Assembly (NCBI GenBank): GCA_017630215.1
Contig: JAGBVR010000009.1
Span: forward strand, 84,581-148,580
Direction: 5' to 3'
From: Bacteroidales bacterium
GTDB taxonomy: Bacteria > Bacteroidota > Bacteroidia > Bacteroidales > UBA932
Length of the DNA: 64,000 nucleotides
A model generated the notes under the pieces. That model searched no databases. It saw only the letters and a program-made list of their open reading frames with translations, and was not told where the DNA came from. The position numbers and the translations under genes were made by a program. This document shows positions 1 through 64,000 of this stretch, piece by piece. Each line of letters starts with the position of its first letter. The first letter of the stretch is position 1.

Positions 1-2826
1 GTAATCTTTGCAATACTTTCTGGCGTATTCCTTAAGTCCTTCTGCTTCGATAATCTGAATCTCTCCAGCCATTCCCATATAGAAGCGTCCAATACCTTCC
101 ATTCTATATACCTGCGTGTCAAGCATCCAGATGTCATCATTGTCAGTAGGTATCAGGTCTTTCTCAGCTTCAGGATATTCCTCTACTAGGACATTCTTTG
201 CTCTAAGTGAGAGTTGGAGTTTCACGCTTGTTGGAGTCTCTCCTGTCATACGGAAGATATCCATCTTGCCCTGACGATGATGTGTCTCATACTCCCATCT
301 TTCAGCCTTTATCTCTACATTGGAGATTCTATCTACCTTGAATACCTTGTTGGCTTTAGTTGCTACCTCATAGCACCACACTGTCTTTTGACCTGCTGCG
401 AAGGCGAATGGTTCTACGATTCTGTCCTTGATTTCTCCGCTACTTGATGAGCTATATCCGTGGAGAACCACCTGACGCTTGCTCTCGATTGCATCCATCA
501 GTGCTGCTACGTTTGCTGCATCTTCCTTCTTTGAAAGTATCCTCTGGGCCATCAGCTGACGTCTCATGGATTCAGACATTCGGATGGTCTCGCTATTGAT
601 TCTGATGAAAGCCTCGCCATCGACCTTGACTATATCGTATTCAAATGGGGCTACCGTGATAGCAATCACCTGACCATCATACATCGGATTGATTCTGATA
701 TTTGTCATCATGCTGATGTCAAAGTACTTCTTCGCTTCATCGGTGATGTATCTTACGTAGCCGTCGATTCCCTTGTAGTTACCGTAGGCCGTTCTCTCCA
801 TGTACTTGATGTCCTCCTGGACTCCCTTGATATATCCGAGGTCGTCAACTCCAAGATAAAGTGTGCCACCGACTCTGGTATTGAGGAAGGCGCACACTCC
901 GCGAAGGATAGTGAGCTTCTGATTCTGCTCCTTGGCATTTGCAGGAGCATGGAAGAATGATGTCTTGAACTCCTGGCGGTCATTCTCGATACCGAGGTAA
1001 GTACCATTCTCTTCCTCAAGATCAGTCTCTCCTTCAGCCTCGATGGCAAGACACTTGATGATCTCTCGCTTGATGACGTTCTGCATTGACTTGCTGATGA
1101 CATGGTCAATGCGATTACATGACTGCACCAGGATGGCTATCTTATGGATGAGCTCATCTGTGTCGGAATCGATGATGTCAGACAGAACTTCATTCTTGTC
1201 ATCGTTACCATATGCGCTTAGAACTTCCACAACACGTTTTCTACGTGTAACACTTTCAGGTTCTGACTCGCACTCAAATCCCAAAGGGCGGAGCTTATCA
1301 TAATCACCCTTGGCAAAGAGAACCAAGGCTTCCATATAGTCGGAGAGGAAACTGATGTATTTGGCATCGGCCTGGTTCTTTGTTATCTCAGCCAAAATTC
1401 TCATTGTACACAATATGCGGTATCTGTCAGAAGGACGAGGGAGGTTCTTCTGATAACCGATAAGGATGCGCGAGAGAAGCCTAAGAGTCTCAAGTGACAG
1501 ACTCTGCTCCTCGACCTCTTCCTCTGGAACAAAGCAGAAGCATGAGACACACTCCTTCTTCGCTTCATTTACATTGAACTCATCGTCACTAAGTCCGAGA
1601 ATCTCAGACATGACTACACCGAAATACTGGCCTTCGCCATAGGTCGTGATCCTAGCCTGGACGTAGTCACCTACCTTGTAGTCTCCATTGATGTATGCCT
1701 GAACAGCATAACCTCTATCTGTCCACATGTAAGCTTTAAACTTACCAGACTTGTCCTTAGAAACAGTATTTATGTATGCCGTAATCGCTGACGTGTCCTG
1801 GGCTCTCTCATTGACTATGTATTCCTTGAACTCATCCTCGATGTCAAAGATTCCCTTGTCGACATTGGTGATTTTCAGGTTGAACTGGTCTCCTACATTC
1901 AGGTATGCATAGAAATCAAGCATTGAGTAATTGACATACTGAAGTGACGGGCTCTTGAGATAACCTTCAACGACCTCATAATCCTTTGCTACTGTCTTGA
2001 CCCAGATTTTGCCTTCATTGTCCTTTCCTGTGACTCTTACCTCAGCTATATCTCCGTTCTCATAATGCTTTGAATATTTTCTTACCTTGACAGTCGGCTC
2101 CTTTAGCTCTCTAATGAAGTCATTAGTGAACTCAGCCATTGCCTGAAGGTTGTCAAGTTCAGACTTCTTAACTTTAGCATTCTTCTTTGACAAGATTTGC
2201 AACTGGCCATCAAGGAGTTCTATAGCAGGCTGAAGCATTGATCTGGTCGGATCATCCTTAGGTAATGAAGATATAGCCAGCTCTCCCTTCTTAAGTAGAA
2301 CGCTTCCCTTGCCTTCATACCAGAAATCATCAGCAAGGCCTGCTGATTTCTCAGTTGTATTCGCAATCTTATACGCAAGAATCTGTGGATTGAAGTTCAG
2401 GATGTCATCCCAAGAGAATGGCAGCTTACCATTAACGCATCCGAGGAGATTTGCAATTGAGAACTCAGCGAGTTGCTGCTCATGCTGATGGGAAAGCAGA
2501 AGAAGGCTCTGAAGCATCAGAGAGTAGGCGTTTCGTCTGAGTTCGGTATTCTCGGGGAATATAAGGACATATAGCGCGCTCATGCGGCAGACAAGCGCCA
2601 GCTCCTCATCCTTGCACATGTTCTCTTGAAGAGGTGCTGATGTGATGCTTTCAATAAGAGACTTGACCCTGTCTTCAAGGAGATTTACCGTTGTATTGTA
2701 GAAACTGTCCTGAAGTGCGGGGTTCTTAACTCTTTTGTGGAGATACGAAAGTACTCCTTCAAAGTTCTCATCGATATACTCTTTCTTGATGTCAAGCCAC
2801 AAGGGCATTGCTGAAGTCTCTGCCAT
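1..2826 (-). CDS. AlbA_2 (Schlafen-type) / WYL domain protein, partial
   Basis: An open frame of at least 942 codons reads leftward from ATG at 2826 with no stop before the window edge, so the C-terminus is missing. The N-terminal ~240 residues are helical and unrecognised. Residues ~250-400 contain S1/OB-like beta segments (for example NGDIAEVRVTGKD, VGDYVQARITTYGEGQYFG). Residues ~610-750 form an AlbA_2/Schlafen-type domain (RQEFKTSFF near its start, then GGTLYLGVDDLG and GEAFIRINSETIRMS). From ~775 a WYL-type domain follows. Known family roles: AlbA_2 proteins are ATP- or nucleic-acid-binding regulators and nucleases, and WYL domains bind ligands or nucleic acid. Here I infer a large nucleic-acid-responsive protein, possibly in defence. 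A good -7 box lies 38-45 nt upstream. Confidence 0.8.
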   Translation of the reverse strand, partial: MAETSAMPLWLDIKKEYIDENFEGVLSYLHKRVKNPALQDSFYNTTVNLLEDRVKSLIESITSAPLQENMCKDEELALVCRMSALYVLIFPENTELRRNAYSLMLQSLLLLSHQHEQQLAEFSIANLLGCVNGKLPFSWDDILNFNPQILAYKIANTTEKSAGLADDFWYEGKGSVLLKKGELAISSLPKDDPTRSMLQPAIELLDGQLQILSKKNAKVKKSELDNLQAMAEFTNDFIRELKEPTVKVRKYSKHYENGDIAEVRVTGKDNEGKIWVKTVAKDYEVVEGYLKSPSLQYVNYSMLDFYAYLNVGDQFNLKITNVDKGIFDIEDEFKEYIVNERAQDTSAITAYINTVSKDKSGKFKAYMWTDRGYAVQAYINGDYKVGDYVQARITTYGEGQYFGVVMSEILGLSDDEFNVNEAKKECVSCFCFVPEEEVEEQSLSLETLRLLSRILIGYQKNLPRPSDRYRILCTMRILAEITKNQADAKYISFLSDYMEALVLFAKGDYDKLRPLGFECESEPESVTRRKRVVEVLSAYGNDDKNEVLSDIIDSDTDELIHKIAILVQSCNRIDHVISKSMQNVIKREIIKCLAIEAEGETDLEEENGTYLGIENDRQEFKTSFFHAPANAKEQNQKLTILRGVCAFLNTRVGGTLYLGVDDLGYIKGVQEDIKYMERTAYGNYKGIDGYVRYITDEAKKYFDISMMTNIRINPMYDGQVIAITVAPFEYDIVKVDGEAFIRINSETIRMSESMRRQLMAQRILSKKEDAANVAALMDAIESKRQVVLHGYSSSSSGEIKDRIVEPFAFAAGQKTVWCYEVATKANKVFKVDRISNVEIKAERWEYETHHRQGKMDIFRMTGETPTSVKLQLSLRAKNVLVEEYPEAEKDLIPTDNDDIWMLDTQVYRMEGIGRFYMGMAGEIQIIEAEGLKEYARKYCKDY

Positions 2827-2863
2827 AATACGTCTTTTTGAGGTATATACCTAGATAACCTAA

Positions 2864-2871
2864 CAAAGTTA
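2864..2871 (-). promoter_or_regulatory. -7 box for the AlbA_2/WYL gene
   Basis: The minus strand reads TAACTTTG, an exact match to the Bacteroidota -7 consensus TAnnTTTG, with a TTGCAAAA element about 20 nt further upstream that fits the -33 region. The predicted start site would give a leader of about 30 nt. Confidence 0.6.
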
Positions 2872-2915
2872 CTTCTATTATGGCGCTTTTGCAAGATAAT
2901 TTAAGAGCAAGAAGA

Positions 2916-2931
2916 GCGGCCGTCTGGCCGC
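2916..2931 (-). terminator. Possible terminator of the DUF262 gene
   Basis: A GC-rich inverted repeat (GCGGCC / GGCCGC, 4-nt loop) lies 26 nt beyond the DUF262 stop. The downstream minus-strand tract is pyrimidine-rich but not a clean T-run, so the call is tentative. Confidence 0.35.
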
Positions 2932-2956
2932 CCTTCATTTGGAGCGATCTTTCTCC

Positions 2957-4780
2957 CTATATAAGCCCTTTCTCCTTCAGCATCTTTATCATGGCCAGCT
3001 CCTCTTCGGTCGGTACTGGTTTATCGGATTCCAGAATGTTGGCCGGTTCGTATCCTTCAACCCATTTCTTGAAAAGGTCTTTTATAGTCTTACAGATCCT
3101 TTCGTCATTGGTGTCGACATTGTCCATATTCCAATCTTCCAGCGAACTCTGTCCTAACTTCTTGCTGATAGCGATCTGGGACTCCTTGTATTTCTCCTTC
3201 TTCTTGAAGAAATAGTTATTGCTTGCAGATATGTTAAGCTTCTTCTCGAGTGGCAGCTTATTTCCGATATGATGAAGCTTGTCACTGATTTCTTCATCTC
3301 CGAGAGTATAATACTTTGTGTCCCAGGTTTGCGGAAATATATGCTCGATCTCCCAATATGGCGGAAGAAGTCCTTCCTGATCTTCGCATGAATATGCCCA
3401 TAACTTCATAACCATTCGTTCAATCCTTGCATGTGGCCTGATGATCAGGTTATCTGTCCTGACGCTTTCCGCCTGCTGGGCATACTCATCATCCAGATTC
3501 TTCTCGTCAAATCCTGCTGCAAATTCAGGATGGCACGAATTGATGATTTGCACATTAAGTTTGAGGATGTCGCCTTTTACTGCACTTACTGTAGGCCTTT
3601 CCATAAATCTGGTAATGAGCATGACCAAGAACTTGCGGAGGAATTTCAAGAACAAGGTTTCGAACTCCTCCGTATCCTTATATCTCATGTAATATATTGA
3701 AACCGGATATTTCCAGAACTCATTGGTATACGAAGACAGACAGTCCAGAATCTTTCTGATGTCCATGTTCTTGCTCCATGGTTCATCCTCTATGATCGCT
3801 CTACCTTTTACGACCTTCCATAGATGTAGGCTTTCGGCTAATTCGTCTATCACATCCACAGTGAGACGATTCTTGTTCTTCTCAAGGAAATATTTCCTCA
3901 CACCAGGTGTGGTGGTCTTCTCGTCACCCTCTTTTGCACGAATGTAGAACATGTGGTAATAGAACAGTGACTGTATGCTCTCACTGACATCTGCAGCGTC
4001 CGATTCCAGCTCCTTCCACTTGCGTATGAAGTCGCTCTTCCCCTCATCATCAAGCCTCTTGTAGAGATATGACTTGAATATGTCAGCATCAGACAGTGGC
4101 AGACCTCTATTGTTAAGAGTGTTGAAGATAGTCAGGGCCGTTTCTTGATCATCAGCATCAATAGGCAGCAGAATCGTATGATTCAAGACTGCATTGATGA
4201 AGTGATAAATCTGGTTCGGGCTATGCTTGGCCTTGATTTCATATAATTCTGCAAACTTGTTGTAGTTGCGGGAATAGTTGTCAGTGGCATTGGGCAACGT
4301 CTCACCTCTTTCCAGAATCCTCCGGAGGATCTCATTGCCGGAATCGGATACCACGTCAGATGTCAAAAGCATCTGCCCTCTATCCTCAAGACCGGTCATC
4401 TCATTCTCTTTCCATAATGCCGGCTTTATCTTACTGATGAAGTTTGTTACTTCCGCAGTCTTGTTCTCTTCGCTTTCAAGATTCTTGAAGATTGCCCTCA
4501 GCAAAAGAAATAGTGATGTTAGTCTCTGCTGACCATCGATAATCTGACTGACTTCGTTCTCCTTGTAGGAGACGATGCTGCCTAAAAAATAGCTCCTGGC
4601 ACCTCCTTCTTGAGTCCGGTCTATAGAAAACTCCCAAAGGTCGTCAAACAAAGTTATGACCTCGTCATCACCCCATGAGTACGGACGCTGATATTCTGGA
4701 ATAAGGAATGGGACCTCCTGTCCAGTTTTCAACAATTCAAGAACACTTAGCTTGTTTACTCTGATATTTGCTGCTGCCAT
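2957..4780 (-). CDS. DUF262/DUF1524 (GmrSD-like) nuclease
   Basis: 607 aa. The N-terminal half is a DUF262 domain: IPEYQRPYSWG near residue 28, the hallmark DGQQRLTSL near residue 82, and FNTLNNRGLPL near 215. The C-terminal part is a DUF1524 HNH-type nuclease: IEHIFPQTW near 470 followed by GNKLPLEKKLNISASNN, the usual His/Asn spacing. The N- and C-terminal halves correspond to GmrS and GmrD fused in one chain, the common form of type IV restriction enzymes that attack modified (glucosylated) DNA in an NTP-dependent way. All key motifs look intact. It follows a DEDDh exonuclease and a WYL regulator on the same strand, typical of defence loci. Substrate specificity cannot be read from sequence. 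Confidence 0.9.
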   Translation of the reverse strand: MAAANIRVNKLSVLELLKTGQEVPFLIPEYQRPYSWGDDEVITLFDDLWEFSIDRTQEGGARSYFLGSIVSYKENEVSQIIDGQQRLTSLFLLLRAIFKNLESEENKTAEVTNFISKIKPALWKENEMTGLEDRGQMLLTSDVVSDSGNEILRRILERGETLPNATDNYSRNYNKFAELYEIKAKHSPNQIYHFINAVLNHTILLPIDADDQETALTIFNTLNNRGLPLSDADIFKSYLYKRLDDEGKSDFIRKWKELESDAADVSESIQSLFYYHMFYIRAKEGDEKTTTPGVRKYFLEKNKNRLTVDVIDELAESLHLWKVVKGRAIIEDEPWSKNMDIRKILDCLSSYTNEFWKYPVSIYYMRYKDTEEFETLFLKFLRKFLVMLITRFMERPTVSAVKGDILKLNVQIINSCHPEFAAGFDEKNLDDEYAQQAESVRTDNLIIRPHARIERMVMKLWAYSCEDQEGLLPPYWEIEHIFPQTWDTKYYTLGDEEISDKLHHIGNKLPLEKKLNISASNNYFFKKKEKYKESQIAISKKLGQSSLEDWNMDNVDTNDERICKTIKDLFKKWVEGYEPANILESDKPVPTEEELAMIKMLKEKGLI

Positions 4781-4810
4781 ATGAAGTTTCTGTTATCAAT
4801 CTGTTTGTTG

Positions 4811-4818
4811 CAAAGATA
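4811..4818 (-). promoter_or_regulatory. -7 box for the DUF262 gene
   Basis: The minus strand reads TATCTTTG (TAnnTTTG consensus), 31 nt upstream of the DUF262 start and between its ATG and the stop of the exonuclease gene, so the nuclease can be transcribed separately from its neighbours. Confidence 0.6.
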
Positions 4819-4826
4819 AGCATTTC

Positions 4827-5366
4827 TTACAGAATTTCCCTTGCAATCCATGCACACGCTTCTGCGTCAGCGAGAGCATGGTGATGATTCATAAGATCGT
4901 ATCCGCAGGCGGCTGCGACAGTCTGCAGCTGGTGATTCTCCAAAGAGCCACTGAAATGACTTCTTGAGGCTGCCAGCGTGTCGTGGAAGACGAACTCCGG
5001 ATAATCCATCCTGTAGCATCTGAATACTTCACGGAGACAGCGGCTGTCGAAGCCTGCGTTATGTGCCACAAACGGAACTGCATCGGGATCATCGGATGTG
5101 TCCTCTGACTGGATCTGGATTCCGTCAAGAAGCTCGGCAATCATCCTTTCCCACACATATGGAAATACCTCAGCACAATCGGTGTCTTCGTGGCCCAGTC
5201 CGTGCACCTGTTGGCAGAACCACTTGTAATAATCCGGTTCTGGTCTTATCAGGCTGTAGAAAATATTGACTATCTCACCGTCCCTGACCAAGACCGCTCC
5301 TATGCTGCATACGCTCGAGGGACACTCGTTTGCTGTCTCAAAATCTATTGCTATAAAATCCTTCAT
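4827..5366 (-). CDS. DEDDh 3'-5' exonuclease (DnaQ-like)
   Basis: 179 aa, one exonuclease domain. Exo I is AIDFETAN (Asp8, Glu10), Exo II is VAHNAGFD, and Exo III is the HHALADA segment near the C-terminus, so all four acidic residues and the catalytic His of the DEDDh class are present. Such stand-alone domains remove nucleotides from 3' ends of DNA or RNA; no polymerase or other domain is attached. The gene starts 3 nt after the stop of the WYL regulator, so the two are probably one operon. Whether it works in repair or together with the GmrSD-like nuclease downstream is unknown. Confidence 0.9.
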   Translation of the reverse strand: MKDFIAIDFETANECPSSVCSIGAVLVRDGEIVNIFYSLIRPEPDYYKWFCQQVHGLGHEDTDCAEVFPYVWERMIAELLDGIQIQSEDTSDDPDAVPFVAHNAGFDSRCLREVFRCYRMDYPEFVFHDTLAASRSHFSGSLENHQLQTVAAACGYDLMNHHHALADAEACAWIAREIL

Positions 5367-5369
5367 AAG

Positions 5370-6284
5370 CTATTCTCCATCTTCCACGTCGTCATACATC
5401 TTTATAGCCCTTCTTAGCTCTCTTGCTATCTCCTTTCGAAGCCATAGAGGGCTCATGACTTCAATGGTATCCCCTTTAGACAGGAGCTCACGAGTGAAGT
5501 CATAAGTCGGTACCAGTCGGTATGAGAACTCTGTATACCCATCTCCGGACTCACCCTCTTCCTGAGAGTGGTGAAGAGGCAATGTGCGATAGTACTTCAC
5601 CTGGTCTTCAGATACCCTTATGAGCACATTCTCCACCGGGCCGTTGTCCAAAATCACTCCGAAGAGCTTTCTGAAAGTCTCCTTCGGCTCGAATCCTTTC
5701 GGCAACTTATAACTTTGCTTGGTCTGGGTCAGGCAATGGATCCTGTCCAGAGCGTAGATTCTAGGATGTTCGTAAGCATCACTCTTAGCAAGCATATACC
5801 ATCTCTGCTTGAAGAGCTTGAGGCAGTAAGGTGCTACAGCATAAGTGTGGGCTTCGCTCTTCCAGAAACTCTGATAGGTCATCTCCAGTTTCTTCCCATC
5901 CCGCATTGCGGCCATTATCTCCGGCAGCCATTTCTGACTGGACGGGACATCCTCGCAGATAATCCTGTCTCGCAGGTCCGAACCCTCATTCATGATGCTG
6001 TTAAGCGAAAGAGACTGAAGCATCCAGTTCTTTAGTGAATCTGACTGCACGTCATCGTCGTTGGAGATGTAGTAACCGAGAGACCTGTCACACTTGATCT
6101 CGATGTCAAATGTATCGTAAATCGCCTTCTTATGATTGAAGAATGTCCTCTCTGAAAGGCTTTCTCCGTATTCGTTATACGTGCTTCGCCTCCAGGCCCT
6201 ATCGATATCCTCAAAGCTTATGTGACCGCTTCTTTGGATCAGGTCGATCAGCCAGATGTACCTGTTGAAATAATTCTTTGCCAT
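5370..6284 (-). CDS. WYL-domain transcriptional regulator
   Basis: 304 aa from ATG 6284; an in-frame upstream ATG at 6332 would add 16 residues but sits on top of the probable promoter. The N-terminal ~90 residues look like a winged helix (NRYIWLIDLIQR ... LSERTFFNHKKAIYDTF). Residues ~130-210 form a WYL domain (KLEMTYQSFW, then KLFKQRWYMLAKS and RIYALDRI), and a C-terminal WCX-like region follows. WYL regulators usually repress or activate defence operons in response to nucleic acids or nucleotides. It is followed at 3 nt by the exonuclease, so it likely controls this local cluster. Confidence 0.85.
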   Translation of the reverse strand: MAKNYFNRYIWLIDLIQRSGHISFEDIDRAWRRSTYNEYGESLSERTFFNHKKAIYDTFDIEIKCDRSLGYYISNDDDVQSDSLKNWMLQSLSLNSIMNEGSDLRDRIICEDVPSSQKWLPEIMAAMRDGKKLEMTYQSFWKSEAHTYAVAPYCLKLFKQRWYMLAKSDAYEHPRIYALDRIHCLTQTKQSYKLPKGFEPKETFRKLFGVILDNGPVENVLIRVSEDQVKYYRTLPLHHSQEEGESGDGYTEFSYRLVPTYDFTRELLSKGDTIEVMSPLWLRKEIARELRRAIKMYDDVEDGE

Positions 6285-6307
6285 GTTGACTATGATTTTA
6301 GATGCTG

Positions 6308-6315
6308 CAAAGTAA
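6308..6315 (-). promoter_or_regulatory. Candidate -7 box for the WYL gene
   Basis: The minus strand reads TTACTTTG, one mismatch from TAnnTTTG, 24 nt upstream of the chosen ATG at 6284. Its position supports that start over the longer frame. Confidence 0.4.
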
Positions 6316-6334
6316 AATCTTTTCACTGCCAAAT

Positions 6335-7237
6335 TTAGGCATTTTTATCTTCCTTTGTCACATTCTTAATATCAAAATCTTTTGTACTATAGCAAGAAAT
6401 CCGTATACTCTTTTCAATCACTTCTTTCATATTCTTTGTTAATACTGCAACTTGCAGATCCCACCTGTAAGGGATTTCATGAATCTGAAATTTTCGTAAA
6501 CTGCTTTTCGTGCCAAGGACCTTTTTCTGCAATAGTGTTTCTTCAAAGCAGATGTCCTCATATAGTTGCCAGAATTCGCGGCTATGTCCAGGATAGCGTC
6601 CATGACAAAGTTCATGTATGACTACTATCATCGAATAGAAAGGGCTTGTTATCAATCTTCTATTGTATGTAACTCGACTATATTTCTGATTAAACAGGCC
6701 CAGTTTATTCCCCATTCTATTACTGCCGAGCCTTACATGAGAGGGTAGAAGGTTATATTTTCCGCCGATATATTCTGTATATGAGAAAATCTCCTTTGTC
6801 CATTCCTTGAAGCAGGTGTGAGCCAACATAAATTGTTCCTGCTTCTTATTATGTTTTGGGTGAGTAAAAATATTCCACCACCTGTCCCTGAGTGTACACA
6901 ATCTAGAATATACAGCTTCTGCATCTCCACTATATGGCATATAATTGTGGAGATCATATTTATTCATAAGGGACATATGGTCTTGAATTATCATGGCGAA
7001 TTGCATTCTGGCGCCCGAAATGGCTTTGTATGCTTCCCTTAGATCATCAATGATATATTGATGCCCGTTGATAATATTTATGAAATCATCCTCATTGTAG
7101 TTTAATGAATGATTTTCCTGCGTTGATTGAAAGTCTTCTGTTGAGTTTTTTGATACCCTTGTGAGAGTGGCAACTTCTTGTATTTCATCAGAAATTTGAT
7201 GTAGTAATACATCTATTTTATCTAGCTGCAAGTCCAT
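6335..7237 (-). CDS. YgjP/SprT-like zinc metallopeptidase domain protein
   Basis: 300 aa from ATG 7237; the frame extends 24 codons upstream but a -7-like box lies in that stretch. The clear feature is HELCHGRYPGHSREFW near residues 210-225, giving two zinc His plus a third His in the HExxH-x5-H pattern of YgjP/SprT-like (M48-related) peptidases. The N-terminal ~130 residues are helical and unrecognised; the C-terminal ~60 are lysine-rich. The family ranges from DNA-protein crosslink proteases to uncharacterised YgjP proteins, sometimes fused to type I restriction subunits. The substrate is unknown. It is divergent from the PLD-like gene. Confidence 0.7.
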   Translation of the reverse strand: MDLQLDKIDVLLHQISDEIQEVATLTRVSKNSTEDFQSTQENHSLNYNEDDFINIINGHQYIIDDLREAYKAISGARMQFAMIIQDHMSLMNKYDLHNYMPYSGDAEAVYSRLCTLRDRWWNIFTHPKHNKKQEQFMLAHTCFKEWTKEIFSYTEYIGGKYNLLPSHVRLGSNRMGNKLGLFNQKYSRVTYNRRLITSPFYSMIVVIHELCHGRYPGHSREFWQLYEDICFEETLLQKKVLGTKSSLRKFQIHEIPYRWDLQVAVLTKNMKEVIEKSIRISCYSTKDFDIKNVTKEDKNA

Positions 7238-7253
7238 ACTAATTGATTTTTTG

Positions 7254-7261
7254 CAAAGATC
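7254..7261 (-). promoter_or_regulatory. Candidate -7 box for the peptidase-like gene
   Basis: The minus strand reads GATCTTTG, one mismatch from TAnnTTTG, 17 nt before ATG 7237. It supports the shorter reading frame for the peptidase-like protein. Confidence 0.4.
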
Positions 7262-7351
7262 ATATTGGCGACTGCCAAAGAATAGCAGGTTACTTACTTT
7301 TCTTTGCATTCAACAGGTAGATATATTACCGGTACGTGAGCAATAAATTAT

Positions 7352-7359
7352 TAACTTTG
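7352..7359 (+). promoter_or_regulatory. -7 box for the PLD-like gene
   Basis: TAACTTTG matches TAnnTTTG exactly and ends 18 nt upstream of the ATG at 7378, giving a short leader. Confidence 0.6.
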
Positions 7360-7377
7360 TAATATTGAGATAAGTAT

Positions 7378-7896
7378 ATGGGATATATAACATACATCCA
7401 AGATGAAGATCACTATAAAAAAGTGATAGAAAAGGTAGCATCTGTAAAAAAGTCCTTATGGATTGGTACAGCTGACATCAAGGATCTTCATGTGAAGTCA
7501 GGAAAGAACTCTGAGCCATTTCTCTCGGTCCTTGCAGACCTGCTGAAAAGGGGAGTGGAGATTCGTCTTATCCATGCTAAGGAACCGGGTCCAATCTTCC
7601 GTGAGGAGTTCGATCGTTATCCTATATTGGCAAAGAGATTGGAAAGATCCCTTTGCCCGCGTGTGCACTTTAAAATAATGATATTCGACCTTGAAGAAGC
7701 ATACGTTGGCTCAGCTAATCTGACCGGTGCTGGTATAGGGATGAAGAGCGCAAAAACCAGAAACTTCGAGGCCGGGATTATGACTGACGATCCTGTCCTT
7801 GTAGGGTCTGCAATAGATCATTTCGATAGTGTCTGGGCTGGATTCCGATGCAAGGAATGTTCTCGAAAGAAGTTCTGTGGGGATCCGATAGTTTAG
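7378..7896 (+). CDS. Single-HKD phospholipase D-like nuclease family protein
   Basis: 172 aa with one HKD-type motif: HFKIMIFD followed by YVGSANLTGAG around residues 98-125. One motif per chain implies a dimer as in Nuc/BfiI-type nucleases. A C-terminal cysteine cluster (CKECSRKKFC) may bind metal. Known family members cleave phosphodiester bonds in DNA or RNA; the substrate here is unknown. It has its own promoter, and its 3' end overlaps the convergent 7893-8207 gene by 4 nt. Confidence 0.8.
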   Translation: MGYITYIQDEDHYKKVIEKVASVKKSLWIGTADIKDLHVKSGKNSEPFLSVLADLLKRGVEIRLIHAKEPGPIFREEFDRYPILAKRLERSLCPRVHFKIMIFDLEEAYVGSANLTGAGIGMKSAKTRNFEAGIMTDDPVLVGSAIDHFDSVWAGFRCKECSRKKFCGDPIV

Positions 7897-8207
7897 TTTG
7901 CCATATCAGCCAGTACAGCTTCAATCTGGTTAATCTCTGATATCAAGTCCAGGGTAGTTATCAAATAATAGTCCAAATATCTACTTGTGTTCTCATGTAC
8001 ATGCCTGAGATCAGAAATATAACGGTCTAATTTAATGATAGAAGACCCGATTACTTCGTCAGTATCCACAAAATCTTCTGTATAGATGGAGTGGAGTATA
8101 TTCAAGATGATTCCTGCCTTTTTCACTAGCTGAGGAATCTCATGAATCAGCTCATTTCGGAGTCTCTGATACTCCTGCACCTTTAATTTGAGGACATCTA
8201 AATCCAT
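7893..8207 (-). CDS. Hypothetical helical protein
   Basis: 104 aa, predicted almost wholly alpha-helical with heptad-like Leu/Ile spacing (LKLKVQEYQRLRNELIHEI; LDYYLITTLDLISEINQI). No known domain, signal or membrane segment. It lies 32 nt downstream of the AAA+ gene on the same strand, so it may be the last gene of that unit and could be a partner of the ATPase. The function is unknown. Confidence 0.55.
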   Translation of the reverse strand: MDLDVLKLKVQEYQRLRNELIHEIPQLVKKAGIILNILHSIYTEDFVDTDEVIGSSIIKLDRYISDLRHVHENTSRYLDYYLITTLDLISEINQIEAVLADMAN

Positions 8208-8239
8208 AGCTTCATGCTTTTAGATATGGCTTTACCGGA

Positions 8240-9886
8240 CTAGAAACCGATGCGATTTCTAGTCCTCTGGCTGTCATTGAGGGTTTCAGCCCTGCAGTAC
8301 TCACGAATCATTTCCTCAGACGGCTCCACTCCGCTAAGAATCTGCTCTACTGTTCTCTTTCTGGAGACGTTCTCAATCTGACCGCCGCTGAGGTCGTAGT
8401 CCTTTGCCAGAGATACTGCAAACTCATCTGACAGTGATGGAATCATAGACTTCCATATCTGTGTCTTTGCCTCAAGGGTAGGACGCTCAAACTCAATCTT
8501 GTAGATGAATCTGCGTTCGAATGCCTTGTCAAGATTGCAGGTGAGGTTGGTTGTGGCAATCATAACTCCCTCCAGCGTCTCCATCTCCTGAAGGATGATG
8601 TTCTGGATGGAGTTCTCCATCTTGTCAACGGCCCTCTGTGCACCCTCCTGACGAATACCGAGCACCGCATCAGCCTCGTTGAAAAGAAGTATCGGTGCGA
8701 CCTCGTTCTTCTTGACCAATGCCCTATAGCGGTCGAAGAGACCCTTGATGTTCTGCTCGCTCTCGCCGACCCAGCAGCTCTTAATCTGCGTTACATCAAC
8801 GACCATGACGTCACGACCTGTAAGTCTCGCCAACTGATTGACGGTTTCAGTCTTACCTGTTCCTGGGGAGCCATAAAATAGACAAGCAAATCCCTTTCTC
8901 ATTCCGTTTTCACTGAGACGTTCGGTTACCTGCGTGAATTTCTCAGGCTGCAGGAGTTCTCCAAGGCGGTCTATCTGTGACTGCACCCTAGGGGTGTAGA
9001 AAAGCTGCTTCGGAGCAAAAGTAGTATGAGATATCAAGGTCTTGTCGTTCTTGGCTGTCTTCTCCACCAGGTCCATACCAGGGAACAACTCATCCTTTGC
9101 CTTATCGGTAAGGTGGTAGTAATTCGGGTCACGGACACCATCCTCAGTAGTTGGCTCAAATAGTTTCTTGGTAATCAGTTCAGACTCACCCTTCTTGAGG
9201 TCCTTGAGGATTTTTCTTACATGTCTCTTGCCCTCCATATAATCTTCCCAGTCGTGGGTACCAATAATGTCATCATCCTCATTAATCAGACGATGGGCAA
9301 AGATGTGGAGTAGTATCTCATCCCCCATATACAGGTCGTATGACTTAACCATCTTGCAGTATGGGAGATGCAGATTGCCATCTACCAATGCCTCAAGCTG
9401 GTCTCTTAAGTCCCAGTACTTGATGTCATCCTCATCCAAGATTTCACCCATTCTTTCGAAGAAATCATCGAAAGACAGATTTGTGGTAGGCTTTGGGACT
9501 ATCTTTGTGTTCTGCCTTATACAGTCAATCACACTCTTTGGAACCGCATACCAGTTCTCGTCATTCTTGTTGTGACTGCTCTTGATGTAGCCCTTCTTGA
9601 CAAGTTCGTCAGCCACATTCATCATCGAAATGATTCTGATGGTGGATGTGTTCACCAAGTCGGCAAGGTTATTTATCCAGATACGATTGGATGAACTCTT
9701 CTCAAAGAACAACGACAACAGCAATGCTTCCTCCTTTGAGAGTTCAAGGGTGGATGAAATATATTTCAGACTTGCTGCTGCAGCCTGATAAAACTCTGGG
9801 TTAAGGCTATGCTCCTTAGCCTTAGCAATGACATCTTCCATCGATGTGAGCAATGTCCTTTTCTGCTTTCTTTCTACTGTTGCCAT
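8240..9886 (-). CDS. AAA+ ATPase with C-terminal RIGF motif
   Basis: 548 aa. The N-terminal ~290 residues are a helical, unrecognised substrate or partner region. The AAA+ core begins near residue 330: Walker A GSPGTGKT (~337-344), a pore-like KSCWVGESE segment, Walker B ILLFNEADA (~400, Asn replacing the usual first Asp), sensor-1 ATTNLT and an arginine-rich FERRF. The small domain has SGGQIENV (sensor 2 region). The chain ends in RNRIGF. It is a clear paralogue of the 37216-38934 protein, including the FNEAD Walker B. It resembles classic-clade AAA+ remodellers; no protease domain is attached. It lies 60 nt downstream of the retron RT on the same strand. A weak promoter-like TTCCTTTG lies upstream. 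Confidence 0.85.
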   Translation of the reverse strand: MATVERKQKRTLLTSMEDVIAKAKEHSLNPEFYQAAAASLKYISSTLELSKEEALLLSLFFEKSSSNRIWINNLADLVNTSTIRIISMMNVADELVKKGYIKSSHNKNDENWYAVPKSVIDCIRQNTKIVPKPTTNLSFDDFFERMGEILDEDDIKYWDLRDQLEALVDGNLHLPYCKMVKSYDLYMGDEILLHIFAHRLINEDDDIIGTHDWEDYMEGKRHVRKILKDLKKGESELITKKLFEPTTEDGVRDPNYYHLTDKAKDELFPGMDLVEKTAKNDKTLISHTTFAPKQLFYTPRVQSQIDRLGELLQPEKFTQVTERLSENGMRKGFACLFYGSPGTGKTETVNQLARLTGRDVMVVDVTQIKSCWVGESEQNIKGLFDRYRALVKKNEVAPILLFNEADAVLGIRQEGAQRAVDKMENSIQNIILQEMETLEGVMIATTNLTCNLDKAFERRFIYKIEFERPTLEAKTQIWKSMIPSLSDEFAVSLAKDYDLSGGQIENVSRKRTVEQILSGVEPSEEMIREYCRAETLNDSQRTRNRIGF

Positions 9887-9946
9887 AACTTTTCAAATTT
9901 TCACGATACAAAGGAAATAACTTGTTATGCCAAAATGTGGCAGGGG

Positions 9947-10912
9947 TTATTTCTTGATCATAACTTTCGACATGATCGCTTTGTATTTATATATACACCC
10001 TCTCTCTTCGTTTAGTAACATAGAAAGGTAACTTATTTTGCCCATGATGGAATTATACTCCTTTCTGGTACATCCAAAGGTCTCAGCAGCGAATACCGCT
10101 GCACGCAGATTCTTCCTGAAGGAACGATGTGCATTGGTCTTCTCATTTACGATAACACCTGTGACTTCCTGTCTTGATCCTCTCTTCTGAAGTCTAGTCT
10201 TCCTCTCGTTTATTGTAAAGCCACAATCTTCAATGATGCTCCTGAGTTCTGCGAAAAACTCACCACCAGCAGCATAGACATGATGATTGCTGCTGAATGT
10301 CATGTCATCCGCATATCTGGTATAGTCCACGCGGAATCTTCTTGCCAGCCCCATGAGCTTTCTGTCAAGATCGGAACACACCATATTTGAGAGTAGTGGT
10401 GAACAAGGAGATCCCTGCGGCAGCACATTCCGAAGTGTCTGCGAATCCTCAATAGCCATGGGTAAGGTTGTCAGTCTGGATATCAGATGTGCAACTTCTG
10501 AATTGAGGCCATGCTTCTGAAGTGCCTTTTGTACACGTGTTGCCGTAATGCTTGGAAAGAAGTCCTTCAGATCAATGTTAAGGACATAGTTCTTTCCCAT
10601 GTGTACCGATGCATTGCTTGCTACTGACCTCTGGGTGGTAAAGCCATGAACGCATCCGCCAGGCTCATAATATGGGGTAAGAATCACCGATAGGCACTTG
10701 AGTACATCCTTAAGTTTTCCGACCGGCGCTGTAATGCGTCTAGTCCCACCGGATTTCTTAGGGATATCGAATTCCTTGTAAGAAAGCGTGCGCAATCTGG
10801 CAGAAGCAAGGTTATTGATGTCACCAACCCTGTCTGTCAGAGCCCAACCTACATTATAGGGAGCAATAGTTTCGATTGTGCTTACTAGTGTATTTGTGTC
10901 CTTGATATCCAT
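9947..10912 (-). CDS. Retron reverse transcriptase
   Basis: 321 aa from ATG 10912. An earlier in-frame ATG at 10936 lies inside the 3' inverted repeat of the RNA, so the later start is preferred. RT motifs in order: IPKKSGGTRRITAP (RT1), NIDLKDFFPS (catalytic Asp, RT3), VLPQGSPCSPLLSNM (RT4), YTRYADDMTFS (YxDD, ~residue 200), then VTGVIVNEKTNAHRSFRKNL, the VTG/x-domain signature that marks retron RTs and recognises the msr stem. Length is typical. Immediately upstream on the same strand lies a complete msr-msd-like RNA. Retron RTs make a branched or free msDNA from that RNA and act as phage-defence sensors with an effector; no standard effector is visible next to it. Confidence 0.95.
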   Translation of the reverse strand: MDIKDTNTLVSTIETIAPYNVGWALTDRVGDINNLASARLRTLSYKEFDIPKKSGGTRRITAPVGKLKDVLKCLSVILTPYYEPGGCVHGFTTQRSVASNASVHMGKNYVLNIDLKDFFPSITATRVQKALQKHGLNSEVAHLISRLTTLPMAIEDSQTLRNVLPQGSPCSPLLSNMVCSDLDRKLMGLARRFRVDYTRYADDMTFSSNHHVYAAGGEFFAELRSIIEDCGFTINERKTRLQKRGSRQEVTGVIVNEKTNAHRSFRKNLRAAVFAAETFGCTRKEYNSIMGKISYLSMLLNEERGCIYKYKAIMSKVMIKK

Positions 10913-10933
10913 AAAATGAGAATAAGTCAAAGC

Positions 10934-11165
10934 CATCCCGGAAGGGCTTCTGAAGGGTTGTGCGTGGGCTCATGTTCGAGTACGCAAGAACGACCGCAGG
11001 GCAAAACTTAACATAAGCTTTTGAGCGAAGCGAAGAGCTTATGCTTTCCGGCCGTTTTGCACAAGGTCGGGTGAAGCGAACGGAGAATATGCTAATTCTT
11101 ACCGTCGTATCGGAGCTGCTCCGACATCTGCCGGTTCCAGCAGACAAGTCAAACCCTTCCGGATG
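10934..11165 (-). ncRNA. Retron msr-msd RNA
   Basis: Read on the minus strand, the segment is bounded by complementary a1 (11154-11165, CATCCGGAAGGG) and a2 (10934-10946) arms that pair with a single one-base bulge. After a1 come two msr-type hairpins: an imperfect CTGC/GCAG stem at 11128-11143 and a perfect 6-bp TCGGAG/CTCCGA stem at 11110-11124. Then comes a long msd hairpin at 10991-11069 built from CGACC/GGTCG, GCAAAAC/GTTTTGC and an inner CATAAGCT/AGCTTATG stem. a2 ends at the start of the RT gene. This layout (a1-msr-msd-a2-RT) is that of a retron. The exact branching G and msd ends cannot be fixed by eye. Confidence 0.9.
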
Positions 11166-11190
11166 ACAATGAACTATGTTAATTATTTTG

Positions 11191-11198
11191 CAAAGCTA
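11191..11198 (-). promoter_or_regulatory. -7 box for the retron transcript
   Basis: The minus strand reads TAGCTTTG (TAnnTTTG). The start site expected about 7 nt downstream lies some 20 nt before the a1 arm, consistent with one transcript carrying msr-msd and the RT. Confidence 0.65.
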
Positions 11199-11224
11199 AG
11201 GTAAGCTTGTGCCAAAGTATTGTA

Positions 11225-11823
11225 CTACACACATTCAGCTATTACCTCTTTTATAAACCTTAAGGACTGTCTGCACAGACGATGCCCTCCTTTATCTTCA
11301 AGCAAAACCTTATAACCTGCCTGCTGACACACGACCATGTTTTCCAGAATTCCTTCCGGGCCGATCAGCTCGTCGTGGATTGAGAAGACAGCATAGTCTC
11401 TATGTATATCAGCCTGTGGGCGTACAGTCTCCTCAATGGCTTTATCGAAGGCTGCGCATACGCCCTCGTCAAGCAAGTACTCATGGATCCCGTCTTGCCT
11501 TGGCACGAAGTACTCTTTCTTGCCAAATCCTATGGTCTGTCTAATAACCTTTGATATATGACAGGCTGGATTACAAAGAATCCTTCTACAGCCAGGGTGG
11601 TCAGACAGGTCGGCATACATGACATATAGTCCACCGATAGATGTGCCCATCAGAAGGCATGGGTCGAGTTCCTTGACGGCTGCATTTATGATTGAAACCG
11701 ACTCGGGAAGGCTCTCATTTACTTCTACGGCATGCCACTTATATTTGTAAAGGATCTTTCAATGGTTGACAGACCACTCGTTGCGGCACCGCTGCCTAAT
11801 CCGTGTACATATATGGCATTCAT
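11225..11823 (-). pseudogene. YqiA-like (UPF0227) esterase, frameshifted
   Basis: From ATG 11823 the frame begins with an alpha/beta-hydrolase start (AIYVHGLGSGAATS) and then hits a stop. The -1 frame continues from KILYKYKWHAVEV and carries the nucleophile elbow GTSIGG, NPACHISKVI, an acid segment HDELIGP and a GGHRLC His segment, as in YqiA-type esterases of ~190 aa. The two frames join at a short A-run on the minus strand (AAA where AAAA would restore the frame, + strand 11757-11759). So the gene is either broken by a one-base deletion, carries a homopolymer sequencing error, or less likely uses a programmed shift. Its ATG overlaps the stop of the upstream membrane-protein gene (ATGA), showing translational coupling. 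Confidence 0.75.
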
Positions 11824-12326
11824 CGGCAAAGTTCAATCACAGTTAAGATTATAAATACAAGTGCATGGAATCCATTACGTATAAGGTTCTTTGTTGTCAG
11901 CTCCTTAAGAGTACGATACAATGAGACCTCGTTATCATGCTCTGGGCCGAAGACCTTTTCTTTGCTCCACTTGCGCTTGATTTCATCGCGTCTCGTGCAT
12001 AGGCAATGCTTATGATTATTGAAAAGATAGATAAGTGAGTCTATAGTAAACAACACCAAAACTCCAACTGATATCCATAATACAGGGATACACAAGGCTA
12101 GTTTGATTAAGTCTAATGCCATTGGTATCAGCATCAGTCCGCAGACAGCATGAATCGAATGATGGATGCAGTGGATGACGTCTGCCTTCTTCTGGAGAGG
12201 GCGCAGGCGGGGAATCGTGTCCTGATCTCTGTAGCCATACATGGTACATGCAATCCTTGCATAGGATGTCTGCGAAAGGAAGACAAGCAGCCCAGTAATG
12301 ATGAGTAGATAAAAGAGAAAATTCAT
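11820..12326 (-). CDS. Membrane protein of unknown function
   Basis: 168 aa with an N-terminal membrane segment (residues ~2-18), two central ones (~58-100, separated by LALCIPVLW) and a C-terminal one (~150-166), so probably four membrane spans with the charged loop between residues ~105 and 148 on one side. No known domain was recognised. Cys and His are frequent (IHCIHHSIHAVC). Its stop overlaps the start of the frameshifted esterase gene, so the two form one transcription unit. Confidence 0.6.
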   Translation of the reverse strand: MNFLFYLLIITGLLVFLSQTSYARIACTMYGYRDQDTIPRLRPLQKKADVIHCIHHSIHAVCGLMLIPMALDLIKLALCIPVLWISVGVLVLFTIDSLIYLFNNHKHCLCTRRDEIKRKWSKEKVFGPEHDNEVSLYRTLKELTTKNLIRNGFHALVFIILTVIELCR

Positions 12327-12409
12327 AAGTTCGTTTTGTTTGTCAGTATTTACCTGAAAGAATAAAGATTGTTACACTTCCTCGATATAGCCTGTAAATC
12401 TATATTGAG

Positions 12410-12880
12410 TTACAAGAGTGATGGTAGATCATTCAGTGCATCATTAACCTTTACCATGATTTCTACCATGTCACGAATCACCTCACCTACTATCTCCTTT
12501 TCATTGCCATAAATACACCATATCTGTATTCCATATCCATCTGGCCCGTCAACCAGTTGAATGGTATTATTACTGAACTTAATATCATAAGCTCGGATAC
12601 CGCCATATGTCTTGCGTTTGGAAATTTCGACCGGTAGTCTGGATAACTGTTCCAGGATTTCATCCAAACTGGGAACTACGTATCCCTTTTTCCACGGACG
12701 TCGTTTTTGTCCTATAAGATGTACATTTCTCCAGAACTGAAATACCAAAGATATATCCAGATAGTGCAAGAAGCGTTCTCGAGGAGCGTTTCGTGATACG
12801 AACATGCTCGCATAATATCCTCTGCTATATTTTCTTACCGCTTTATTCAAGGCAATCCTTATGATATCCTCAATTCTCAT
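12410..12880 (-). CDS. Hypothetical protein, possible member of the local paralogous family
   Basis: 156 aa, no recognised domain. It has a basic helical N-terminus (IIRIALNKAVRKYSRGYY), a beta-rich middle (IRAYDIKFSNNTIQLVDG, GIQIWCIYG) and a C-terminal helix (IVGEVIRDMVEIMVKV). This helix / beta-hairpin / helix plan resembles the N-terminal half of several other unknown proteins in this window (13378-13848, 22978-23703, 23707-24441). Similarity is by pattern, not by long identities, so family membership is tentative. The function is unknown. Confidence 0.55.
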   Translation of the reverse strand: MRIEDIIRIALNKAVRKYSRGYYASMFVSRNAPRERFLHYLDISLVFQFWRNVHLIGQKRRPWKKGYVVPSLDEILEQLSRLPVEISKRKTYGGIRAYDIKFSNNTIQLVDGPDGYGIQIWCIYGNEKEIVGEVIRDMVEIMVKVNDALNDLPSLL

Positions 12881-12970
12881 ATATTCTTATTGAACAACGT
12901 TCTATATCACTTCTAATATGCTTGGGACATACTGATTATATGGCCCGTATTGTTCTTTCTTATTCATCGC

Positions 12971-13381
12971 TTACTTCTTTTTACGTGTAACTAAAAATTG
13001 GCGTAGTAGTTTAGCTCGCAGATAGGTCAAGGATGCGGTCAAAGTTAACTGACCGGAGTCATAAGTTATTGCAACCTTTCCTTTCGGACGTCCAGTGACC
13101 GAATAACCATTCGGAATCTTAATTTTACCCTCGGTTTCAAGACGCGTAATAATTCCTCTTGCAGTTGCAGCATTCATCTCAAGAAGCATTTTTCTCTGTT
13201 CCTGCTCTTTTCTGCACTTCTCGAATTCCATGAGAATCATATTGTCAATGCCAGTCCAATCAGGATCGGGACCAAGATGGTCGATAATCCATCTGTATAC
13301 GGTTCTCATGACATAATCTATGTTGGGCTTTTGTCTGAAGGCCTGCCTTACGTAGGACTTGATAGTATATGCGTCAATCAT
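12971..13381 (-). CDS. Hypothetical protein, local paralogous family (C-terminal type)
   Basis: 136 aa. The second half has a helix ending in ATARGIITRLETEGKIKIP followed by beta strands (KGKVAITYDSGQLTLTAS). The same helix-then-strands block appears in the 25694-26377 protein (TAAGIVHALVSSGKIKIP), so the two are clearly related. No catalytic motif is seen. It overlaps the upstream gene (13378-13848) by 4 nt, so the two are co-translated; together they look like one two-domain family member split into two genes. Confidence 0.6.
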   Translation of the reverse strand: MIDAYTIKSYVRQAFRQKPNIDYVMRTVYRWIIDHLGPDPDWTGIDNMILMEFEKCRKEQEQRKMLLEMNAATARGIITRLETEGKIKIPNGYSVTGRPKGKVAITYDSGQLTLTASLTYLRAKLLRQFLVTRKKK

Positions 13382-13848
13382 CTGTACAGGTATCTCTGGA
13401 ACTTATATTCAAGTATTCTGTTTGCCTTGAAAAGCGCAGCTATGACAGCCGCCACACTATCTGGCCCGTAGCAGCTGATGTCATATGATGTTGAATGCTC
13501 TTCTTTCTGTCCGTATGGTCTGAATGTGAGATTCATACCTCCGTTAGGGAGAGTTGTCAGTATAGCCGTGTCACCACCTGACTTATAGCCGATACTATAC
13601 CCTTCCTGAATCTGTTCTACCCTCATCTTCCTGCGATTAGGCTGAAGACAATCGAGGATATCTTCCAGGTTTTCAGATGCAGACATCGGAATCTGCATGT
13701 TCTCAAATAAGGAGTCGGCCATGCTCATCCATGCTTGATATACTCTTTGGTATATATCACCGCTAGCAAACCTTCTTGCATCAATGGACTTGGCAGTAAT
13801 CTCAGCATATTCGGTAGCAGGCTTCAATAACATAAGGCTTGGTTTCAT
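13378..13848 (-). CDS. Hypothetical protein, local paralogous family (N-terminal type)
   Basis: 156 aa. An N-terminal helix is followed by a beta-hairpin segment with LPNGGMNLTF, then a helix that ends the chain. The 25694-26377 protein has a comparable LPNGIWYLE hairpin before its C-terminal block. Because the downstream gene (12971-13381) supplies the C-terminal block and overlaps by ATGA, the pair probably replaces a single longer paralogue. No known domain; function unknown. Confidence 0.6.
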   Translation of the reverse strand: MKPSLMLLKPATEYAEITAKSIDARRFASGDIYQRVYQAWMSMADSLFENMQIPMSASENLEDILDCLQPNRRKMRVEQIQEGYSIGYKSGGDTAILTTLPNGGMNLTFRPYGQKEEHSTSYDISCYGPDSVAAVIAALFKANRILEYKFQRYLYR

Positions 13849-13903
13849 GTTGCATTACTTGTTACGTTCCGATTATATATACTCGCTGCCATACGCTTGG
13901 TCA

Positions 13904-15085
13904 CTATCCCTTGATGTTTATCTTCGATTTCAGCACATACTGAACGCGACAGGTCGGTGGGAGAGACTCCAGGATCTCTTGGGTAGGCTTATACGCTGAA
14001 GGGGACTCGTCGATAGTTTCAGGATTGATGGATGTGGAGTATACACCCTTCATCTCCTGACGGAAATCCTTCATTGTGAGCTTTCGTCTTGCTGCGGTTC
14101 TTGACATTGTCCTGCCGGAGCCGTGGGGTGCGGAGTAGTTCCAGTCTGGATTGGACAGGCCCTCTGCGATTGCCACTCCATCCCTCATATTGAAAGGTAT
14201 CACGACCAGTTCTCCCTCATAGGCGCGTATGGCACCTTTTCGAATGACCAGATCCTGAAAGTCCAGATAGTTGTGCGTCGTTCCGATGACACCATCCACC
14301 TTTGCGCCGTTGATCTTATGCATGATTGCAGCAGCCTTATCAAGAATGACCTTGCGGTTAAACTTGGCGTATGCCTGGGTGATTACCATATCGGTCAGAT
14401 ACCCCCTAAGATTCTCACCTGAAAGGTAACCACCTGTACGCTGAGCTATCCTGTCCCACTTATTGAACACCTTATGCCCAAGGGAACGGGAACCGGTATG
14501 TACTGTGAATGCCCATCTGTCCTCACCCTCTTCATACTCCATGAAGTGGTTTCCGCCACCAAGAGTACCAATGGATTTATAGAAGACCGCTGGCTGGATA
14601 TTTACGCTACTCATCCATGCGACCAAATCATCCTCGGTCAGGAATTCTACCATGTTGATCATACCTCTTGCAGATTGGAATGCACGATTTATCTCCTGAC
14701 GCATGAACTTAAGAAGCGCCTTCATCTCAAACTGGCTTTTTCCATTGATGTCCTGTCCGACCGGTATCTCCTTCCTGATTCTATGCTCGAATACTGCGTA
14801 ATCTTTCTCCTCCAGCTTTCTGTCAAAGAGTTGGGTGTCTATGCCGCAGCCTATATCCAGACCAATGTGTGCCGGATTGACATGTGTACCCATCTGGCCG
14901 GTGAAGCCGATAACTATACCCTTACCAAGGTGCATGTCCGGCATGATTCTGATTCTGGAACCAGCGCTATGAGGGTTATCCAGATAGTCCATTACCATCA
15001 GCATTGCCACAGGCTCTGCATTTCTGGCGAAGATCTTACAGTCCTTGCCAAATGCTCCTTTGATTTCTTTTAAAAATGGTTTCAT
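13904..15085 (-). CDS. rtcB: RtcB-type RNA ligase
   Basis: 393 aa, slightly shorter than E. coli RtcB (408). Metal and GMP-binding motifs are all present: HLGKGIVIGFTG near 50, GLDIGCG near 78, GGGNHFMEYE, TVHTGSRSLGHK, GTTHNYL and APHGSGRTMSR near 320, the last containing the His that becomes guanylylated. RtcB joins 2',3'-cyclic phosphate or 3'-phosphate RNA ends to 5'-OH ends with GTP and Mn2+, and so repairs RNA cut by toxins or nucleases. It is transcribed away from the HD/ART/NADAR operon. On a plasmid carrying possible RNases (HEPN) and toxin-like genes, an RNA repair role is plausible. No archease or RtcA partner is seen. Confidence 0.95.
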   Translation of the reverse strand: MKPFLKEIKGAFGKDCKIFARNAEPVAMLMVMDYLDNPHSAGSRIRIMPDMHLGKGIVIGFTGQMGTHVNPAHIGLDIGCGIDTQLFDRKLEEKDYAVFEHRIRKEIPVGQDINGKSQFEMKALLKFMRQEINRAFQSARGMINMVEFLTEDDLVAWMSSVNIQPAVFYKSIGTLGGGNHFMEYEEGEDRWAFTVHTGSRSLGHKVFNKWDRIAQRTGGYLSGENLRGYLTDMVITQAYAKFNRKVILDKAAAIMHKINGAKVDGVIGTTHNYLDFQDLVIRKGAIRAYEGELVVIPFNMRDGVAIAEGLSNPDWNYSAPHGSGRTMSRTAARRKLTMKDFRQEMKGVYSTSINPETIDESPSAYKPTQEILESLPPTCRVQYVLKSKINIKG

Positions 15086-15142
15086 ACTCTCTTTCGATTA
15101 TTTCTAATGAGATATACCTCAAACATTACATAAGGTTACAAT

Positions 15143-15150
15143 CAGATTTG
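15143..15150 (+). promoter_or_regulatory. Candidate -7 box for the HD/ART/NADAR operon
   Basis: CAGATTTG differs by one base from TAnnTTTG and ends 49 nt before the preferred HD start (22 nt before the alternative start at 15173). Confidence 0.4.
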
Positions 15151-15199
15151 TGTAACCATTGAATAGGTACATATGTATGTATTGTTAAAGAATATTAGA

Positions 15200-15817
15200 A
15201 TGATGAATCTAGAGACTTTTCAGACATTAGTAAGAGAGAACCTCAAGGGCTGGTACTCAAGAAAGGAGCATGAGGATAAGGCGGTTGACAGAATTACAGC
15301 TATCAGAGCGGAATTCAGAGCTATCCTCGCGGAAGTCAATAGGGATGGTATTTCACAAGTACTCGATTATCTTGATGAGTGCGGATTCTTCTATCGTCCC
15401 TCATCAGCTGACAGACATCACAACTACCCTGGGGGGCTCGCAGAGCACTGTCTTGGTGTATATCGAAAGATGCTTCTTTACGGATTGGGTGATTCATTCA
15501 ATGAGAGTGTTAAAATTGTAGGTCTGTTTCATGACCTATGCAAGTGCGATATGTTCTACTTCAATGGTAGGGAGATTTTTTCTCATAAAAGACATGGACA
15601 TGGCAGCCGTTCAGTAAGAATCCTTAGACGCTTCGGCGTGAGACTTTCTGGAGCTGAATATCGTGCAATTCGCTATCACATGGGAAAATCCAACAATCCT
15701 GTAAGACTGAAGGACCCTGAATTTGTGAAGGCCATCAAAGAGCCGCTAAGAAAGGCTGTTTCTTGGGCTGACCATGAAGATTCAGCTGAAGCATGTGCAA
15801 GAGCTAGGAGAAAATGA
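15200..15817 (+). CDS. HD-domain phosphohydrolase
   Basis: 205 aa from ATG 15200 (ATGs at 15173 and 15203 are alternatives; 15200 follows an A-rich stretch typical of Bacteroidota starts). Metal ligands of the HD superfamily: HHNYPGGLAEHCLGVY (first His), LFHDLCK (HD pair), SHKRHGHGSRSVRIL, and a late SWADHED Asp. This is the YedJ/nucleotidase-like HD layout, hydrolysing phosphate esters of nucleotides or second messengers. Its stop overlaps the ATG of the ART-like gene, so they are translated together; this ties it to the ADP-ribose-related genes that follow. The substrate is unknown. Confidence 0.8.
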   Translation: MMNLETFQTLVRENLKGWYSRKEHEDKAVDRITAIRAEFRAILAEVNRDGISQVLDYLDECGFFYRPSSADRHHNYPGGLAEHCLGVYRKMLLYGLGDSFNESVKIVGLFHDLCKCDMFYFNGREIFSHKRHGHGSRSVRILRRFGVRLSGAEYRAIRYHMGKSNNPVRLKDPEFVKAIKEPLRKAVSWADHEDSAEACARARRK

Positions 15818-16410
15818 TTAACTTTATCCTTTCAATCTTCATGAATATGGAAACTTATTACCATGGTTCACATGCTCTCTTTGACCGCTTTGACCTAGAC
15901 CATGCTCTGGAAGGGGATGGTAAAGTCAAGTTCGGATATGGCGTGTATGTGACCTCAAAATATACTTCTGCCGCACATTATTCAGGGGCAAACCCTAATT
16001 CGACAGATCACTATGTATATACAGTCGAAATTCCAGAAAGGACAGCAACAAACTGCATAGCCTTCAAAGAACCTGTCCATCCCACCATATTGGCTGCGGC
16101 TGAGGCGAGACTTGGAGAACCTCTCCCCGAGAAATATCTGCAGGATGCCGGAAAGGAGTTCCGAAAGTTCCTTGCAATGAAACTGACTGGACAGAAGAAG
16201 GTTACCCTGGAAGGGGAGAAGGCCGCAACAGCATTCCTGCTATCAATAGGCGTAGAGCTGATCGAGTGGCCGTATAATTGGAAGAACCCTGCGTTGGGTA
16301 CAAATAGGGCGGTGCTGGATGACTCTATGCTCCGAATCATAAGGGTTGATTCAATAAAACTAGATGACAAGAAAAAACTCATCGAGGATTCTATAATACA
16401 GATAAGATAG
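15814..16410 (+). CDS. ADP-ribosyltransferase-like protein (putative toxin)
   Basis: 198 aa. The start has the signature of ART domains found in polyvalent and toxin proteins: YYHGSHALFDRF, then FGYGVYVTSKYTSAAHYS at residues ~49-66, matching the H-Y-[E/Q] class opening with the G-x-Y-x-T strand. A final catalytic Glu/Gln cannot be fixed by eye. Such enzymes attach ADP-ribose from NAD+ to protein or nucleic acid. The start overlaps the HD stop (ATGA); ATGs at 15841 and 15847 are possible starts too. The next gene, 1 nt downstream, is a NADAR protein, a class known to remove ADP-ribose from guanosine, so a toxin-antitoxin pair is likely. Confidence 0.65.
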   Translation: MINFILSIFMNMETYYHGSHALFDRFDLDHALEGDGKVKFGYGVYVTSKYTSAAHYSGANPNSTDHYVYTVEIPERTATNCIAFKEPVHPTILAAAEARLGEPLPEKYLQDAGKEFRKFLAMKLTGQKKVTLEGEKAATAFLLSIGVELIEWPYNWKNPALGTNRAVLDDSMLRIIRVDSIKLDDKKKLIEDSIIQIR

Positions 16411-16411
16411 C

Positions 16412-17014
16412 ATGAACTTCTATAGCATAGCACCATTCATTAAAGACTTCTACCCAGAGTATTGGGGAGAGTTCTCCTATGATGCGAACAAGTGCATCCG
16501 AATCCACAAGGTGGATGATGAGTGGGGTGTCCTTTGCAACTTTGCCAATACTCCTATTGTCGTAGGTGGCTTTACCTTCAAGAGCAGCGAACAACTGTTC
16601 CAACTCATGAAGTTTACCGACCAGGATGTCGTTAAGAGAATCTTGAACGGCATAACCAGGAATGACAAGAAATGTCATGAGGTCAAGAAGACCGTCAAGA
16701 GCTATGAGAAGGATTATAGAAGGGAAGACTGGGGGAGTATGATTATAGATGCAATGAAGTTTAGTCTTCAGTGCAAATACGAGCAGTCTGAAGCATTTCG
16801 ACAAAAGCTTGAAGCAACCAAAGGGTTCAATATCGTTGAAGATCAGACTAGCTTCCCTAAGAAAAGTCCAGATGCATGGGGCGTCAAGCTTCACGAAGGA
16901 CAATTTGTGGGACCGAATCTTCTAGGACGTCTACTCATGGAACTACGTGACAATTGCCGGCTTGACTACTCCCTGCCAGATAATGCGCTTGACTTTATCG
17001 AATATCTGAAATAG
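16412..17014 (+). CDS. NADAR family protein (putative ADP-ribosyl hydrolase / antitoxin)
   Basis: 200 aa. NADAR/DUF1768 features in order: FANTPIVVGGFTFKSSEQLFQLMKF near residues 45-70, the central DWGSMIIDAMKFSLQCKY near 108-125, SPDAWGVKL near 155 (the usual D-x-x-WG) and GPNLLGRLLMELRD near 170. NADAR proteins hydrolyse N-glycosidic bonds of ADP-ribose or riboflavin intermediates, and some reverse guanosine ADP-ribosylation by DarT-type toxins. It starts 1 nt after the ART-like gene and ends at a strong terminator, so it closes the HD-ART-NADAR operon. A second, diverged NADAR-like protein lies at 39076-39789. Confidence 0.85.
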   Translation: MNFYSIAPFIKDFYPEYWGEFSYDANKCIRIHKVDDEWGVLCNFANTPIVVGGFTFKSSEQLFQLMKFTDQDVVKRILNGITRNDKKCHEVKKTVKSYEKDYRREDWGSMIIDAMKFSLQCKYEQSEAFRQKLEATKGFNIVEDQTSFPKKSPDAWGVKLHEGQFVGPNLLGRLLMELRDNCRLDYSLPDNALDFIEYLK

Positions 17015-17052
17015 AAATTCCCATAGCATAAAGTGTGATGCTATGGGAATTT
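17015..17052. terminator. Strong bidirectional terminator
   Basis: A 15-bp perfect inverted repeat (17015-17029 with 17038-17052, 8-nt loop) lies between the convergent NADAR gene and the 17055-17330 gene. AAA and TTT flanks give U-rich ends in both directions. Confidence 0.85.
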
Positions 17053-17054
17053 TC

Positions 17055-17330
17055 TTAATCTCCGTTTAATATTGCTTTTAGCTTCTCCTGATCTGGTTCG
17101 AAACCACAGACCTCCAGTTCACCATACTTAAACATCATCTCTTCAAGTCGCATAGCAACATATACCTCCCAGAAGTACTCTTCTGGGTCGTCATGATACA
17201 GGCAGCTCTCAGTATAATCGTATAAGCAGCCGAGGTCTCTGTCCAATATATCTGCCGCGAAGTCTCCGATATCCTTGGTCTTAAGATATTCTACCATACT
17301 GTAGAATTCTTCTGCTAACTTGGTTTTCAT
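17055..17330 (-). CDS. Small acidic hypothetical protein
   Basis: 91 aa, strongly acidic, mostly helical (LAEEFYSMVEYLKTK; WEVYVAMRLEEMMFKYGELE). No known domain, signal or membrane segment. Small acidic proteins next to conflict genes can be inhibitors, but nothing in the sequence proves that. It ends right at the shared terminator and is followed upstream by the WG-repeat gene on the same strand with a ~115 nt gap. Confidence 0.55.
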   Translation of the reverse strand: MKTKLAEEFYSMVEYLKTKDIGDFAADILDRDLGCLYDYTESCLYHDDPEEYFWEVYVAMRLEEMMFKYGELEVCGFEPDQEKLKAILNGD

Positions 17331-17444
17331 ATAATCTTTCCTTTTGTGTCAGCAAATGTACGGAATTATTATGAAAAAAAGACGGTGAAGCATCTCTGCC
17401 GCACCGCCTGAAACAAACAACACTATGGAACACAAACTGTTCTA

Positions 17445-18089
17445 TCAACACGAACAGTTGAAAAACTTCTCATCTTCATCCTGAGTGAAATTACCTTCGA
17501 AGTCGATGTACCCCTTCACTCCATCCTTGATCACCTCTAGGTTCTCATCGATGATGTCATAGTCATCATACACGGTCTCCGTGTAGACATCATAACCTAG
17601 CATTGAAAAACCATACTTGCCCTCATTCTCGTACACGACAAGGGAGTTGAATGGAACATACACCTTGTCCATTGTAGCTGGAATAAGCACCTGACCACAT
17701 CCATCTGCGAGCCCCTGCTTACCTTCCTTAATGAGAATATAGAAGCCGTCTGTAAAATGAACCGAATCATATTCGAACTCTGATACCAATGTCCCCTTAC
17801 CATCAGGGGCAGCAAAGGCAAGCTTTGCACCTTTCACCACAGGTATGGCAAATCCTCTGCAACAATCTGTGAAGGTGCATGCGACGTCGTCGAACATGGC
17901 AGGTACAAGAACCTCTCCTGCGGCATCCTTCACTCCCATCATGCCATTCTCTTCGTATACCTTGGTGAATACGTCGTACTCACTCTCGAATGCCTGGATT
18001 CTATCAAAGTCTGCAGCAAGTACAGCTGTCTTATACATCTGGCGGTAATCAGCCATCTGCTCGATTGTTGGCGTCTTCTTCTCTGTCAT
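17445..18089 (-). CDS. WG-repeat protein
   Basis: 214 aa made mainly of degenerate WG/KWG beta repeats, for example GMMGVKDAAGEVLVPAMFDDV, GKQGLADGCGQVLIPATMDKV, GKYGFSMLGYDVY and GVKGYIDFEGNF. The repeats are predicted to build a beta-propeller-like or solenoid surface for protein binding. There is no signal peptide, so it is probably cytoplasmic. The larger WG-repeat protein at 55461-56546 is membrane-anchored. The role of WG-repeat proteins is mostly unknown. Confidence 0.8.
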   Translation of the reverse strand: MTEKKTPTIEQMADYRQMYKTAVLAADFDRIQAFESEYDVFTKVYEENGMMGVKDAAGEVLVPAMFDDVACTFTDCCRGFAIPVVKGAKLAFAAPDGKGTLVSEFEYDSVHFTDGFYILIKEGKQGLADGCGQVLIPATMDKVYVPFNSLVVYENEGKYGFSMLGYDVYTETVYDDYDIIDENLEVIKDGVKGYIDFEGNFTQDEDEKFFNCSC

Positions 18090-18168
18090 TTTAGTAATCT
18101 TGAATTGTTATTTCTGTTAATAGATACCACGAATGGTGCTACAGGTTACATCTTTGATGAAAATTTTC

Positions 18169-18176
18169 TAAATTTG
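18169..18176 (+). promoter_or_regulatory. -7 box for the second RT's RNA
   Basis: TAAATTTG matches TAnnTTTG. Transcription would start around 18183-18184, 4-5 nt before the first arm of the structured RNA at 18188, which supports the RNA's 5' end. Confidence 0.65.
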
Positions 18177-18187
18177 TGCAGATTAAA

Positions 18188-18362
18188 GCACCTGAGGACA
18201 TTGGTTAATCGCATGTATAAGCACTAATTGTTTTGTTTCTGTGCCCAAACGTAAATCATTATGTCTGTGGCGAAAGCCAACCAGCGGTGGGCAGACATAA
18301 AATACCTCAGGCTTTAAAAGCCTTCGATCGCCTTGATGGCCCGAGGTCCTAGGTGCTTTTTT
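18188..18362 (+). ncRNA. Structured RNA upstream of the second reverse transcriptase
   Basis: Long-range complementary arms (18188-18199, GCACCTGAGGAC; 18346-18356, GTCCTAGGTGC) pair with one bulge and are followed by TTTTTTT. Inside: a 9-bp stem TTATGTCTG/CAGACATAA (18259-18267 with 18292-18300) enclosing a TGGC-GAAA-GCCA hairpin with a GNRA loop (18268-18279), then a GGCTTTAAAAGCC hairpin (18310-18322). It lies between a good promoter and the RT start. Structured RNAs in this position template or regulate retron and defence-associated RTs (for example DRT2, DRT9). The sequence does not match the 10.9-11.2 kb retron RNA. The T-run suggests that some transcripts end before the RT. Confidence 0.75.
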
Positions 18363-18374
18363 TATACGGTATAT

Positions 18375-20096
18375 ATGCAGATGAGCTTCTTAGAATACTT
18401 GACAGAGGATAACTTGATCGAATTCGTCATCAAGGAAAGGGTCAAGTGTACCCAGAAGCAGAATCTGAATAAAGATAGAGTCCAGCATATAGAGCAGGCG
18501 CAGACACCTGCGGCCGCGGTGCAGGCCATGACTCCTCCGCGCAACTTATGGAGGAGGCTTCGCAGATCCAGCAGACATAAAATTGATCGAGTAGAGATCA
18601 AGAACAAACTATCCCTGAGGAATACCATCTACTATGACCTGAAGCTATACAGAAACAATATGGTCATAGCGCCGCCATACCTTCAGGAACTCATGGCATT
18701 CATTTCTCGAGTGCAGGAGATGGCATCAGATGTTTCTACTTGGGACTTCTCATCCTGCATTAAAGTGATTGCTCAGTTCAAGGAAGATGATGCTGATGGA
18801 AATGCGATATATCGTCCGCTAACGATATACAATTCCTTGGAGATAAAAGCCCTCATCTCACTCGCAAGTACATACCTTACAACTGCGGTTGATGATTATC
18901 TCCATGAAGAGATTCTCTCTTACAGACCTCTAAGGTTATATCACGGAAAAGAGAATTATCATACTGGCGGCTATGATGCAATAGCAGGGCTCAGAAGATT
19001 CATTGAAGATCATCCTGGGCAGAAGATATATGTTGCAGAATGCGATATCCAGAAGTTCTATGATGCAATAAATCACGAGGTGGTTCTGGATAGCTTCAGA
19101 AGGATTGCCGAGCAGGCTTCTATTCCAGCCTACCATGAAGTGGAAAGGATCCTCAAGCTCTATCTTGATTCGTACAGTTTCCATTCAAATATCATGGCGC
19201 TGAATGATTCTCAGGAATACTGGAAAGAGTACGAAAGACAACATAGGGGAAAGATAAAGGGCAAATGCCTCTTCAAGTGGGTAAGTGATGACGACTTTCT
19301 CAGATGTTATAAGGATCCCGCTAAACTTGAATTCTATAAGGACAAGATAGGAGTGCCTCAGGGAGGAGCATTATCTTGTATCATATCAAATGTAGTTCTG
19401 AATGAAGTGGACAGAAGATCTGTCCTAGTGAAAGAAGATCCTGACAGATTCTTCGTAAGGTTCGGAGATGATATACTTCTTACGCATACAGATCTACAGG
19501 AGTGTACAAGACTTATAGATGCTTATACACGAGAACTGGAAAGACATCTGTTGCCGTCACATCCGTTCAAGCCGATGGACGAATGCAAGAACGGAGAAAA
19601 GACTACAAAAGAGTTCTGGAAGCGTAAATCAAAGGCACCGTTCCTCTGGGGACCTGGCGAGGGAAATGCCTTTGAATGGATTGGTTTTGTTGGGTACGAA
19701 GTAAGGTATACAGGTGAATCACGCCTGAGACTCTCGACTCTTGATAAGCAGTTCGGTAGTATCAACAAGAGATATCACTCCTGTATTCTTAAGGATAAGC
19801 CCAATAACACAAGAGGATACTTGTCTTCCAATATAAGGAAGGTTGCAGGTATGAATACCTCTTTGAGCAAGTTCGAGCAGCTCGATATGAATCCATATTC
19901 TATCCAGCAGGTAAAGAGCTTAGATCGATACAGGCTTACAAAGATCGAACGTCTGGATGCAATGTTATCCGCCAGATTTGCTCAGGAGTATACCGACACA
20001 ACTGCAAACCTGGTAAATCGTTTCGTGAAGCATAGGGATGAACCGACCAGTTATTATAGAAGATTGATGGAAATTGATTCCACTCTTAATGACTAA
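18375..20096 (+). CDS. Reverse transcriptase of a non-retron (unknown/defence-associated) class
   Basis: 573 aa from ATG 18375; longer frames would start inside the RNA's 3' arm. RT motifs: VIAQFKEDDADGNAIYRPLT (RT1/2 region), VAECDIQKFYDAINH (catalytic Asp), IGVPQGGALSCIISNVVLNE (~325) and VRFGDDILL (FxDD in place of YxDD, ~362). Inserts between RT3 and RT4 and a ~200-residue C-terminal region of unknown fold (ending in a basic helical segment) separate it from retron, group II intron (no maturase or HNH seen) and DGR enzymes. The layout (promoter, structured RNA, RT) resembles DRT systems, where the RT copies a ncRNA during phage infection. The subgroup cannot be assigned by eye. Confidence 0.85.
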   Translation: MQMSFLEYLTEDNLIEFVIKERVKCTQKQNLNKDRVQHIEQAQTPAAAVQAMTPPRNLWRRLRRSSRHKIDRVEIKNKLSLRNTIYYDLKLYRNNMVIAPPYLQELMAFISRVQEMASDVSTWDFSSCIKVIAQFKEDDADGNAIYRPLTIYNSLEIKALISLASTYLTTAVDDYLHEEILSYRPLRLYHGKENYHTGGYDAIAGLRRFIEDHPGQKIYVAECDIQKFYDAINHEVVLDSFRRIAEQASIPAYHEVERILKLYLDSYSFHSNIMALNDSQEYWKEYERQHRGKIKGKCLFKWVSDDDFLRCYKDPAKLEFYKDKIGVPQGGALSCIISNVVLNEVDRRSVLVKEDPDRFFVRFGDDILLTHTDLQECTRLIDAYTRELERHLLPSHPFKPMDECKNGEKTTKEFWKRKSKAPFLWGPGEGNAFEWIGFVGYEVRYTGESRLRLSTLDKQFGSINKRYHSCILKDKPNNTRGYLSSNIRKVAGMNTSLSKFEQLDMNPYSIQQVKSLDRYRLTKIERLDAMLSARFAQEYTDTTANLVNRFVKHRDEPTSYYRRLMEIDSTLND

Positions 20097-20158
20097 ACTT
20101 TATGGCACGTGATTTTAATATATCACCCAGAGTAATCAGACACTTAGAGGACTGGAAT

Positions 20159-20725
20159 CTACCAGTTCTCATACGGCATGAGCTTTTGGATTGAGACTCC
20201 TTTTCCCATTGTTGTCAGCAAGCTGATAAGTGATTGCGTTGCAGAGATGTTGCGCTGTATATCCTCGTCCATATTCTTGTATGTGACATAGAATATTACC
20301 TTATTCCTGTCTCCGATCTTGACCGCAACTTTAGCTCTATATGTCTGGGGTATGACTATATACTTCAGACCTGTTCCTTCCATTGCTTCCTTGATCTTTG
20401 CCTGAGCACTCAGCTGCTTGATCTCGGTCACCATCTTACGAGACTTATAGAGCTTTATCGTATCAGCAATATGCTTCTCCAATTCCGGGTGAATCTCGTC
20501 CCAGATTTTTGAAACTCCAGCGATATCATCTGACTTCCATGCAAAGAATCGCGCAAGGGCTAACCCTCCGTCTAGCATCATGTCTCCTTTGTAGATGCTC
20601 TTAAGATCATTCAATGCTTTGTTGATATAATTAAGCTCTGAAAGACTTGCACCGGACTTGATATGCTCACGAATCTCTTCAGTCAGCCTTTTCTTGATAG
20701 TTGTGAGATATAATGATTTATCCAT
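20159..20725 (-). CDS. Hypothetical protein E of the MoxR-VWA-ClpP operon
   Basis: 188 aa, no known domain. The N-terminal half is helical; after helix KMVTEIKQLSAQAKIKEAM comes a strand block (LKYIVIPQTY, AKVAVKIGDRNKVIFYVTY) and a final helix. The same helix-plus-strands plan is seen in four other proteins of this operon, so it is probably a distant paralogue. It starts 3 nt after the VWA gene and is the last gene of the unit. An adaptor or substrate role for the ATPase/VWA pair is possible but unproved. Confidence 0.6.
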   Translation of the reverse strand: MDKSLYLTTIKKRLTEEIREHIKSGASLSELNYINKALNDLKSIYKGDMMLDGGLALARFFAWKSDDIAGVSKIWDEIHPELEKHIADTIKLYKSRKMVTEIKQLSAQAKIKEAMEGTGLKYIVIPQTYRAKVAVKIGDRNKVIFYVTYKNMDEDIQRNISATQSLISLLTTMGKGVSIQKLMPYENW

Positions 20726-20728
20726 AGT

Positions 20729-21853
20729 TTAACCAATCTGCATTACACATGTACGTCCCGATTTTTCCATCCAGTGCTTATGGTGGTTAAGACAGTCTTC
20801 ATTCTCACAGACCCAAAGTATGCCTGCCTTGAAGCCTTCAGGTATATCAGGAGCTGGAGCATAACCATCCGTCAGCATGATAAGACCATCATATCCATTT
20901 TCATGAGCAAAGTCTACAGGTTCCTGAAATGATGTACCACCTCGACCTACGATTCCCACATCCTTGACCACCTTCTTGAGGTTCTGTACTACGCGGACTC
21001 CGCAGTCGAATTGCACAACATCTATTGACTCGAAACCATACTTGAACGCACTGTTAATGACTCCATAGAAATACTGGAGACTCTCGCTGGAGATTGAACC
21101 AGATACATCGACTGCAACAAGCAGCTTCGTGTCGAAACGTCTGATGCTACCCATATTATCAAAGCCGGTCCTTCGGTTAGGCTTCATTCGAGTAAGTTTC
21201 CTTTTAGAGGAAATGATGCTTGCTCTAAATCCGGCAAAGACATTTCTCCAGTTTATCTTAGCCTTCAGAGATGATGTCAGTATCTCAGCGAAGTTGCCGG
21301 AGATCGAACCCCAGCTCTTTGTTGAAGAGATGACTCCGTTGATCATCTGAACGGTAAGTTCATCCTCTTCCCAAAGCTCCGCAAGGTCTCGATGTTTTTC
21401 TCCAGCTCCTCCAGATTCCGAGTCGTTGTCCCCGTCACCATTGCCTCCGCCTGATTGTTGTTTCTCCACCTCACGGGCATACCACTCATAGTTCATACCA
21501 CTCTTGAGCCCGAAATCCGCTGGTGTCTCTATCCTGAATCGAGGGTGAGAGTAGTTGTCACCGACCACCAGGTTACTGGCAAGTCCCATTGCCTGCTGGC
21601 TGCATCCGTCCGGTCTTCTTTCATAAGGATGCTTAAGGAGAAGTCTCACGGCTTCAGCACGCAAAGCCTCTTCCAGAGCATCGTCAGACATCTCCACAAC
21701 TATGTCTGGGTTGTACTCCAGCTTCTTGCGACCGCTTCGCAACGGACACTTCATCTGAGTATTCGGCACCAGTTCATGTATGCAGAGCACCTGAAAGAGC
21801 GGTGGTTCCATGATGAACCACTGCTCCAGAATATGTGAATACCTCTCCTGCAT
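20729..21853 (-). CDS. VWA-domain protein (DUF2201-like), MoxR partner
   Basis: 374 aa. The N-terminal part is metallopeptidase-like helical (residues ~1-130), then a low-complexity acidic Gly/Ser/Asp linker (residues ~134-152), then a C-terminal VWA fold from ~240 with the MIDAS motif DVSGSIS, the conserved GRGGTSF and the MLTDGYAPAP strand. All metal-binding positions of the MIDAS are kept. VWA proteins work with MoxR ATPases as metal-dependent protein-remodelling pairs (compare RavA-ViaA). It starts 1 nt after the MoxR gene, so the pair is translated together. Its target may be one of the unknown proteins of the operon. Confidence 0.85.
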   Translation of the reverse strand: MQERYSHILEQWFIMEPPLFQVLCIHELVPNTQMKCPLRSGRKKLEYNPDIVVEMSDDALEEALRAEAVRLLLKHPYERRPDGCSQQAMGLASNLVVGDNYSHPRFRIETPADFGLKSGMNYEWYAREVEKQQSGGGNGDGDNDSESGGAGEKHRDLAELWEEDELTVQMINGVISSTKSWGSISGNFAEILTSSLKAKINWRNVFAGFRASIISSKRKLTRMKPNRRTGFDNMGSIRRFDTKLLVAVDVSGSISSESLQYFYGVINSAFKYGFESIDVVQFDCGVRVVQNLKKVVKDVGIVGRGGTSFQEPVDFAHENGYDGLIMLTDGYAPAPDIPEGFKAGILWVCENEDCLNHHKHWMEKSGRTCVMQIG

Positions 21854-21854
21854 C

Positions 21855-22940
21855 TTACTTAATTCCCTTAACGTAAGTAACCAACATCATCACTAGCATC
21901 GGACACTTGGTCGCGATGAAGCTGATAGCATCCTGATAGGTCTGCTGAACGTAGATGTTCGCAAAGTGAGCCGCAGCCTCCTTTCTGTTCTTGGTGAGGT
22001 ACTCGAAGTATGACATGAGGTTCTCAGCATATGCCTTCACGTCCTTCTCACGCACCTTCTCCACCTCAAGGTGTCTGTAGATACCCTCGTTAACCACTGA
22101 AAGCTGATGGATTCCGTACTCTGCGATAGTGTCCTTCACCTTGGCCTTGTCGAATCCCGCAAGAACCTCCCTGCCAGAGAGAATCTTTCTTGTGGCTGCG
22201 TTCTGAATGAATGCAGAAGCGGCCTTAGGTCCAACGATGCTGGAGATGATCTTAGAATCAATCTCCTTGAGTTCAGGCTTGTCTGTGACAATGTCAGATA
22301 CCCTCTTCCATGCACGGCGGTCAGGTGTCTTGTCGAGTCCCGTATCGGCACCCTCCTTCTGGTCAGGATCCTTATCCAACCAGATGCGGTTCTCATCGAT
22401 GAATCCAATGACTCTCGAGTCGAGACCTGCCTTACGGGCCCAGAGAAGCCATTCTTCGGCTGTAGGTCTGAAGTTCACGATATTGAATCGAGAAACTAGA
22501 GCTGGGTCAAGGTCAGTAAGCTGATACTGATCTCCTGCATTCACGGCGCTGATAATGCGGCTACCCTCTGGAAGGAGCTTGCCAGCGAGTTTACGGTTCA
22601 GTGCGAGGTCCATCACAGTCTGGAGAATCTCCGGACGGGCACGATTGAGCTCATCGAGGAAGAGCACGATAGGCTTTCCGTCTGTCGGGAACCAATATGG
22701 CGGCATGAAGTCAGTCTTGTCAGTCTTCTCGTCCTTGCACGGAAGACCGATAAGGTCTCCCGGATCACTCATCTGACCAAGGAAAAGAGCCACGACGGGC
22801 ATACCCTGAGCACCGAAGTGCTCGGTAAGAATCTCTGACTTACCGATTCCGTGGTTTCCTACCAGCATGATGTTGTGTGAGGCAGGAGTTGCCTCTAGGA
22901 GCTGCTTAAGCTCTGTGATGTTTACTGAAATGTTACTCAT
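21855..22940 (-). CDS. MoxR-family AAA+ ATPase
   Basis: 361 aa. Walker A is GNHGIGKSE (near residue 28), an SDPGDLIGLP segment typical of the MoxR clade follows, Walker B is VLFLDELNRA, sensor 1 AVNAGD and an arginine finger in ALVSRF. The C-terminal ~170 residues are helical and give family-specific contacts. MoxR proteins act as ATP-driven chaperones with VWA partners, assembling or disassembling complexes. The next gene encodes the VWA protein, 1 nt away. It sits in the same operon as ClpP and five unknown proteins. Confidence 0.9.
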   Translation of the reverse strand: MSNISVNITELKQLLEATPASHNIMLVGNHGIGKSEILTEHFGAQGMPVVALFLGQMSDPGDLIGLPCKDEKTDKTDFMPPYWFPTDGKPIVLFLDELNRARPEILQTVMDLALNRKLAGKLLPEGSRIISAVNAGDQYQLTDLDPALVSRFNIVNFRPTAEEWLLWARKAGLDSRVIGFIDENRIWLDKDPDQKEGADTGLDKTPDRRAWKRVSDIVTDKPELKEIDSKIISSIVGPKAASAFIQNAATRKILSGREVLAGFDKAKVKDTIAEYGIHQLSVVNEGIYRHLEVEKVREKDVKAYAENLMSYFEYLTKNRKEAAAHFANIYVQQTYQDAISFIATKCPMLVMMLVTYVKGIK

Positions 22941-22977
22941 TATATCTGTTCTTTGCTTATTTATACCCCGTCTTTAT

Positions 22978-23703
22978 TTAAATGTTACTATCAAAGTCAT
23001 AGTTGTCGATTGTATTCATATCCGATATGGTATCCTCTAGCTCCTCAGCAAATGATTCTAAGCTTCCACTAACATAGAATATCCCTGTCTTTGTTTTGAT
23101 TTCTACTGTTACTTCATCATCTTTGACTTCGGTATCCTTGATTTCATAATCCATGTCAGAAAGTCTGGCCTTTATGATTCCTAAGGCTGTAGAAATCAAT
23201 ATCTCATCCTGAATCTTGTTTGCCATGTAAGCCTTAGCACTATGATCAACATGATAAATGATGTTTGACTCCTGGCATTCATTATAGATGATCTCAAGAA
23301 GTTCTATAATGTCCTCATCCCAATCTCTCACTCTGGTCTTAAAACCATCAACCTGTACTATAGGGCCTTCATAGGAGCATGTGAATGACATTGTCATTGC
23401 TTTGTATTTGACTGTCAGACAGAGTGGGGGAGTTGTAACCTTGTACTCAGATACCCCCTTCTCCGCTAATCTGTCGAGTAATCTCTTGAAAGGTAGATTC
23501 TGTGCATTCTCGATCCGTCCCTTGAGACGTCCGAACTTGTCCATCAAAGCCTGTAGGAACATCGATTTGTACCGAGAGCATGCTCCCGTCAAATCAAGCT
23601 CCGTAGCATCAGCATTGCTAATGCTGTCTATGTAGTCATTACATGCTTCTTTATGAGCACCTTCAACAATGGCCTTCTTTAATACATCATCCAGAATAAT
23701 CAT
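22978..23703 (-). CDS. Hypothetical protein D of the MoxR-VWA-ClpP operon
   Basis: 241 aa, no known domain. It has an N-terminal helix region, a beta hairpin block (VTTPPLCLTVKYKAMTMSFT), a helix (DWDEDIIELLEIIYNEC), then ISTALGIIKARLSDMDYEI and strands (DEVTVEIKTKTGIFYVSG). The block I-x-A-x-x-I-I-K-A-R-L is nearly the same as in the next upstream protein (24441-23707: TAEGIIKARLEGEDYRI), so these two are close paralogues. It is strongly acidic. It starts 3 nt after that gene. The function is unknown. Confidence 0.65.
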   Translation of the reverse strand: MIILDDVLKKAIVEGAHKEACNDYIDSISNADATELDLTGACSRYKSMFLQALMDKFGRLKGRIENAQNLPFKRLLDRLAEKGVSEYKVTTPPLCLTVKYKAMTMSFTCSYEGPIVQVDGFKTRVRDWDEDIIELLEIIYNECQESNIIYHVDHSAKAYMANKIQDEILISTALGIIKARLSDMDYEIKDTEVKDDEVTVEIKTKTGIFYVSGSLESFAEELEDTISDMNTIDNYDFDSNI

Positions 23704-23706
23704 AAT

Positions 23707-24441
23707 CTACCACATGGCTGAACTTTGTTTTACCTCTTTAATGGTACATGTTAAAGCATCATCAAATGATTCAAGCGGAGAGCCTATCCTTATTTCACCC
23801 CAGGACGTATCAATCCAGAAAGTCACGGTGTTTTCATTCTCATCTGCTCCTCTGAGGGTTATTCGATAATCTTCACCTTCAAGTCTGGCCTTGATTATGC
23901 CCTCAGCGGTCTCGCACATTATGTTCTTGGTGATGGAAGCCTGACGGAACTTCTGAATCAAGGGAATGAAGTGTCTGCTTGCGTAACTGAGGTCGCAATG
24001 TTGGGATATCACTCCCATGAAATCCAGAATGGACTCTTTCCACGAGTCAAACTCAAATACATGGTAGTCATCGATCCTTAGAATCTTATAGCCACCTTCC
24101 ATGTTTTCAAAGCTATACTCCACATCATTGACTTTGATTCGTAGTTGTAGAAGACTTTGAGAGAGGACTTCACTTCGATACTCTCTTTGCTTGATTCCAG
24201 AAGCCAGCGCTACCAAAGGGATATTACGGCTAGGGCAATATGCTGTACACTTGCTATCTTGGTCTTTTATCACATCCATAATAGCAGTTATGAAGTAACC
24301 GCAGTAGATATAGTATGCAACCTTTTCTGTGATGTTGAATTGCTGAAGCTCCTCCAAATCATCATAGAAGTAATAGGCAGCCTTCCTATGAGCATAATCT
24401 ACGACAGCCTCTACTGTAGCAGCCGGCAACTGTCTAATCAT
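23707..24441 (-). CDS. Hypothetical protein C of the MoxR-VWA-ClpP operon
   Basis: 244 aa from ATG 24441, 5 nt beyond the clpP stop; an upstream in-frame start at 24489 would overlap clpP. Layout: helices, a beta block (LLQLRIKVNDVEYSFENMEG), a helix (SWKESILDFMGVISQ), then TAEGIIKARLEGEDYRITLRG and strands. It is a close paralogue of the 22978-23703 protein. No enzymatic motif or signal peptide is seen. Position between clpP and the MoxR gene suggests a role tied to the protease or the ATPase, for example a substrate adaptor, but this is inference. Confidence 0.65.
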   Translation of the reverse strand: MIRQLPAATVEAVVDYAHRKAAYYFYDDLEELQQFNITEKVAYYIYCGYFITAIMDVIKDQDSKCTAYCPSRNIPLVALASGIKQREYRSEVLSQSLLQLRIKVNDVEYSFENMEGGYKILRIDDYHVFEFDSWKESILDFMGVISQHCDLSYASRHFIPLIQKFRQASITKNIMCETAEGIIKARLEGEDYRITLRGADENENTVTFWIDTSWGEIRIGSPLESFDDALTCTIKEVKQSSAMW

Positions 24442-24445
24442 GGCA

Positions 24446-25132
24446 TTAGTCCTCCTTGAGCTTCTTCTTACCCCTAAGGATGCTGTCAATCATTCCGTAC
24501 TCCAGAGCCTGCTGCGAGGTCATCCAGTAGTCTCTGTCAGCATCAGCGAGTACCTTGTCGATGCTCTGACCGCTATGCTCGGCAATGATGGAGCAGAGTT
24601 CGTCGCGTGTCTTGCGGATTTCCTCAGCGGCAATGAGAATGTCGGATGCCTGTCCTCTCGCACCGCCAAGTGGCTGATGAATCATCACGCGTGAGTGGGG
24701 GAGAGCAGACCTCTTGCCTTCAGCACCTGCTGCAAGGAGCACACTGCCCATAGATGCGGCCATACCCGTGCAGATTGTGGCAACATCAGGAGTGATAAGC
24801 TGCATGGTATCATAGATGCCCAAGCCAGAGTGAACTACTCCACCTGGAGTATTGATGTAAAGAGAGATGTCAGCTTGGTCGTCAACCGACGAGAGGTAAA
24901 GCAACTGTGCCTGGATGATGTTTGCAACATCGTCATCGATAGGCACACCTAGGAAGATGATGCGGTCCATCATCAGGCGGCTGAAGACATCCATGGATGC
25001 GATGTTCAGCTTGCGCTCTTCGATGATTGATGGATTGATGTACGCATCCGTAGCGCTTCCATAGCGGTGGAGAGTCATTGGGCTGATGCCTCTGTCAAGG
25101 CTTGCAAATCTTTCAAAATCGTTTCTGTTCAT
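24446..25132 (-). CDS. clpP: ClpP serine protease subunit
   Basis: 228 aa from ATG 25132. A longer frame to 25267 exists but would overlap the preceding gene by 79 nt and lacks family similarity. Catalytic triad motifs: GMAASMGSVLLAAG (Ser ~126), SRVMIHQPLGG (His ~152) and the Asp in ADADRDYWM. YINTPGGVV and YDTMQLI fit the oligomer interface and oxyanion region. ClpP forms a 14-subunit chamber and needs an AAA+ unfoldase that docks with an IGF-type motif. No clpX or clpA is seen in the window, but three AAA+ proteins with an RIGF/RVGF motif at or near their C-terminus are. It lies 56 nt after the upstream unknown gene. Confidence 0.95.
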   Translation of the reverse strand: MNRNDFERFASLDRGISPMTLHRYGSATDAYINPSIIEERKLNIASMDVFSRLMMDRIIFLGVPIDDDVANIIQAQLLYLSSVDDQADISLYINTPGGVVHSGLGIYDTMQLITPDVATICTGMAASMGSVLLAAGAEGKRSALPHSRVMIHQPLGGARGQASDILIAAEEIRKTRDELCSIIAEHSGQSIDKVLADADRDYWMTSQQALEYGMIDSILRGKKKLKED

Positions 25133-25188
25133 ATCTTGTACTGTTTTTGTCCGTTTGTAGCAATATATACACGGCATCTTCTGGTTTG

Positions 25189-25704
25189 TTACATTTTCGG
25201 TAGTCCAATATTCTCTCCTGCGCAATGTGTTAAAGTCTGAAGCGCCTTGGCTGTATTGATTAGGCAATCAACGGCCCCTTGCAGATCCTCATACTTTATG
25301 TTTACCTCAAGAGTCCTGGTTCCACTGACTTTTATCCTGACGTCAACGCTCTTCTTATTGTACTTCGCCGTGTAGTCTATACCTGATTCTTTAAGACGTG
25401 GCTCAAGAACGGCTTTCATTGATGTGCTTATTACGGCTTTCTCTATACATTTTCGTCTTCCATTTTCAAGCAGCTTATCCATGATTCTCTCTATGTCGGG
25501 CCATATCTGCTCCCATTCCGCACTTCCTTGGATCTGTGGCACTTCACGGCAGCGTTTGTACCGGAAGTAACTATGGGCAAGACAAGATGCTTGTTCCACA
25601 AAGTAATCGCGGCTTTCCAGTACTCCATGTTTTACTTGTCCTTGTATCTTCCAACTCAATCTGTCTATAACATAGAGCTTGCATTCATCCCAACTATATC
25701 TCAT
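25189..25704 (-). CDS. Hypothetical protein B of the MoxR-VWA-ClpP operon
   Basis: 171 aa from ATG 25704, whose codon overlaps the end of the previous gene by 11 nt; an in-frame ATG at 25728 is an alternative. Helical N-terminus with Cys and aromatic residues (CLAHSYFRYKRCREV), helix ISTSMKAVLEPRLKESGIDY, then strands (SVDVRIKVSGTRTLEVNIKY) and a last helix. The helix-strand-strand block places it in the same paralogous family as its operon neighbours. No known domain. Confidence 0.6.
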   Translation of the reverse strand: MRYSWDECKLYVIDRLSWKIQGQVKHGVLESRDYFVEQASCLAHSYFRYKRCREVPQIQGSAEWEQIWPDIERIMDKLLENGRRKCIEKAVISTSMKAVLEPRLKESGIDYTAKYNKKSVDVRIKVSGTRTLEVNIKYEDLQGAVDCLINTAKALQTLTHCAGENIGLPKM

Positions 25705-26377
25705 CTTTTGATTGTTTAGAAATTCCATACTTCTTCAATAAACGACCTTCGAGTTTGTCAAGGCTACATGTAATAACTCCTGATTGGTCGTTGAAATAGA
25801 CATGAATCTTATTTGCTGATACTCCGCTGACCTTCAACTCGCCGGGAATCTTTATCTTTCCAGAGGATACCAGAGCGTGAACTATACCTGCTGCTGTGAC
25901 CTGGATAATCTCGCCAGTCATTGTTGCTTCATGAGCAATACGTCTGCACTCTTCTGCTCTTGACAGAATCTGTGGTATAAATGCATCAAAGCTGATAATA
26001 AGATCTGCTGCCACATCTGCATCCAGCCTTGTCAGAAATCTTCTCGCATTCCTATACACCGGCAGAATGTAATATCCACCGCTTGCTCTCTCCAGATACC
26101 ATATGCCATTTGGTAGAGTAAGTTTTTGCTGGTAAAACAACCCACATGACGTTTCTACCTTGAGGGAGGATTCTCCTGTAATTTCCTTGATATTTTCCAG
26201 CACCAGATCTATAGATTTGTCTTCTGTATCCTTGAGAGGCATTCCTATATATACTTCCTCCCATATGGTACAGATACATCTTTGCGGGTAATACTTATTA
26301 CGCAGGTCATGGAAAGACTGCCCCTGAAAGTGCTTCTCGATCGCATCCTGAATCCCGTATTTATCCAGATCTGTCAT
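25694..26377 (-). CDS. Hypothetical protein A, first gene of the MoxR-VWA-ClpP operon
   Basis: 227 aa, no known domain. Residues ~65-100 contain a beta hairpin (QKLTLPNGIWYLE); a helix follows (VAADLIISFDAFIPQI), then VTAAGIVHALVSSGKIKIPG and strands (NKIHVYFNDQSGVITCS). The C-terminal block matches that of the 12971-13381 protein almost motif for motif (GII/GIV-x-x-L-x-x-x-GKIKIP). It is the promoter-proximal gene of a nine-kilobase-scale leftward unit, so it is probably the most abundant product. The function is unknown. Confidence 0.65.
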   Translation of the reverse strand: MTDLDKYGIQDAIEKHFQGQSFHDLRNKYYPQRCICTIWEEVYIGMPLKDTEDKSIDLVLENIKEITGESSLKVETSCGLFYQQKLTLPNGIWYLERASGGYYILPVYRNARRFLTRLDADVAADLIISFDAFIPQILSRAEECRRIAHEATMTGEIIQVTAAGIVHALVSSGKIKIPGELKVSGVSANKIHVYFNDQSGVITCSLDKLEGRLLKKYGISKQSKDEI

Positions 26378-26410
26378 ACTCTATAATACCACCCTATGTT
26401 GAGATGGTTG

Positions 26411-26418
26411 CAAAAGTA
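26411..26418 (-). promoter_or_regulatory. -7 box for the MoxR-VWA-ClpP operon
   Basis: The minus strand reads TACTTTTG (TAnnTTTG) with TTTTTGG about 13-18 nt upstream. It lies 34-41 nt before the first ATG; no comparable box was seen between the genes of the unit, so eight genes may depend on it. Confidence 0.65.
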
Positions 26419-26449
26419 TGCGACTCATCTGCCAAAAAGAGGCAGAATG

Positions 26450-26480
26450 AAAAAAGGTGTCCACACATTATGTGAACACC
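26450..26480 (-). terminator. Terminator of the AddAB-like operon
   Basis: The minus strand reads GGTGTTCACA-taat-TGTGTGGACACC (bulged stem) followed by a T-run, 24 nt beyond the helicase-nuclease stop. It separates this operon from the next promoter. Confidence 0.75.
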
Positions 26481-26503
26481 CTCGTCGTGTATTGCCTGAA
26501 AGG

Positions 26504-29395
26504 TTATTTCAATCTTACTATTCTTCCCTGTACGGAATAGAATACCAGTGTGTCAAGTACCTTGTCTCCTGACATCATTGCTGCCGCATCTCGATAGGCG
26601 GCCAGCTGGGGGCCATACTTTCCTGCAAAGAACTTACTGTCTGGATTGGTGACATCGTCAAATCCAGGGTAGTTCTTGTAGTCTACGACCACCACACCAT
26701 CCGGTGTCTCCCAGAGAAGGTCGATTGTTCCGCCCACTATCTGTCCAAGATGGTTCTTGTACATGAATGGATACTCCTTGTGAGCCTTTCCTTTGCCGTA
26801 CTTTTCTGTCAGGTAGCCGTATAGACCTTTCACGGATGCTACAATCGATTTCTTGTCGGTAAGTACTTCACTCATGTCGTGAGCCTCAGCAATCTGACAG
26901 AAAGTCTTTATGACTGAATCCTCCTCCTTGGCTGGATCATATACCGCAAACATATCATGTATGCAGGTTCCGAAGGTGGCGTAATCACTGGTGTTTCCAT
27001 GGGAGATACGCTCGGAGACTGTGGCCACCGCCTCTACTTCTGACTTGTCACCTTTATCGGTGCTCGGAACAATATTCCTGAGCAGATGAGGATTTTCTTC
27101 CTCTACTGGTTTAATTGCCTTGAAAGCAGTTTCCTCTTCCTTCTCAGGTGTATCCTGTGCATCACGGATAAGCTCATAGTATGTCATTGGTGCATCCTTA
27201 CCCCAGAGATCATTATATGTCTGATCCGAAAGGCCCTTAAGGTCAAGTGCACATCCGCACTCATCAAGGAAGGCCTGAGTCTTGCCGCCCATAGATAAGG
27301 TGACAAGGTAATCCCTCGCTCTGGTCATACCAACATACAGAAGCCTACGACTGTCAGAGACTACCTCCTCCCAATAGTCAGCAAAATCAGCCTGTACATT
27401 AGCCTGCACACCAGAATCAATATTTGAATTGAGTGTTGGACGGAAATCCGGACAATAACGTAGCGTGAAGTCTGAGTAAAGGTTATCAGGTGTCGGCTTG
27501 CTTTCTCTTGTCACAGTCACGCCGCAGCAGAAGTGTTTAAGCGCAGCCTTGCTATCCTCTCGTGATGTAGTGTCAAGAATGACAACTGGCCACTCAAGAC
27601 CTTTTGATGCATGGTATGTCATTATCTTCACACCATCCGGGTCTCCCTGTACCTCAATCTCGTCAGGGAATGAGGAAATGAATCCTTCAACGGTTGCATC
27701 AGCAGAACCTTCATACTCTCTGGCAAGCTGTACGATTGCATCAAGTACGCGTGTTCTCAGCTGAGCATCTCCCCATCTTCCGCAATGTTTCTGAAGATTG
27801 AGTCCGTGAATGATGCGCAGCACAAGGTTGGATACTGAAGATGTCTGATATCCAGAACGGATGTCATCAAGAACTTTGAAGATCTCATAATCAAAGCCCT
27901 CGGCGATTAGCTCTTCTAAGCTCTTGTCATACATCAAGCGGGCAATCTCCGCCTTGAGAAGATCAGCATCCGAATCAACCATATAGGTAAGAAGACACTT
28001 TACCAATGCTACTTCTGCACGTCCTGCATTGTATGATTCTGGACAATCCACTGGAATGCCATATGATCTGAGCCATCCAGCCTGTTGTGATATATATGCA
28101 GACTCCCCATCTTTAAGGAAGAGTATGGCAATATCAGAAGGACAGATTTTTCGGAGCTCTTTGCTATCCTTGTCTACCACCATCTTGATGTGGTGCTTTC
28201 CCTCAAGGATATCCCTGACCTTTGCTGCAGTTGCATCCAAGAGCATCTCTCGGTTGGCAGCCTTGCGGGTCTTTCCTTCAGGTACCCTAGCTTCAAGGTC
28301 CCAATGATATATGGCAGGTGGATTGCCAGGCATTGTTGCTGTGCGAACAGCATTAAGCTTTACGTCATCCTTATCAAGGAGTCCTTCGAACATCGGAATA
28401 AAGGTCGAATTCGCTAGCTTAACTAGCGGCTCAACTGATCGCCATGACTTATCTAGCTCTCTACTATACTCATATCCCTTATCCTTGCAGGTCTTGAGAT
28501 GATTCATAATGGCTGCAACAAGTTCTGTGTCACAACCTCTGAAGCGGTATATGGCCTGCTTAGGGTCACCCACCCAGTAGCTTCTTTCAACCAACTCGGA
28601 TAGCTTGTCGAAAATCTTCAACTGGACCTGATTAGAGTCCTGGAACTCGTCCACGAAGACGTACTTTATGGTGTTTCTGATGTCCTCCTTTACAAGGTCA
28701 TTCTCCAACAACTCAAGGAAGAGTGTCTCCATATCACTGAATGAGAGCAGGTTGTTCTTTTCCTTGAACTCATTGAACCCCTTTCTCCAACGTTTGGCAA
28801 TAGAGAAAAGCCTTTCTGTAACCTTGACAATGTCTTCTGCATCACCGCCAGGATACATCTTTCTGATATGCTCGAGTGACTTTGCAAGACAAGCATCAAG
28901 ATCGGTTATACCAAATGTATCACACACCTCAATGATGTTCTTGAGATCATACTTCCAGAAGTCAAGTCTGTATTTTCCTCTGTCCTTTAGATCTCTTGCA
29001 CGCGCAAAACGGTGAAAAAGAGCAATGTCTTCATCTGTGGCTACCTCAGAGAGAGTTCTTGAGATATACACCTCTTTCGCATCATCATCCATCTCATTGA
29101 ATGTCGAGCTTCGTCCCAGAATATACCAGTACTTACGGATATAGTGAAGTCCTACGGAATGTACTGTTCCGATCTTTGCATCTTCAAGGCTTGAAGCCAT
29201 CCCAAGCATACCATTGCTAAGCAGCTTCTCACGGGTCTTCCTCTTGAAGTCTGCAGCAGCGGCCTTTGTGAAGGTGGTAAGGATGACATTCTCAGGTGCT
29301 ACCTTTTCATCCTTGAAGATCTCCAGGAGCTTCTCTGTCAGTTTGAATGTCTTGCCGGATCCGGCACCGGCGTTGTAATATGTGATATTCTTCAT
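26504..29395 (-). CDS. UvrD/AddA-like helicase-nuclease
   Basis: 963 aa. SF1A helicase motifs in order: NAGAGSGKTFK (I, residues 8-15), TTFTKAAAADF (Ia), FVDEFQDSN (II), WVGDPKQAIYRFRG (III), TYHASKGLEWPVV (V) and YVGMTRARDYL (VI). A C-terminal PD-(D/E)xK nuclease follows: GTCIHDMF, GGTIDLLW, VVVDYKNY, and YGPQLAAYRDAA. Domain order equals AddA/RecB. AddAB-type enzymes unwind and trim double-strand ends for repair and destroy foreign linear DNA. Its ATG overlaps the stop of the AddB-like gene by one base, so the two subunits are made together. Plasmid carriage of a complete pair is unusual and may serve replicon recombination or defence. Confidence 0.9.
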   Translation of the reverse strand: MKNITYYNAGAGSGKTFKLTEKLLEIFKDEKVAPENVILTTFTKAAAADFKRKTREKLLSNGMLGMASSLEDAKIGTVHSVGLHYIRKYWYILGRSSTFNEMDDDAKEVYISRTLSEVATDEDIALFHRFARARDLKDRGKYRLDFWKYDLKNIIEVCDTFGITDLDACLAKSLEHIRKMYPGGDAEDIVKVTERLFSIAKRWRKGFNEFKEKNNLLSFSDMETLFLELLENDLVKEDIRNTIKYVFVDEFQDSNQVQLKIFDKLSELVERSYWVGDPKQAIYRFRGCDTELVAAIMNHLKTCKDKGYEYSRELDKSWRSVEPLVKLANSTFIPMFEGLLDKDDVKLNAVRTATMPGNPPAIYHWDLEARVPEGKTRKAANREMLLDATAAKVRDILEGKHHIKMVVDKDSKELRKICPSDIAILFLKDGESAYISQQAGWLRSYGIPVDCPESYNAGRAEVALVKCLLTYMVDSDADLLKAEIARLMYDKSLEELIAEGFDYEIFKVLDDIRSGYQTSSVSNLVLRIIHGLNLQKHCGRWGDAQLRTRVLDAIVQLAREYEGSADATVEGFISSFPDEIEVQGDPDGVKIMTYHASKGLEWPVVILDTTSREDSKAALKHFCCGVTVTRESKPTPDNLYSDFTLRYCPDFRPTLNSNIDSGVQANVQADFADYWEEVVSDSRRLLYVGMTRARDYLVTLSMGGKTQAFLDECGCALDLKGLSDQTYNDLWGKDAPMTYYELIRDAQDTPEKEEETAFKAIKPVEEENPHLLRNIVPSTDKGDKSEVEAVATVSERISHGNTSDYATFGTCIHDMFAVYDPAKEEDSVIKTFCQIAEAHDMSEVLTDKKSIVASVKGLYGYLTEKYGKGKAHKEYPFMYKNHLGQIVGGTIDLLWETPDGVVVVDYKNYPGFDDVTNPDSKFFAGKYGPQLAAYRDAAAMMSGDKVLDTLVFYSVQGRIVRLK

Positions 29396-32076
29396 TATGC
29401 AAGTCCTCCCTTTAAGATAAGATTAGGTGTGCCATAAGGCGAGCTCTTAGTGGTGTCGTCCTCATATGCCCTCTCGAGAGGGTAGAGTCTTCTGGTGTTG
29501 GCATCCTTATGATACTGGATATCAGCCAGACTGAATCCTTCAGCTTCCTCGATGATACCCTGTTCAATCTGTTCCATTCTGTACTCGTATGAGTTGCATG
29601 CGAGCTCAAAATGATCACCGAACTGTTCGCCCTCAATGATCTCCACGATGTCTGATGGCTGTAAATAGTCTACCGATGTGAGGAACTTCCTCAGTGGGAG
29701 AACAAAGTAACCTTCGCAGACAACCTTATGACCATCAGTCTCCATAGCCTTGCGGTAGAGCGCAAGCTGGAGGGTGTTACCCTTCTCGAGACGTCTGTTG
29801 TAGGTCTTGCCTTCGTTCCATTTCATATCGACAATGACCAGATTGCCATCGGCGTCAGCAAGAAGAAGGTCAATGCTTCCGGTAAATGCACCGATAACCG
29901 GGAATACAGTATCAATAGTGTGCTCCATACCGATAACCTTCAAGGCGTTCTCCTCAATGAACCTAAGCAAGGAGTCCACTGCTGGTCTGAGTGCTGCGAG
30001 GAACGAGTTCCTTTCAAGTCGATACTCATCCAGATACATTACCGCACCCTTCTCGCGGATGCATTCCTCAATTCTTTCAGAGTACTTCTCTGCGTGAAGT
30101 TTCTTGGCTGACGTAATCTCCTTGCCGCTATCTTCCAGGAGAGTTTCAATGTATCTATGGGCAACAGTACCCTTGACCGTTGCGATGTCATCCATGCTCT
30201 CTACGCCGTATCCATCCCAGTGGAGGAGGTAGTTAGTGACGTAGTCGAATGGGTAGTTGATCAGCGTGCTCAGACTAGTGTAGCTTTCTCTGCTTCTCTT
30301 GAGACCACCCTTGTCTTTCGGTATGCGGACGCCCTTGAAGTGCTCCGGACTGACTACATGCTCTAGCTGACTTTCCTGTTTTCCAGTCACTTCGAACAGT
30401 GATGTGAACTTTTCGTCAGTGCAGCTCTCTTCCTTCACCGAGCAGCAACTCTTGAGCTCGATCATCAGCGGGTGTTCCTGTACCGGCTCTCCAGCCTCCA
30501 TGTCGCAGGTCATGATGACAAGTGAGTCTTTTACCTGTGAGAGACCGTAAGCTATCATAAGCCTTTGTGCATCGTAAACGGCGCGGGCCGAGTCTGTTTC
30601 AATACCGAGTTCAGCTATATCGGAAGGGGAGAGGAAGTCTAATTCTCTCTGTGTGCCACCACTTGTCCAACAATCCGCCCAGAACAATGTATCCACTGTA
30701 TCAGTAATAGAAGATGGAGTATCGATCACTTCGGATGAACCCAGCTCTGCCGGCATTGCGGTCTGGGTTGTCGGAGCTCCAGCTGATGAAAGCCAACGTA
30801 TGAGTGAATCTATATCAATATCACCAACAAGATCTTCGGTCAGAAGCTCTGCGAACCTACAGTACTGAAGGAGTGATGATCTGCTCTCCAGATCTTTCGC
30901 TGCCCAGGAAGAGAGTCGCTTGAGAAGGGTAGTAAGATCTTCCTTTGTTATTGCTCCACTGGATACTCCAACGTAGGAGACAGTATCAAGAATTCTCTTC
31001 TTGGAATGCCTTAATGGCTTCCTCTCCCAGTTGTACTTCTTTGCATTTAGGATAACCTGCCAACCTTCCCCGAATCCACCTTGAGAGAGAAGATGGTCAC
31101 GTAGTACCTTGTTGACAGATACGAAATACTCTTTGTCGGATCTCACCTGCTTTACGTATATAGATGAAAGAGGGTTCGGCTCTATGGATAAGAATGCCAA
31201 GAGACTATTCACATCAGTATCCTTTTTCCTAAGGGATAGTGCCAGCGGCAGAAGCTTAGCTACTTGAGGAACGGATGAATCTGTGGTCTTTGGAAGCGGG
31301 CGGTTCATGGCCCTGAAGACCTCGCGAAGCATCACCGTCTCACTAGATGAGATGACGGTAGGGTTAGACAATGCTGTGAATCTTAGAGCTTCATCGGAAT
31401 TGTGCATTCGATAGACCTTGAATGATCCATCATCAATCTTTGATAGGTCTATAGCTTTGCCTGAAAGAAGATAATCCTGCAGTGCTCTGAGTCTTGTTCC
31501 TTCAGCAGCTGCTGCGGATGGGGCAGGGGAATATACTACCTCTGCTCCGCATTTATGCGCAGCTGAAAGAAGGGCTGCAAAGTAACATGGCAGCATACCT
31601 TCCGGCAGAACGGACTCAATTGTGATTCCGCTCAGATCTGCCTGACCAGCCTGAAGTGTCTCCAGAAGTTCCCTTTTGCAGTCTGCCACTCCTGCGCAGT
31701 CAAAGTGCTTCTCGATATCCATCAGAGCATTAAGCTTCTGGGACTTGGTATAGTCGGAAGGATTCCATCCAAGGCCTACTAGTGTGTCTCGCCATCCAAG
31801 AAGTGTCATAGCCACGCCTAGCTCATCCTTACCGAAAGAAGAACGGAAGATTTCTGCATGCGAACCTTTGTTCTCCTTGAATGTGGAACGTATGGCCTTC
31901 ATATACTGAGCAGTACGCTCCATTGAGTCAGGAAGCACTGATGTCAGGCCTGAACGAAGTCTCAGTTCTCCGATCAGTTCCTGGCTTCCTGCATATTTCT
32001 GTCCTATCAGAGATCCTTTCTTGTCAAGATCTATAAAGACATGGTTTCCAAAGAATGGACTGAATATAATCTTCAT
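29395..32076 (-). CDS. AddB-like PD-(D/E)xK nuclease subunit
   Basis: 893 aa. No intact Walker A was found at the N-terminus (opening KIIFSPFFGNHVFID), as in AddB-like subunits with inactive helicase folds. The C-terminal ~270 residues form a PD-(D/E)xK nuclease: VKGTVAHRYIE near 645, TGSIDLLL near 740, LVIVDMKWNEG near 752 and LQLALYRKAM. No AddB-type four-cysteine Fe-S motif was evident by eye. It is the promoter-proximal gene of the pair and overlaps the AddA-like gene by one base. Identity as AddB rests mainly on the partner and the nuclease domain. Confidence 0.8.
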   Translation of the reverse strand: MKIIFSPFFGNHVFIDLDKKGSLIGQKYAGSQELIGELRLRSGLTSVLPDSMERTAQYMKAIRSTFKENKGSHAEIFRSSFGKDELGVAMTLLGWRDTLVGLGWNPSDYTKSQKLNALMDIEKHFDCAGVADCKRELLETLQAGQADLSGITIESVLPEGMLPCYFAALLSAAHKCGAEVVYSPAPSAAAAEGTRLRALQDYLLSGKAIDLSKIDDGSFKVYRMHNSDEALRFTALSNPTVISSSETVMLREVFRAMNRPLPKTTDSSVPQVAKLLPLALSLRKKDTDVNSLLAFLSIEPNPLSSIYVKQVRSDKEYFVSVNKVLRDHLLSQGGFGEGWQVILNAKKYNWERKPLRHSKKRILDTVSYVGVSSGAITKEDLTTLLKRLSSWAAKDLESRSSLLQYCRFAELLTEDLVGDIDIDSLIRWLSSAGAPTTQTAMPAELGSSEVIDTPSSITDTVDTLFWADCWTSGGTQRELDFLSPSDIAELGIETDSARAVYDAQRLMIAYGLSQVKDSLVIMTCDMEAGEPVQEHPLMIELKSCCSVKEESCTDEKFTSLFEVTGKQESQLEHVVSPEHFKGVRIPKDKGGLKRSRESYTSLSTLINYPFDYVTNYLLHWDGYGVESMDDIATVKGTVAHRYIETLLEDSGKEITSAKKLHAEKYSERIEECIREKGAVMYLDEYRLERNSFLAALRPAVDSLLRFIEENALKVIGMEHTIDTVFPVIGAFTGSIDLLLADADGNLVIVDMKWNEGKTYNRRLEKGNTLQLALYRKAMETDGHKVVCEGYFVLPLRKFLTSVDYLQPSDIVEIIEGEQFGDHFELACNSYEYRMEQIEQGIIEEAEGFSLADIQYHKDANTRRLYPLERAYEDDTTKSSPYGTPNLILKGGLA

Positions 32077-32163
32077 GCTCGAATTATTACGTTTAGAATA
32101 CCTACCAGAAGAATTCTATAAAGTTACAAATGTTTTTAAGATTGTGGGATATTTAAAGAAAAA

Positions 32164-32185
32164 AGTCCCCCTGTGAAGGAGGACT
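32164..32185 (-). terminator. Terminator of the sigma-factor gene
   Basis: An AGTCC-CC/GG-GGACT hairpin (32164-32185) followed on the minus strand by a T-run, just beyond the sigma-factor stop. Confidence 0.75.
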
Positions 32186-32198
32186 CAATGCTGGCAGA

Positions 32199-32801
32199 CT
32201 ATGCAGCTGTGCTGTAGTCGCGTCCGAAAATCTCCGCACACATGATGCAGATATCTCCGTTTTCCTTGAGCTGCTTACGGCCGCGAGACATCATCGTCTT
32301 CGTTGCGCCGTATCCTGTACCTTTAATCTCAACGATTTCAGGTAACGAGTATCCGTTGGCCTGTAGCCAGATGGCTTCACCAGCCTCGGGACCAAGGCTA
32401 TCTACCGCCTTCTTGATGGCAGCCGTTCTCTGTTCAGAGATGATGGCAGCATCGGCGTGATAGCTGCGAGGGGCCTCTCTGTCGGAGTATTCTACCTCGT
32501 AGACATCACCGTCCTCTGAGGTAACTCCAAGTGATGTACGATGACATCTCCAGTTGCCCTCTCTCGTCATGTAGGTAAAGGCACATCTGTAGGCAATAAT
32601 GGCGAACCACTTTGATGCCGAGATGTTCTCGTCGTACCTATCCCAGCTCTGGGCTACTCTTACAAGCATCATTGAGGTTACCTCCTCGATGTCTTCCGAA
32701 GAAAACATGAAGCCTCTCTCGTTGAATGCTGCGATGATAGCTGGACGTGCAATAGCGACAATGCGCTTGAGGTCTGATGACCTAAAATCTTTAGTTCTCA
32801 T
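32199..32801 (-). CDS. Sigma-70 family (ECF-like) RNA polymerase sigma factor
   Basis: 200 aa. Region 2: DIEEVTSMMLVRVAQSWDRY followed by WFAIIAYRCAFTYM (residues ~38-80). Region 4: SLGPEAGEAIWLQANGYSLPEIVEI, then TKTMMSRGRKQLKE (residues ~135-180), a usual sigma-4 helix-turn-helix. A ~45-residue acidic linker separates them, and a short Cys-containing tail follows. ECF-type sigma factors direct RNA polymerase to special promoters; no anti-sigma gene lies beside it. It may control the plasmid's own genes. A hairpin in its leader is described separately. Confidence 0.85.
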   Translation of the reverse strand: MRTKDFRSSDLKRIVAIARPAIIAAFNERGFMFSSEDIEEVTSMMLVRVAQSWDRYDENISASKWFAIIAYRCAFTYMTREGNWRCHRTSLGVTSEDGDVYEVEYSDREAPRSYHADAAIISEQRTAAIKKAVDSLGPEAGEAIWLQANGYSLPEIVEIKGTGYGATKTMMSRGRKQLKENGDICIMCAEIFGRDYSTAA

Positions 32802-32833
32802 ATTTTGTGTTGTTTTAGAATTATCCAGGGATT

Positions 32834-32862
32834 GGGATAAAGGAAGAAAGCTCCTTTACCCC
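32834..32862 (-). promoter_or_regulatory. Hairpin in the sigma-factor leader
   Basis: Inverted repeat GGGGTAAAGGA / TTCCTTTATCCC with a 6-nt loop, about 35-60 nt upstream of the sigma ATG on the minus strand. It may affect mRNA stability or translation; no T-run follows. Confidence 0.4.
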
Positions 32863-33024
32863 AGGTGTGAAGGTCAATGCTTTCACTAAACAATTCGCAA
32901 ATGCTCCACTTATGAAAAATTCTAACAACGTCTAAATATGTCAAAGAACAAGCGGCTACTTATCTGCCTGCATCTATATTATACTGACAAATTTCTCATT
33001 TGTTACAGTCGTTTCAAAAAAAAT

Positions 33025-34299
33025 CTACTTTTTTTCTACTTTTAACCTATACGGGCCATTAGAGACACGTTTAATATTCACCTTTGTCTTTCTAGGGTTT
33101 AATGTCTGCCCTTCATTAAAGCCTGGTACAACTACTTTAGCATCCTGATTGTTTGAATCTTTTTTTTCTTCTTCAGCCCAGCATTTGTCACCATAGTGAA
33201 GAATTCCATCGGTTATCTTAAAGCTAACCCCAGCTTCAATATCATCCCTTAACTTGTATACCCTTTGCCTATTTTGGACAGGATTCGAATGTGAGTTCTT
33301 ATATGCCGCCAAATACATTATGATGTCACAGAGTTGATAGACCAAGAAGTAAGAACTATATATACCTCCTGTTTCTGTCGCATATTCCACACATGCCCTC
33401 TTTAGCTTAGACCACTCATCTTCTTTTATGAAATTTTCGTTATTGACACGCATAACATGTGAATCAGTAACTGTTGTATATAGATATATGGTCTTCAGGT
33501 TCTGCGCCATAAGATAAGGCAATATAGGGCCTTCTATATCAATTACTCCAAATGCGTTATTTTTTATATCTTTCCCATACTCATTATTTGTCTGCTCTCC
33601 ACAAAGATATAAAACAATATCTCTTAGATTAAGCTCGTTTCCATCTTGTTTATAACACTCACTTGGAATCAACCCAACTTCTTGTCTTATAAGCGAATGG
33701 AAAAGATATTCAAGAACCTTTCTTAATTTAGCAATGCCAGGACGTTTGTTTCTATATTCTTTGAAATGGAACGCCTTAAGAAAACCCAAGAGAATTTCTT
33801 GACTTTCTTCATTAAGATCGAGATGTTTTGTTGCCTCAAAAACTTTTGGATACATATCCATTACGGCACGATCTTCACGTGTTGATGCTAACTTCTTGAT
33901 GTCCTCTATCAGTTGCTCTGTTCCCTCCCATCCTTTTCTATATATGGGAATGTCTCTGTATGAATTTATAAATTCTTGATTATCAAATAACTTTATCTGG
34001 CCGGTAAAGATAAATATTGGTAAATTTATGTTGTTTGTATAAGCTATCTTTTGAATCTGTTGTATAGCATAATTCAAACCAGACTTATCCCATCCAGCTC
34101 CTTCATTAATATATCCTACAGCGTCAAGTAATGCCAAATCCCATGCTCCTGGATTATCCTTAAGACGCTCTACGAATTGTTCTGCGTATTTCTCAGCATG
34201 TAATACGATACCTTCGTCCTCAAACTGGGCCCTCCAGTCTTCATTAGAAAGCATCTCCTCTGACTCATCATCTAACCAAAGTACTTTAATCTCGTTCAT
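33025..34299 (-). CDS. Receiver-domain protein with unknown C-terminal domain
   Basis: 424 aa. The first ~125 residues form a CheY-like receiver with all key residues: Asp10/Asp11 (VLWLDDES), Asp59 (LALLDAVG), Thr99 (IFIFTG) and Lys122 (YRKGWEG). The other ~300 residues are not a DNA-binding HTH or any output domain I know: a helical part (~150-260) and a mixed part (FGVIDIEGPILPYLMA near 245, YLYTTVTDSHVM near 275), with a basic, disordered tail. It starts 14 nt after the stop of the histidine-kinase-like gene, so they form a two-component-like operon. Phosphorylation probably switches the unknown C-terminal domain, possibly an effector. Confidence 0.75.
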   Translation of the reverse strand: MNEIKVLWLDDESEEMLSNEDWRAQFEDEGIVLHAEKYAEQFVERLKDNPGAWDLALLDAVGYINEGAGWDKSGLNYAIQQIQKIAYTNNINLPIFIFTGQIKLFDNQEFINSYRDIPIYRKGWEGTEQLIEDIKKLASTREDRAVMDMYPKVFEATKHLDLNEESQEILLGFLKAFHFKEYRNKRPGIAKLRKVLEYLFHSLIRQEVGLIPSECYKQDGNELNLRDIVLYLCGEQTNNEYGKDIKNNAFGVIDIEGPILPYLMAQNLKTIYLYTTVTDSHVMRVNNENFIKEDEWSKLKRACVEYATETGGIYSSYFLVYQLCDIIMYLAAYKNSHSNPVQNRQRVYKLRDDIEAGVSFKITDGILHYGDKCWAEEEKKDSNNQDAKVVVPGFNEGQTLNPRKTKVNIKRVSNGPYRLKVEKK

Positions 34300-34313
34300 T
34301 CCTTACTATTCTT

Positions 34314-37016
34314 TTAGTATGATCTGATGCCTCGCCTTTTTCTATATTTAGATAATAGATTATCAACTACTTTTTTTACATAGTCAACATTAACTACTCT
34401 CTTACCATTCTCATCCAATGACGTGATGTCATTGATCCAGTGTATATCTTCTGGGGGGTCACTATGATATGGACGACCATCCGAATCGATGTAGATGTTA
34501 TCATCGTCATCCAAATCATATCCATAATCTTGAAGTGGGATAATATATACTTCTAACCCTTCTTCCCAAGTAATATCAAACCCAGTATTTATAATGTATT
34601 CCTCATATTCAATATGGTCGTTAACTATACCATAAATGGTGTCAAAGGCATACTCCTTCATAAAGGTAGTCTCGTCAAAGGCAATGACGGCAGGGAAGTA
34701 TATCATTACCCGTGTCTTGCTATATTCGCCTATTTCATCTTTTACTGAATGTGGAGCTTCATATCCTCCACCGAAATGCCTTGTCATTTCGCTTATATAT
34801 GCTCCGCCGAGTCCTTCTCCTTTTGAACCCTTGACATCTGCATGCCAGCCTGACATTCCGAACTGGGCTTTTGTCATTTCAGGAGCTGGATATCCGTTAT
34901 TCTCGAATACGAAGCATACTCGGTGACCTCCATCCTCATTTTCGTCACAATAAACTCTGATGTTGAGATAGTAGTCTCCTCTGTTTGGGTCTCTGAATCC
35001 ATGCTTCTCCGCATTGCTGATGATATTTTCAACTACCTGACTGAAATCATCTGGGTTGACATTTATTGCAAACTTAGCTTCAATATCATCAAATGTAGCC
35101 ATGTCAAGATTGTAGGAAAGCGTATAATTCTTGACTGCTCTATTAGATTCAAGATTCTTAAAAAATTGATCGAAACCAAACTCTCTTGTCTCTTTGAATT
35201 GATTTTCATCTGCGATTCTATCTAATCTTCCATCAAGATCCTTCCAGTAGCCGACTAATCTGTTGACTCTGTTGAACAATGCCTTTACATCAATCTCTCC
35301 TGTCTGGTTCGATTGCTCTACTTGCTTTTGTAGTTGTCGGATACTAGCTGATATATTTTCTCTGACTGTACCAAGATTGTGTTTCTTTGTTCTAATAAGT
35401 GTTTTGTACTCGTTCTTGAGCCTTTGCACTTCTTCACTTAATCCCAACTCTTTAATCTTGGTTAGCTTGTTCGCTTTAATCGTGTCCTCTACAATCCTTC
35501 TCTGTTCAGGTAATGCAGGGAATGATATAGGATAGTTAAGTATATATGTGCGTGATAGTGCAGATGAACTTAACCCCTCAATAGAGCGCAACTTGAAGAT
35601 CAGATATTCCGGATCAATACGACTCTCATCTACCTCTAGAATCATTAGCAAATTGTCAGCATAGATTTTACTTCCTTCTGTATGCTTATAGTATGCTGCA
35701 CTTAAACGACGTCCGCGCGGAGCTATCAGTACACAAGATTTCTCAAGTTCGACACAATTCTTATGATATGCCTCGCGGTTTGGTTCTATTGTGTCAATAT
35801 TTATTTGGAATTCAGTAAGGTTCTTCTCAAGGTGAGTCGGTTTTAATAAAACGATATTTTCCACTTCTCTCATCCTTACAGGTGTCATCACTTGAAGCTT
35901 GTATGGAGAAGTCAATTCCTTTAATGGATATGCTTGATAACCTTCGGGTAATGATTCTACTGGCCTGAGATAGGCTTGAGGATTGAGGTTGAAATTCTCT
36001 TCGGCAATAAGCTCTAAAGAGACCTCAGTCTTATTATCTATGTGGCCATTTGTAATATCGTCTAAAAGCCTAGAAGAATTTAGGATGTTGTGTCGCGAAT
36101 TACTAATATGATAATACTCTGTTCCACTAGCATCCATCATCGTTACAGGCTTACCTTCAGGTCTGTCTTTTTCACATACGAGAACTGCAACATTCACCCC
36201 TGTTCCCATAAGCATTGAAGAAGGAAGAAGGATTACTTTATCGAGGAGGTTCCTTTCGACAATTATGTTTGCCCTGTTTCTTGAGTTGAATAATCTTCCT
36301 GTAGGTACAACGAAAATGGCCTTACCATGAGGAGTTAGACGATAGAAATACTCCTCAAGGTCGATATCAAATTCTCTTGATAAGGAGATGCTGACAAGAT
36401 TTTCATAAGAATATATCTCATTCTGCTCATGATGTGTGCAAGTATAATTTTTTGATGGCAACTTATCATGTAATAGCATCTTGGATATTCCGATATACCA
36501 CAATATCTCATCTTGGGTTGTGCCAAAGTAATCATTGCCAATGTTGAGAACACTACCAATTATACCTTCTCCTGCATTTGGATTGTATACTACTCCGCCA
36601 CGATAATCTAGAAGTTCTACTAATAATTCTGATAATTCTTGAGTCGGAGTAGGGTCTTCATAACGCATTTTCTTATCGAGAATAGCGTCCAGAACTCTTT
36701 GACACTCATCAGTGGTTAGATGGTGATGTGTTAACTCATTGTATATCTCATTTATGGCTGGAGCATTGTCTACTTCCCCTATCCAATATTTTCTTACTTC
36801 TGACCAAATTTTTTCTAATAGGTATGACTTGTAGCTATTCTCACCTATGCGATCAAAACTACTATCTACTGGATATATGCGTTCTTTAAGAAATACAAGG
36901 ATAGATGTCTGAATTTTTATGACTTCATCGGCCATCAATCCATATTTGTATGAATCAATCTCACGCAATCTTGCGTAAATATTATTAATAACTGATCTCC
37001 TATCGTTCAGATTCAT
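34314..37016 (-). CDS. Histidine-kinase-like protein with degenerate type I restriction M/S module
   Basis: 900 aa. Residues ~1-330 resemble HsdM: a helical N-terminus, PTPTQELSELLVELLDYRGG (122-141), a broken SAM loop YNPNAGEG (144-151) and VVPTGRLFNSR, but no NPPF/NPPY catalytic motif, so methylation is unlikely. Residues ~345-520 resemble one target-recognition half of HsdS, ending in SFPALPEQRRIVEDT. A coiled coil follows with a candidate phospho-His (KKHNLGTVRENI, His ~546), then a GHKL ATPase: N box VVENIISNAEKHGF (~660) and G box GSKGEGLGGAYISEM (~735). A ~130-residue acidic tail ends the chain. Inference: a DNA-contacting sensor that signals by phosphotransfer to the adjacent receiver protein. 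Confidence 0.8.
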   Translation of the reverse strand: MNLNDRRSVINNIYARLREIDSYKYGLMADEVIKIQTSILVFLKERIYPVDSSFDRIGENSYKSYLLEKIWSEVRKYWIGEVDNAPAINEIYNELTHHHLTTDECQRVLDAILDKKMRYEDPTPTQELSELLVELLDYRGGVVYNPNAGEGIIGSVLNIGNDYFGTTQDEILWYIGISKMLLHDKLPSKNYTCTHHEQNEIYSYENLVSISLSREFDIDLEEYFYRLTPHGKAIFVVPTGRLFNSRNRANIIVERNLLDKVILLPSSMLMGTGVNVAVLVCEKDRPEGKPVTMMDASGTEYYHISNSRHNILNSSRLLDDITNGHIDNKTEVSLELIAEENFNLNPQAYLRPVESLPEGYQAYPLKELTSPYKLQVMTPVRMREVENIVLLKPTHLEKNLTEFQINIDTIEPNREAYHKNCVELEKSCVLIAPRGRRLSAAYYKHTEGSKIYADNLLMILEVDESRIDPEYLIFKLRSIEGLSSSALSRTYILNYPISFPALPEQRRIVEDTIKANKLTKIKELGLSEEVQRLKNEYKTLIRTKKHNLGTVRENISASIRQLQKQVEQSNQTGEIDVKALFNRVNRLVGYWKDLDGRLDRIADENQFKETREFGFDQFFKNLESNRAVKNYTLSYNLDMATFDDIEAKFAINVNPDDFSQVVENIISNAEKHGFRDPNRGDYYLNIRVYCDENEDGGHRVCFVFENNGYPAPEMTKAQFGMSGWHADVKGSKGEGLGGAYISEMTRHFGGGYEAPHSVKDEIGEYSKTRVMIYFPAVIAFDETTFMKEYAFDTIYGIVNDHIEYEEYIINTGFDITWEEGLEVYIIPLQDYGYDLDDDDNIYIDSDGRPYHSDPPEDIHWINDITSLDENGKRVVNVDYVKKVVDNLLSKYRKRRGIRSY

Positions 37017-37215
37017 AAGATATATGCTTAAACATGTAAAGTTAATAATTCATAAGTAAAGGTCAAACTTCATGACCATCAATTATTTTTATTCATATGT
37101 TTTTACCAGCTTTACGTTGTATGGTTACAATAAAAACAAGATAAATTTCCTGTAACATCGATTCTCAGTCAGGGTATATACTTTCGAACCTGCTCAAGTG
37201 CAGGCAACGAACCAA

Positions 37216-38934
37216 ATGAACAGAAGACCGAAAAGCAGAAGAGCAATGAGGGATTTAGATCCAACAATGATGGAGATCAGGGAAGCAAGAGACAAGGATA
37301 CGATGTCAACATCGGCATGTCTCAATAGAATCATGTTGAAGGTAGAGCAGGAGTCATTTTGTGATGCAGTAAAGCAGGAGTTAATGGGTGACTTCGATTA
37401 TGTGCAAAAGATGCTCGGCATCTGTCCTGAAGAGGCAGCTATACTTTCATGCGTTTTGGAAAATAGTAATGGATTCCACACATGTGATGATGAGGATTTG
37501 GCGCGCTTCATGGGATGCACTAACATCGAGTTTATCAGCTTCCGACAATATCTTGATACTCTGGCACAGAAAAGAATCGTGAGAATCGCAAAGAATCGTG
37601 GTGGTATGTCATACATCGTCCTTAAAGAAGCATGCAGGGCAATTATCGATAATGCTGAATTCTCAGAGAAGAACTTTGCTGGACTTACAAGCGAAGAAAT
37701 GTTTTCACAGATGCGTAAGTTGTTTACTTCTCTTCGCGAGGAGGAAATAACAGAAGATATGCTTCTTACAGACCTTAATATGCTTGTAGATGTTAATCCC
37801 CAGAACATCTTCAGCCAGAGAGTAATGGATTGTGGCATCCGTAACTTCTCGAGTGACGAGCAGCGCATTTTCTATTACCTCTGTCATAGATATGTCAGCT
37901 TTGGTGATAAATTTCTTCCATTCCATCAGTTTGGTGAACTTATTTCCGATAAGGAAGATGAACAGAAGTTCTTCAGACACTTCCAGGCTGGAAAGATGAA
38001 CTCTCAGATTCATGGCATCATCTGCTTTGGTGGTGAGGATGGTCTTATGGACAAAGGATCCGCAGGACTTTCTGATAAGATACGTGATACCTTCTTTACT
38101 GAAGTCGATCTCTTCTGTGAGGACCGCATTGAGGGGCATAAGGATCTTTTGAGCTGCGAAAATATCGTGGCGAAGGAACTCTTCTATAATGAACCTGAAC
38201 AGATTCAGGTAAAGCGCCTTGAAGGCCTTCTTGAGGAGGAGAACTTTAATGGTGTCCAGACTCGTCTTGAGGAGATGGGCATGAGAAAGGGCTTTAACAT
38301 CATCCTATATGGAGGCCCAGGTACTGGTAAGACAGAGACTACTATGCAGTTGGCAAAGAAGACAGGACGTGACGTGTTCTGCATTGACTTCTCTAAGATC
38401 AAGAGTAAGTGGGTTGGAGATTCTGAGAAGGCAATTAAGGGCGTCTTCAATATCTATAGGACGCTCTGCAAGACAAAGCCAGTGAAGCCTATCCTTTTCT
38501 TCAACGAGGCAGATGCTATCTTTGGCAAGAGAATGGAGAATGTGGAGTCATCTGCTGCCCAGATGCTCAATACCATGCAGAATATCATTCTACAGGAGAT
38601 GGAGAACCTTGAGGGTATCCTTATCTGTACTACTAATCTTCATGGTAATCTTGACTCGGCGTTCGAGCGTAGATTCATATATAAGATCGAGCTTGAAAAG
38701 CCAGGAGAGGAGGTGAGAGCGAAGATCTGGAACTCAATGATGAAGGAACTCCCTGCGGATGATTGCGCCATTCTTGCCCGCAGATACCCGTTCAGTGGTG
38801 GCCAGATTGAGAATGTGGTGCGTAAGAGTGCGGTGGAATACATCCTCTCTGGTACTAAGCCTACAGTCAATACCATCTGCAAGTTCTGTGAGGAGGAGAA
38901 CTTCAAGTCAAAGGTCAGAAGAGTCGGATTCTGA
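37216..38934 (+). CDS. AAA+ ATPase with C-terminal RVGF motif, paralogue of 8240-9886
   Basis: 572 aa from ATG 37216 (a GTG at 37198 would add six residues). The N-terminal ~330 residues are helical and unrecognised. AAA+ core: Walker A GGPGTGKTET (~366), KSKWVGDSEKAIKG, Walker B ILFFNEADAIFGKR with Asn at the first acidic position, sensor-1 CTTNLHG, FERRF, and SGGQIENVVRKS in the small domain. It ends in RRVGF. It is very close to the 8240-9886 ATPase across the core but less so in the N-terminal region, so the two probably share a mechanism and differ in target. It stands alone, divergent from the histidine-kinase gene, and is followed by a terminator. Confidence 0.85.
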   Translation: MNRRPKSRRAMRDLDPTMMEIREARDKDTMSTSACLNRIMLKVEQESFCDAVKQELMGDFDYVQKMLGICPEEAAILSCVLENSNGFHTCDDEDLARFMGCTNIEFISFRQYLDTLAQKRIVRIAKNRGGMSYIVLKEACRAIIDNAEFSEKNFAGLTSEEMFSQMRKLFTSLREEEITEDMLLTDLNMLVDVNPQNIFSQRVMDCGIRNFSSDEQRIFYYLCHRYVSFGDKFLPFHQFGELISDKEDEQKFFRHFQAGKMNSQIHGIICFGGEDGLMDKGSAGLSDKIRDTFFTEVDLFCEDRIEGHKDLLSCENIVAKELFYNEPEQIQVKRLEGLLEEENFNGVQTRLEEMGMRKGFNIILYGGPGTGKTETTMQLAKKTGRDVFCIDFSKIKSKWVGDSEKAIKGVFNIYRTLCKTKPVKPILFFNEADAIFGKRMENVESSAAQMLNTMQNIILQEMENLEGILICTTNLHGNLDSAFERRFIYKIELEKPGEEVRAKIWNSMMKELPADDCAILARRYPFSGGQIENVVRKSAVEYILSGTKPTVNTICKFCEEENFKSKVRRVGF

Positions 38935-38950
38935 TGATTGATAAGGGTTT

Positions 38951-39014
38951 ACTCCTGGAATCCTGAATCGGTATAGGCTTATGCTATTAGTACGACCGGT
39001 AGGATTTCAGGAGT
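38951..39014 (+). terminator. Terminator of the second AAA+ gene
   Basis: A 14-bp stem (38951-38964 with 39001-39014, one G-U pair) and a 36-nt loop, followed by ATTTTATA. Confidence 0.7.
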
Positions 39015-39075
39015 ATTTTATACCCTAATGTTACCGACGAGTTTATCAGTAGTATGTATTAACAAACATACTTAC

Positions 39076-39789
39076 ATGAACAAGATACACTTCATCTATC
39101 AACAGCTTAAAGACGTAAAGCTTTTTGATTCTCTTTCCTCAGTAGTAGAATCTGTTGATGCTCTTATTCCTAGTAACGAAGAAGAGTTTACTGAGCTGCT
39201 TAAGTTCGGACTCTATCCCGCAGAGAATTGCCAACCTTTCACTACAAAGCAGAAGACTCCGTTCTACAATCTCGACAATATGGCAGTCATACCTCTTCAT
39301 GAAGAGGATAAGTGGATGCATTACGGTGACTTTAGATTCCGTCAGTTGGAGATTCTTTACAATATGGTACGTATGGACTCGGTTGAAGCGCATAACTGGC
39401 TCAAGGATAATCTCTTCCAGAAAAGAGTTGATGCTAGAAAGAAGACCGAGTATAAGGCAAAATTCAGAGGCCTACAGCGTAAGGATTGGAAAAGAATCCA
39501 GACAGAGTGGATGAAGTATTGCCTCAATCTAAAGTATAGGGATTTCGCTAGTTTCAGAAGGGATCTTCTCTCAACCGACAAGGTGCCAGTAGAAGATGCA
39601 ACCTCTACTAATTATGCTTCTAACCTGTTCTGGGGAGCAAAGCTTGTCGAGGTTGATGGACGTAAGTACTACTTTGGATGCAATGTCCTTGGTAAGCTAT
39701 TGGTCCTGCTTCGAGAAACAAAAGGTAGGATTCCTTATAGCCTTCCTGAGGATCTTCATCTGTTTGGTAAACCAATCCTTGCGATCTAA
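39076..39789 (+). CDS. NADAR-like protein
   Basis: 237 aa from ATG 39076 (an in-frame ATG at 39028 is less likely). NADAR-like pattern: residues ~55-125 FYNLDNMAVIPL ... RFRQLEILYNMVRM, then WMKYCLNLKYRDFASFRRDLLS, an ATSTNYASNLFWGAKL segment in place of the usual D-x-x-WG, and GCNVLGKLLVLLRE. Compared with the 16412-17014 NADAR protein the order is the same but the residues around the D-x-x-WG site differ, so activity may have changed. NADAR proteins act on ADP-ribose linkages. It is followed after 22 nt by a small cysteine-rich gene. Confidence 0.65.
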   Translation: MNKIHFIYQQLKDVKLFDSLSSVVESVDALIPSNEEEFTELLKFGLYPAENCQPFTTKQKTPFYNLDNMAVIPLHEEDKWMHYGDFRFRQLEILYNMVRMDSVEAHNWLKDNLFQKRVDARKKTEYKAKFRGLQRKDWKRIQTEWMKYCLNLKYRDFASFRRDLLSTDKVPVEDATSTNYASNLFWGAKLVEVDGRKYYFGCNVLGKLLVLLRETKGRIPYSLPEDLHLFGKPILAI

Positions 39790-39811
39790 TAATCAATAAC
39801 ATATAACATAT

Positions 39812-40009
39812 ATGAGTAAGACAAGTATCCCTACAACAATGCACAATTGTGCAACCTGCCGAAGATGGACCGGTACAGCTATTCCTAATGCATTCTGCTC
39901 ATGGGTGGAAATTGATGTCCATGAAACAGGAAAATGCATGGGAGGCACATATCATATGTGCAGCATGTACCCTATGCAGTCATGCAGCAAGTGGGAGGCT
40001 CGCTGGTAG
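39812..40009 (+). CDS. Small cysteine-rich protein, possible zinc ribbon
   Basis: 65 aa with six cysteines: CATC near the N-terminus, then CSW, CMGG, CSMY and CSKW. The first pair is a C-x2-C knuckle; the spacing of the others is compatible with a zinc ribbon but matches no family I recognise. Start ATG 39812, 22 nt after the NADAR-like gene, then a strong terminator, so the two genes likely form one short transcript. The function is unknown; it could bind nucleic acid or regulate its neighbour. Confidence 0.6.
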   Translation: MSKTSIPTTMHNCATCRRWTGTAIPNAFCSWVEIDVHETGKCMGGTYHMCSMYPMQSCSKWEARW

Positions 40010-40033
40010 ACTGATTTTACCTCATCGTACATG

Positions 40034-40070
40034 AAAAAGTTCCTATTTATTTTTTAAATAGGAACTTTTT
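40034..40070. terminator. Strong terminator
   Basis: A 16-bp perfect inverted repeat (40034-40049 with 40055-40070, 5-nt loop) with A5 and T5 ends, directly after the small Cys-rich gene. Confidence 0.85.
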
Positions 40071-40074
40071 TGGC

Positions 40075-40082
40075 TAACTTTG
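40075..40082 (+). promoter_or_regulatory. Promoter-like box without an obvious gene
   Basis: TAACTTTG matches TAnnTTTG just after the terminator. No convincing coding frame lies downstream before the convergent gene ends at 40285, so either a short RNA is made or the match is by chance. Confidence 0.3.
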
Positions 40083-40284
40083 AATGTAAATTAAAATCTT
40101 TGTAAATAAAGAAGAGTCAATCGGCTATGGATAAACCATTGTAATTCAACGATATAATATCCATTTCGCGCGAATTAGTTCAGTCTCCCCTTTTGTTATA
40201 CAATTTATGTTATGTTAACCTGAAGGGTGACAACTGTCCCCATTTTGTACCAGCCTATGAAAGTAGACACGAAAATTTCTTATG

Positions 40285-40932
40285 CTATAATCGATTGGTA
40301 ATCTCCAAAATCTTTTCCTGGAAATTGTCTAGCAAATTGATTTTATACTTACATGAGATTCCATTCCCATATTCTATTTGCATATTTGCGGTTTCCTCAT
40401 CGAAGTTTTGTGTAACATACGAGTTGATCCCTTTTTGTCTCAGCCGTTCTGAGATAGAATGTAGGAAGGTCATACCGACCTGACAAATCAGCTCTATTTT
40501 CTTTAGCTCTACTTCTGCGTTATCTACAATCATTTTGTATATTGGCAGCCAGTTGATGATTGCAAGAACAAAGTCGGCAATCTCTTCATGGCTGAAATCT
40601 ACTGTAGACCAGAATTTAAGTCTTGGAATCAGAAGCTGAACGCTTTTACTTTTGTAGCTTGGAAAAAGTGCTCTTGTAAAGTCGAATCTGCAATCCTCAT
40701 ACTGAATAACAAGAGTTTCGCTAAAGTCACAGATCTGGTAACTTATTGTTGACTCAGGAATACCACGATCTAATAATTCTTTCTTTACTTGTTCAAGTGT
40801 TGGATGAGCATGAATTGTAAGATATTGATCCTTTATATCATCCAAATACGCCTCTACTCTTCTTGAAATTATCCTTTCTAATTTCTCTGATGTTGAGATA
40901 AATCCTCTTGGTAGAATTCCTGTAGATAACAT
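40285..40932 (-). CDS. Hypothetical protein, possible distant member of the local paralogous family
   Basis: 215 aa, no known domain. A basic N-terminus is followed by helices, beta segments (TLVIQYEDCRFDFTRALF; SKSVQLLIPRLKFW), a helix (ADFVLAIINWLPIYKMIV), a helix ending in LHSISERLRQKGINSY, then strands (ANMQIEYGNGISCKYKIN). This order is the same as in the operon proteins A-D at 22978-26377, with weak residue similarity. It stands alone between terminators and has no visible partner. Confidence 0.55.
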   Translation of the reverse strand: MLSTGILPRGFISTSEKLERIISRRVEAYLDDIKDQYLTIHAHPTLEQVKKELLDRGIPESTISYQICDFSETLVIQYEDCRFDFTRALFPSYKSKSVQLLIPRLKFWSTVDFSHEEIADFVLAIINWLPIYKMIVDNAEVELKKIELICQVGMTFLHSISERLRQKGINSYVTQNFDEETANMQIEYGNGISCKYKINLLDNFQEKILEITNRL

Positions 40933-41017
40933 ATCAAGTATACATTAATTACTCATCAGTATATACTAATTATCATCTATAATGTTACTCTAATTTTAAA
41001 TTCTAAAGAAAAGTTCA

Positions 41018-41025
41018 TACCTTTG
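41018..41025 (+). promoter_or_regulatory. -7 box with a long structured leader
   Basis: TACCTTTG matches TAnnTTTG. The leader from ~41032 to the ATG at 41182 is ~150 nt and contains CCAC/GTGG, ATTGG/CCAAT and CCCTTG/CAAGGG pairings plus two copies of an AAGATTGGA-ATTATT element (41059 and 41144 areas). Confidence 0.5.
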
Positions 41026-41181
41026 CGTCGAGCCACGAGTGGTATTGTAAGTTTTAATAAGATTGGAGATTATTGTTTAGTATTCGTCACCAATCGCGAG
41101 TACAATATTAGCCCTTGACATTCTTGCAGTTTGGGCAAGGGTTTAAGATTGGACATTATTCATTATTAAAACAGCAGTATT

Positions 41182-41439
41182 ATGGCAACAAATTCATTTA
41201 ACACTCAGCTCAATTTCATTCAGGATTACCTCGTTTCACCATCAGCAGCTATTGCAAGAGGCAGAAAGGTAGTAGAGACAAAGTCATGGCCGGCCGAGCC
41301 TTCAGACATTGAACTGAGCTCTCCAGAGTTTCAGAGATTTGTTACGGCAATCGTGGATGATGCCCTCAGCGGCTACAATTGGGATGACTCTGATGAGTAT
41401 GATTACCTCGAGTATGACTACTTTGACGAGGTGGCTTAA
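41182..41439 (+). CDS. Small acidic hypothetical protein with long leader
   Basis: 85 aa. The N-terminus is helical (NSFNTQLNFIQDYLVSP), the middle contains SPEFQRFVTAIVDDALSG, and the last ~20 residues are almost all Asp, Glu and Tyr (WDDSDEYDYLEYDYFDEV). The tail could mimic nucleic acid or bind a basic protein. It stands alone between its own promoter with a long leader and a strong terminator, which suggests independent, perhaps regulated, expression. No known domain. Confidence 0.6.
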   Translation: MATNSFNTQLNFIQDYLVSPSAAIARGRKVVETKSWPAEPSDIELSSPEFQRFVTAIVDDALSGYNWDDSDEYDYLEYDYFDEVA

Positions 41440-41466
41440 GCAAGGATTCATTTCCTTGCTTTTTTA
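41438..41466 (+). terminator. Intrinsic terminator
   Basis: AAGCAAGGA / TCCTTGCTT stem (41438-41446 with 41453-41461) followed by TTTTT, overlapping the stop of the 85-aa gene. Confidence 0.85.
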
Positions 41467-41536
41467 TTATAACTAGGTATTCTATATTCCAGCTATTTTT
41501 CTCTCTTCCTCGATATTACATAAATAACTATGAATG

Positions 41537-42325
41537 TTACATATGATCTGATAAAAGACTCAAGAAATTCTCTAATATTCTGATATCTTCATAGACATCA
41601 ACTTCATCAGAACAGAGCCAGTTGTTATGCATAATTCTATTACGGATATAGGTGACTTGAGATGTCTGTTTGTGGAAGTCAGCCATATCCAAGGATTTGC
41701 TTATGGACAGTCGAGGCCAAATTCTCTCATTGTTCATTACATAAGAGAAATTTCCCATTGTGAGATCTTTAACCCGCTCTATATTCTTCTTTTGTGTTAG
41801 TTTCTGAAGCTCAATAATCTCGATATCTGCCGATGCGATTATTGTTCTTAGATGTGACTCAATCTCTCCAATGAGTGTAAATCCTTGAAGAATTACAGAA
41901 TACAAAGCAGACAGATCGGATACTGTTATCAACCCCATCACATTGAGGTCGTATATAGAGTCTACAATGATAAGGAACTCGCTTGTCCGTATACGTGCCA
42001 ATGCGTCTCTTATAGGTGCGTCTAAAGAGATTATTTTATTGTCTAAAGAAGTGCAGTAATAATCAGCTACAACTCCACATAAAGTTGCTTCGCTCTTGCA
42101 TACCCCCCTAAAAACACTTTCCCACGATAGAAAACCTTGAAGTTTCCCTTCATAAGAACACACTGGGACTTGAGAATACCTATTAGTACTCATCTTACGG
42201 ATTGCCATAAGAATATCCATATCCCCATTGAAGACCGAAGGATTTTTTACGCCTCCTCTCTCCAAGAAATCACCTATTGTTTCCGGGATATCCAGGCTGA
42301 TTTGTAATTCTCTATTATTCTCCAT
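41537..42325 (-). CDS. CBS-pair protein with HEPN-like C-terminal domain
   Basis: 262 aa. Residues ~15-155 hold two CBS-type repeats (MDILMAIRKMSTNRYSQVPV ... GFLSWESVF; APIRDALARIRTSEFLIIVD ... GLITVSDL), which bind adenine nucleotides. The C-terminal ~100 residues are helical and end with YIRNRIMHNNW, an R-x4-H motif like that of Abi/HEPN RNases. A nucleotide-gated RNase is therefore a reasonable inference. HEPN proteins of this type abort phage infection or act as toxins. No clear antitoxin follows; the neighbouring 42372-42980 gene is AbiEi-like and only 46 nt upstream on the same strand. Confidence 0.7.
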   Translation of the reverse strand: MENNRELQISLDIPETIGDFLERGGVKNPSVFNGDMDILMAIRKMSTNRYSQVPVCSYEGKLQGFLSWESVFRGVCKSEATLCGVVADYYCTSLDNKIISLDAPIRDALARIRTSEFLIIVDSIYDLNVMGLITVSDLSALYSVILQGFTLIGEIESHLRTIIASADIEIIELQKLTQKKNIERVKDLTMGNFSYVMNNERIWPRLSISKSLDMADFHKQTSQVTYIRNRIMHNNWLCSDEVDVYEDIRILENFLSLLSDHM

Positions 42326-42371
42326 AAATGTCTGACATACTTAATTCACAATATTACATTATTATTTATAA

Positions 42372-42980
42372 TCATTTGTTCCAAATATCAAGCATTATCT
42401 CACCCACCCATGCGGGAGGTATGGTAATGTCCTTCATGAACTCATTATCTGGAACCGACCTGAGATGCTTATGGATTATTCGCTTCTTCTCGCCATCTAG
42501 ACAATCATCAGTCAGAACTCTTATCGCAGAAGAAACCATCTGCATCGTGTCGTTGCAGAAGTCGAACATCTTAACTTCGGAGGTATGATTGAAGAAGATC
42601 TTCTTACCCTCCGATAGATTGATGACTCTAGAAGGACCGTCAGTTAGATATTTCAGATTGGATAGCTGCAGTCCCGACAGTCCCAACTTATATGCAGCCT
42701 GATCTCCGTAAGGTATGATTCTCACTCGTTCTTTGGTTGCCAGAGCATCTGCTATACTTTCTGCTGTCGGCATTATGAATCCTGAGTATTCGCTATGGAT
42801 TTTAGGGTAGCAATAGATTCCTCTGGCTGGTCGTAGGATCAATCCTTCCTTCTTGAGTTCCATCAGGGCTAATCTGACTGAGCCAAGACTGCCTAATTCG
42901 ATGAAATCATCTATGAAAAAGATGCTTCCTCGAGGCATTTTTCGGATCTTTTCTAAAACCAATGTCTTTATCCCAATCAT
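42372..42980 (-). CDS. AbiEi-like / DUF6088 protein (orphan antitoxin-type)
   Basis: 202 aa. Winged-helix N-terminus (GSIFFIDDFIELGSLGSVRLALMELKKEGLI with RPARGIYCYPK after it), then TAESIADALATKERVRIIPYGDQAAYKLGLS, a layout shared with AbiEi antitoxins of type IV toxin-antitoxin loci and DUF6088. AbiEi represses its operon and counters the nucleotidyltransferase AbiEii. No AbiEii-type gene is present; instead the next gene encodes a CBS-HEPN protein. Either this is an orphan regulator or the HEPN protein is the new partner. It has a clean promoter. Confidence 0.75.
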   Translation of the reverse strand: MIGIKTLVLEKIRKMPRGSIFFIDDFIELGSLGSVRLALMELKKEGLILRPARGIYCYPKIHSEYSGFIMPTAESIADALATKERVRIIPYGDQAAYKLGLSGLQLSNLKYLTDGPSRVINLSEGKKIFFNHTSEVKMFDFCNDTMQMVSSAIRVLTDDCLDGEKKRIIHKHLRSVPDNEFMKDITIPPAWVGEIMLDIWNK

Positions 42981-42999
42981 TTCTATCCCTATTTTTTAA

Positions 43000-43007
43000 C
43001 AAATATA
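43000..43007 (-). promoter_or_regulatory. -7 box for the AbiEi-like gene
   Basis: The minus strand reads TATATTTG (TAnnTTTG), 20-27 nt upstream of the AbiEi-like ATG. Confidence 0.6.
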
Positions 43008-43110
43008 GTAACTTTTTGTTAGGAGATAACACAAAAAAACAAGTATTTAGAAAAATCGTTCAAATCATAACAAATGAAAAATTTCAATGCCCGGATTCAG
43101 CTAAATAACA

Positions 43111-43118
43111 TATCTTTG
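43111..43118 (+). promoter_or_regulatory. -7 box for the AlkZ-related gene
   Basis: TATCTTTG matches TAnnTTTG and ends 6 nt before the ATG at 43125, so transcription would start at or next to the start codon, giving a nearly leaderless mRNA. Confidence 0.6.
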
Positions 43119-43124
43119 TAGAGT

Positions 43125-43934
43125 ATGGACCTATTCACAAATGTTAACTCGCCTGAAAGCATGATTCAGGCTATAAAGGAGATCGGGATAATACCTTTCT
43201 CCAAGAATAGCATACCCGGCTGGTCCATCCAGGAGATTACGGATCCCGACTTCTGGTTCACGACCTCCGATCAGCTCGGACCATGGGACTGGAAAGTGGA
43301 AGCTGTCCGCGAAGGAATCGTCTATGGAAAATTCGTCGGACGCAAATCCGCATTCGCTACCGAGGAATGTTTCCGCCATCTGATGAACTGGAGAAGGAGT
43401 CTTCCCAAATATCAGATTCCACTCGGCGCGAAGTTCAAGCCGAAGACCCTTGATGATAAACTGATGATGCACCTCTCCCCTACCCTACTCAATCTGATCA
43501 GGGAAAGAGAGTCGCTCGACTCAGCTGAAATCAGGACACTGCTTGACGAGTGCGTTCCAACAGATATCAGAAAGAAAGTCGGTGGTCACCTTGAGAAATA
43601 TCTAATCCCCAACATAAAGAAACAGGCAGTCGACTTCCTGCTTCAGTTCCTTGATATGGGAACCTGGACTATTGTCGGTGACATCACCCGAGTATATCGA
43701 GGACCGAACTGTGAATACAAGGGATGGCAGAAAAATTCAGTCACTACTCCGGATCTTCTTTTTCATGAATTTTCTCAACCCTCTGAGAATCCGTTCTGGG
43801 CAAAACATCTGGAGCCATGTACAGAAAACGCGATTCTCGTGAACTGCTCACCGGAAGAATCGCGCGATATTCTTATTGATCAGGTAGAGAAATACTATCC
43901 TTGTACTAGGGATAAGCTGATGAAGCTCTTCTAA
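43125..43934 (+). CDS. AlkZ-related protein (YcaQ-like winged-helix fold)
   Basis: 269 aa. The opening IGIIPFSKNSIPGWSIQEIT followed by WFTTSDQLGPWDWKVEAVRE and VYGKFVGRKSAFATEECF is the conserved start of proteins annotated as AlkZ-related in Bacteroidota and Firmicutes. Residues ~105-190 look like tandem winged helices. AlkZ/YcaQ is a DNA glycosylase for interstrand crosslinks, but the related group lacks a proven activity and may have lost the catalytic pair. It runs convergent with pgeF (4-nt overlap). Function here is unproved. Confidence 0.65.
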   Translation: MDLFTNVNSPESMIQAIKEIGIIPFSKNSIPGWSIQEITDPDFWFTTSDQLGPWDWKVEAVREGIVYGKFVGRKSAFATEECFRHLMNWRRSLPKYQIPLGAKFKPKTLDDKLMMHLSPTLLNLIRERESLDSAEIRTLLDECVPTDIRKKVGGHLEKYLIPNIKKQAVDFLLQFLDMGTWTIVGDITRVYRGPNCEYKGWQKNSVTTPDLLFHEFSQPSENPFWAKHLEPCTENAILVNCSPEESRDILIDQVEKYYPCTRDKLMKLF

Positions 43935-44617
43935 CTGATCTTTATATAGGTAATATTTCTGCCACACTCGATTGTTTCCTTCCTAGCGGAATATAGGAGA
44001 TGATTGTCTTCGTATGTACAGAGAGCAGAAATCTGTATGTTCTCTTTCTTGACTCCGCACTCAATCAGAGTCTGACGGCAAGCCTCCTTCAGATCGATAT
44101 GATGACCGCCAGTCATATCGATTCCATTCTTTGGTCCACGGAAGGACCATATGGAATTTATATCAAATCCAGCTTCCTTGAAATTTAGAGCCACCTCCTC
44201 CCCTACCTGGAAACAATCAGCACAAATACCTGGGCCGATTACTGCAAGCAGCTCTGCTGGCTGAGTTCCGTAAGTACTTGACATCTTGGATATTACATTT
44301 CGAAGAATCTTTGCTACAGTACCTCTCCATCCGCTATGTACCGCTCCGGCTGCCTTATTGACCGGGTCATAGAGAAGAATCGGAATACAATCTGCAGTCC
44401 TGACTCCAATAGCAAATCCAGGAAGATTTGTAATCATAGCATCGTATCCATCCAGCTTATCTGAGGTAATATCAGGATTATCGATGACAGCCACATGAAC
44501 GTCATGGACCTGATGCATCTGAAGAACTGGGTATGGCAAAGCCACATCCCTACCCACAGTCATTGCTGATACGTCAGGATGAAGAGAATACTCTATATGA
44601 TTTACCATGCTATCCAT
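43931..44617 (-). CDS. pgeF: PgeF/YfiH family (multicopper oxidase-like) protein
   Basis: 228 aa, close to the usual 230-245. Family motifs: QMHQVH near 35, RTADCIPILLYDP near 76, AVHSGWRGT near 95, GPGICADCFQVGEEV near 130 and a final CTYEDNHLLYSARKE, including the zinc/active-site His and Cys. YfiH proteins (renamed PgeF) remove L-Ser wrongly built into peptidoglycan precursors and have also been described as purine nucleoside phosphorylase-like. Its ATG overlaps the rep stop by one base, so it is translated from the rep transcript. A chromosomal housekeeping gene in this position is unusual. Confidence 0.9.
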   Translation of the reverse strand: MDSMVNHIEYSLHPDVSAMTVGRDVALPYPVLQMHQVHDVHVAVIDNPDITSDKLDGYDAMITNLPGFAIGVRTADCIPILLYDPVNKAAGAVHSGWRGTVAKILRNVISKMSSTYGTQPAELLAVIGPGICADCFQVGEEVALNFKEAGFDINSIWSFRGPKNGIDMTGGHHIDLKEACRQTLIECGVKKENIQISALCTYEDNHLLYSARKETIECGRNITYIKIS

Positions 44618-45750
44618 TACTGCTCGTCTACACCAAAAATATCCTTAAGAGAAGTAGGCTCCTTCTTTGTGACCGTTGCCTTCTTTGCTATCTTCTTGTC
44701 CTGCAATATGATACCATCCTCTATGAGAATACCATGATGCTCACTGAGATGCTTCTTGATAGCATTGATCACATAACCCTGAGGCTTGACAGCCCTAAGT
44801 GCCTTTGGAGCAATCTGTTGCAGAAATTCATACAAGTCAAACTCCTTCTGCGCTATGTCAAAGAGAGATATATTTGCTTTGATACCGACCCAGTCAAAGC
44901 CGAACTTAGTCCGGAGAAGATCAGTGATCGACTTATCGAGCATCATAGACGGATCCACTTTCTTACGTATTGCATCCGTAGATTCATTATTAAGACGATG
45001 TATCGGGAAGAATGTCACAGAAGTAATGGCAGGTCTACCCTTCCTTCCCTTGTTTACAACTGCAGACTTAGCAGAATTCAGCGCATATTCAAAAGAATAC
45101 GGACTTATCTTATCCAGCTCATCTTTAGCCGACACGATGGTATTCTTTATAAAATCATCCACCTTCTTATATTTCTCAGTAAGCCCCCACATCTTCCTAA
45201 GATCTTCAATGAGATATGTGATAGGCTGTGCCTGCTTGCTGACAAGCTTATATATTCTAAGCGAATACTTACCTCTTAATTTAGTAGCAGTCTCTAACTC
45301 ATACTTTCTGAAACCCTTACTGAAGTCGAGCATCGCATTCCACACATTCCTGTTCACCTGAATGACCATCTTGCCGGCAACTTTATCCATATCGACCTCA
45401 TTAAGAATCTGAGTAGCCTTATAGACATTGTCATCCTCATACTCCAGGAACTTACCCATGAGCTGACGTACAGATTGCTTGGCTTTAGTATAATTGGTAT
45501 CCTCCTCACCAGAAAGTATATCCTTGACAGGAATGGTGATTTCCATGTGCCCCCAAGAGCCAACCATTACCTTTCCAAGGTCAGTCCCACCTTTGAAGTC
45601 AAGACCATTGATCTCACACTGGGCCAATTCAACCAAGCGCAGAAGCAATCTCTCGGAATATATACCGAAATCATGACGGACTGTTGAAAATATATATGAC
45701 TCAACTACTTCCTTCGAAATTTTCTCCTTTGATTCAGCTGATTCTGCCAT
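44617..45750 (-). CDS. Rep_3-family plasmid replication initiator
   Basis: 377 aa. Two winged-helix halves typical of Rep_3/RepB: residues ~20-150 (LLRLVELAQCEINGL ... TKAKQSVRQLMGKFLEYED) and ~165-270 (LRGKYSLRIYKLVSKQAQ, LRKMWGLTEKYKKVDDFIKN, the DNA-binding helix, ALNSAKSAVVNKGRKGRP). The C-terminal ~100 residues are lysine-rich and family-specific. It initiates replication by binding iterons, which lie directly upstream at 45.8-46.8 kb, one of them inside its own promoter, so it probably also represses itself. The frame is complete; pgeF follows by one-base overlap. Confidence 0.9.
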   Translation of the reverse strand: MAESAESKEKISKEVVESYIFSTVRHDFGIYSERLLLRLVELAQCEINGLDFKGGTDLGKVMVGSWGHMEITIPVKDILSGEEDTNYTKAKQSVRQLMGKFLEYEDDNVYKATQILNEVDMDKVAGKMVIQVNRNVWNAMLDFSKGFRKYELETATKLRGKYSLRIYKLVSKQAQPITYLIEDLRKMWGLTEKYKKVDDFIKNTIVSAKDELDKISPYSFEYALNSAKSAVVNKGRKGRPAITSVTFFPIHRLNNESTDAIRKKVDPSMMLDKSITDLLRTKFGFDWVGIKANISLFDIAQKEFDLYEFLQQIAPKALRAVKPQGYVINAIKKHLSEHHGILIEDGIILQDKKIAKKATVTKKEPTSLKDIFGVDEQ

Positions 45751-45792
45751 ATTACTCGAGATTTAGAATAAGAGCTTTCATTAATTTTGCGA

Positions 45793-45800
45793 CAAAGTTA
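45793..45800 (-). promoter_or_regulatory. rep promoter overlapped by an iteron
   Basis: The minus strand reads TAACTTTG (TAnnTTTG) 43-50 nt before the rep ATG. An iteron-like TTTCTCGCTAAAA (45806-45818) sits just upstream in the spacer, so initiator binding would block transcription. Confidence 0.6.
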
Positions 45801-46790
45801 TAAAGTTTCTCGCTAAAATCAAGCGTCAAAACGACAATTTGCGAGAACCAGAATCAAGAAAACTTCAAGCAATGTATTACAAAACTCGCTAAATTAACCT
45901 ATGGCTACACTATAAAAGTTACATAATTAGTGTAAACTCCTGAGAAACAGAAATGTTTCAGATAAAGCCCAAATTAAATACTAAGTCTAGGTTTTGAGTT
46001 AAAATAAACAGCTTTTAATTACAAAACTCGCATTATTTATCGACAAATTACAAAACTCGACTTAATACACCTATTTATAATTATAAAACTCGCACTTACT
46101 TATTACACACCTCGCTTAAATATTTCACACAAAGAATATAACGCGTTATTTCTCAATCACTTAGAATAACTTAATAAAATTGTGTCAAGACATTAATAAG
46201 TTCTGTAAATAATAAATACACAATAAAACAAATTCAATGAAGAAAGAGCAAGAATACAACAGAATATCCTGAAAAACCGGCAAAAGTCCACACTTAGATT
46301 CATTTTAATTATAAAACTCGCAGAATTAAGCCAATTATTAAATTTCTCGTTAAACTCATCCTTCACTACATTCATAAACTCGCACAAATGCATTACCTAC
46401 CTCGCCTAAATTCTCACGTTATGCTGAATTACACATTGAACTTCAATAACTTGGAGACAAAAGTAAAATTTGCCTTACTACATTAATAAGTTCTGTATAG
46501 ATTAATACATATCAGATTTTCACATATTTCAATGAAGAAAGAAGAAGCTTATAAGAATCATATATAAAAGAGATCCTATCACAACCAGTCACTACAGGAA
46601 TACGGGCATTAAACCCATCTGTAACATTCTTTTCCTCCCATTTAATAATCTGTTTTTTATTCTATTTCTCGTTAAATACCTCGTTATCACCCTTATAAGT
46701 TGCTGATTTACAATACTATATATAATGAATCCTAAACAGTCTTACATTTTATATTACATAATTCTTTTCCTCGCAAAATTGCATAATTCT
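45800..46790. repeat. Iteron array, candidate replication origin
   Basis: At least 13 copies of a motif close to ATTA-n-AAA-(A/C)CTCGC-(A/T) lie on the + strand, with the CTCG core at 45809, 45885, 46027, 46056, 46089, 46111, 46317, 46346, 46379, 46401, 46668, 46680 and 46770; one inverted copy is at 45842. Core spacing is 22-33 bp in two blocks. Positions 46027/46056/46089/46111 repeat exactly 290 bp later, showing a duplicated ori unit. The segment is very AT-rich with no gene. Next to a Rep_3 gene it is the expected origin of replication. DnaA boxes were not identified by eye. Confidence 0.85.
46190..46497 (+). repeat. Direct repeat marking the 290-bp ori duplication
   Basis: ACATTAATAAGTTCTGTA occurs at 46190-46207 and 46480-46497, offset 290 bp, with a TTCAATGAAGAAAGA copy following each (46233 and 46528). 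The offset equals that of the two iteron blocks. Confidence 0.75.
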
Positions 46791-47050
46791 ACCTAACTGT
46801 TTAAGCTGATTTAATCTGGAAGGCTCTTAATAAGCAGACTACAAGAAAATATTCCACCAGATTATTATCATCACCGTTCATGATTGCGCATGCTTTCTTA
46901 TATTGTTTAATGTTTTTTAACTCCCCTACCCCTTATTTATTTTTTTCTAAACCTTTGATAATGCTATTTTGATTGTATGTAGTTCACTTTTATATAAAAA
47001 TATATTTATAGAATTATATATTTATATTTGTATAATTTTATAATTTTATA

Positions 47051-47058
47051 TAAATTTG
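47051..47058 (+). promoter_or_regulatory. parA promoter
   Basis: TAAATTTG (TAnnTTTG) ends 22 nt before the parA ATG and follows directly after AT-rich centromere-type repeats, so partition proteins could repress it. Confidence 0.55.
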
Positions 47059-47080
47059 CAAAATAATAAGATAACTAATT

Positions 47081-47845
47081 ATGGGACAGACAATCGCATT
47101 TTGCAATAACAAAGGAGGCGTTGGAAAGAGCAGTTCTTGTGTGGCTATTGGACAGGCATGGGCTAGAATGGGAAAGAAAGTTCTTTTCGTCGACCTAGAC
47201 TCTCAGGCCAACCTTACATCTATAGTATCAACTCTTGATCCTTCGCAGAGGGAAGTTTCAATCAGAGATGCATTCCTTAATCCGGATCTCTTCTCGATCG
47301 AGAATGTAGGCGAGAACATGGACCTAGTGGCTTCAGATCTATCTCTATCGAATTTCGATAGAGATACAGCAGCAATCGCAGGACGTGAGTATTTACTCTT
47401 GGATCTCCTTAAGGATGTGAAGGCAAATTATGATTTTATCCTCATTGACTGCCCTCCTGCGCTCGGACTCATTACCTATAATGCTTTGATAGCCGCTGAT
47501 CACCTTGTGATGGTGACAACTGCTGATCAACTCAGCTACCAGGGTCTTGTAATGGTAGCAAATCTTTTCGCTGATGTTAAGAGCAACGAGAGACTTAACA
47601 AGACTCTTAAGCTTACTGGAGTTATTGTAACACGTTATGAAAAGAATAAAGTCTCCGAGCTCTACCTCAATAAGATTAAGCAGGAACTTGGTCAGGCTGT
47701 CATTGAGCCAGTAATCAGAAAGGCTACAAAGATGCAGCAGGCTGTATCGCTCAAGCAGAGTATATATGATCTGGATCCTAGTGGAAAAGTAACTGCAGAT
47801 TATATTGAAGTAGCAAGGCAGCTGGCTTTACGTATTCTACAGTGA
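47081..47845 (+). CDS. parA: ParA partition ATPase
   Basis: 254 aa. Deviant Walker A NNKGGVGKSS (residues ~9-18), Walker A' DLDSQANLT near 40 and Walker B DFILIDCPPALGL near 125, the full ParA/MinD set. The N-terminus is short with no HTH extension, as in type Ib partition ATPases. It moves plasmid copies apart through ATP-driven nucleoid binding, using a small DNA-binding partner, here the RHH protein 56 nt downstream. AT-rich repeats on both sides are the likely centromere and operator. Confidence 0.95.
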   Translation: MGQTIAFCNNKGGVGKSSSCVAIGQAWARMGKKVLFVDLDSQANLTSIVSTLDPSQREVSIRDAFLNPDLFSIENVGENMDLVASDLSLSNFDRDTAAIAGREYLLLDLLKDVKANYDFILIDCPPALGLITYNALIAADHLVMVTTADQLSYQGLVMVANLFADVKSNERLNKTLKLTGVIVTRYEKNKVSELYLNKIKQELGQAVIEPVIRKATKMQQAVSLKQSIYDLDPSGKVTADYIEVARQLALRILQ

Positions 47846-47901
47846 TAGAATAGGTATTTATAGAAAAATATATTTATATAATTATATAAAAATATAAGAA
47901 T

Positions 47902-48240
47902 ATGGCAAAGAAGGACCCTTTCGAGAAATTCAGACAGGCTACTTTAGGTGGCGAGACCGATAGCCCGCTTAAGGCTGCCCTTTCTCAGGAGCCAAAGGTT
48001 CCTGTACAGGTTGATACTCGAGTACCTGTAAGACCTACAACTCCTGCTGCACCAGTCGATGCGCCAGTAGTACAGCCTGAGAAAGTGAGTAAGAATGATA
48101 AGCGCGACCTTGTAAGCTTCCATCTTGAGAGAGAACATAAGAGACTTCTCGGTTATATCAAATTCGATACAGGAAAATCATACAATGATCTTTACTGTGA
48201 GGCTGTGGAAGATCTTCTCAGGAAGTACGGAAAGTTGTAG
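47902..48240 (+). CDS. Ribbon-helix-helix partition adaptor (ParB-like)
   Basis: 112 aa. A disordered, Pro/Val-rich N-terminal half (residues ~25-70) and a folded C-terminus: LVSFHLEREHKRLLGYIKF followed by SYNDLYCEAVEDLLRKYG, the strand-helix-helix of an RHH dimer. In type Ib systems such small proteins bind the centromere repeats through RHH and stimulate ParA through a flexible N-terminal arm. It follows parA and AT-rich repeats lie just before and after it. No helix-turn-helix ParB is present, so it is probably the only centromere-binding protein. Confidence 0.8.
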   Translation: MAKKDPFEKFRQATLGGETDSPLKAALSQEPKVPVQVDTRVPVRPTTPAAPVDAPVVQPEKVSKNDKRDLVSFHLEREHKRLLGYIKFDTGKSYNDLYCEAVEDLLRKYGKL

Positions 48241-48260
48241 ACACTCCCCTACCCTATTAT

Positions 48261-48300
48261 AATACCGATTCTGATTGATTTCAGATTCGGTATTTTTTAT
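48261..48300 (+). terminator. Terminator of the partition operon
   Basis: AATACCGATTCTGA / TCAGATTCGGTATT stem (48261-48274 with 48281-48294) followed by TTTTTTAT, 20 nt beyond the RHH gene. Confidence 0.8.
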
Positions 48301-49647
48301 ATATAACTATAAAAATATATTTATATAAAAACGCTTTCAGTTTATTATTCCCCTCAAATTATATAAAAGTATAAAAGTATATTTTGTACTCCCCATCTTA
48401 ACATTATACTGGTTCACTGTCTCATTCCTGTTTAGATACATTCTGAACAAAAGATCTTTGCTTTCTTGATTAACTTATCATAGCTTTATGTACGTCAGTG
48501 TGCTGTATTCTTCAGAGTATCGTTGTTCAGGCATACTCTGTTCTACTACTCTGCCTTATTTCTTCTACCAATCAATATATGCCTACGACTTATATATCTA
48601 TATAAAAATATATTTATAGTTTTATATATAACGCGTTAATTGTCTCTGTATTGAGGATTTATATAAAAATATACTTATATAAATATATAATACTGTAACT
48701 CATCATTGAAGATCTATTGATACCCTATATTATACTGAAATATCTTTCCGAGGAGCGTGCAGTCGAAGTTATTTTCCAGCTAACGAAATGTCCGTGAAGA
48801 TAACTCCAACCTGGATCTTGCTACGAGATCGGCTGAATTGCAGATCAGAAAAGAAGTATTTAAATGCTTGTAATCTCTTTTATGATTTCATCAGGCTATA
48901 TAAATGGAATCTTGACAATCATCTTGGATCTACGATGAGAAAGATTTATAGTTTACTATATTTATATAAAAATATAATCATATAAATATATAAATATATA
49001 AAACAGCAACGCAATCAGATATGTTCAGATTTTATATATTTAACTGATAGGGGATTGTAGGTTTTCTTCGGATATAACATTGAAGATACCACCGATTAAA
49101 TAGCCTCTACTTCTGAGGGGAATTCTGTATCGGATTGTCATTTTCCTACTATTGCATAAATTTCGTCTTCATGGACTTTACCGAATTTTACTTCTGATTT
49201 TCCTGCAGTTCATGATGGTTGTGTTCATATTGTATAAGTTGCTGGCATTTTGAGGATACGCTAAGGGTCACATTCATAGTTGCATACCTTCATCTTATGT
49301 GTATATATAGATTTATATATTTATATAATAATATAAAAATATATTTATATAAAAGTCATTTAAAGTATGCTGTAATTGATTAATATATAAAAATATAATA
49401 GGGGAGTGATGAGCAAGAAAAAGATATACGCTTCCCTTTTGTATATTCTATATTGATCTATTCAATGTCAATGAAATCAAGGGACTGCCTGCATGATAAA
49501 TCTTTTATCGACAATATCTGATATAAATATCGTATAGATTATATCTATATCAATAGTTAAGGGTGTGAGCGATGCTCAATATAAATATGAGCAGTATCTC
49601 ATTATAAGAAGATAGAAATCCGGGAAGGACATCTCTTTCTTTATGAC

Positions 49648-51453
49648 ATGCTAAACGAAACGGAAATGAACGCTACATTGAACATAGGATACGAAGTAGA
49701 AAACTTCACAGTAGTGAAATACCTCAAGACATATGGACTGAATAATGCTGAAAGCTATAGGGTAACAGACTCAGAAGGTAATGATGCTATCATGAAACTC
49801 ATGATTGATGGATGCTCATCACTCGAATTCTCGCACGAAGTATGTGAACTCATCTCCCAGATCAGAGCTATGCCTTCTGTCAGGGAGCATGGAGTGATAA
49901 ATGTAGGTAGTATCGACTATAGGTTTGTGATAAGGGAATCTGTCGAAGGAGTAAAGCTGTCTGAACTGCTTGATATGGGAATCACCTACACATGGGAGGA
50001 GGCTGTGTCTATTGTCATGCAGGTACTCGATGCTCTCTCTATGCTTCATCGCAAGGGAGTATTCCATAATGATGTGAATCCTTGCAATGTAATTCTTGAT
50101 GATTTCACGGCGACACTCATCGGATTGACACATCTTTCTCCGGAAACACGTGGCCGAATCAACTTTGCCACGAAGGATCTGAATCCTTGGTATATGGCTC
50201 CGGAGACATTCAGAAGGATTTTCAATGCCAGGACGGACATCTTCTCGGCTGGTGCACTTCTGTATCGCCTTGTCTTTGGAATCGAGCCGTGGAGGAGGCC
50301 GGATATGGAAGTTTCTTCTGTCAGTGAACTGCGTGAGGTCAGAAGAAAACGAGTAGATGAAATATGCAGCGGAAATGCCAGGAGACAGCTTGACTGCAAC
50401 CAGAAATCGATTCTGGAAAAGATGCTGGCTCAGGACTATGAAGATCGTTACAGTTCGGTGGAAGAGGTGATGGAGGCTTTGTCATCTGGTCACTCGAAAG
50501 AGAATGATAGGTATGGGGGCAAGTTTGAAGAATCTCCTGGAGATGTTTCCAATGTGGAAAAAACTATCGGTAAAGAATCATCAGTTGCTGTAGAAATTGA
50601 GTTGAAACCAGGGAATGGTTTTGCCGATGTCGCCGGACTTGAGAATGTGAAGACCCTTCTTGCTGATGAGGTCATGTATGTGTTGAAGAATCCGGAGAAG
50701 GCGAAACAGTATAGGCTCAAGGCTCCCAACGGAATGCTTTTCTATGGCCCTCCAGGATGCGGTAAGACGTATGTGGTGGAGAAGTTCGCCCAGGAAGCAA
50801 GGCTGAACTTTGTCATGGTCAAGGCTTCGGATCTTGGAAGTATCTATATTCACGGCACTCAGGGAAAGATAAAGGAACTCTTTGACAAAGCTGCAGCGAA
50901 GGCTCCGACAGTTCTTTGTTTTGATGAGCTTGATGGAATGGTTCCCGACAGATCAAAGGTTACAAGTGAAGGTGCCGCGGGTGAGGTTAATGAGTTCCTA
51001 TCTCAGTTGAATAACTGCTCTGATAGAGGCATATTCGTGATAGGTACCACCAACAGACCGAATATGATAGATCCTGCGGTACTTAGAAGTGGCCGTATGG
51101 ACCACTTCATCTATATACCTATGCCGGATACCGAGGCTAGAAAGGAACTGTTCCGGATACATCTTGCAGATCGTCCGCAGACGGAGGACATTGATCTGGA
51201 AGCTTTGGCTGGTCTGACTGAAGGATATGTGGCAAGCGACATTGAACTCATTGTCAACAAGACAGCTCTTGCTGCAGCGAAGAAGGAAGTGCCTATAAGT
51301 CAGGAAATCCTTGAGGAGAGTATCCCGATGATAAGGAAGTCCGTATCGGAGTCTGACCGGGAGGCTTATGAGGCTGTGCAACAGCAGATGAAATCGAAGT
51401 CGCAGAAGACTGAGTGCAGAAGAATAGGATTTGTAACAGGACAATGTAAATAG
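49648..51453 (+). CDS. Protein kinase-like / AAA+ fusion
   Basis: 601 aa. Residues ~15-280 have a eukaryotic-type kinase fold: AIMKLMI (candidate Lys), FHNDVNPCNVILD (HRD-like Asp, ~140) and YMAPETF (APE). The DFG position reads IGLTH, so the Mg-binding Asp is missing and it may be a pseudokinase. Residues ~325-560 are an FtsH-like AAA+ core without the protease: FADVAGLENVK, Walker A YGPPGCGKTY (~365), the VLCFDELDG Walker B, GTTNRP and RSGRMD arginine fingers. The chain ends RRIGF plus seven residues. A membrane DUF697 protein follows at 7 nt. Inference: a substrate-remodelling ATPase controlled by the kinase-like domain. Confidence 0.85.
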   Translation: MLNETEMNATLNIGYEVENFTVVKYLKTYGLNNAESYRVTDSEGNDAIMKLMIDGCSSLEFSHEVCELISQIRAMPSVREHGVINVGSIDYRFVIRESVEGVKLSELLDMGITYTWEEAVSIVMQVLDALSMLHRKGVFHNDVNPCNVILDDFTATLIGLTHLSPETRGRINFATKDLNPWYMAPETFRRIFNARTDIFSAGALLYRLVFGIEPWRRPDMEVSSVSELREVRRKRVDEICSGNARRQLDCNQKSILEKMLAQDYEDRYSSVEEVMEALSSGHSKENDRYGGKFEESPGDVSNVEKTIGKESSVAVEIELKPGNGFADVAGLENVKTLLADEVMYVLKNPEKAKQYRLKAPNGMLFYGPPGCGKTYVVEKFAQEARLNFVMVKASDLGSIYIHGTQGKIKELFDKAAAKAPTVLCFDELDGMVPDRSKVTSEGAAGEVNEFLSQLNNCSDRGIFVIGTTNRPNMIDPAVLRSGRMDHFIYIPMPDTEARKELFRIHLADRPQTEDIDLEALAGLTEGYVASDIELIVNKTALAAAKKEVPISQEILEESIPMIRKSVSESDREAYEAVQQQMKSKSQKTECRRIGFVTGQCK

Positions 51454-51460
51454 TGCAATT

Positions 51461-52201
51461 ATGAAGAAATCTACAACAATCATCATTATGATTTCGCTTG
51501 TCACACTTGTCGTGATATGCGTTATCGGCAACATTATCACTGTAGCTGACAAGGTGGCACAACTGAGTCCCTGGCTTGGCTATGCATTCTATGCGGTTCT
51601 TCTTCTGCTGACAGCGGCGTTCATAGTATGGCCGACACTCAGGATTATCTTCACTCCGGAACTGGAACCTTCCGGTGAAATGATGTCCGATGAGGATAGG
51701 GAGAATGCTGACAGCCTGGTGAAGAAGTCTGCCCAGAATGTCTTTGTACTGACTACTGTATCACAGAATGGCGCACTTGATATATTTACATGCCTGAGCA
51801 TGAACATATCGATGATAAACAGACTTGTGGAATTTCGAGGCAAGCGTCCTTCCCTAGGGCAGATTCTCATGCTGTATGCTGCAGTGGCATCATCTTCTGT
51901 GCTAATCGCCTCTGCCGACGAGGCGTTGGATGACATCAACCTAAGTGAACTTCTTGGAATGTCAGGGATAAATGTCACAGGTGTTATTCTCAAGTCCATG
52001 ACCAACGGAATGCTGAATGCGCTGGTCACCATGCGCGTGGGTATGACTGCCCTCCGCTATCTGGAATTGGGCAGCCTTGAATTCAACAGGAACAAGCCTT
52101 CCATCCGAAAGGAAATACGAAGAAAGGCTATGTCGCGTATGCCGGCAGTTGTGGCAATGGGCATAAAGAATGGCATTCTGGGAATCAGGAATATATTCTG
52201 A
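51461..52201 (+). CDS. DUF697-type membrane protein
   Basis: 246 aa. Two N-terminal membrane segments (residues ~6-28 and ~38-60), a short cytoplasmic loop, then a DUF697-like hydrophobic region (GALDIFTCLSMNISMINRLVE, ILMLYAAVASSSVLIASADEAL, GMLNALVTMRVGMTALRY) and a basic C-terminus. DUF697 domains occur in membrane-linked GTPase and YcjF-type proteins, and the function is poorly known. It lies 7 nt after the kinase-AAA+ gene, so it could anchor that ATPase to the membrane. Confidence 0.7.
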   Translation: MKKSTTIIIMISLVTLVVICVIGNIITVADKVAQLSPWLGYAFYAVLLLLTAAFIVWPTLRIIFTPELEPSGEMMSDEDRENADSLVKKSAQNVFVLTTVSQNGALDIFTCLSMNISMINRLVEFRGKRPSLGQILMLYAAVASSSVLIASADEALDDINLSELLGMSGINVTGVILKSMTNGMLNALVTMRVGMTALRYLELGSLEFNRNKPSIRKEIRRKAMSRMPAVVAMGIKNGILGIRNIF

Positions 52202-52256
52202 GTATGAATTGATAGAAATTCTACCTTGTCGAGTCAATATAAGAAAGTATTTCGAT

Positions 52257-53009
52257 ATGAAAGTTATAGAAAAATTATTCAGTAAAATGGACGGAGACGA
52301 CGATTTGCCGAAGCTCGCCAAACAAAAGAAGATATGCTATCTTGGTTACCATAATGCTGAGTTCGCCTCCTTGAAGGATGCCGTGCGTTATTTCAAAAAG
52401 GATGGATATGGGCTGGAGTATAGGGTCCCGGAGATGCTCCAGTATAACATATGCTACAGAGACTACCTTAGGGAAAATGGACTCGAGAACCTTCTGAAGA
52501 GAATCATAAGTGATGTTCCGGAATTGGTGAAAGAAGAGAAGACTATTCAAAGCATTATTGAATGGTATGGTAGGGAAGGTAAGAAATTAGCTGGATATGA
52601 TATCCAATGCTATAACATCAAGAAAACAATAACAGTTCTTGGACATGAATTTCACGGACTGGAGGATGTCATAGCGCACAGGACTGCCTATGGACGTATA
52701 GGATATTCTGATTTAAGCATCAATCGCTGTATCCCTAAGAAACATAAATCAGGATTGTATGTGTCTGAGTTCTATGCAAGCTATCCGATCTTTGACTCAT
52801 ATGATATCGGAGATGACAGGACTTATCAGAATTATGTCTTCACCAATGAACCCATTGATGACACCAGGTTGAAGGAGATATCAGAGATTCGTCACAACTA
52901 TAACTACTGTATGGTGCATGAGAATATTCCGGAGCATCTCCTGCCGATACTCTACTATCGGGGAGATGGGGACTATATGATTCTGGCACAGAAAAAGAGA
53001 GGAATATGA
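52257..53009 (+). CDS. Hypothetical protein in the kinase-AAA+ operon
   Basis: 250 aa from ATG 52257; an in-frame start at 52170 would overlap the DUF697 gene by 32 nt. No known domain. It is soluble, with a helical region (LENLLKRIISDVPELVKEEK) and a beta-rich C-terminal half rich in Tyr, Cys and Gly (VLGHEFHGLEDVIAHRTAYG; YNYCMVHENIPEHLL). As the third gene after the kinase-AAA+ and membrane proteins it may be a substrate or regulator of that set. Confidence 0.55.
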   Translation: MKVIEKLFSKMDGDDDLPKLAKQKKICYLGYHNAEFASLKDAVRYFKKDGYGLEYRVPEMLQYNICYRDYLRENGLENLLKRIISDVPELVKEEKTIQSIIEWYGREGKKLAGYDIQCYNIKKTITVLGHEFHGLEDVIAHRTAYGRIGYSDLSINRCIPKKHKSGLYVSEFYASYPIFDSYDIGDDRTYQNYVFTNEPIDDTRLKEISEIRHNYNYCMVHENIPEHLLPILYYRGDGDYMILAQKKRGI

Positions 53010-53279
53010 AACATGGAATCATCAGTGTCACATCGGATGTTATTGCGCTGACAGCCTCGTTATATCTTTTGAACGCGACTCTCTATCCTTTCTTAGAAAA
53101 GTTATGTGGGACTCGATATCAGTCGTTATGTTCAGCTGTAGTATGATGGGATGATGCGAATTCTCGAACAGAATAACGAGAAGATGGAGATGTTGTTTCC
53201 CAAAGAATAGAAATATAGTATCTTTATTGAGTCCTTTTCAGAGTAACTGGACAACAGATAATTAAATAACAAGCTGATA

Positions 53280-54032
53280 ATGGAATACCGATACAATAAA
53301 CTGCCCGAATTGGGGAAAGGCAATAAGCGTAAGCATCTGGTGGTTCTGACTGGAGCAGGAATAAGTGTGGAGAGCGGTCTTACGACTTTCAGAAAATCCG
53401 ACGATAGCCTCTGGGGTAAGTATGACTTTCAGAAACTGTCCAGTGTAGGATGCTTTCAGGAGGATCCGGAGGCGGTTCTCGAGTTTTATAACATGCGTCG
53501 TAGCCGCCTTCTGGAGGTAGAGCCGAACCATGCCCACAAGCTTCTTGTAGAACTTGAGAAGTGGTATGATGTGACGGTCATCACTCAGAATGTGGATGAC
53601 CTCCATGAACGGGCCGGAAGCTCCAATATCGTGCACCTGCATGGTGAACTGACCAAGGTGACATCATCAATTCACCGGAACGATCCTGCCTGTATCAAGG
53701 AACTTCCGCTGGATGTACCTATCCGGATGGGAGACAAGGCAGCAGATGGTTCGCAGCTTCGACCGTATGTAGTATGGTTCGGAGAGTTCGTAAACAATTA
53801 TGAGATGGCGGCAAGAATAGTCAGAAGTGCGGATATATTTGTCGTCATCGGAACATCACTGACGGTGACACCGGCAGCGGACCTGATCAAGTGTCCTCAT
53901 TATGACGTTCCTAAGTTCATTATCGATCCATGCGAACCGTTTGATCCATATGATGACAATTATCCGGAAGGATATGTGCACATCCGTGAGGCTGCAACAT
54001 CGGGAATTGAGACATTTATAGACCGGCTGTGA
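53280..54032 (+). CDS. Sirtuin (Sir2 family) protein
   Basis: 250 aa. NAD-binding motifs: LTGAGISVESGL (residues ~24-35), FRKSDDSLW, TQNVDDLHERAG near 100, the catalytic His in IVHLHGEL near 120, and VIGTSLTVTPAAD near 200. The usual zinc cysteines between HLHG and the following strand are absent, as in many bacterial Sir2 proteins. It can remove acyl groups from lysine or, in defence-type proteins, break down NAD+. It is followed by a DSP-type phosphatase, and a second Sir2 lies on the other strand at 57080-57817. Confidence 0.85.
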   Translation: MEYRYNKLPELGKGNKRKHLVVLTGAGISVESGLTTFRKSDDSLWGKYDFQKLSSVGCFQEDPEAVLEFYNMRRSRLLEVEPNHAHKLLVELEKWYDVTVITQNVDDLHERAGSSNIVHLHGELTKVTSSIHRNDPACIKELPLDVPIRMGDKAADGSQLRPYVVWFGEFVNNYEMAARIVRSADIFVVIGTSLTVTPAADLIKCPHYDVPKFIIDPCEPFDPYDDNYPEGYVHIREAATSGIETFIDRL

Positions 54033-54076
54033 CAACAGATTGTGTCGTATTCTGTAACGACTCGGACGGATTAACC

Positions 54077-54715
54077 ATGGGAAATAAGCCTATAATAAAT
54101 TCATATTGTGCTGCCGATAGACTTTATGCCGGTGAATATCCCGGCGATAAGAGTGCTGATAAGGCGAAGGAAAAGCTGGCGGCATTCTGCTCTTTCGGAA
54201 TCACGCATTTCATCGACCTTACCGAGGAAGGTGAGCTTGAACCATATGCTCACCTTCTGCCGGAAGGAGTAGTGCATCGCAGGTTTCCTATTGCGGATGT
54301 ATCTGTGCCGGAGAGTCACGATGATGTGACGGATCTTCTTGTATATATTGACCAGGTTCTTTCTTCTTCCGAAGCTTCAAAGGTGTATGTTCATTGCTGG
54401 GGTGGGGTAGGACGTACCGGAACGATCATCGGATGTTACTATGTTCATAAAGGATATGGTTTCGTGTCTGCTCTGGGTAGACTGCGTGAAAGTTTCAAGC
54501 AGTGTCCTAAGTCAGAAAGAAGCAATTCGCCGGAAACTCTCGAGCAGGAAAAATTTTTAGCGGATTATGCCATGATTCGTGGTTCGCGGATCGGTAGCGG
54601 CTGGGTAGGAGAAGAGGCCTTGCCGGAGTTTTATAAGAAGGATCTCGAGCTTCATGAGGTGATCATCCATGTGGCAGATGATCTTTACGAAGGGAAAGTA
54701 AGTAAATATCATTGA
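54077..54715 (+). CDS. Dual-specificity/tyrosine phosphatase-like protein
   Basis: 212 aa from ATG 54077; a GTG at 54029 overlaps the Sir2 stop and is a possible coupled start. The active-site loop is VHCWGGVGRTGT (C-x5-R-T) near residue 120 with a general acid region upstream (IADVSVPES). The C-terminal ~70 residues are not conserved. These enzymes dephosphorylate Tyr/Ser/Thr or other phosphate esters. It is probably co-transcribed with the Sir2 gene, and may act on targets of the kinase-like gene upstream. Confidence 0.8.
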   Translation: MGNKPIINSYCAADRLYAGEYPGDKSADKAKEKLAAFCSFGITHFIDLTEEGELEPYAHLLPEGVVHRRFPIADVSVPESHDDVTDLLVYIDQVLSSSEASKVYVHCWGGVGRTGTIIGCYYVHKGYGFVSALGRLRESFKQCPKSERSNSPETLEQEKFLADYAMIRGSRIGSGWVGEEALPEFYKKDLELHEVIIHVADDLYEGKVSKYH

Positions 54716-54717
54716 TA

Positions 54718-54742
54718 GGGCAGACGATTCGTCCGGCTGCCC
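54718..54742 (+). terminator. Possible terminator
   Basis: GGGCAG/CTGCCC stem with an inner ACG/CGT pairing after the phosphatase stop; only a weak T-rich tail follows. Confidence 0.4.
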
Positions 54743-54764
54743 TGTCATTCAAAAAGATTCAGAA

Positions 54765-54929
54765 ATGTTTAGAAATTTAAGAATGAGATGGGAGCTGCGA
54801 CGAGGTCGTGCTCTCGATATATGGTCGGCAGGAGATTATCCTGCAGATGTGCTGTCAAATCTTTGCGGCGATAGAATCAGATTGGATGGGGTAGAATGCA
54901 CATCCGGTTTATTGTACCAGCTCGTCTGA
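54765..54929 (+). pseudogene. NADAR-like N-terminal fragment
   Basis: 54 codons from ATG 54765. The frame reads WELRRGRALDIWSAGDYPAD then LSNLCGDRIRLDGVEC, the opening of NADAR-superfamily proteins (LSNF-x-F-x-D-G-V pattern before the S-x-E/M-E-x-x-x-Q motif). Homology stops near 54905, where the E-x-x-x-Q part should begin, and a stop follows. The rest of the gene is missing and the convergent 54909-55355 gene begins there, so this is a remnant at a recombination junction. Confidence 0.55.
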
Positions 54930-55355
54930 TGCTATATCGATCAGATGATCAATATAACTATACTCGCCGATGTGATTCTCAAACTGATCTTTGTATTTTC
55001 TCCCGACTTCCAGTATTCTTAGTGGAGTGGCTTTGTATTTATAAAGCAGTTTCAAGGCCTGAATGCCCCCATAGATTGCTAGTGCAGCTAAGATGAGGGC
55101 ACCAATTCCCCCGGCAATAAAAGCTGTAAGAGCGGCAATGAATGCAATTGGGCCTAAGACTAAAATCGCGCATACTGCTACAAATGCCGGCCATCCTAAT
55201 TCAAAAAGTTTTATGAGGATCGGGTAGAAGTCTCTGACAGAATGAGGAACTCCTAATAGTTCCACGATCGGCTTCATGTGTTTATTTAGACTTTTTGTAT
55301 TTGCCGTATCCAAAACAGCAATCATAAAAGCACCAAAATTGTTGTATTTACTCAT
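54909..55355 (-). CDS. Membrane protein of unknown function
   Basis: 148 aa. Two central membrane segments (residues ~55-75 and ~80-103, rich in Ala/Ile/Gly) separate a helical N-terminus (AVLDTANTKSLNKHMKPIVELLG) from a C-terminal amphipathic region (KATPLRILEVGRKYKDQFE). No known family. Its 3' end overlaps the broken NADAR-like fragment on the other strand. It might form membrane pores or be a small anchor; there is no evidence for either. Confidence 0.6.
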   Translation of the reverse strand: MSKYNNFGAFMIAVLDTANTKSLNKHMKPIVELLGVPHSVRDFYPILIKLFELGWPAFVAVCAILVLGPIAFIAALTAFIAGGIGALILAALAIYGGIQALKLLYKYKATPLRILEVGRKYKDQFENHIGEYSYIDHLIDIASDELVQ

Positions 55356-55390
55356 AGGTTATTATAGATTTGTGTGGTTAGATTCCAGAA

Positions 55391-55426
55391 GTTCGATAAA
55401 GTTATTAATTATTTTCTTTATCGAAC
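55391..55426. terminator. Inverted repeat between two leftward genes
   Basis: 11-bp perfect stem GTTCGATAAAG/CTTTATCGAAC (55391-55401 with 55416-55426). It lies between the WG-repeat gene's stop and the next gene on the minus strand; the T-run is missing, so it may be a terminator or a mRNA processing hairpin. Confidence 0.45.
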
Positions 55427-55460
55427 CTCCCTTAATACAAATTTCTATTTGTGCTGTGTG

Positions 55461-56546
55461 TTAATCATATTTGCTACCATTAATATCAAAAACCACACTC
55501 TCAATGTTCTCCAATCCCAGCGACGCTTTAATCATATCCTTTGATATCATTTCGACCGAATCATATATAGCCGGTATGATAATCTTGCCGCTTCTGGTGT
55601 CCAGAACTCCATGATAATAACAATCGACCTCGTAATCTACAAGGTACGGGTGTGTTGCATATTCGCTTTCTGACTCCGGATGATATTCTGTTACATATCT
55701 GAGCGGATAAGTAATGTCCACAATGAACGGTTCAATGGTCTCTCCAGACACTGTCATAAGCTGCTTGATTCCGTCCTTGCGTATGAATACTCCTTCAAGT
55801 CCGGCATCGTAGAAGATTTCATCGTACTTGATCTCGAAGACTTCCTTGCCATTCATATCATACATTCCCCAATGTTTTCCGTTTCGTACCTTTATAAGCC
55901 CATTGTCATACGGGTAGTTGACAGAATCATACTCCAAAGGCAGTATCCAATTGCCGTTCTTGTCGATTGCTCCTTTTTTCCCTGAGGAGGTGTGGGTCAG
56001 CACGCATAATCCGTTCTCAAACGAGTAATATCCCTCTTTCCAGTCTATGTCCATCATCGGAATCTTAAGCTCGCCATTTTTGTCAATGAATCCAACCTTG
56101 TGCTCAGCATCAGCAACGGCAGCAAGACCTTCGTTGAAGTCCCAGACCTTTTCGTAAGCTGCCGGTATTACAATCTTTCCGGAGATTGTACTGAGGAAAC
56201 CCCATTTGCCGTCAAGAGACTGATATGAGGTGAGGGTGTCATCTGTCATCGGGCATGAGTCCACAAACTTGAGTTTCTTGCTGAGCCTCTTGTCGCCGTG
56301 GCATTCATACAGGCGGCAGGTACCATCAGTATAATACCTTGCCTTCACATTGTCTGAGATATATTCGATATCATAAGAGTCATCATCGAACAAATCCCAC
56401 ATCCACTCGCCGAGTTCACAAATTAGTCCGTAAGCCATTCCGACGGCGATAACGATAACTCCTGAACGCCATGCGAAGTTGAACGGTTTCTTCATCTTAT
56501 CCCATATCTGGACAAGAGTCATTTCCTTGATTTCCTTGAATTTCAT
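55461..56546 (-). CDS. Membrane-anchored WG-repeat protein
   Basis: 361 aa. Residues ~23-43 (WRSGVIVIAVGMAYGLICEL) form one membrane segment; the rest is a chain of WG-type repeats, for example GKWGFLSTISGKIVIPAAYEK, HKVGFIDKNGELKIP, GKKGAIDKNGNWILP and GKHWGMYDMNGKEV, plus a last one ending VIIPAIYD-like. WG-repeats are thought to form protein-binding solenoids. The charge pattern around the single segment is not decisive, so the side of the membrane on which the repeats lie is unclear. The 17445-18089 protein has a similar but soluble repeat set. Confidence 0.8.
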   Translation of the reverse strand: MKFKEIKEMTLVQIWDKMKKPFNFAWRSGVIVIAVGMAYGLICELGEWMWDLFDDDSYDIEYISDNVKARYYTDGTCRLYECHGDKRLSKKLKFVDSCPMTDDTLTSYQSLDGKWGFLSTISGKIVIPAAYEKVWDFNEGLAAVADAEHKVGFIDKNGELKIPMMDIDWKEGYYSFENGLCVLTHTSSGKKGAIDKNGNWILPLEYDSVNYPYDNGLIKVRNGKHWGMYDMNGKEVFEIKYDEIFYDAGLEGVFIRKDGIKQLMTVSGETIEPFIVDITYPLRYVTEYHPESESEYATHPYLVDYEVDCYYHGVLDTRSGKIIIPAIYDSVEMISKDMIKASLGLENIESVVFDINGSKYD

Positions 56547-56741
56547 ATCGAAGTTTGTTTTCTGTTACATAAGCATAGAGTAGACTGTTTAGATAATATA
56601 TCACCTGACGTGGAACTTATCTGATGGTGAGGGGGTTCATCATCTGCGTCATTTGGTGTAGGTGATTCATGGTATAGTATTGATAATCAGCGAGTTTGTT
56701 TGTGGTAGACGGTGCTTCTGTCTTGATCGTCATATAAATGA

Positions 56742-57083
56742 CTATCTAAGTATCACTTCGTATTCAATGCCTTTGTTATCGCAGAATCGCTCAAAACTAT
56801 GCCATACATTGCTGCCATAGCGATTCCAGAATCTCTTGTGCAGCCTGTACATGAATGTCTCTGGGTCATGGGTCTGGAACTTCATCATCAGCTTCTGGGT
56901 CTGCTCCTCGTCAAACAGCATGTACAGCTCCTCATCCTCTCCACCGGTGAACATCTGTGATATCATGTAGAACTTGCGTCCTTTGAAATAGGCATGCACG
57001 ATGGTGCAGATGTAATCTTCAGGGATATTCGGACTCAGTTCGCGGTACAGGTCCTTAGGTTTCAGTATGTCTGGCTTCTTCAT
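56742..57083 (-). CDS. Small hypothetical protein coupled to Sir2
   Basis: 113 aa, no known domain. It has a basic N-terminus, two beta segments (YICTIVHAYFKGRKFYMIS), an acidic stretch (GGEDEELYMLFDEEQTQ) and a helix with aromatic residues (FMYRLHKRFWNRYG). Its ATG overlaps the stop of the Sir2 gene (ATGA), so both proteins are made together. It could be a regulator or partner of the sirtuin. No family can be given. Confidence 0.55.
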   Translation of the reverse strand: MKKPDILKPKDLYRELSPNIPEDYICTIVHAYFKGRKFYMISQMFTGGEDEELYMLFDEEQTQKLMMKFQTHDPETFMYRLHKRFWNRYGSNVWHSFERFCDNKGIEYEVILR

Positions 57084-57817
57084 TGCGATATTGTCTTTTG
57101 AAGTAACGTTTCTTCCACTATCTTCATTCCTTTAGATGCTGTAAGCTTCAGATGAACGTAGGTATGCTTTATAGGGAATGGCGGTTCAGCGGGATCTATC
57201 ACGACAAGTGATGCTTCCTCCCTGAGTTCTTCGACCATCTCAGCAGCAGGGGATACTTTGAGCGAGCAGCCGACTATGACCATCATGTCCGCCTCCCGTA
57301 TGGCCTGAACGGCAGATTTCCATATATCGTATTGTAGATCCTCGTTGAAGAATATGACATATGGTCGTATCTGCGATCCGTCCGGAGCCTTATCGCCGAT
57401 TCTGATGTCAGGATTTTTCGGATCGATGTCAATCGGGACATAAGGATGCAGGGTTGACGCATTCTTCAGGGCTTCGCCGTGAAGGTGGATGACTTTCGAG
57501 GAACCGGCTCTCTGATGGAAGTCGTCCCCGTTCTGAGTAATGACGGTTACCTCAAAGTCCTTCTCTAATCTGGCTGTTACATAGTGTGCCTCGTTTGGAT
57601 TCAGAGAAAGGATCTGTCTTCGGATGGGGTTGATGAAGTCCAGCACTGCCTGCCTTCTTTCCTTGCAGTCTGATCGGCGTCCGCAGTACCAGGCCTTGTA
57701 GTCCGCTACCTTCTCCGGATCGATCGATTCCCATATTCCACCATCTCCGCGGAAAGTCGGCAGGCCGCTTTCCCGGGATATGCCTGCGCCGGTAAATATC
57801 ACTATCTTTTTCTTCAT
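57080..57817 (-). CDS. Sirtuin (Sir2 family) protein
   Basis: 245 aa. Motifs: FTGAGISRESGLPTFRG (residues ~8-24, the canonical GAGxS-x-x-S-G-I/L-P-x-F-R), TQNGDDFHQRAG near 95, catalytic His in VIHLHGEAL near 112, and VGCSLKVSPAAEMV near 195. Zinc cysteines are absent. The canonical GLPTFRG suggests a more typical deacylase than the Sir2 at 53280-54032. The LMW-PTP and PP2C genes lie upstream on the same strand, and a small unknown gene overlaps its 3' end. Confidence 0.85.
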   Translation of the reverse strand: MKKKIVIFTGAGISRESGLPTFRGDGGIWESIDPEKVADYKAWYCGRRSDCKERRQAVLDFINPIRRQILSLNPNEAHYVTARLEKDFEVTVITQNGDDFHQRAGSSKVIHLHGEALKNASTLHPYVPIDIDPKNPDIRIGDKAPDGSQIRPYVIFFNEDLQYDIWKSAVQAIREADMMVIVGCSLKVSPAAEMVEELREEASLVVIDPAEPPFPIKHTYVHLKLTASKGMKIVEETLLQKTISQ

Positions 57818-58088
57818 ATGATATATAGATTCGTCTAAATATAATTTCTAGCATGGGCCTATTCTAGAAATTTTTTGTGAAGTAAATCAAGGCGTCATTC
57901 AGGTGATCTGATAGATTTTTGAAATGGCTGGGCTCTATGTCAATATCAGATCAACTAAATCGAGATATATCCGGACGAAAACTATCACGAAAATTGAAGA
58001 ATCTGTAGAAAACCTGTGGCACCTCTCAGTGTGTCCATATGAAATCGCTATCAAGGTCGATGACTTCTGTTTTCATCGGTATGTTGTT

Positions 58089-58538
58089 TTATCTTCCAAT
58101 CTTTGTCGCGATTGCCTCACAGGCATTCTCAATGGTGTCCAGCACGCTGTTATAGAAGTCCTTCGGGCGACAGGTCGGATCATAGATGACTCCGGATGAG
58201 TCAAGTGCATACTTCATCAGCAGATGAATCCTTGAATGGAAATATGCAGGTAATATTCCCTTCATGTAGTCAACATGATGCGGTTCCATGCAGAGAATCA
58301 GATCCGACTCAATTCCTGAAAAGTAATCAGCCCTCTTAGTCTTTCCCGTTATTTCATAACCTCTTTCAGCTGCGACCTCAAGCATCATTGCATCGCGGTC
58401 AAGCCCATCAGTCGCACCTGTCCCGGCAGACAAGACTTCCACAGACTTAAGCCCTGCGTCATTCAGTTTCTTATTCAGGACTCCCTCAGCAAGAGGGGAG
58501 CGAGTCATATTTCCAGTACATATGAGCAATATCCTCAT
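58089..58538 (-). CDS. Low-molecular-weight protein tyrosine phosphatase
   Basis: 149 aa from ATG 58538; that ATG overlaps the phosphatase PP2C region by a few bases (2-nt gap after its stop at 58540). P-loop LLICTGNMTRSPLAEG (C-x5-R-S, Cys near residue 7), and the general acid in IYDPTCRP near 125. It lacks the extra cysteines of arsenate reductases, so it is more likely a Tyr or Ser/Thr phosphatase. It follows the PP2C gene directly, suggesting a phosphatase module. Confidence 0.85.
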   Translation of the reverse strand: MRILLICTGNMTRSPLAEGVLNKKLNDAGLKSVEVLSAGTGATDGLDRDAMMLEVAAERGYEITGKTKRADYFSGIESDLILCMEPHHVDYMKGILPAYFHSRIHLLMKYALDSSGVIYDPTCRPKDFYNSVLDTIENACEAIATKIGR

Positions 58539-58539
58539 A

Positions 58540-59217
58540 TCAGTCAATCTTTATCATTATCCCACTGTAATTGTCATCCGAGAACTTCTCGCACATGAAC
58601 TTGAAGGTGTCCATTATATCATCAATCGGCTTGTCGTCCATCAGGCGGTCGCGGAGTATGTCCGGTGCCATGCATGGATATACTCCATCAGAGCAAAGAA
58701 AGATTCTGTCGCCGGGTGCTACCTTGAAGGTCTTCACATCAGGATCAGCCTTTTCTGGCTGTCCTGAAAAGAAACCTCTGGTGATAGGGGCGCCCATGTA
58801 GTCTCCTGCATTGTGATCCGCTGTCACATATTTGATGTTCTTATCAGCATCATATACATAACATCTGCTGTCACCACAGTGCATGATAGTCACTTCATCT
58901 CCTTCGATATATGCCATGACCATAGTGGTTCCCATCTTGGCCCCACCGTAGACTTCGGCAATCGTGTCAATAGTCCATGAGGCCCGGGATATCATTGCAT
59001 GGATGCCAGACTTATCTGCCGGGGGATTCTTTTGGATGTCCCTGGCAATGGATGTGCCCACTATCTTTGCGGCGAGGCCGCCGTGGGCATGACCTCCCAT
59101 TCCATCGCAGAGGATGAAGGCAGCTCTGTCATTCTCCTTGTCAGCAAATGCATGGATGAAATCCTGATTCTCACGTCTGCGACCTATCTCGCTGAATGTA
59201 CTGTATTCTATGTTCAT
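58540..59217 (-). CDS. PP2C-family Ser/Thr protein phosphatase
   Basis: 225 aa from ATG 59217, 13 nt beyond the upstream stop. PP2C motifs: GRRRENQDF (residues ~11-18), LCDGMGGHAHGG near 38, GTTMV near 95, HCGDSRCYVY near 110 and FSDDNYSGI at the C-terminus, so the metal-binding Asp residues are intact. It lacks a membrane or regulatory domain. PP2C enzymes usually oppose Hanks-type kinases; the kinase-AAA+ protein at 49648 is the only kinase-like gene seen here. The DUF1232 protein lies just upstream. Confidence 0.9.
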   Translation of the reverse strand: MNIEYSTFSEIGRRRENQDFIHAFADKENDRAAFILCDGMGGHAHGGLAAKIVGTSIARDIQKNPPADKSGIHAMISRASWTIDTIAEVYGGAKMGTTMVMAYIEGDEVTIMHCGDSRCYVYDADKNIKYVTADHNAGDYMGAPITRGFFSGQPEKADPDVKTFKVAPGDRIFLCSDGVYPCMAPDILRDRLMDDKPIDDIMDTFKFMCEKFSDDNYSGIMIKID

Positions 59218-59230
59218 GGCTGGTTTCCTG

Positions 59231-59674
59231 CTATAAATTCCTTGCATCACAGACAGTATACTCTGGACCGAACCACTCTTCGAGCACGTCCTTCACCTTG
59301 TTTTCAATGGCAGGAGTCATCTTGTTGCGAACTTTGTTTATTACGAACAGGATGGCTGCGCCTTCATCGAGTATTCCGAGGAACTTATATAGATATGCGG
59401 GTATGATGTTCATCGGAGACACGGTGTAAATGATGGCAGCATAGATCATGGCTTTCTCCCATGTGCTCGTCTTCGGGTCGTCAAGCACGAACCAGAGTTT
59501 CAGAAGAGGTTCGCATCCGATTCTTCCTCCCTTCTTAGCGTACTTCTTGATTGCACTCCATACATTGTCGCAGTAACCTTTCCAGTCCACGTTCTTCAGC
59601 TTCTCAAGCAAATGTTTGATGTCTTTTCCCAAAAAGGTGTAAACCAAAATAAGTAAACAGAATGTGATAATCAT
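59231..59674 (-). CDS. DUF1232 (YkvA-like) membrane protein
   Basis: 147 aa. A single N-terminal membrane segment (IITFCLLILVYTFLG), a lysine-rich loop, then a DUF1232 domain: KAMIYAAIIYTVSPMNIIPAYLYKFLGILDEGAA near residues 75-110, the usual two-helix hairpin with S-P-x-x-x-I-P. YkvA-like domains are membrane-associated; the function is unknown. It is the first gene of a leftward run DUF1232-PP2C-LMW-PTP. Confidence 0.75.
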   Translation of the reverse strand: MIITFCLLILVYTFLGKDIKHLLEKLKNVDWKGYCDNVWSAIKKYAKKGGRIGCEPLLKLWFVLDDPKTSTWEKAMIYAAIIYTVSPMNIIPAYLYKFLGILDEGAAILFVINKVRNKMTPAIENKVKDVLEEWFGPEYTVCDARNL

Positions 59675-59830
59675 AACTAATAGTTTTAAGTTGTTTCGTG
59701 TATTATAGATCTGATCTTTTGCAGATTTCTATCAAGCCTGCCTCGATATTATCTTTCCACTTTAAATCATTTTTTTATGTAAGAGAGTCGTATATATTTG
59801 AAATATATCATGTATGTTAAACTTTTTTTC

Positions 59831-59838
59831 TATCTTTG
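59831..59838 (+). promoter_or_regulatory. -7 box for the Nudix gene
   Basis: TATCTTTG matches TAnnTTTG, ending 23 nt before ATG 59862; it sits inside the longer frame from 59814 and so argues for the later start. Confidence 0.6.
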
Positions 59839-59861
59839 TGTTGAATTTACGCAATAAGATT

Positions 59862-60554
59862 ATGGAAAGTCAATATGTATATAAATATCCGCACCCGGCA
59901 GTGACTGCCGATTGTGTCATTTTCGGATATGAACCTAAAGATGGACTTTCGGTCCTCTTGATCAAGAGAGGCATTGAGCCGTTCAAGGACTGCTGGGCCT
60001 TCCCGGGAGGATTCATCGGGATGGACGAGGATGCCGAGACCGGAGCGAGAAGGGAGCTGAAGGAAGAGACCGGGCTTGAGACCGCATATATTGAGCAGTT
60101 CGGATGTTTCTCGGAGGTGAACAGAGATCCAAGGGAGAGGGTTATCACTATAGCCTTTTATGCATTGGTAAAGAAGAGCGAGGTCAAGGGAGGTGATGAT
60201 GCGGCAGATGCCCACTGGTTCCCGGTCGACAATGTTCCGGCTCTGGCCTTTGACCATGACAGAATATTAAGAGTGGCGTTGCAGACATTGAAGGAACGCA
60301 TCCATTTCAAACCTATAGGATTCGAGCTTCTGCCGGATGTGTTCACAATGCCTCAGCTGCAGGAACTGTATCAGTCTATTCTTGAGGTAAAGTTTGATAG
60401 AAGAAACTTTTCCAGCAAGATGCTTAAGCTCGGCATTCTTACGGAAGTCGGGGATAGGCCGAAGGATGCGGGCAGCAGGATTCCGATAATGTACAGTTTC
60501 AATCTTGAAAGCTACGCCGAGCTTAAGAAGAGCGGTTTCCGGCTTGAATTCTGA
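59862..60554 (+). CDS. Nudix hydrolase with winged-helix domain (NrtR-like)
   Basis: 230 aa from ATG 59862. A complete Nudix box spans about residues 42-64: GGFIGMDEDAETGARRELKE followed by ETGL, with all Mg-binding Glu. The C-terminal ~80 residues (FTMPQLQELYQSILEVKFDR, RNFSSKMLKLGILTE) form the winged helix of NrtR-type regulators. NrtR proteins bind DNA and sense ADP-ribose-type ligands, controlling NAD or sugar metabolism genes; an intact Nudix box means that hydrolysis is possible. It fits the recurring NAD/ADP-ribose genes of the replicon. Confidence 0.85.
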   Translation: MESQYVYKYPHPAVTADCVIFGYEPKDGLSVLLIKRGIEPFKDCWAFPGGFIGMDEDAETGARRELKEETGLETAYIEQFGCFSEVNRDPRERVITIAFYALVKKSEVKGGDDAADAHWFPVDNVPALAFDHDRILRVALQTLKERIHFKPIGFELLPDVFTMPQLQELYQSILEVKFDRRNFSSKMLKLGILTEVGDRPKDAGSRIPIMYSFNLESYAELKKSGFRLEF

Positions 60555-60845
60555 CCGATGATCTTTGGTTTTCGGCTTTCATCGAAAGTGATTGCCTGAT
60601 GTCCGCCATCATAACATGATACGCTGCATCGTCCGCATCCGACGCAGAGTTCGCGGTCAATCTTAGGGAATACCATTGTTTCTCTGTCCAGTTCAGAGGC
60701 CGGAGAGAAATCTTTTATTTTCTCACCTGCCAGATCTGCCAGTTGGCTGATGCCACGACTTGCCATATACGTCTGAAGACCAGATATCAAATCATCAATG
60801 ATTCTATATCCGAACTGCATTACAGAGGTGCACAGATAGACTCAC
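60512..60845 (-). pseudogene. preA: Internal remnant of preA (NAD-dependent dihydropyrimidine dehydrogenase subunit)
   Basis: The minus-strand frame contains LCTSVMQFGYRIIDDLISGL, a GISQLADLAGEKI segment and a ferredoxin motif CVGCGRCSVSC followed by HQAITFDESRKPK, matching the C-terminal part of PreA (the end of the barrel plus the first 4Fe-4S cluster). Homology begins near 60845 just before the first Met, where an in-frame stop lies upstream, and ends near 60550, before the second cluster. Both ends are cut, so it is a relic. The remnant overlaps the 3' end of the Nudix gene, marking a recombination point. Confidence 0.65.
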
Positions 60846-61069
60846 CAAATATAATAAAATAATCGCGTATCATCTGGTGATATTGATATTCTTATTTTCT
60901 TCTGTGATATACCTTTAGACTCTCAAATATGGCATTCATTTTCATCCACAACAAATTATCCCATTTTCACAGTTACGCATTATTTTCTATAACTTGTTAC
61001 AAAGATATTTTCATGTGTGTTAGTAGCGTAAGATATGTCGACAATTGTAATATTTATCAGATAATGATG

Positions 61070-61077
61070 TATTTTTG
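61070..61077 (+). promoter_or_regulatory. -7 box for the DUF5714-arsC-dus operon
   Basis: TATTTTTG (TAnnTTTG), 21 nt upstream of the DUF5714 ATG; no other such box lies between the next genes. Confidence 0.6.
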
Positions 61078-61098
61078 TGGATATAAAAATCATCGGAT

Positions 61099-61791
61099 AT
61101 GAAAGAAGAATGCTTGATATGCAAGGCTCCTCTGGAGTACCTTCAGGAAGACGTCCTGATGGAATGCATCATATGTCACAAAAGTGAGTTCAGTAAGACC
61201 AGATGTGTAAACGGTCACTACGTCTGTAATGAATGTCACTCCAAGGGAGTTGACACCATTGTTAGTCTATGTCTTAATGAGGTTTCATGTGACCCGATCG
61301 AGATCATTGGAAAGATGATGGATATGTCGTTCTGCCACATGCATGGCCCGGAGCATCATATAATGGTCGGAGCGGCTCTCCTGACGGCATATCATAATGC
61401 CGGCGGACAGATTGATCTGGCAAAGGCTCTCAGTGAGATGATAAGCAGAGGGAGCAAAGTACCTGGTGGAGCATGTGGGTTCTGGGGTGCATGCGGCGCA
61501 GCCATAAGCACTGGCATGTTCATATCCATCATCACGGGCTCAACTCCTCTGATGAATGAGGCTTGGGGCCATTCTAATCTCATGACCTCGCGCTCACTTG
61601 CAAGACTCGGCGAGATCGGCGGTCCTCGTTGCTGCAAGCGCAATTCATACATGTCCATCCTTTCGGCGATTGACTATGCCGAAGAAATCACCGGAGTCAG
61701 GATGCACAAGCCTCAGATTGTCTGCCGTCATATGTCATCCAACAGTCAGTGCATCGGCAAACGCTGTCCGTTCCACCCCTCTAATCAGTAA
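61099..61791 (+). CDS. DUF5714 cysteine-rich protein
   Basis: 230 aa. N-terminal zinc-ribbon-like pairs (CLICK, CIICHK, then CNECHS) are followed by the DUF5714 core: MHGPEHHIMVGAALL near 80, SRGSKVPGGACGFWGACGA near 120 and a late CRHMSSNSQCIGKRCPFHP. The numerous Cys and His suggest metal or cofactor binding. The function of DUF5714 is not established; such genes are often found near methyltransferases and metal-related genes. It is followed 3 nt later by arsC and then dus. Confidence 0.8.
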   Translation: MKEECLICKAPLEYLQEDVLMECIICHKSEFSKTRCVNGHYVCNECHSKGVDTIVSLCLNEVSCDPIEIIGKMMDMSFCHMHGPEHHIMVGAALLTAYHNAGGQIDLAKALSEMISRGSKVPGGACGFWGACGAAISTGMFISIITGSTPLMNEAWGHSNLMTSRSLARLGEIGGPRCCKRNSYMSILSAIDYAEEITGVRMHKPQIVCRHMSSNSQCIGKRCPFHPSNQ

Positions 61792-61794
61792 AGT

Positions 61795-62193
61795 ATGAGA
61801 TATCTTGTATTATGTACCGGCAACAGATGCCGCAGCCAGATGGCTCATGGAATACTTCAACATCTTCATCCGGACGCAGAAGTATGTTCTGCCGGAGTAA
61901 GGCCAGCCAGCGAGGTTCATCCTCTCGCCATCAGGGTGATGGAGGAGATAGGGATCGACATAAGCAGTCATTATCCAAAGAACGTCTCACAGTATCTGGA
62001 TCAGAGTTGGGATTACGTCATCACCGTATGCGGTGGAGCAAAAGAAACCTGCCCAACATTTATTGGACAGGTTGTAAACAAACTTCATATCGGCTTTGAC
62101 GATCCGGATGCATTCTCTGGTCCTGAAGAGCAGGTCATTGAGGAGTTTCGTCGAGTTCGGGATGAGATACGAAGTGAAATGTCTAAACTATAA
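61795..62193 (+). CDS. arsC: Arsenate reductase, LMW-PTP type
   Basis: 132 aa, usual for thioredoxin-coupled ArsC. P-loop VLCTGNRCRSQMAHG (nucleophilic Cys plus the second Cys in the loop), the redox segment TVCGGAKETCP near 80 with both shuttle cysteines, and FDDPDAFSG with a general acid near 105. It reduces arsenate to arsenite using thioredoxin. No arsenite pump or ArsR gene lies beside it, so resistance would need partners elsewhere; the enzyme may have another role. Confidence 0.9.
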   Translation: MRYLVLCTGNRCRSQMAHGILQHLHPDAEVCSAGVRPASEVHPLAIRVMEEIGIDISSHYPKNVSQYLDQSWDYVITVCGGAKETCPTFIGQVVNKLHIGFDDPDAFSGPEEQVIEEFRRVRDEIRSEMSKL

Positions 62194-62197
62194 AGAG

Positions 62198-63142
62198 ATG
62201 ATGAACGTGTTGAAAATATATTCAGCACCCCTTCAAGGATTTACCGAGGCTGTATGGCGTAATGTGCATAGTACCGTTTTCGGTGGCGTGGACGTCTACT
62301 GTACGCCTTTCCTGCGCTATGAGCATGGTGAGATACGCAGCAAGGATGTGCGCGATGTGAAACATGAGAGCAACAACGTCGAGAACCTTCTCCCACAGAT
62401 AATAGCCGCTACACCAGATGAGATGCACCCTCTTATGGAACTGCTTGCCAATGAGGGCTATAGGAATGTGGATCTGAATATGGGCTGTTCGTTCCCTTTA
62501 CAGGCCCGCAAGAAGCACGGGGCTGGGCTTCTGCCTCACCCCGATATGGTTGCTGAGCTGATGAAGGCAACGACTGGCTATCCGGACTTCACCTTCTCGG
62601 TAAAGATGCGTCTCGGATGGGAGAGTAAGGATGAGTGGCGCGCGCTGATGCCTATACTCAACGATACACCGTTGAGCCATATAACTGTTCATCCCCGATT
62701 GGGTATTGAACAGTACAAGAAAGCTGCCGACATAGAGGCTTTCGCGGAATTCTATGCTGCATGCAAGCACCCAGTAATATACAATGGTGACATACTCACA
62801 TTGGAGGATATCAGACGCATTGAGTCTGAGTTCCCGCAGTTGAAAGGTATCATGATAGGCTGCGGGCTTCTTGCCAACCCGGCACTGGGCATAGAGTACC
62901 GCGATGGCAGAGAACTGACCGATCGTGAACTGTGCCGCCTTGTGCAGCAGATGCACGATGCGATGTTCTGCGAACTCTCACAACGTCTTCAGGGCAGCAC
63001 ACAGTTTCTTACAAAGATGAAACCCTATTGGGAGTATCTGCTCCCTTCTCTTCCTAAACGTCTGCGGAAGCCTATCCTGAAGGCCACAACCATAGAGAAA
63101 TATCAGTCGGCAGTGACTGAGGCATTTAAAGGGGACTGGTAA
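62198..63142 (+). CDS. tRNA dihydrouridine synthase-like flavoprotein
   Basis: 314 aa from ATG 62198, 4 nt after the arsC stop; a longer frame to 62096 runs inside arsC. Dus motifs: IYSAPLQGFTEAVWR at the start, NVDLNMGCSFPLQARKKHGAG with the catalytic Cys near 95, FSVKMRLGW near 130, ITVHPRLGIEQYKK near 165 and VIYNGDI near 190 for FMN. Such enzymes reduce uridine in the tRNA D-loop with NADPH. The family is usually chromosomal, so plasmid carriage points to gene capture from a host. Confidence 0.9.
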   Translation: MMNVLKIYSAPLQGFTEAVWRNVHSTVFGGVDVYCTPFLRYEHGEIRSKDVRDVKHESNNVENLLPQIIAATPDEMHPLMELLANEGYRNVDLNMGCSFPLQARKKHGAGLLPHPDMVAELMKATTGYPDFTFSVKMRLGWESKDEWRALMPILNDTPLSHITVHPRLGIEQYKKAADIEAFAEFYAACKHPVIYNGDILTLEDIRRIESEFPQLKGIMIGCGLLANPALGIEYRDGRELTDRELCRLVQQMHDAMFCELSQRLQGSTQFLTKMKPYWEYLLPSLPKRLRKPILKATTIEKYQSAVTEAFKGDW

Positions 63143-63192
63143 TAGGTCGTCCGTACAGACTATATGATATATAAAACAATAAATATTGCTAT

Positions 63193-63474
63193 ATGAAGAT
63201 AATAAACGATACGTATAAGGGTTCCGTCAGATATGTAGTGGGTCAGACAGAGGGAGTATGTTCACAGGCAATCGAACTACTTGTTGAAGGAGATGTTATT
63301 CTTGATGCAGCCTTCCATGGCGGATGCAACGGAAACCTTAAGGGCATCGTTGCCCTATGCAAGGGTCAGAAGATTTCAGACGTGCAGGAACGCCTTGCAG
63401 GTATTACTTGTGGTGGAAAAAGTACCTCCTGTCCAGATCAGTTTGCTCAACTCTTGAAACTGGTATCAGAATAG
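63193..63474 (+). CDS. TSCPD-domain protein
   Basis: 93 aa. FHGGCNGNLKGIVALCKGQ, then ITCGGKSTSCPDQFAQLL, the Cys-rich stand-alone TSCPD family signature. The domain also occurs at the C-terminus of some class II ribonucleotide reductases; stand-alone copies are of unknown function but may bind metal or nucleotide. It is close to its own terminator and 50 nt after the dus gene. Confidence 0.85.
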   Translation: MKIINDTYKGSVRYVVGQTEGVCSQAIELLVEGDVILDAAFHGGCNGNLKGIVALCKGQKISDVQERLAGITCGGKSTSCPDQFAQLLKLVSE

Positions 63475-63496
63475 GATCAAAGTTATTGAATTGATG

Positions 63497-63534
63497 ACTC
63501 CTGGAATCATTGAATGATGGTTTCGGGAGTTTTT
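63497..63534 (+). terminator. Terminator of the TSCPD gene
   Basis: ACTCC-TGGAATCAT / ATGATGGTTTC-GGGAGT stem (63497-63510 with 63514-63530) with a T5 run after it. Confidence 0.75.
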
Positions 63535-63573
63535 CGTTCTATTATTGTAACATATCTGCCGAGCTTCTGTATT

Positions 63574-63581
63574 TACTTTTG
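63574..63581 (+). promoter_or_regulatory. -7 box for the right-edge gene
   Basis: TACTTTTG (TAnnTTTG), ending 47 nt before ATG 63629. Confidence 0.55.
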
Positions 63582-63628
63582 AAGGCATTCATGTCTGCTG
63601 CCATAATTCTAAACGAACCTTTTAGATA

Positions 63629-64000
63629 ATGAGTCTATTAGATAAAATCTTACGATTCTTCGGTATTCGAAGAATTGACCTTGATAAGCCCATGACCTTG
63701 TTGGGCCATTACTATTATGATGTACAAGATAAGGTATATCATTCGGCTTATAGCATATATGATGATGTAGATTGGGGGCTTTATTATTATCGTAATGACG
63801 AGGAAGATCCTAGTGTTCAGGTATGCCAATGGGAATCGATCAAGATTATCTCTACAGTCAAACATGATGATAACGACATGGTTTTGAGAGCGGGCAAGAT
63901 ATATATCGATAAGGATAAGAACTTCGTGGACGAGGTCATTGCAGGAGTAACGTCTGGTAAGAATAAGATGCGCAGAAAGGTCCGCTATCCGCACTATGAA
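63629..64000 (+). CDS. Hypothetical protein, partial at the right edge
   Basis: 124 codons from ATG 63629 are open to the window end. It begins MSLLDKILRFFGIRR (amphipathic basic helix), then beta-rich segments with many Tyr and Asp (YYYDVQDKVYHSAYSIYDDV; GLYYYRNDEEDPSVQV) and a basic end. No known domain could be recognised, and its C-terminus lies outside the window. Confidence 0.6.
   Translation, partial: MSLLDKILRFFGIRRIDLDKPMTLLGHYYYDVQDKVYHSAYSIYDDVDWGLYYYRNDEEDPSVQVCQWESIKIISTVKHDDNDMVLRAGKIYIDKDKNFVDEVIAGVTSGKNKMRRKVRYPHYE

Follow-up and report, generated by a model that had tools for sequence, protein, structure and literature searches.

Type I methyltransferases are M2S clamps, and two-component logic is used in phage defence by Detocs. 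Two-component-like pairs near restriction-modification (R-M) systems have been described as HEF_HK (PF19191) and Response_reg_2 (PF19192) and, in the accessible text of that study, favour type II C5 methylases (Bellieny-Rabelo 2021, PMC8011034). According to the available part of another report, the kinase CapK is switched on by DNA and phosphorylates a serine of the STAS-wHTH repressor CapS (PMC13373217), and the legend to Fig. 6 of the DefensePredictor article names HATPase and REC (PMC13092281). In E. coli, type I restriction is kept off the cell's own unmodified DNA by proteolysis and enzyme assembly, termed restriction alleviation in the available portion of the source (PMC12707154). Here, a kinase and receiver pair was analysed within a 64,000-nt stretch of DNA (the window); a literature search found no description of the pair.

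Results

The features of the locus are listed in Table 1. Both ORFs lie exactly where an earlier note, made from the sequence alone, had placed them, 14 nt apart on the (-) strand, and they are not chance ORFs because homologous pairs recur in the same order elsewhere. The motif listed as a candidate promoter follows the Bacteroidota-type promoter consensus and was the sole match within the window, with 0.39 expected and a match present in 33 of 100 shuffles. The pair is an orphan among defence-like genes, with no R-M or WYL gene adjoining. The downstream sigma-like gene was rejected as part of the system (223 nt off; at E ≤ 1e-30, none in 80 further genomes from the genus).

Table 1. Features of the kinase-receiver locus, in window positions. 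A6 is the alignment of 10 kinases, A7 that of 10 receivers, and A9 that of 15 receivers.
Feature	Position	Strand	Basis
Response regulator, 424 aa	33025..34299	(-)	ORF; alignments
Receiver domain, residues 1-138: D10, D11, D59 (codon 34123-34125), T99, K122	33886..34299	(-)	
Conserved output domain, residues about 141-346	33262..33879	(-)	R193, E197, H281 invariant in A9
Cold-shock-like (CSD/OB) domain, divergent in window copy	33028..33261	(-)	Family profile
Sensor histidine kinase (HsdM + half HsdS)	34314..37016	(-)	900 aa, single chain
HsdM-like region, residues 1-352	35961..37016	(-)	Family profile vs EcoR124II HsdM; motifs
Degenerate SAM-binding motif I (YNPNAGEGIIG), residues 144-154	36555..36587	(-)	D-P here in 12/12 true HsdM
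HsdS-like target-recognition domain, residues about 355-510	35487..35954	(-)	Methylase_S; PADLOC Specificity_I
PALPEQRRIV motif, residues 500-509	35490..35519	(-)	Sequence; Q505 invariant (A6)
DHp-like helices, candidate phospho-His546 (codon 35379-35381)	35202..35396	(-)	Aligned His; profile match
GHKL catalytic domain, residues about 640-776, N and G boxes	34689..35099	(-)	HATPase_c; invariant boxes
C-terminal extension, residues 777-900	34314..34688	(-)	Not in other five aligned kinases
Candidate promoter TTTG-N19-TAnnTTTR	37037..37067	(-)	Ends 20 nt before kinase start

The earlier note had read the kinase as an HsdM-like region without NPPF and with a broken SAM loop, an HsdS-like half, a candidate phospho-His and a GHKL ATPase with N and G boxes, and each of these parts was recovered, the HsdM being degenerate yet full in length. 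The A6 alignment, used as a profile, matched EcoR124II HsdM at E 3.1e-44 over profile positions 5-409, the C-terminal helices of HsdS at about 3e-10 over positions 513-580, and the sensor kinase of PDB entries 2c2a and 3dge, which we take to be HK853, at E 1.5e-8 over positions 565-809 (DHp and CA). The window kinase alone gave Pfam matches to N6_Mtase at residues 223-352 (E 1.9e-13, above cut-off), HATPase_c at 655-775 (E 2.5e-5, slightly below cut-off) and Methylase_S at 416-511 (E 0.049, below cut-off), and a PADLOC match to Specificity_I at 354-535 (E 1.9e-7); Methylase_S matched 7 of 10 kinase family members at E ≤ 0.1. The Methylase_S-like region is single, whereas HsdS has two recognition domains and spacer helices, and the PALPEQRRIV motif is presumably of the HsdS-repeat kind.

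In the M part, motif I reads NPNAGEG, motif II has GTTQD in place of GQE, and motif IV is lost, with no NPPF. None of 33 kinases (6 of them with no aligned motif I) combines a DP in motif I with an NPP[F/Y] in motif IV, against 12 of 12 true HsdM examined; the combination taken to mark an active type I HsdM (DPxxG in motif I, NPP[F/Y] in motif IV) is absent from the kinase. Of 33 kinases, 32 have a histidine aligned with the candidate phospho-His, the exception (L048) being unaligned at that point. The N box (N664, N668, H672) and the G boxes (N706-x-G708 and G735-x-G737) are invariant across the ten A6 kinases, and the G1 box is N-x-G instead of D-x-G. The M part of the window copy is among the most eroded of the kinase family.

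The key receiver residues named in the earlier note held up in the alignments: across 21 receivers, D11, D59 and K122 do not vary and D10 hardly does, and position 99 is T or S across the ten A7 receivers. Pfam Response_reg gave no match in 10 receiver family members, even at E ≤ 1, and the PDB receiver 3jte was matched at E 0.0099 only. The C-terminus of about 300 residues, which had been called unknown, is not featureless, comprising a conserved domain and a cold-shock-like domain; the latter was matched to PDB 3i2z at E 6.9e-6 with the family profile, and the former did remain without a Pfam match or an informative match of any kind. This main output domain appears helical when its sequence is judged by eye, and no known toxin fold was found in it. 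A profile comparison with DUF4145 proteins, based on three sequences only, gave a probability of 0.1% and lent a link to DUF4145 no support. No recognised DNA-binding domain was found in the receiver. The output domain is swappable, the receiver of one locus (L042) carrying SLFN_AlbA_2.

The search for homologues and gene neighbours proposed in the earlier note returned a sparse Bacteroidota family with no Pfam name: of 394 other genomes in a phylum draw, 12 had the receiver, as did 2 of 199 others in a genus draw. Kinase and receiver adjoin at 36 of the 38 loci examined and co-vary with r 0.76 over 30 loci; for kinase and HsdM, r is 0.28 over 14 loci (permutation p 0.02). Among 13 receiver-bearing genomes drawn irrespective of gene context, a true hsdM lies ≤10 kb away in 8 (0.16 expected), and the remaining 5 have no hsdM within 10 kb. 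No hsdM occurs in the available stretch at 20 of the 38 loci (e.g. L039, L046, L050, L094 and L095), several of which are cut contigs. A recurrent gene order is WYL-kinase-receiver-hsdM-hsdS-hsdR, found as a complete operon in the window's genus (L099). One related pair adjoins McrBC genes (mcrBC, L042), and one, with a weak kinase match, adjoins type III-A CRISPR (Csm) genes (L040). Since co-variation between kinase and HsdM is weak, the module appears to have been exchanged among R-M systems. The family context (WYL, type I R-M, once McrBC and once CRISPR III-A) suits a sensor module joined to immune operons no less well than an effector system standing alone.

The recognition domain is 35% conserved among kinases versus 21-24% for the halves of neighbouring HsdS. 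The cognate HsdS was the best match of the kinase recognition domain in 3 of 16 cases (L037, L056 and L099; 24.6-26.2 bits) and the second-best at L008 (32 bits), and reading of the same site as the adjacent HsdS was set aside as unsupported. Site-specific reading is doubtful because the domain is conserved and not especially like that of its neighbour; it could bind protein, or any DNA. Of the interpretation in the earlier note, an M/S-derived sensor fused to a histidine kinase and paired with a cognate receiver is supported, as is an R-M link at the level of the family; DNA binding, phosphotransfer and a role for foreign or unmodified DNA stay conjectural, and reading of the partner's specific sites is argued against.

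A phage-borne system was also rejected, as pattern scans of IMG/VR, an approach sensitive to close relatives, yielded no instance. The window kinase had no match in the phage collection. A Flavobacterium kinase matched 79 phage records, of which 19 of the best 20 cover ≤42% of the query; the longest among those 20, MT835483, covers 80%, has a conjugative TraM gene close by and looks like an integrative element.

Discussion

The reading that we favour, at somewhat better than an even chance, is a soluble two-component module in which a retired type I methyltransferase serves as DNA sensor and informs immune operons. Because each kinase chain holds one HsdM and half an HsdS, we infer that a dimer would bring together two M and two recognition halves in an M2S-like arrangement and would close on DNA without methylating it. 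Closing of the clamp, or failure to close, would be relayed via the S-like helix into the following DHp helix, with phosphorylation of His546 and then of receiver Asp59. The output and cold-shock-like domains would act on nucleic acid or a partner and thereby set how active an immune operon is or how strongly it is expressed. In the family, this operon would most often be the adjacent type I R-M system; for the window copy, which has no operon adjoining, a different immune gene may be targeted in trans, or the target may be the output domain itself. Speaking for this reading are the homology of the successive domains along the chain, the loss of the catalytic M motifs alongside retention of the kinase and receiver residues, the adjacency and co-variation of kinase and receiver, and the frequent nearby hsdM, complete operon and other immune neighbours in the family. 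Speaking against it are the erosion of the window's M part, the doubt about site-specific reading, the N-x-G of the G1 box, the missing R-M and WYL neighbours of the window copy, the genomes and loci lacking hsdM, the sparseness of the family and an output domain with no informative match. That the kinase reads DNA methylation state, with the retired dimer probing sites and leaving them unmarked and the phosphorelay reporting self or non-self so as to time restriction, is a doubtful extension.

The orphan position of the window pair among defence-like genes, the pairs with no hsdM in the available stretch and the swappable output domain would each suit stand-alone defence, in which sensing of phage DNA triggers a harmful output of the receiver, and growth arrest or death ends the infection. 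This reading is unlikely, given the strong hsdM linkage in the family and a main output domain without a known toxin fold. The M/S part might instead sense proteins, assembling with HsdM, HsdS or HsdR and reporting how complete the R-M complex is. M and S naturally partner M and S, and a recognition domain that is conserved rather than diversifying fits such a role; the weak co-variation with HsdM and the copies without any hsdM nearby speak against it, and we hold it to be slightly less likely than stand-alone defence.

A GHKL domain acting as a structural ATPase, or as a dead kinase, is suggested by the N-x-G of the G1 box. The histidine kept in all but one of the kinases, the sensor-kinase match across both DHp and CA, and a receiver that co-varies with the kinase and retains its acidic site and Lys make this very improbable.

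Relatives often head bacterial immune gene clusters, and the pair may thus inform cells about the DNA inside them. If the retired-methyltransferase sensor is real, a kinase built from the DNA-reading parts of a restriction enzyme at the head of an operon would serve as a direct input to its control, the question of how type I restriction is controlled on own DNA would become testable in Bacteroidota, and a ready-made DNA-to-phosphate sensor would be at hand.

Comparison with known systems

Like HEF_HK and Response_reg_2, the pair sets a soluble kinase-like protein beside a receiver-like one, with a link to R-M that holds here for the family and not for the window copy; unlike the present kinase, those proteins have no M/S sensor reported in the accessible text (PMC8011034). 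Membership was rejected, since neither A6 (E ≤ 0.1) nor A7 (E ≤ 1) matched PF19191 or PF19192, and the window genome had no match to PF19192. CapK and CapS are likewise a GHKL kinase and its substrate upstream of varied immune operons, as far as the available part of that report goes (PMC13373217), whereas the present pair has a receiver partner and an HsdM/HsdS sensor; STAS is absent from the Pfam matches of the pair. No Detocs model was among its PADLOC matches, a difference that counts only if the library includes one. The sensor kinase of 2c2a and 3dge aligns over DHp and CA and differs in its sensor and G1 box. Homology to type I HsdM and HsdS (EcoR124II HsdM) extends over roughly the first 60% of the kinase chain, which differs from them in its lost M motifs, its one recognition half and its fused kinase.

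Architecture of the kinase and receiver

Both open reading frames lie on the minus strand where the earlier note had placed them, 14 nt apart. Against Pfam, the 900-aa window kinase matched N6_Mtase over the second half of the profile only, with HATPase_c slightly below cut-off and Methylase_S weak, and the window receiver gave no match. Of the 20 PADLOC models that matched the kinase, 19 were type I methylase or specificity models matched in part and one was a type II methylase; no model matched the receiver. A profile of ten aligned kinases was collinear with EcoR124II HsdM residues 2-489 of 520 (E 3.1e-44), followed downstream by HsdS C-terminal helices (~3e-10) and then the DHp and CA of sensor kinase 2c2a/3dge (1.5e-8), which we take to be HK853. 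Its members matched N6_Mtase (10/10), HATPase_c (9/10), Methylase_S (7/10), and HATPase_c_5 (4/10) in Pfam at E<=0.1.

The HsdM-like region, described earlier as degenerate, proved so throughout: DP (motif I) and NPP[F/Y] (motif IV) occur together in none of 33 kinases (six without an aligned motif I, four retaining DP, one retaining NPPF), and both are retained in all 12 true HsdM proteins of the same alignment, a subset of those obtainable (11 from beside pairs plus the own genome's). Motif II (GQE) is retained in many kinases and lost in the window copy. Because catalytic motifs are lost, the methylase part looks retired across the family, with the window copy among the most eroded. The candidate phospho-histidine is conserved, being aligned in 32 of the 33 kinases (the one from L048 is unaligned there), and so are the receiver's acidic and lysine residues: among 21 receivers, D11, D59, and K122 are invariant and D10 nearly so (window numbering). 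R193 and H281 are also invariant, and G100, E197, and S280 nearly so. The receiver C-terminus is cold-shock-like, its 14-member domain profile matching RNA chaperone 3i2z (presumably CspE) at E 6.9e-6 and the whole-receiver profile doing so more weakly (E 0.029). The domain ahead of this part gave no informative match (a CdiI fragment at 0.012). DUF4145 as the identity of the output domain was unsupported by profile comparison.

Coordinates of the window pair, surrounding genes, variant loci (each variant seen at a single locus), and content of L101
Stretch	Positions (strand)	Feature
Window	33025-34299 (-)	Receiver, 424 aa
Window	34314-37016 (-)	Kinase
Window	18333-20096 (+)	Defence reverse transcriptase model RT_UG39, strong match (E 2e-105)
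Window	26504-32076 (-)	UvrD-type helicase with PD-(D/E)XK nuclease, plus 893-aa partner; presumably AddAB-like
Window	37198-38934 (+)	AAA ATPase divergent from kinase; C-terminal part IetA-like (E 1e-28), ~350 unmatched residues ahead
Window	39028-39789 (+)	NADAR protein; weak likeness to anti-phage family DS32_2 (E 5e-15, under its cut-off)
Window	41537-42980 (-)	CBS protein resembling anti-phage DS11 (E 9e-38, under cut-off); AbiEi-like DUF6088 gene before it
Window	44617-45750 (-)	Rep_3 replication initiator
Window	47081-47845 (+)	ParA
Window	49648-51453 (+)	Protein kinase domain-AAA ATPase domain fusion; PADLOC PD-T4-6 and IetA-like
L040	605-9974	Pair with weak kinase match, immediately following csm genes of type III-A
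L042	2438-6686	Fusion of receiver and SLFN_AlbA_2, then AAA_5 gene and McrBC-family gene
L045	3381-5615	Related kinase, HNH domain N-terminal
L047	4762-6963	Related kinase with Methylase_S and sub-threshold HNH match
L101 (MT835483.1)		Filed as bacteriophage; conjugative TraM; WYL-kinase-receiver-hsdM-hsdS, then 1120-aa gene

Distribution and gene neighborhood

The window kinase was found in 4 other genomes at E<=1e-20 (296 phylum genomes searched). Counting the own genome each time, the receiver profile matched 13 of 395 genomes drawn from the phylum and, in a draw from the order, 11 of 295; the window receiver was found in 3 of 200 genomes drawn from its genus. Nine further loci came from scanning genome contigs with a pattern. 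Going by record titles, all belong to Bacteroidota (Flavobacterium, Rufibacter, Psychroflexus, Pontibacter, and five MAGs); two are on contigs already matched earlier (L054 = L009; L061 = L011). Carriers include a Flavobacterium omnivorum genome (G142), whose class is also that of the window genome, which places the window in Bacteroidota. The pair is also on three Myroides odoratimimus plasmid records (gene table examined for one).

Gene neighborhoods were examined at 38 loci (the window, L007-L011, L036-L053, L055-L060, L062, L094-L099, and L101). In 36 of these the receiver has an ORF next to it that the kinase profile matches, counting L053 (kinase broken) and L040 (weak match, 46 bits); L051 and L052 are without one. 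L094-L097, L101, and L007 were found via the kinase, so the finding there is adjacency to a receiver; the L098 and L099 pairs resemble each other and come from two different genomes. Genes were named using small custom-built profiles, plus Pfam or record annotation where cited. Several stretches stop at contig ends, and the following counts are thus lower bounds: a WYL-type gene in at least 21 of 38 loci (a 63-bit partial match in L096 left out) and a true hsdM in at least 17 (L011 judged from L061), an 18th being cut at a contig end (L058). A common order is WYL-kinase-receiver-hsdM-hsdS-hsdR, present in the window's own genus too (L099). Among the 13 receiver-bearing genomes, drawn regardless of context, eight have a true PF02384 match, distinct from the kinase, no more than 10 kb from the receiver, with 0.16 expected from PF02384 matches per genome (P ~5e-13, genome sizes rounded); in G138 the hsdM is on the opposite strand past another gene, and in G053 it is 8.6 kb off.

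No R-M or WYL gene adjoins the window pair itself. At E<=1e-10, PF02384 matches just one further gene of the own genome, an hsdM on the same contig, ~46 kb from the pair, followed by hsdS-, hsdR-, and YgjP-like genes; its product is 44-46% identical to HsdM beside the pairs in L010 and L038. A WYL homologue ~100 kb away shares 38% identity with those of the family. Assembly completeness is 58%, so further genes may be absent. Using what we take to be the Bacteroidota consensus, the window has a single promoter-like match, whose end lies 20 nt upstream of the kinase start (0.39 chance matches expected per 64 kb). Many defence-like genes surround the pair, and given the Rep_3 and ParA genes an integrated plasmid may form part of the region.

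Relation of the sensor to its R-M partner

Kinase and receiver pairwise distances correlate at 0.76 over 30 loci, and at 0.76 too in the 14 with hsdM, where HsdM and HsdS correlate at 0.73; cross-module values are 0.28 for kinase-HsdM (p 0.02), 0.38 for kinase-HsdS (p 0.008), and 0.40 for receiver-HsdM. High correlation within and low correlation across modules suggests that kinase-receiver and HsdM-HsdS are two modules in differing combinations, though not independently of descent. Judged by sequence, kinase and receiver seem to act as a pair and to be portable.

A kinase reading its partner's sites would be expected to have a recognition domain tracking the adjoining HsdS. Of 17 HsdS, the cognate one scored highest in 3 of 16 loci (24.6-26.2 bits; chance ~1 in 17), and this reading is not supported. 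Mean identity over 12 loci was 35.0% for the recognition domain and 23.8% and 21.0% for the first and last 200 residues of HsdS, halves cut crudely by length (shuffled controls, 19.5% and 18.6%). Because the recognition domain is conserved and hardly tracks HsdS, the sensor's target seems to be shared among hosts, be it a protein, a fixed signal, or DNA of any kind.

The two genes are very probably a kinase-receiver pair whose sensor derives from a methyltransferase. That the pair senses DNA is fairly likely, and whether it informs an immune operon is evenly balanced; the boldest reading would have the sensor tell self from non-self via methylation.

Comparison with described systems

No description of the HsdM-HsdS-kinase chain was recognized in the portions seen of open-licence PMC papers. 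In those portions, the nearest described systems include HEF_HK/Response_reg_2 (PMC8011034) and CapK/CapS (PMC13373217). The CapK/CapS paper shows that DNA can directly activate a GHKL kinase lying near immune operons, and ssDNA-sensing WYL repressors are named in its references (PMC13373217).
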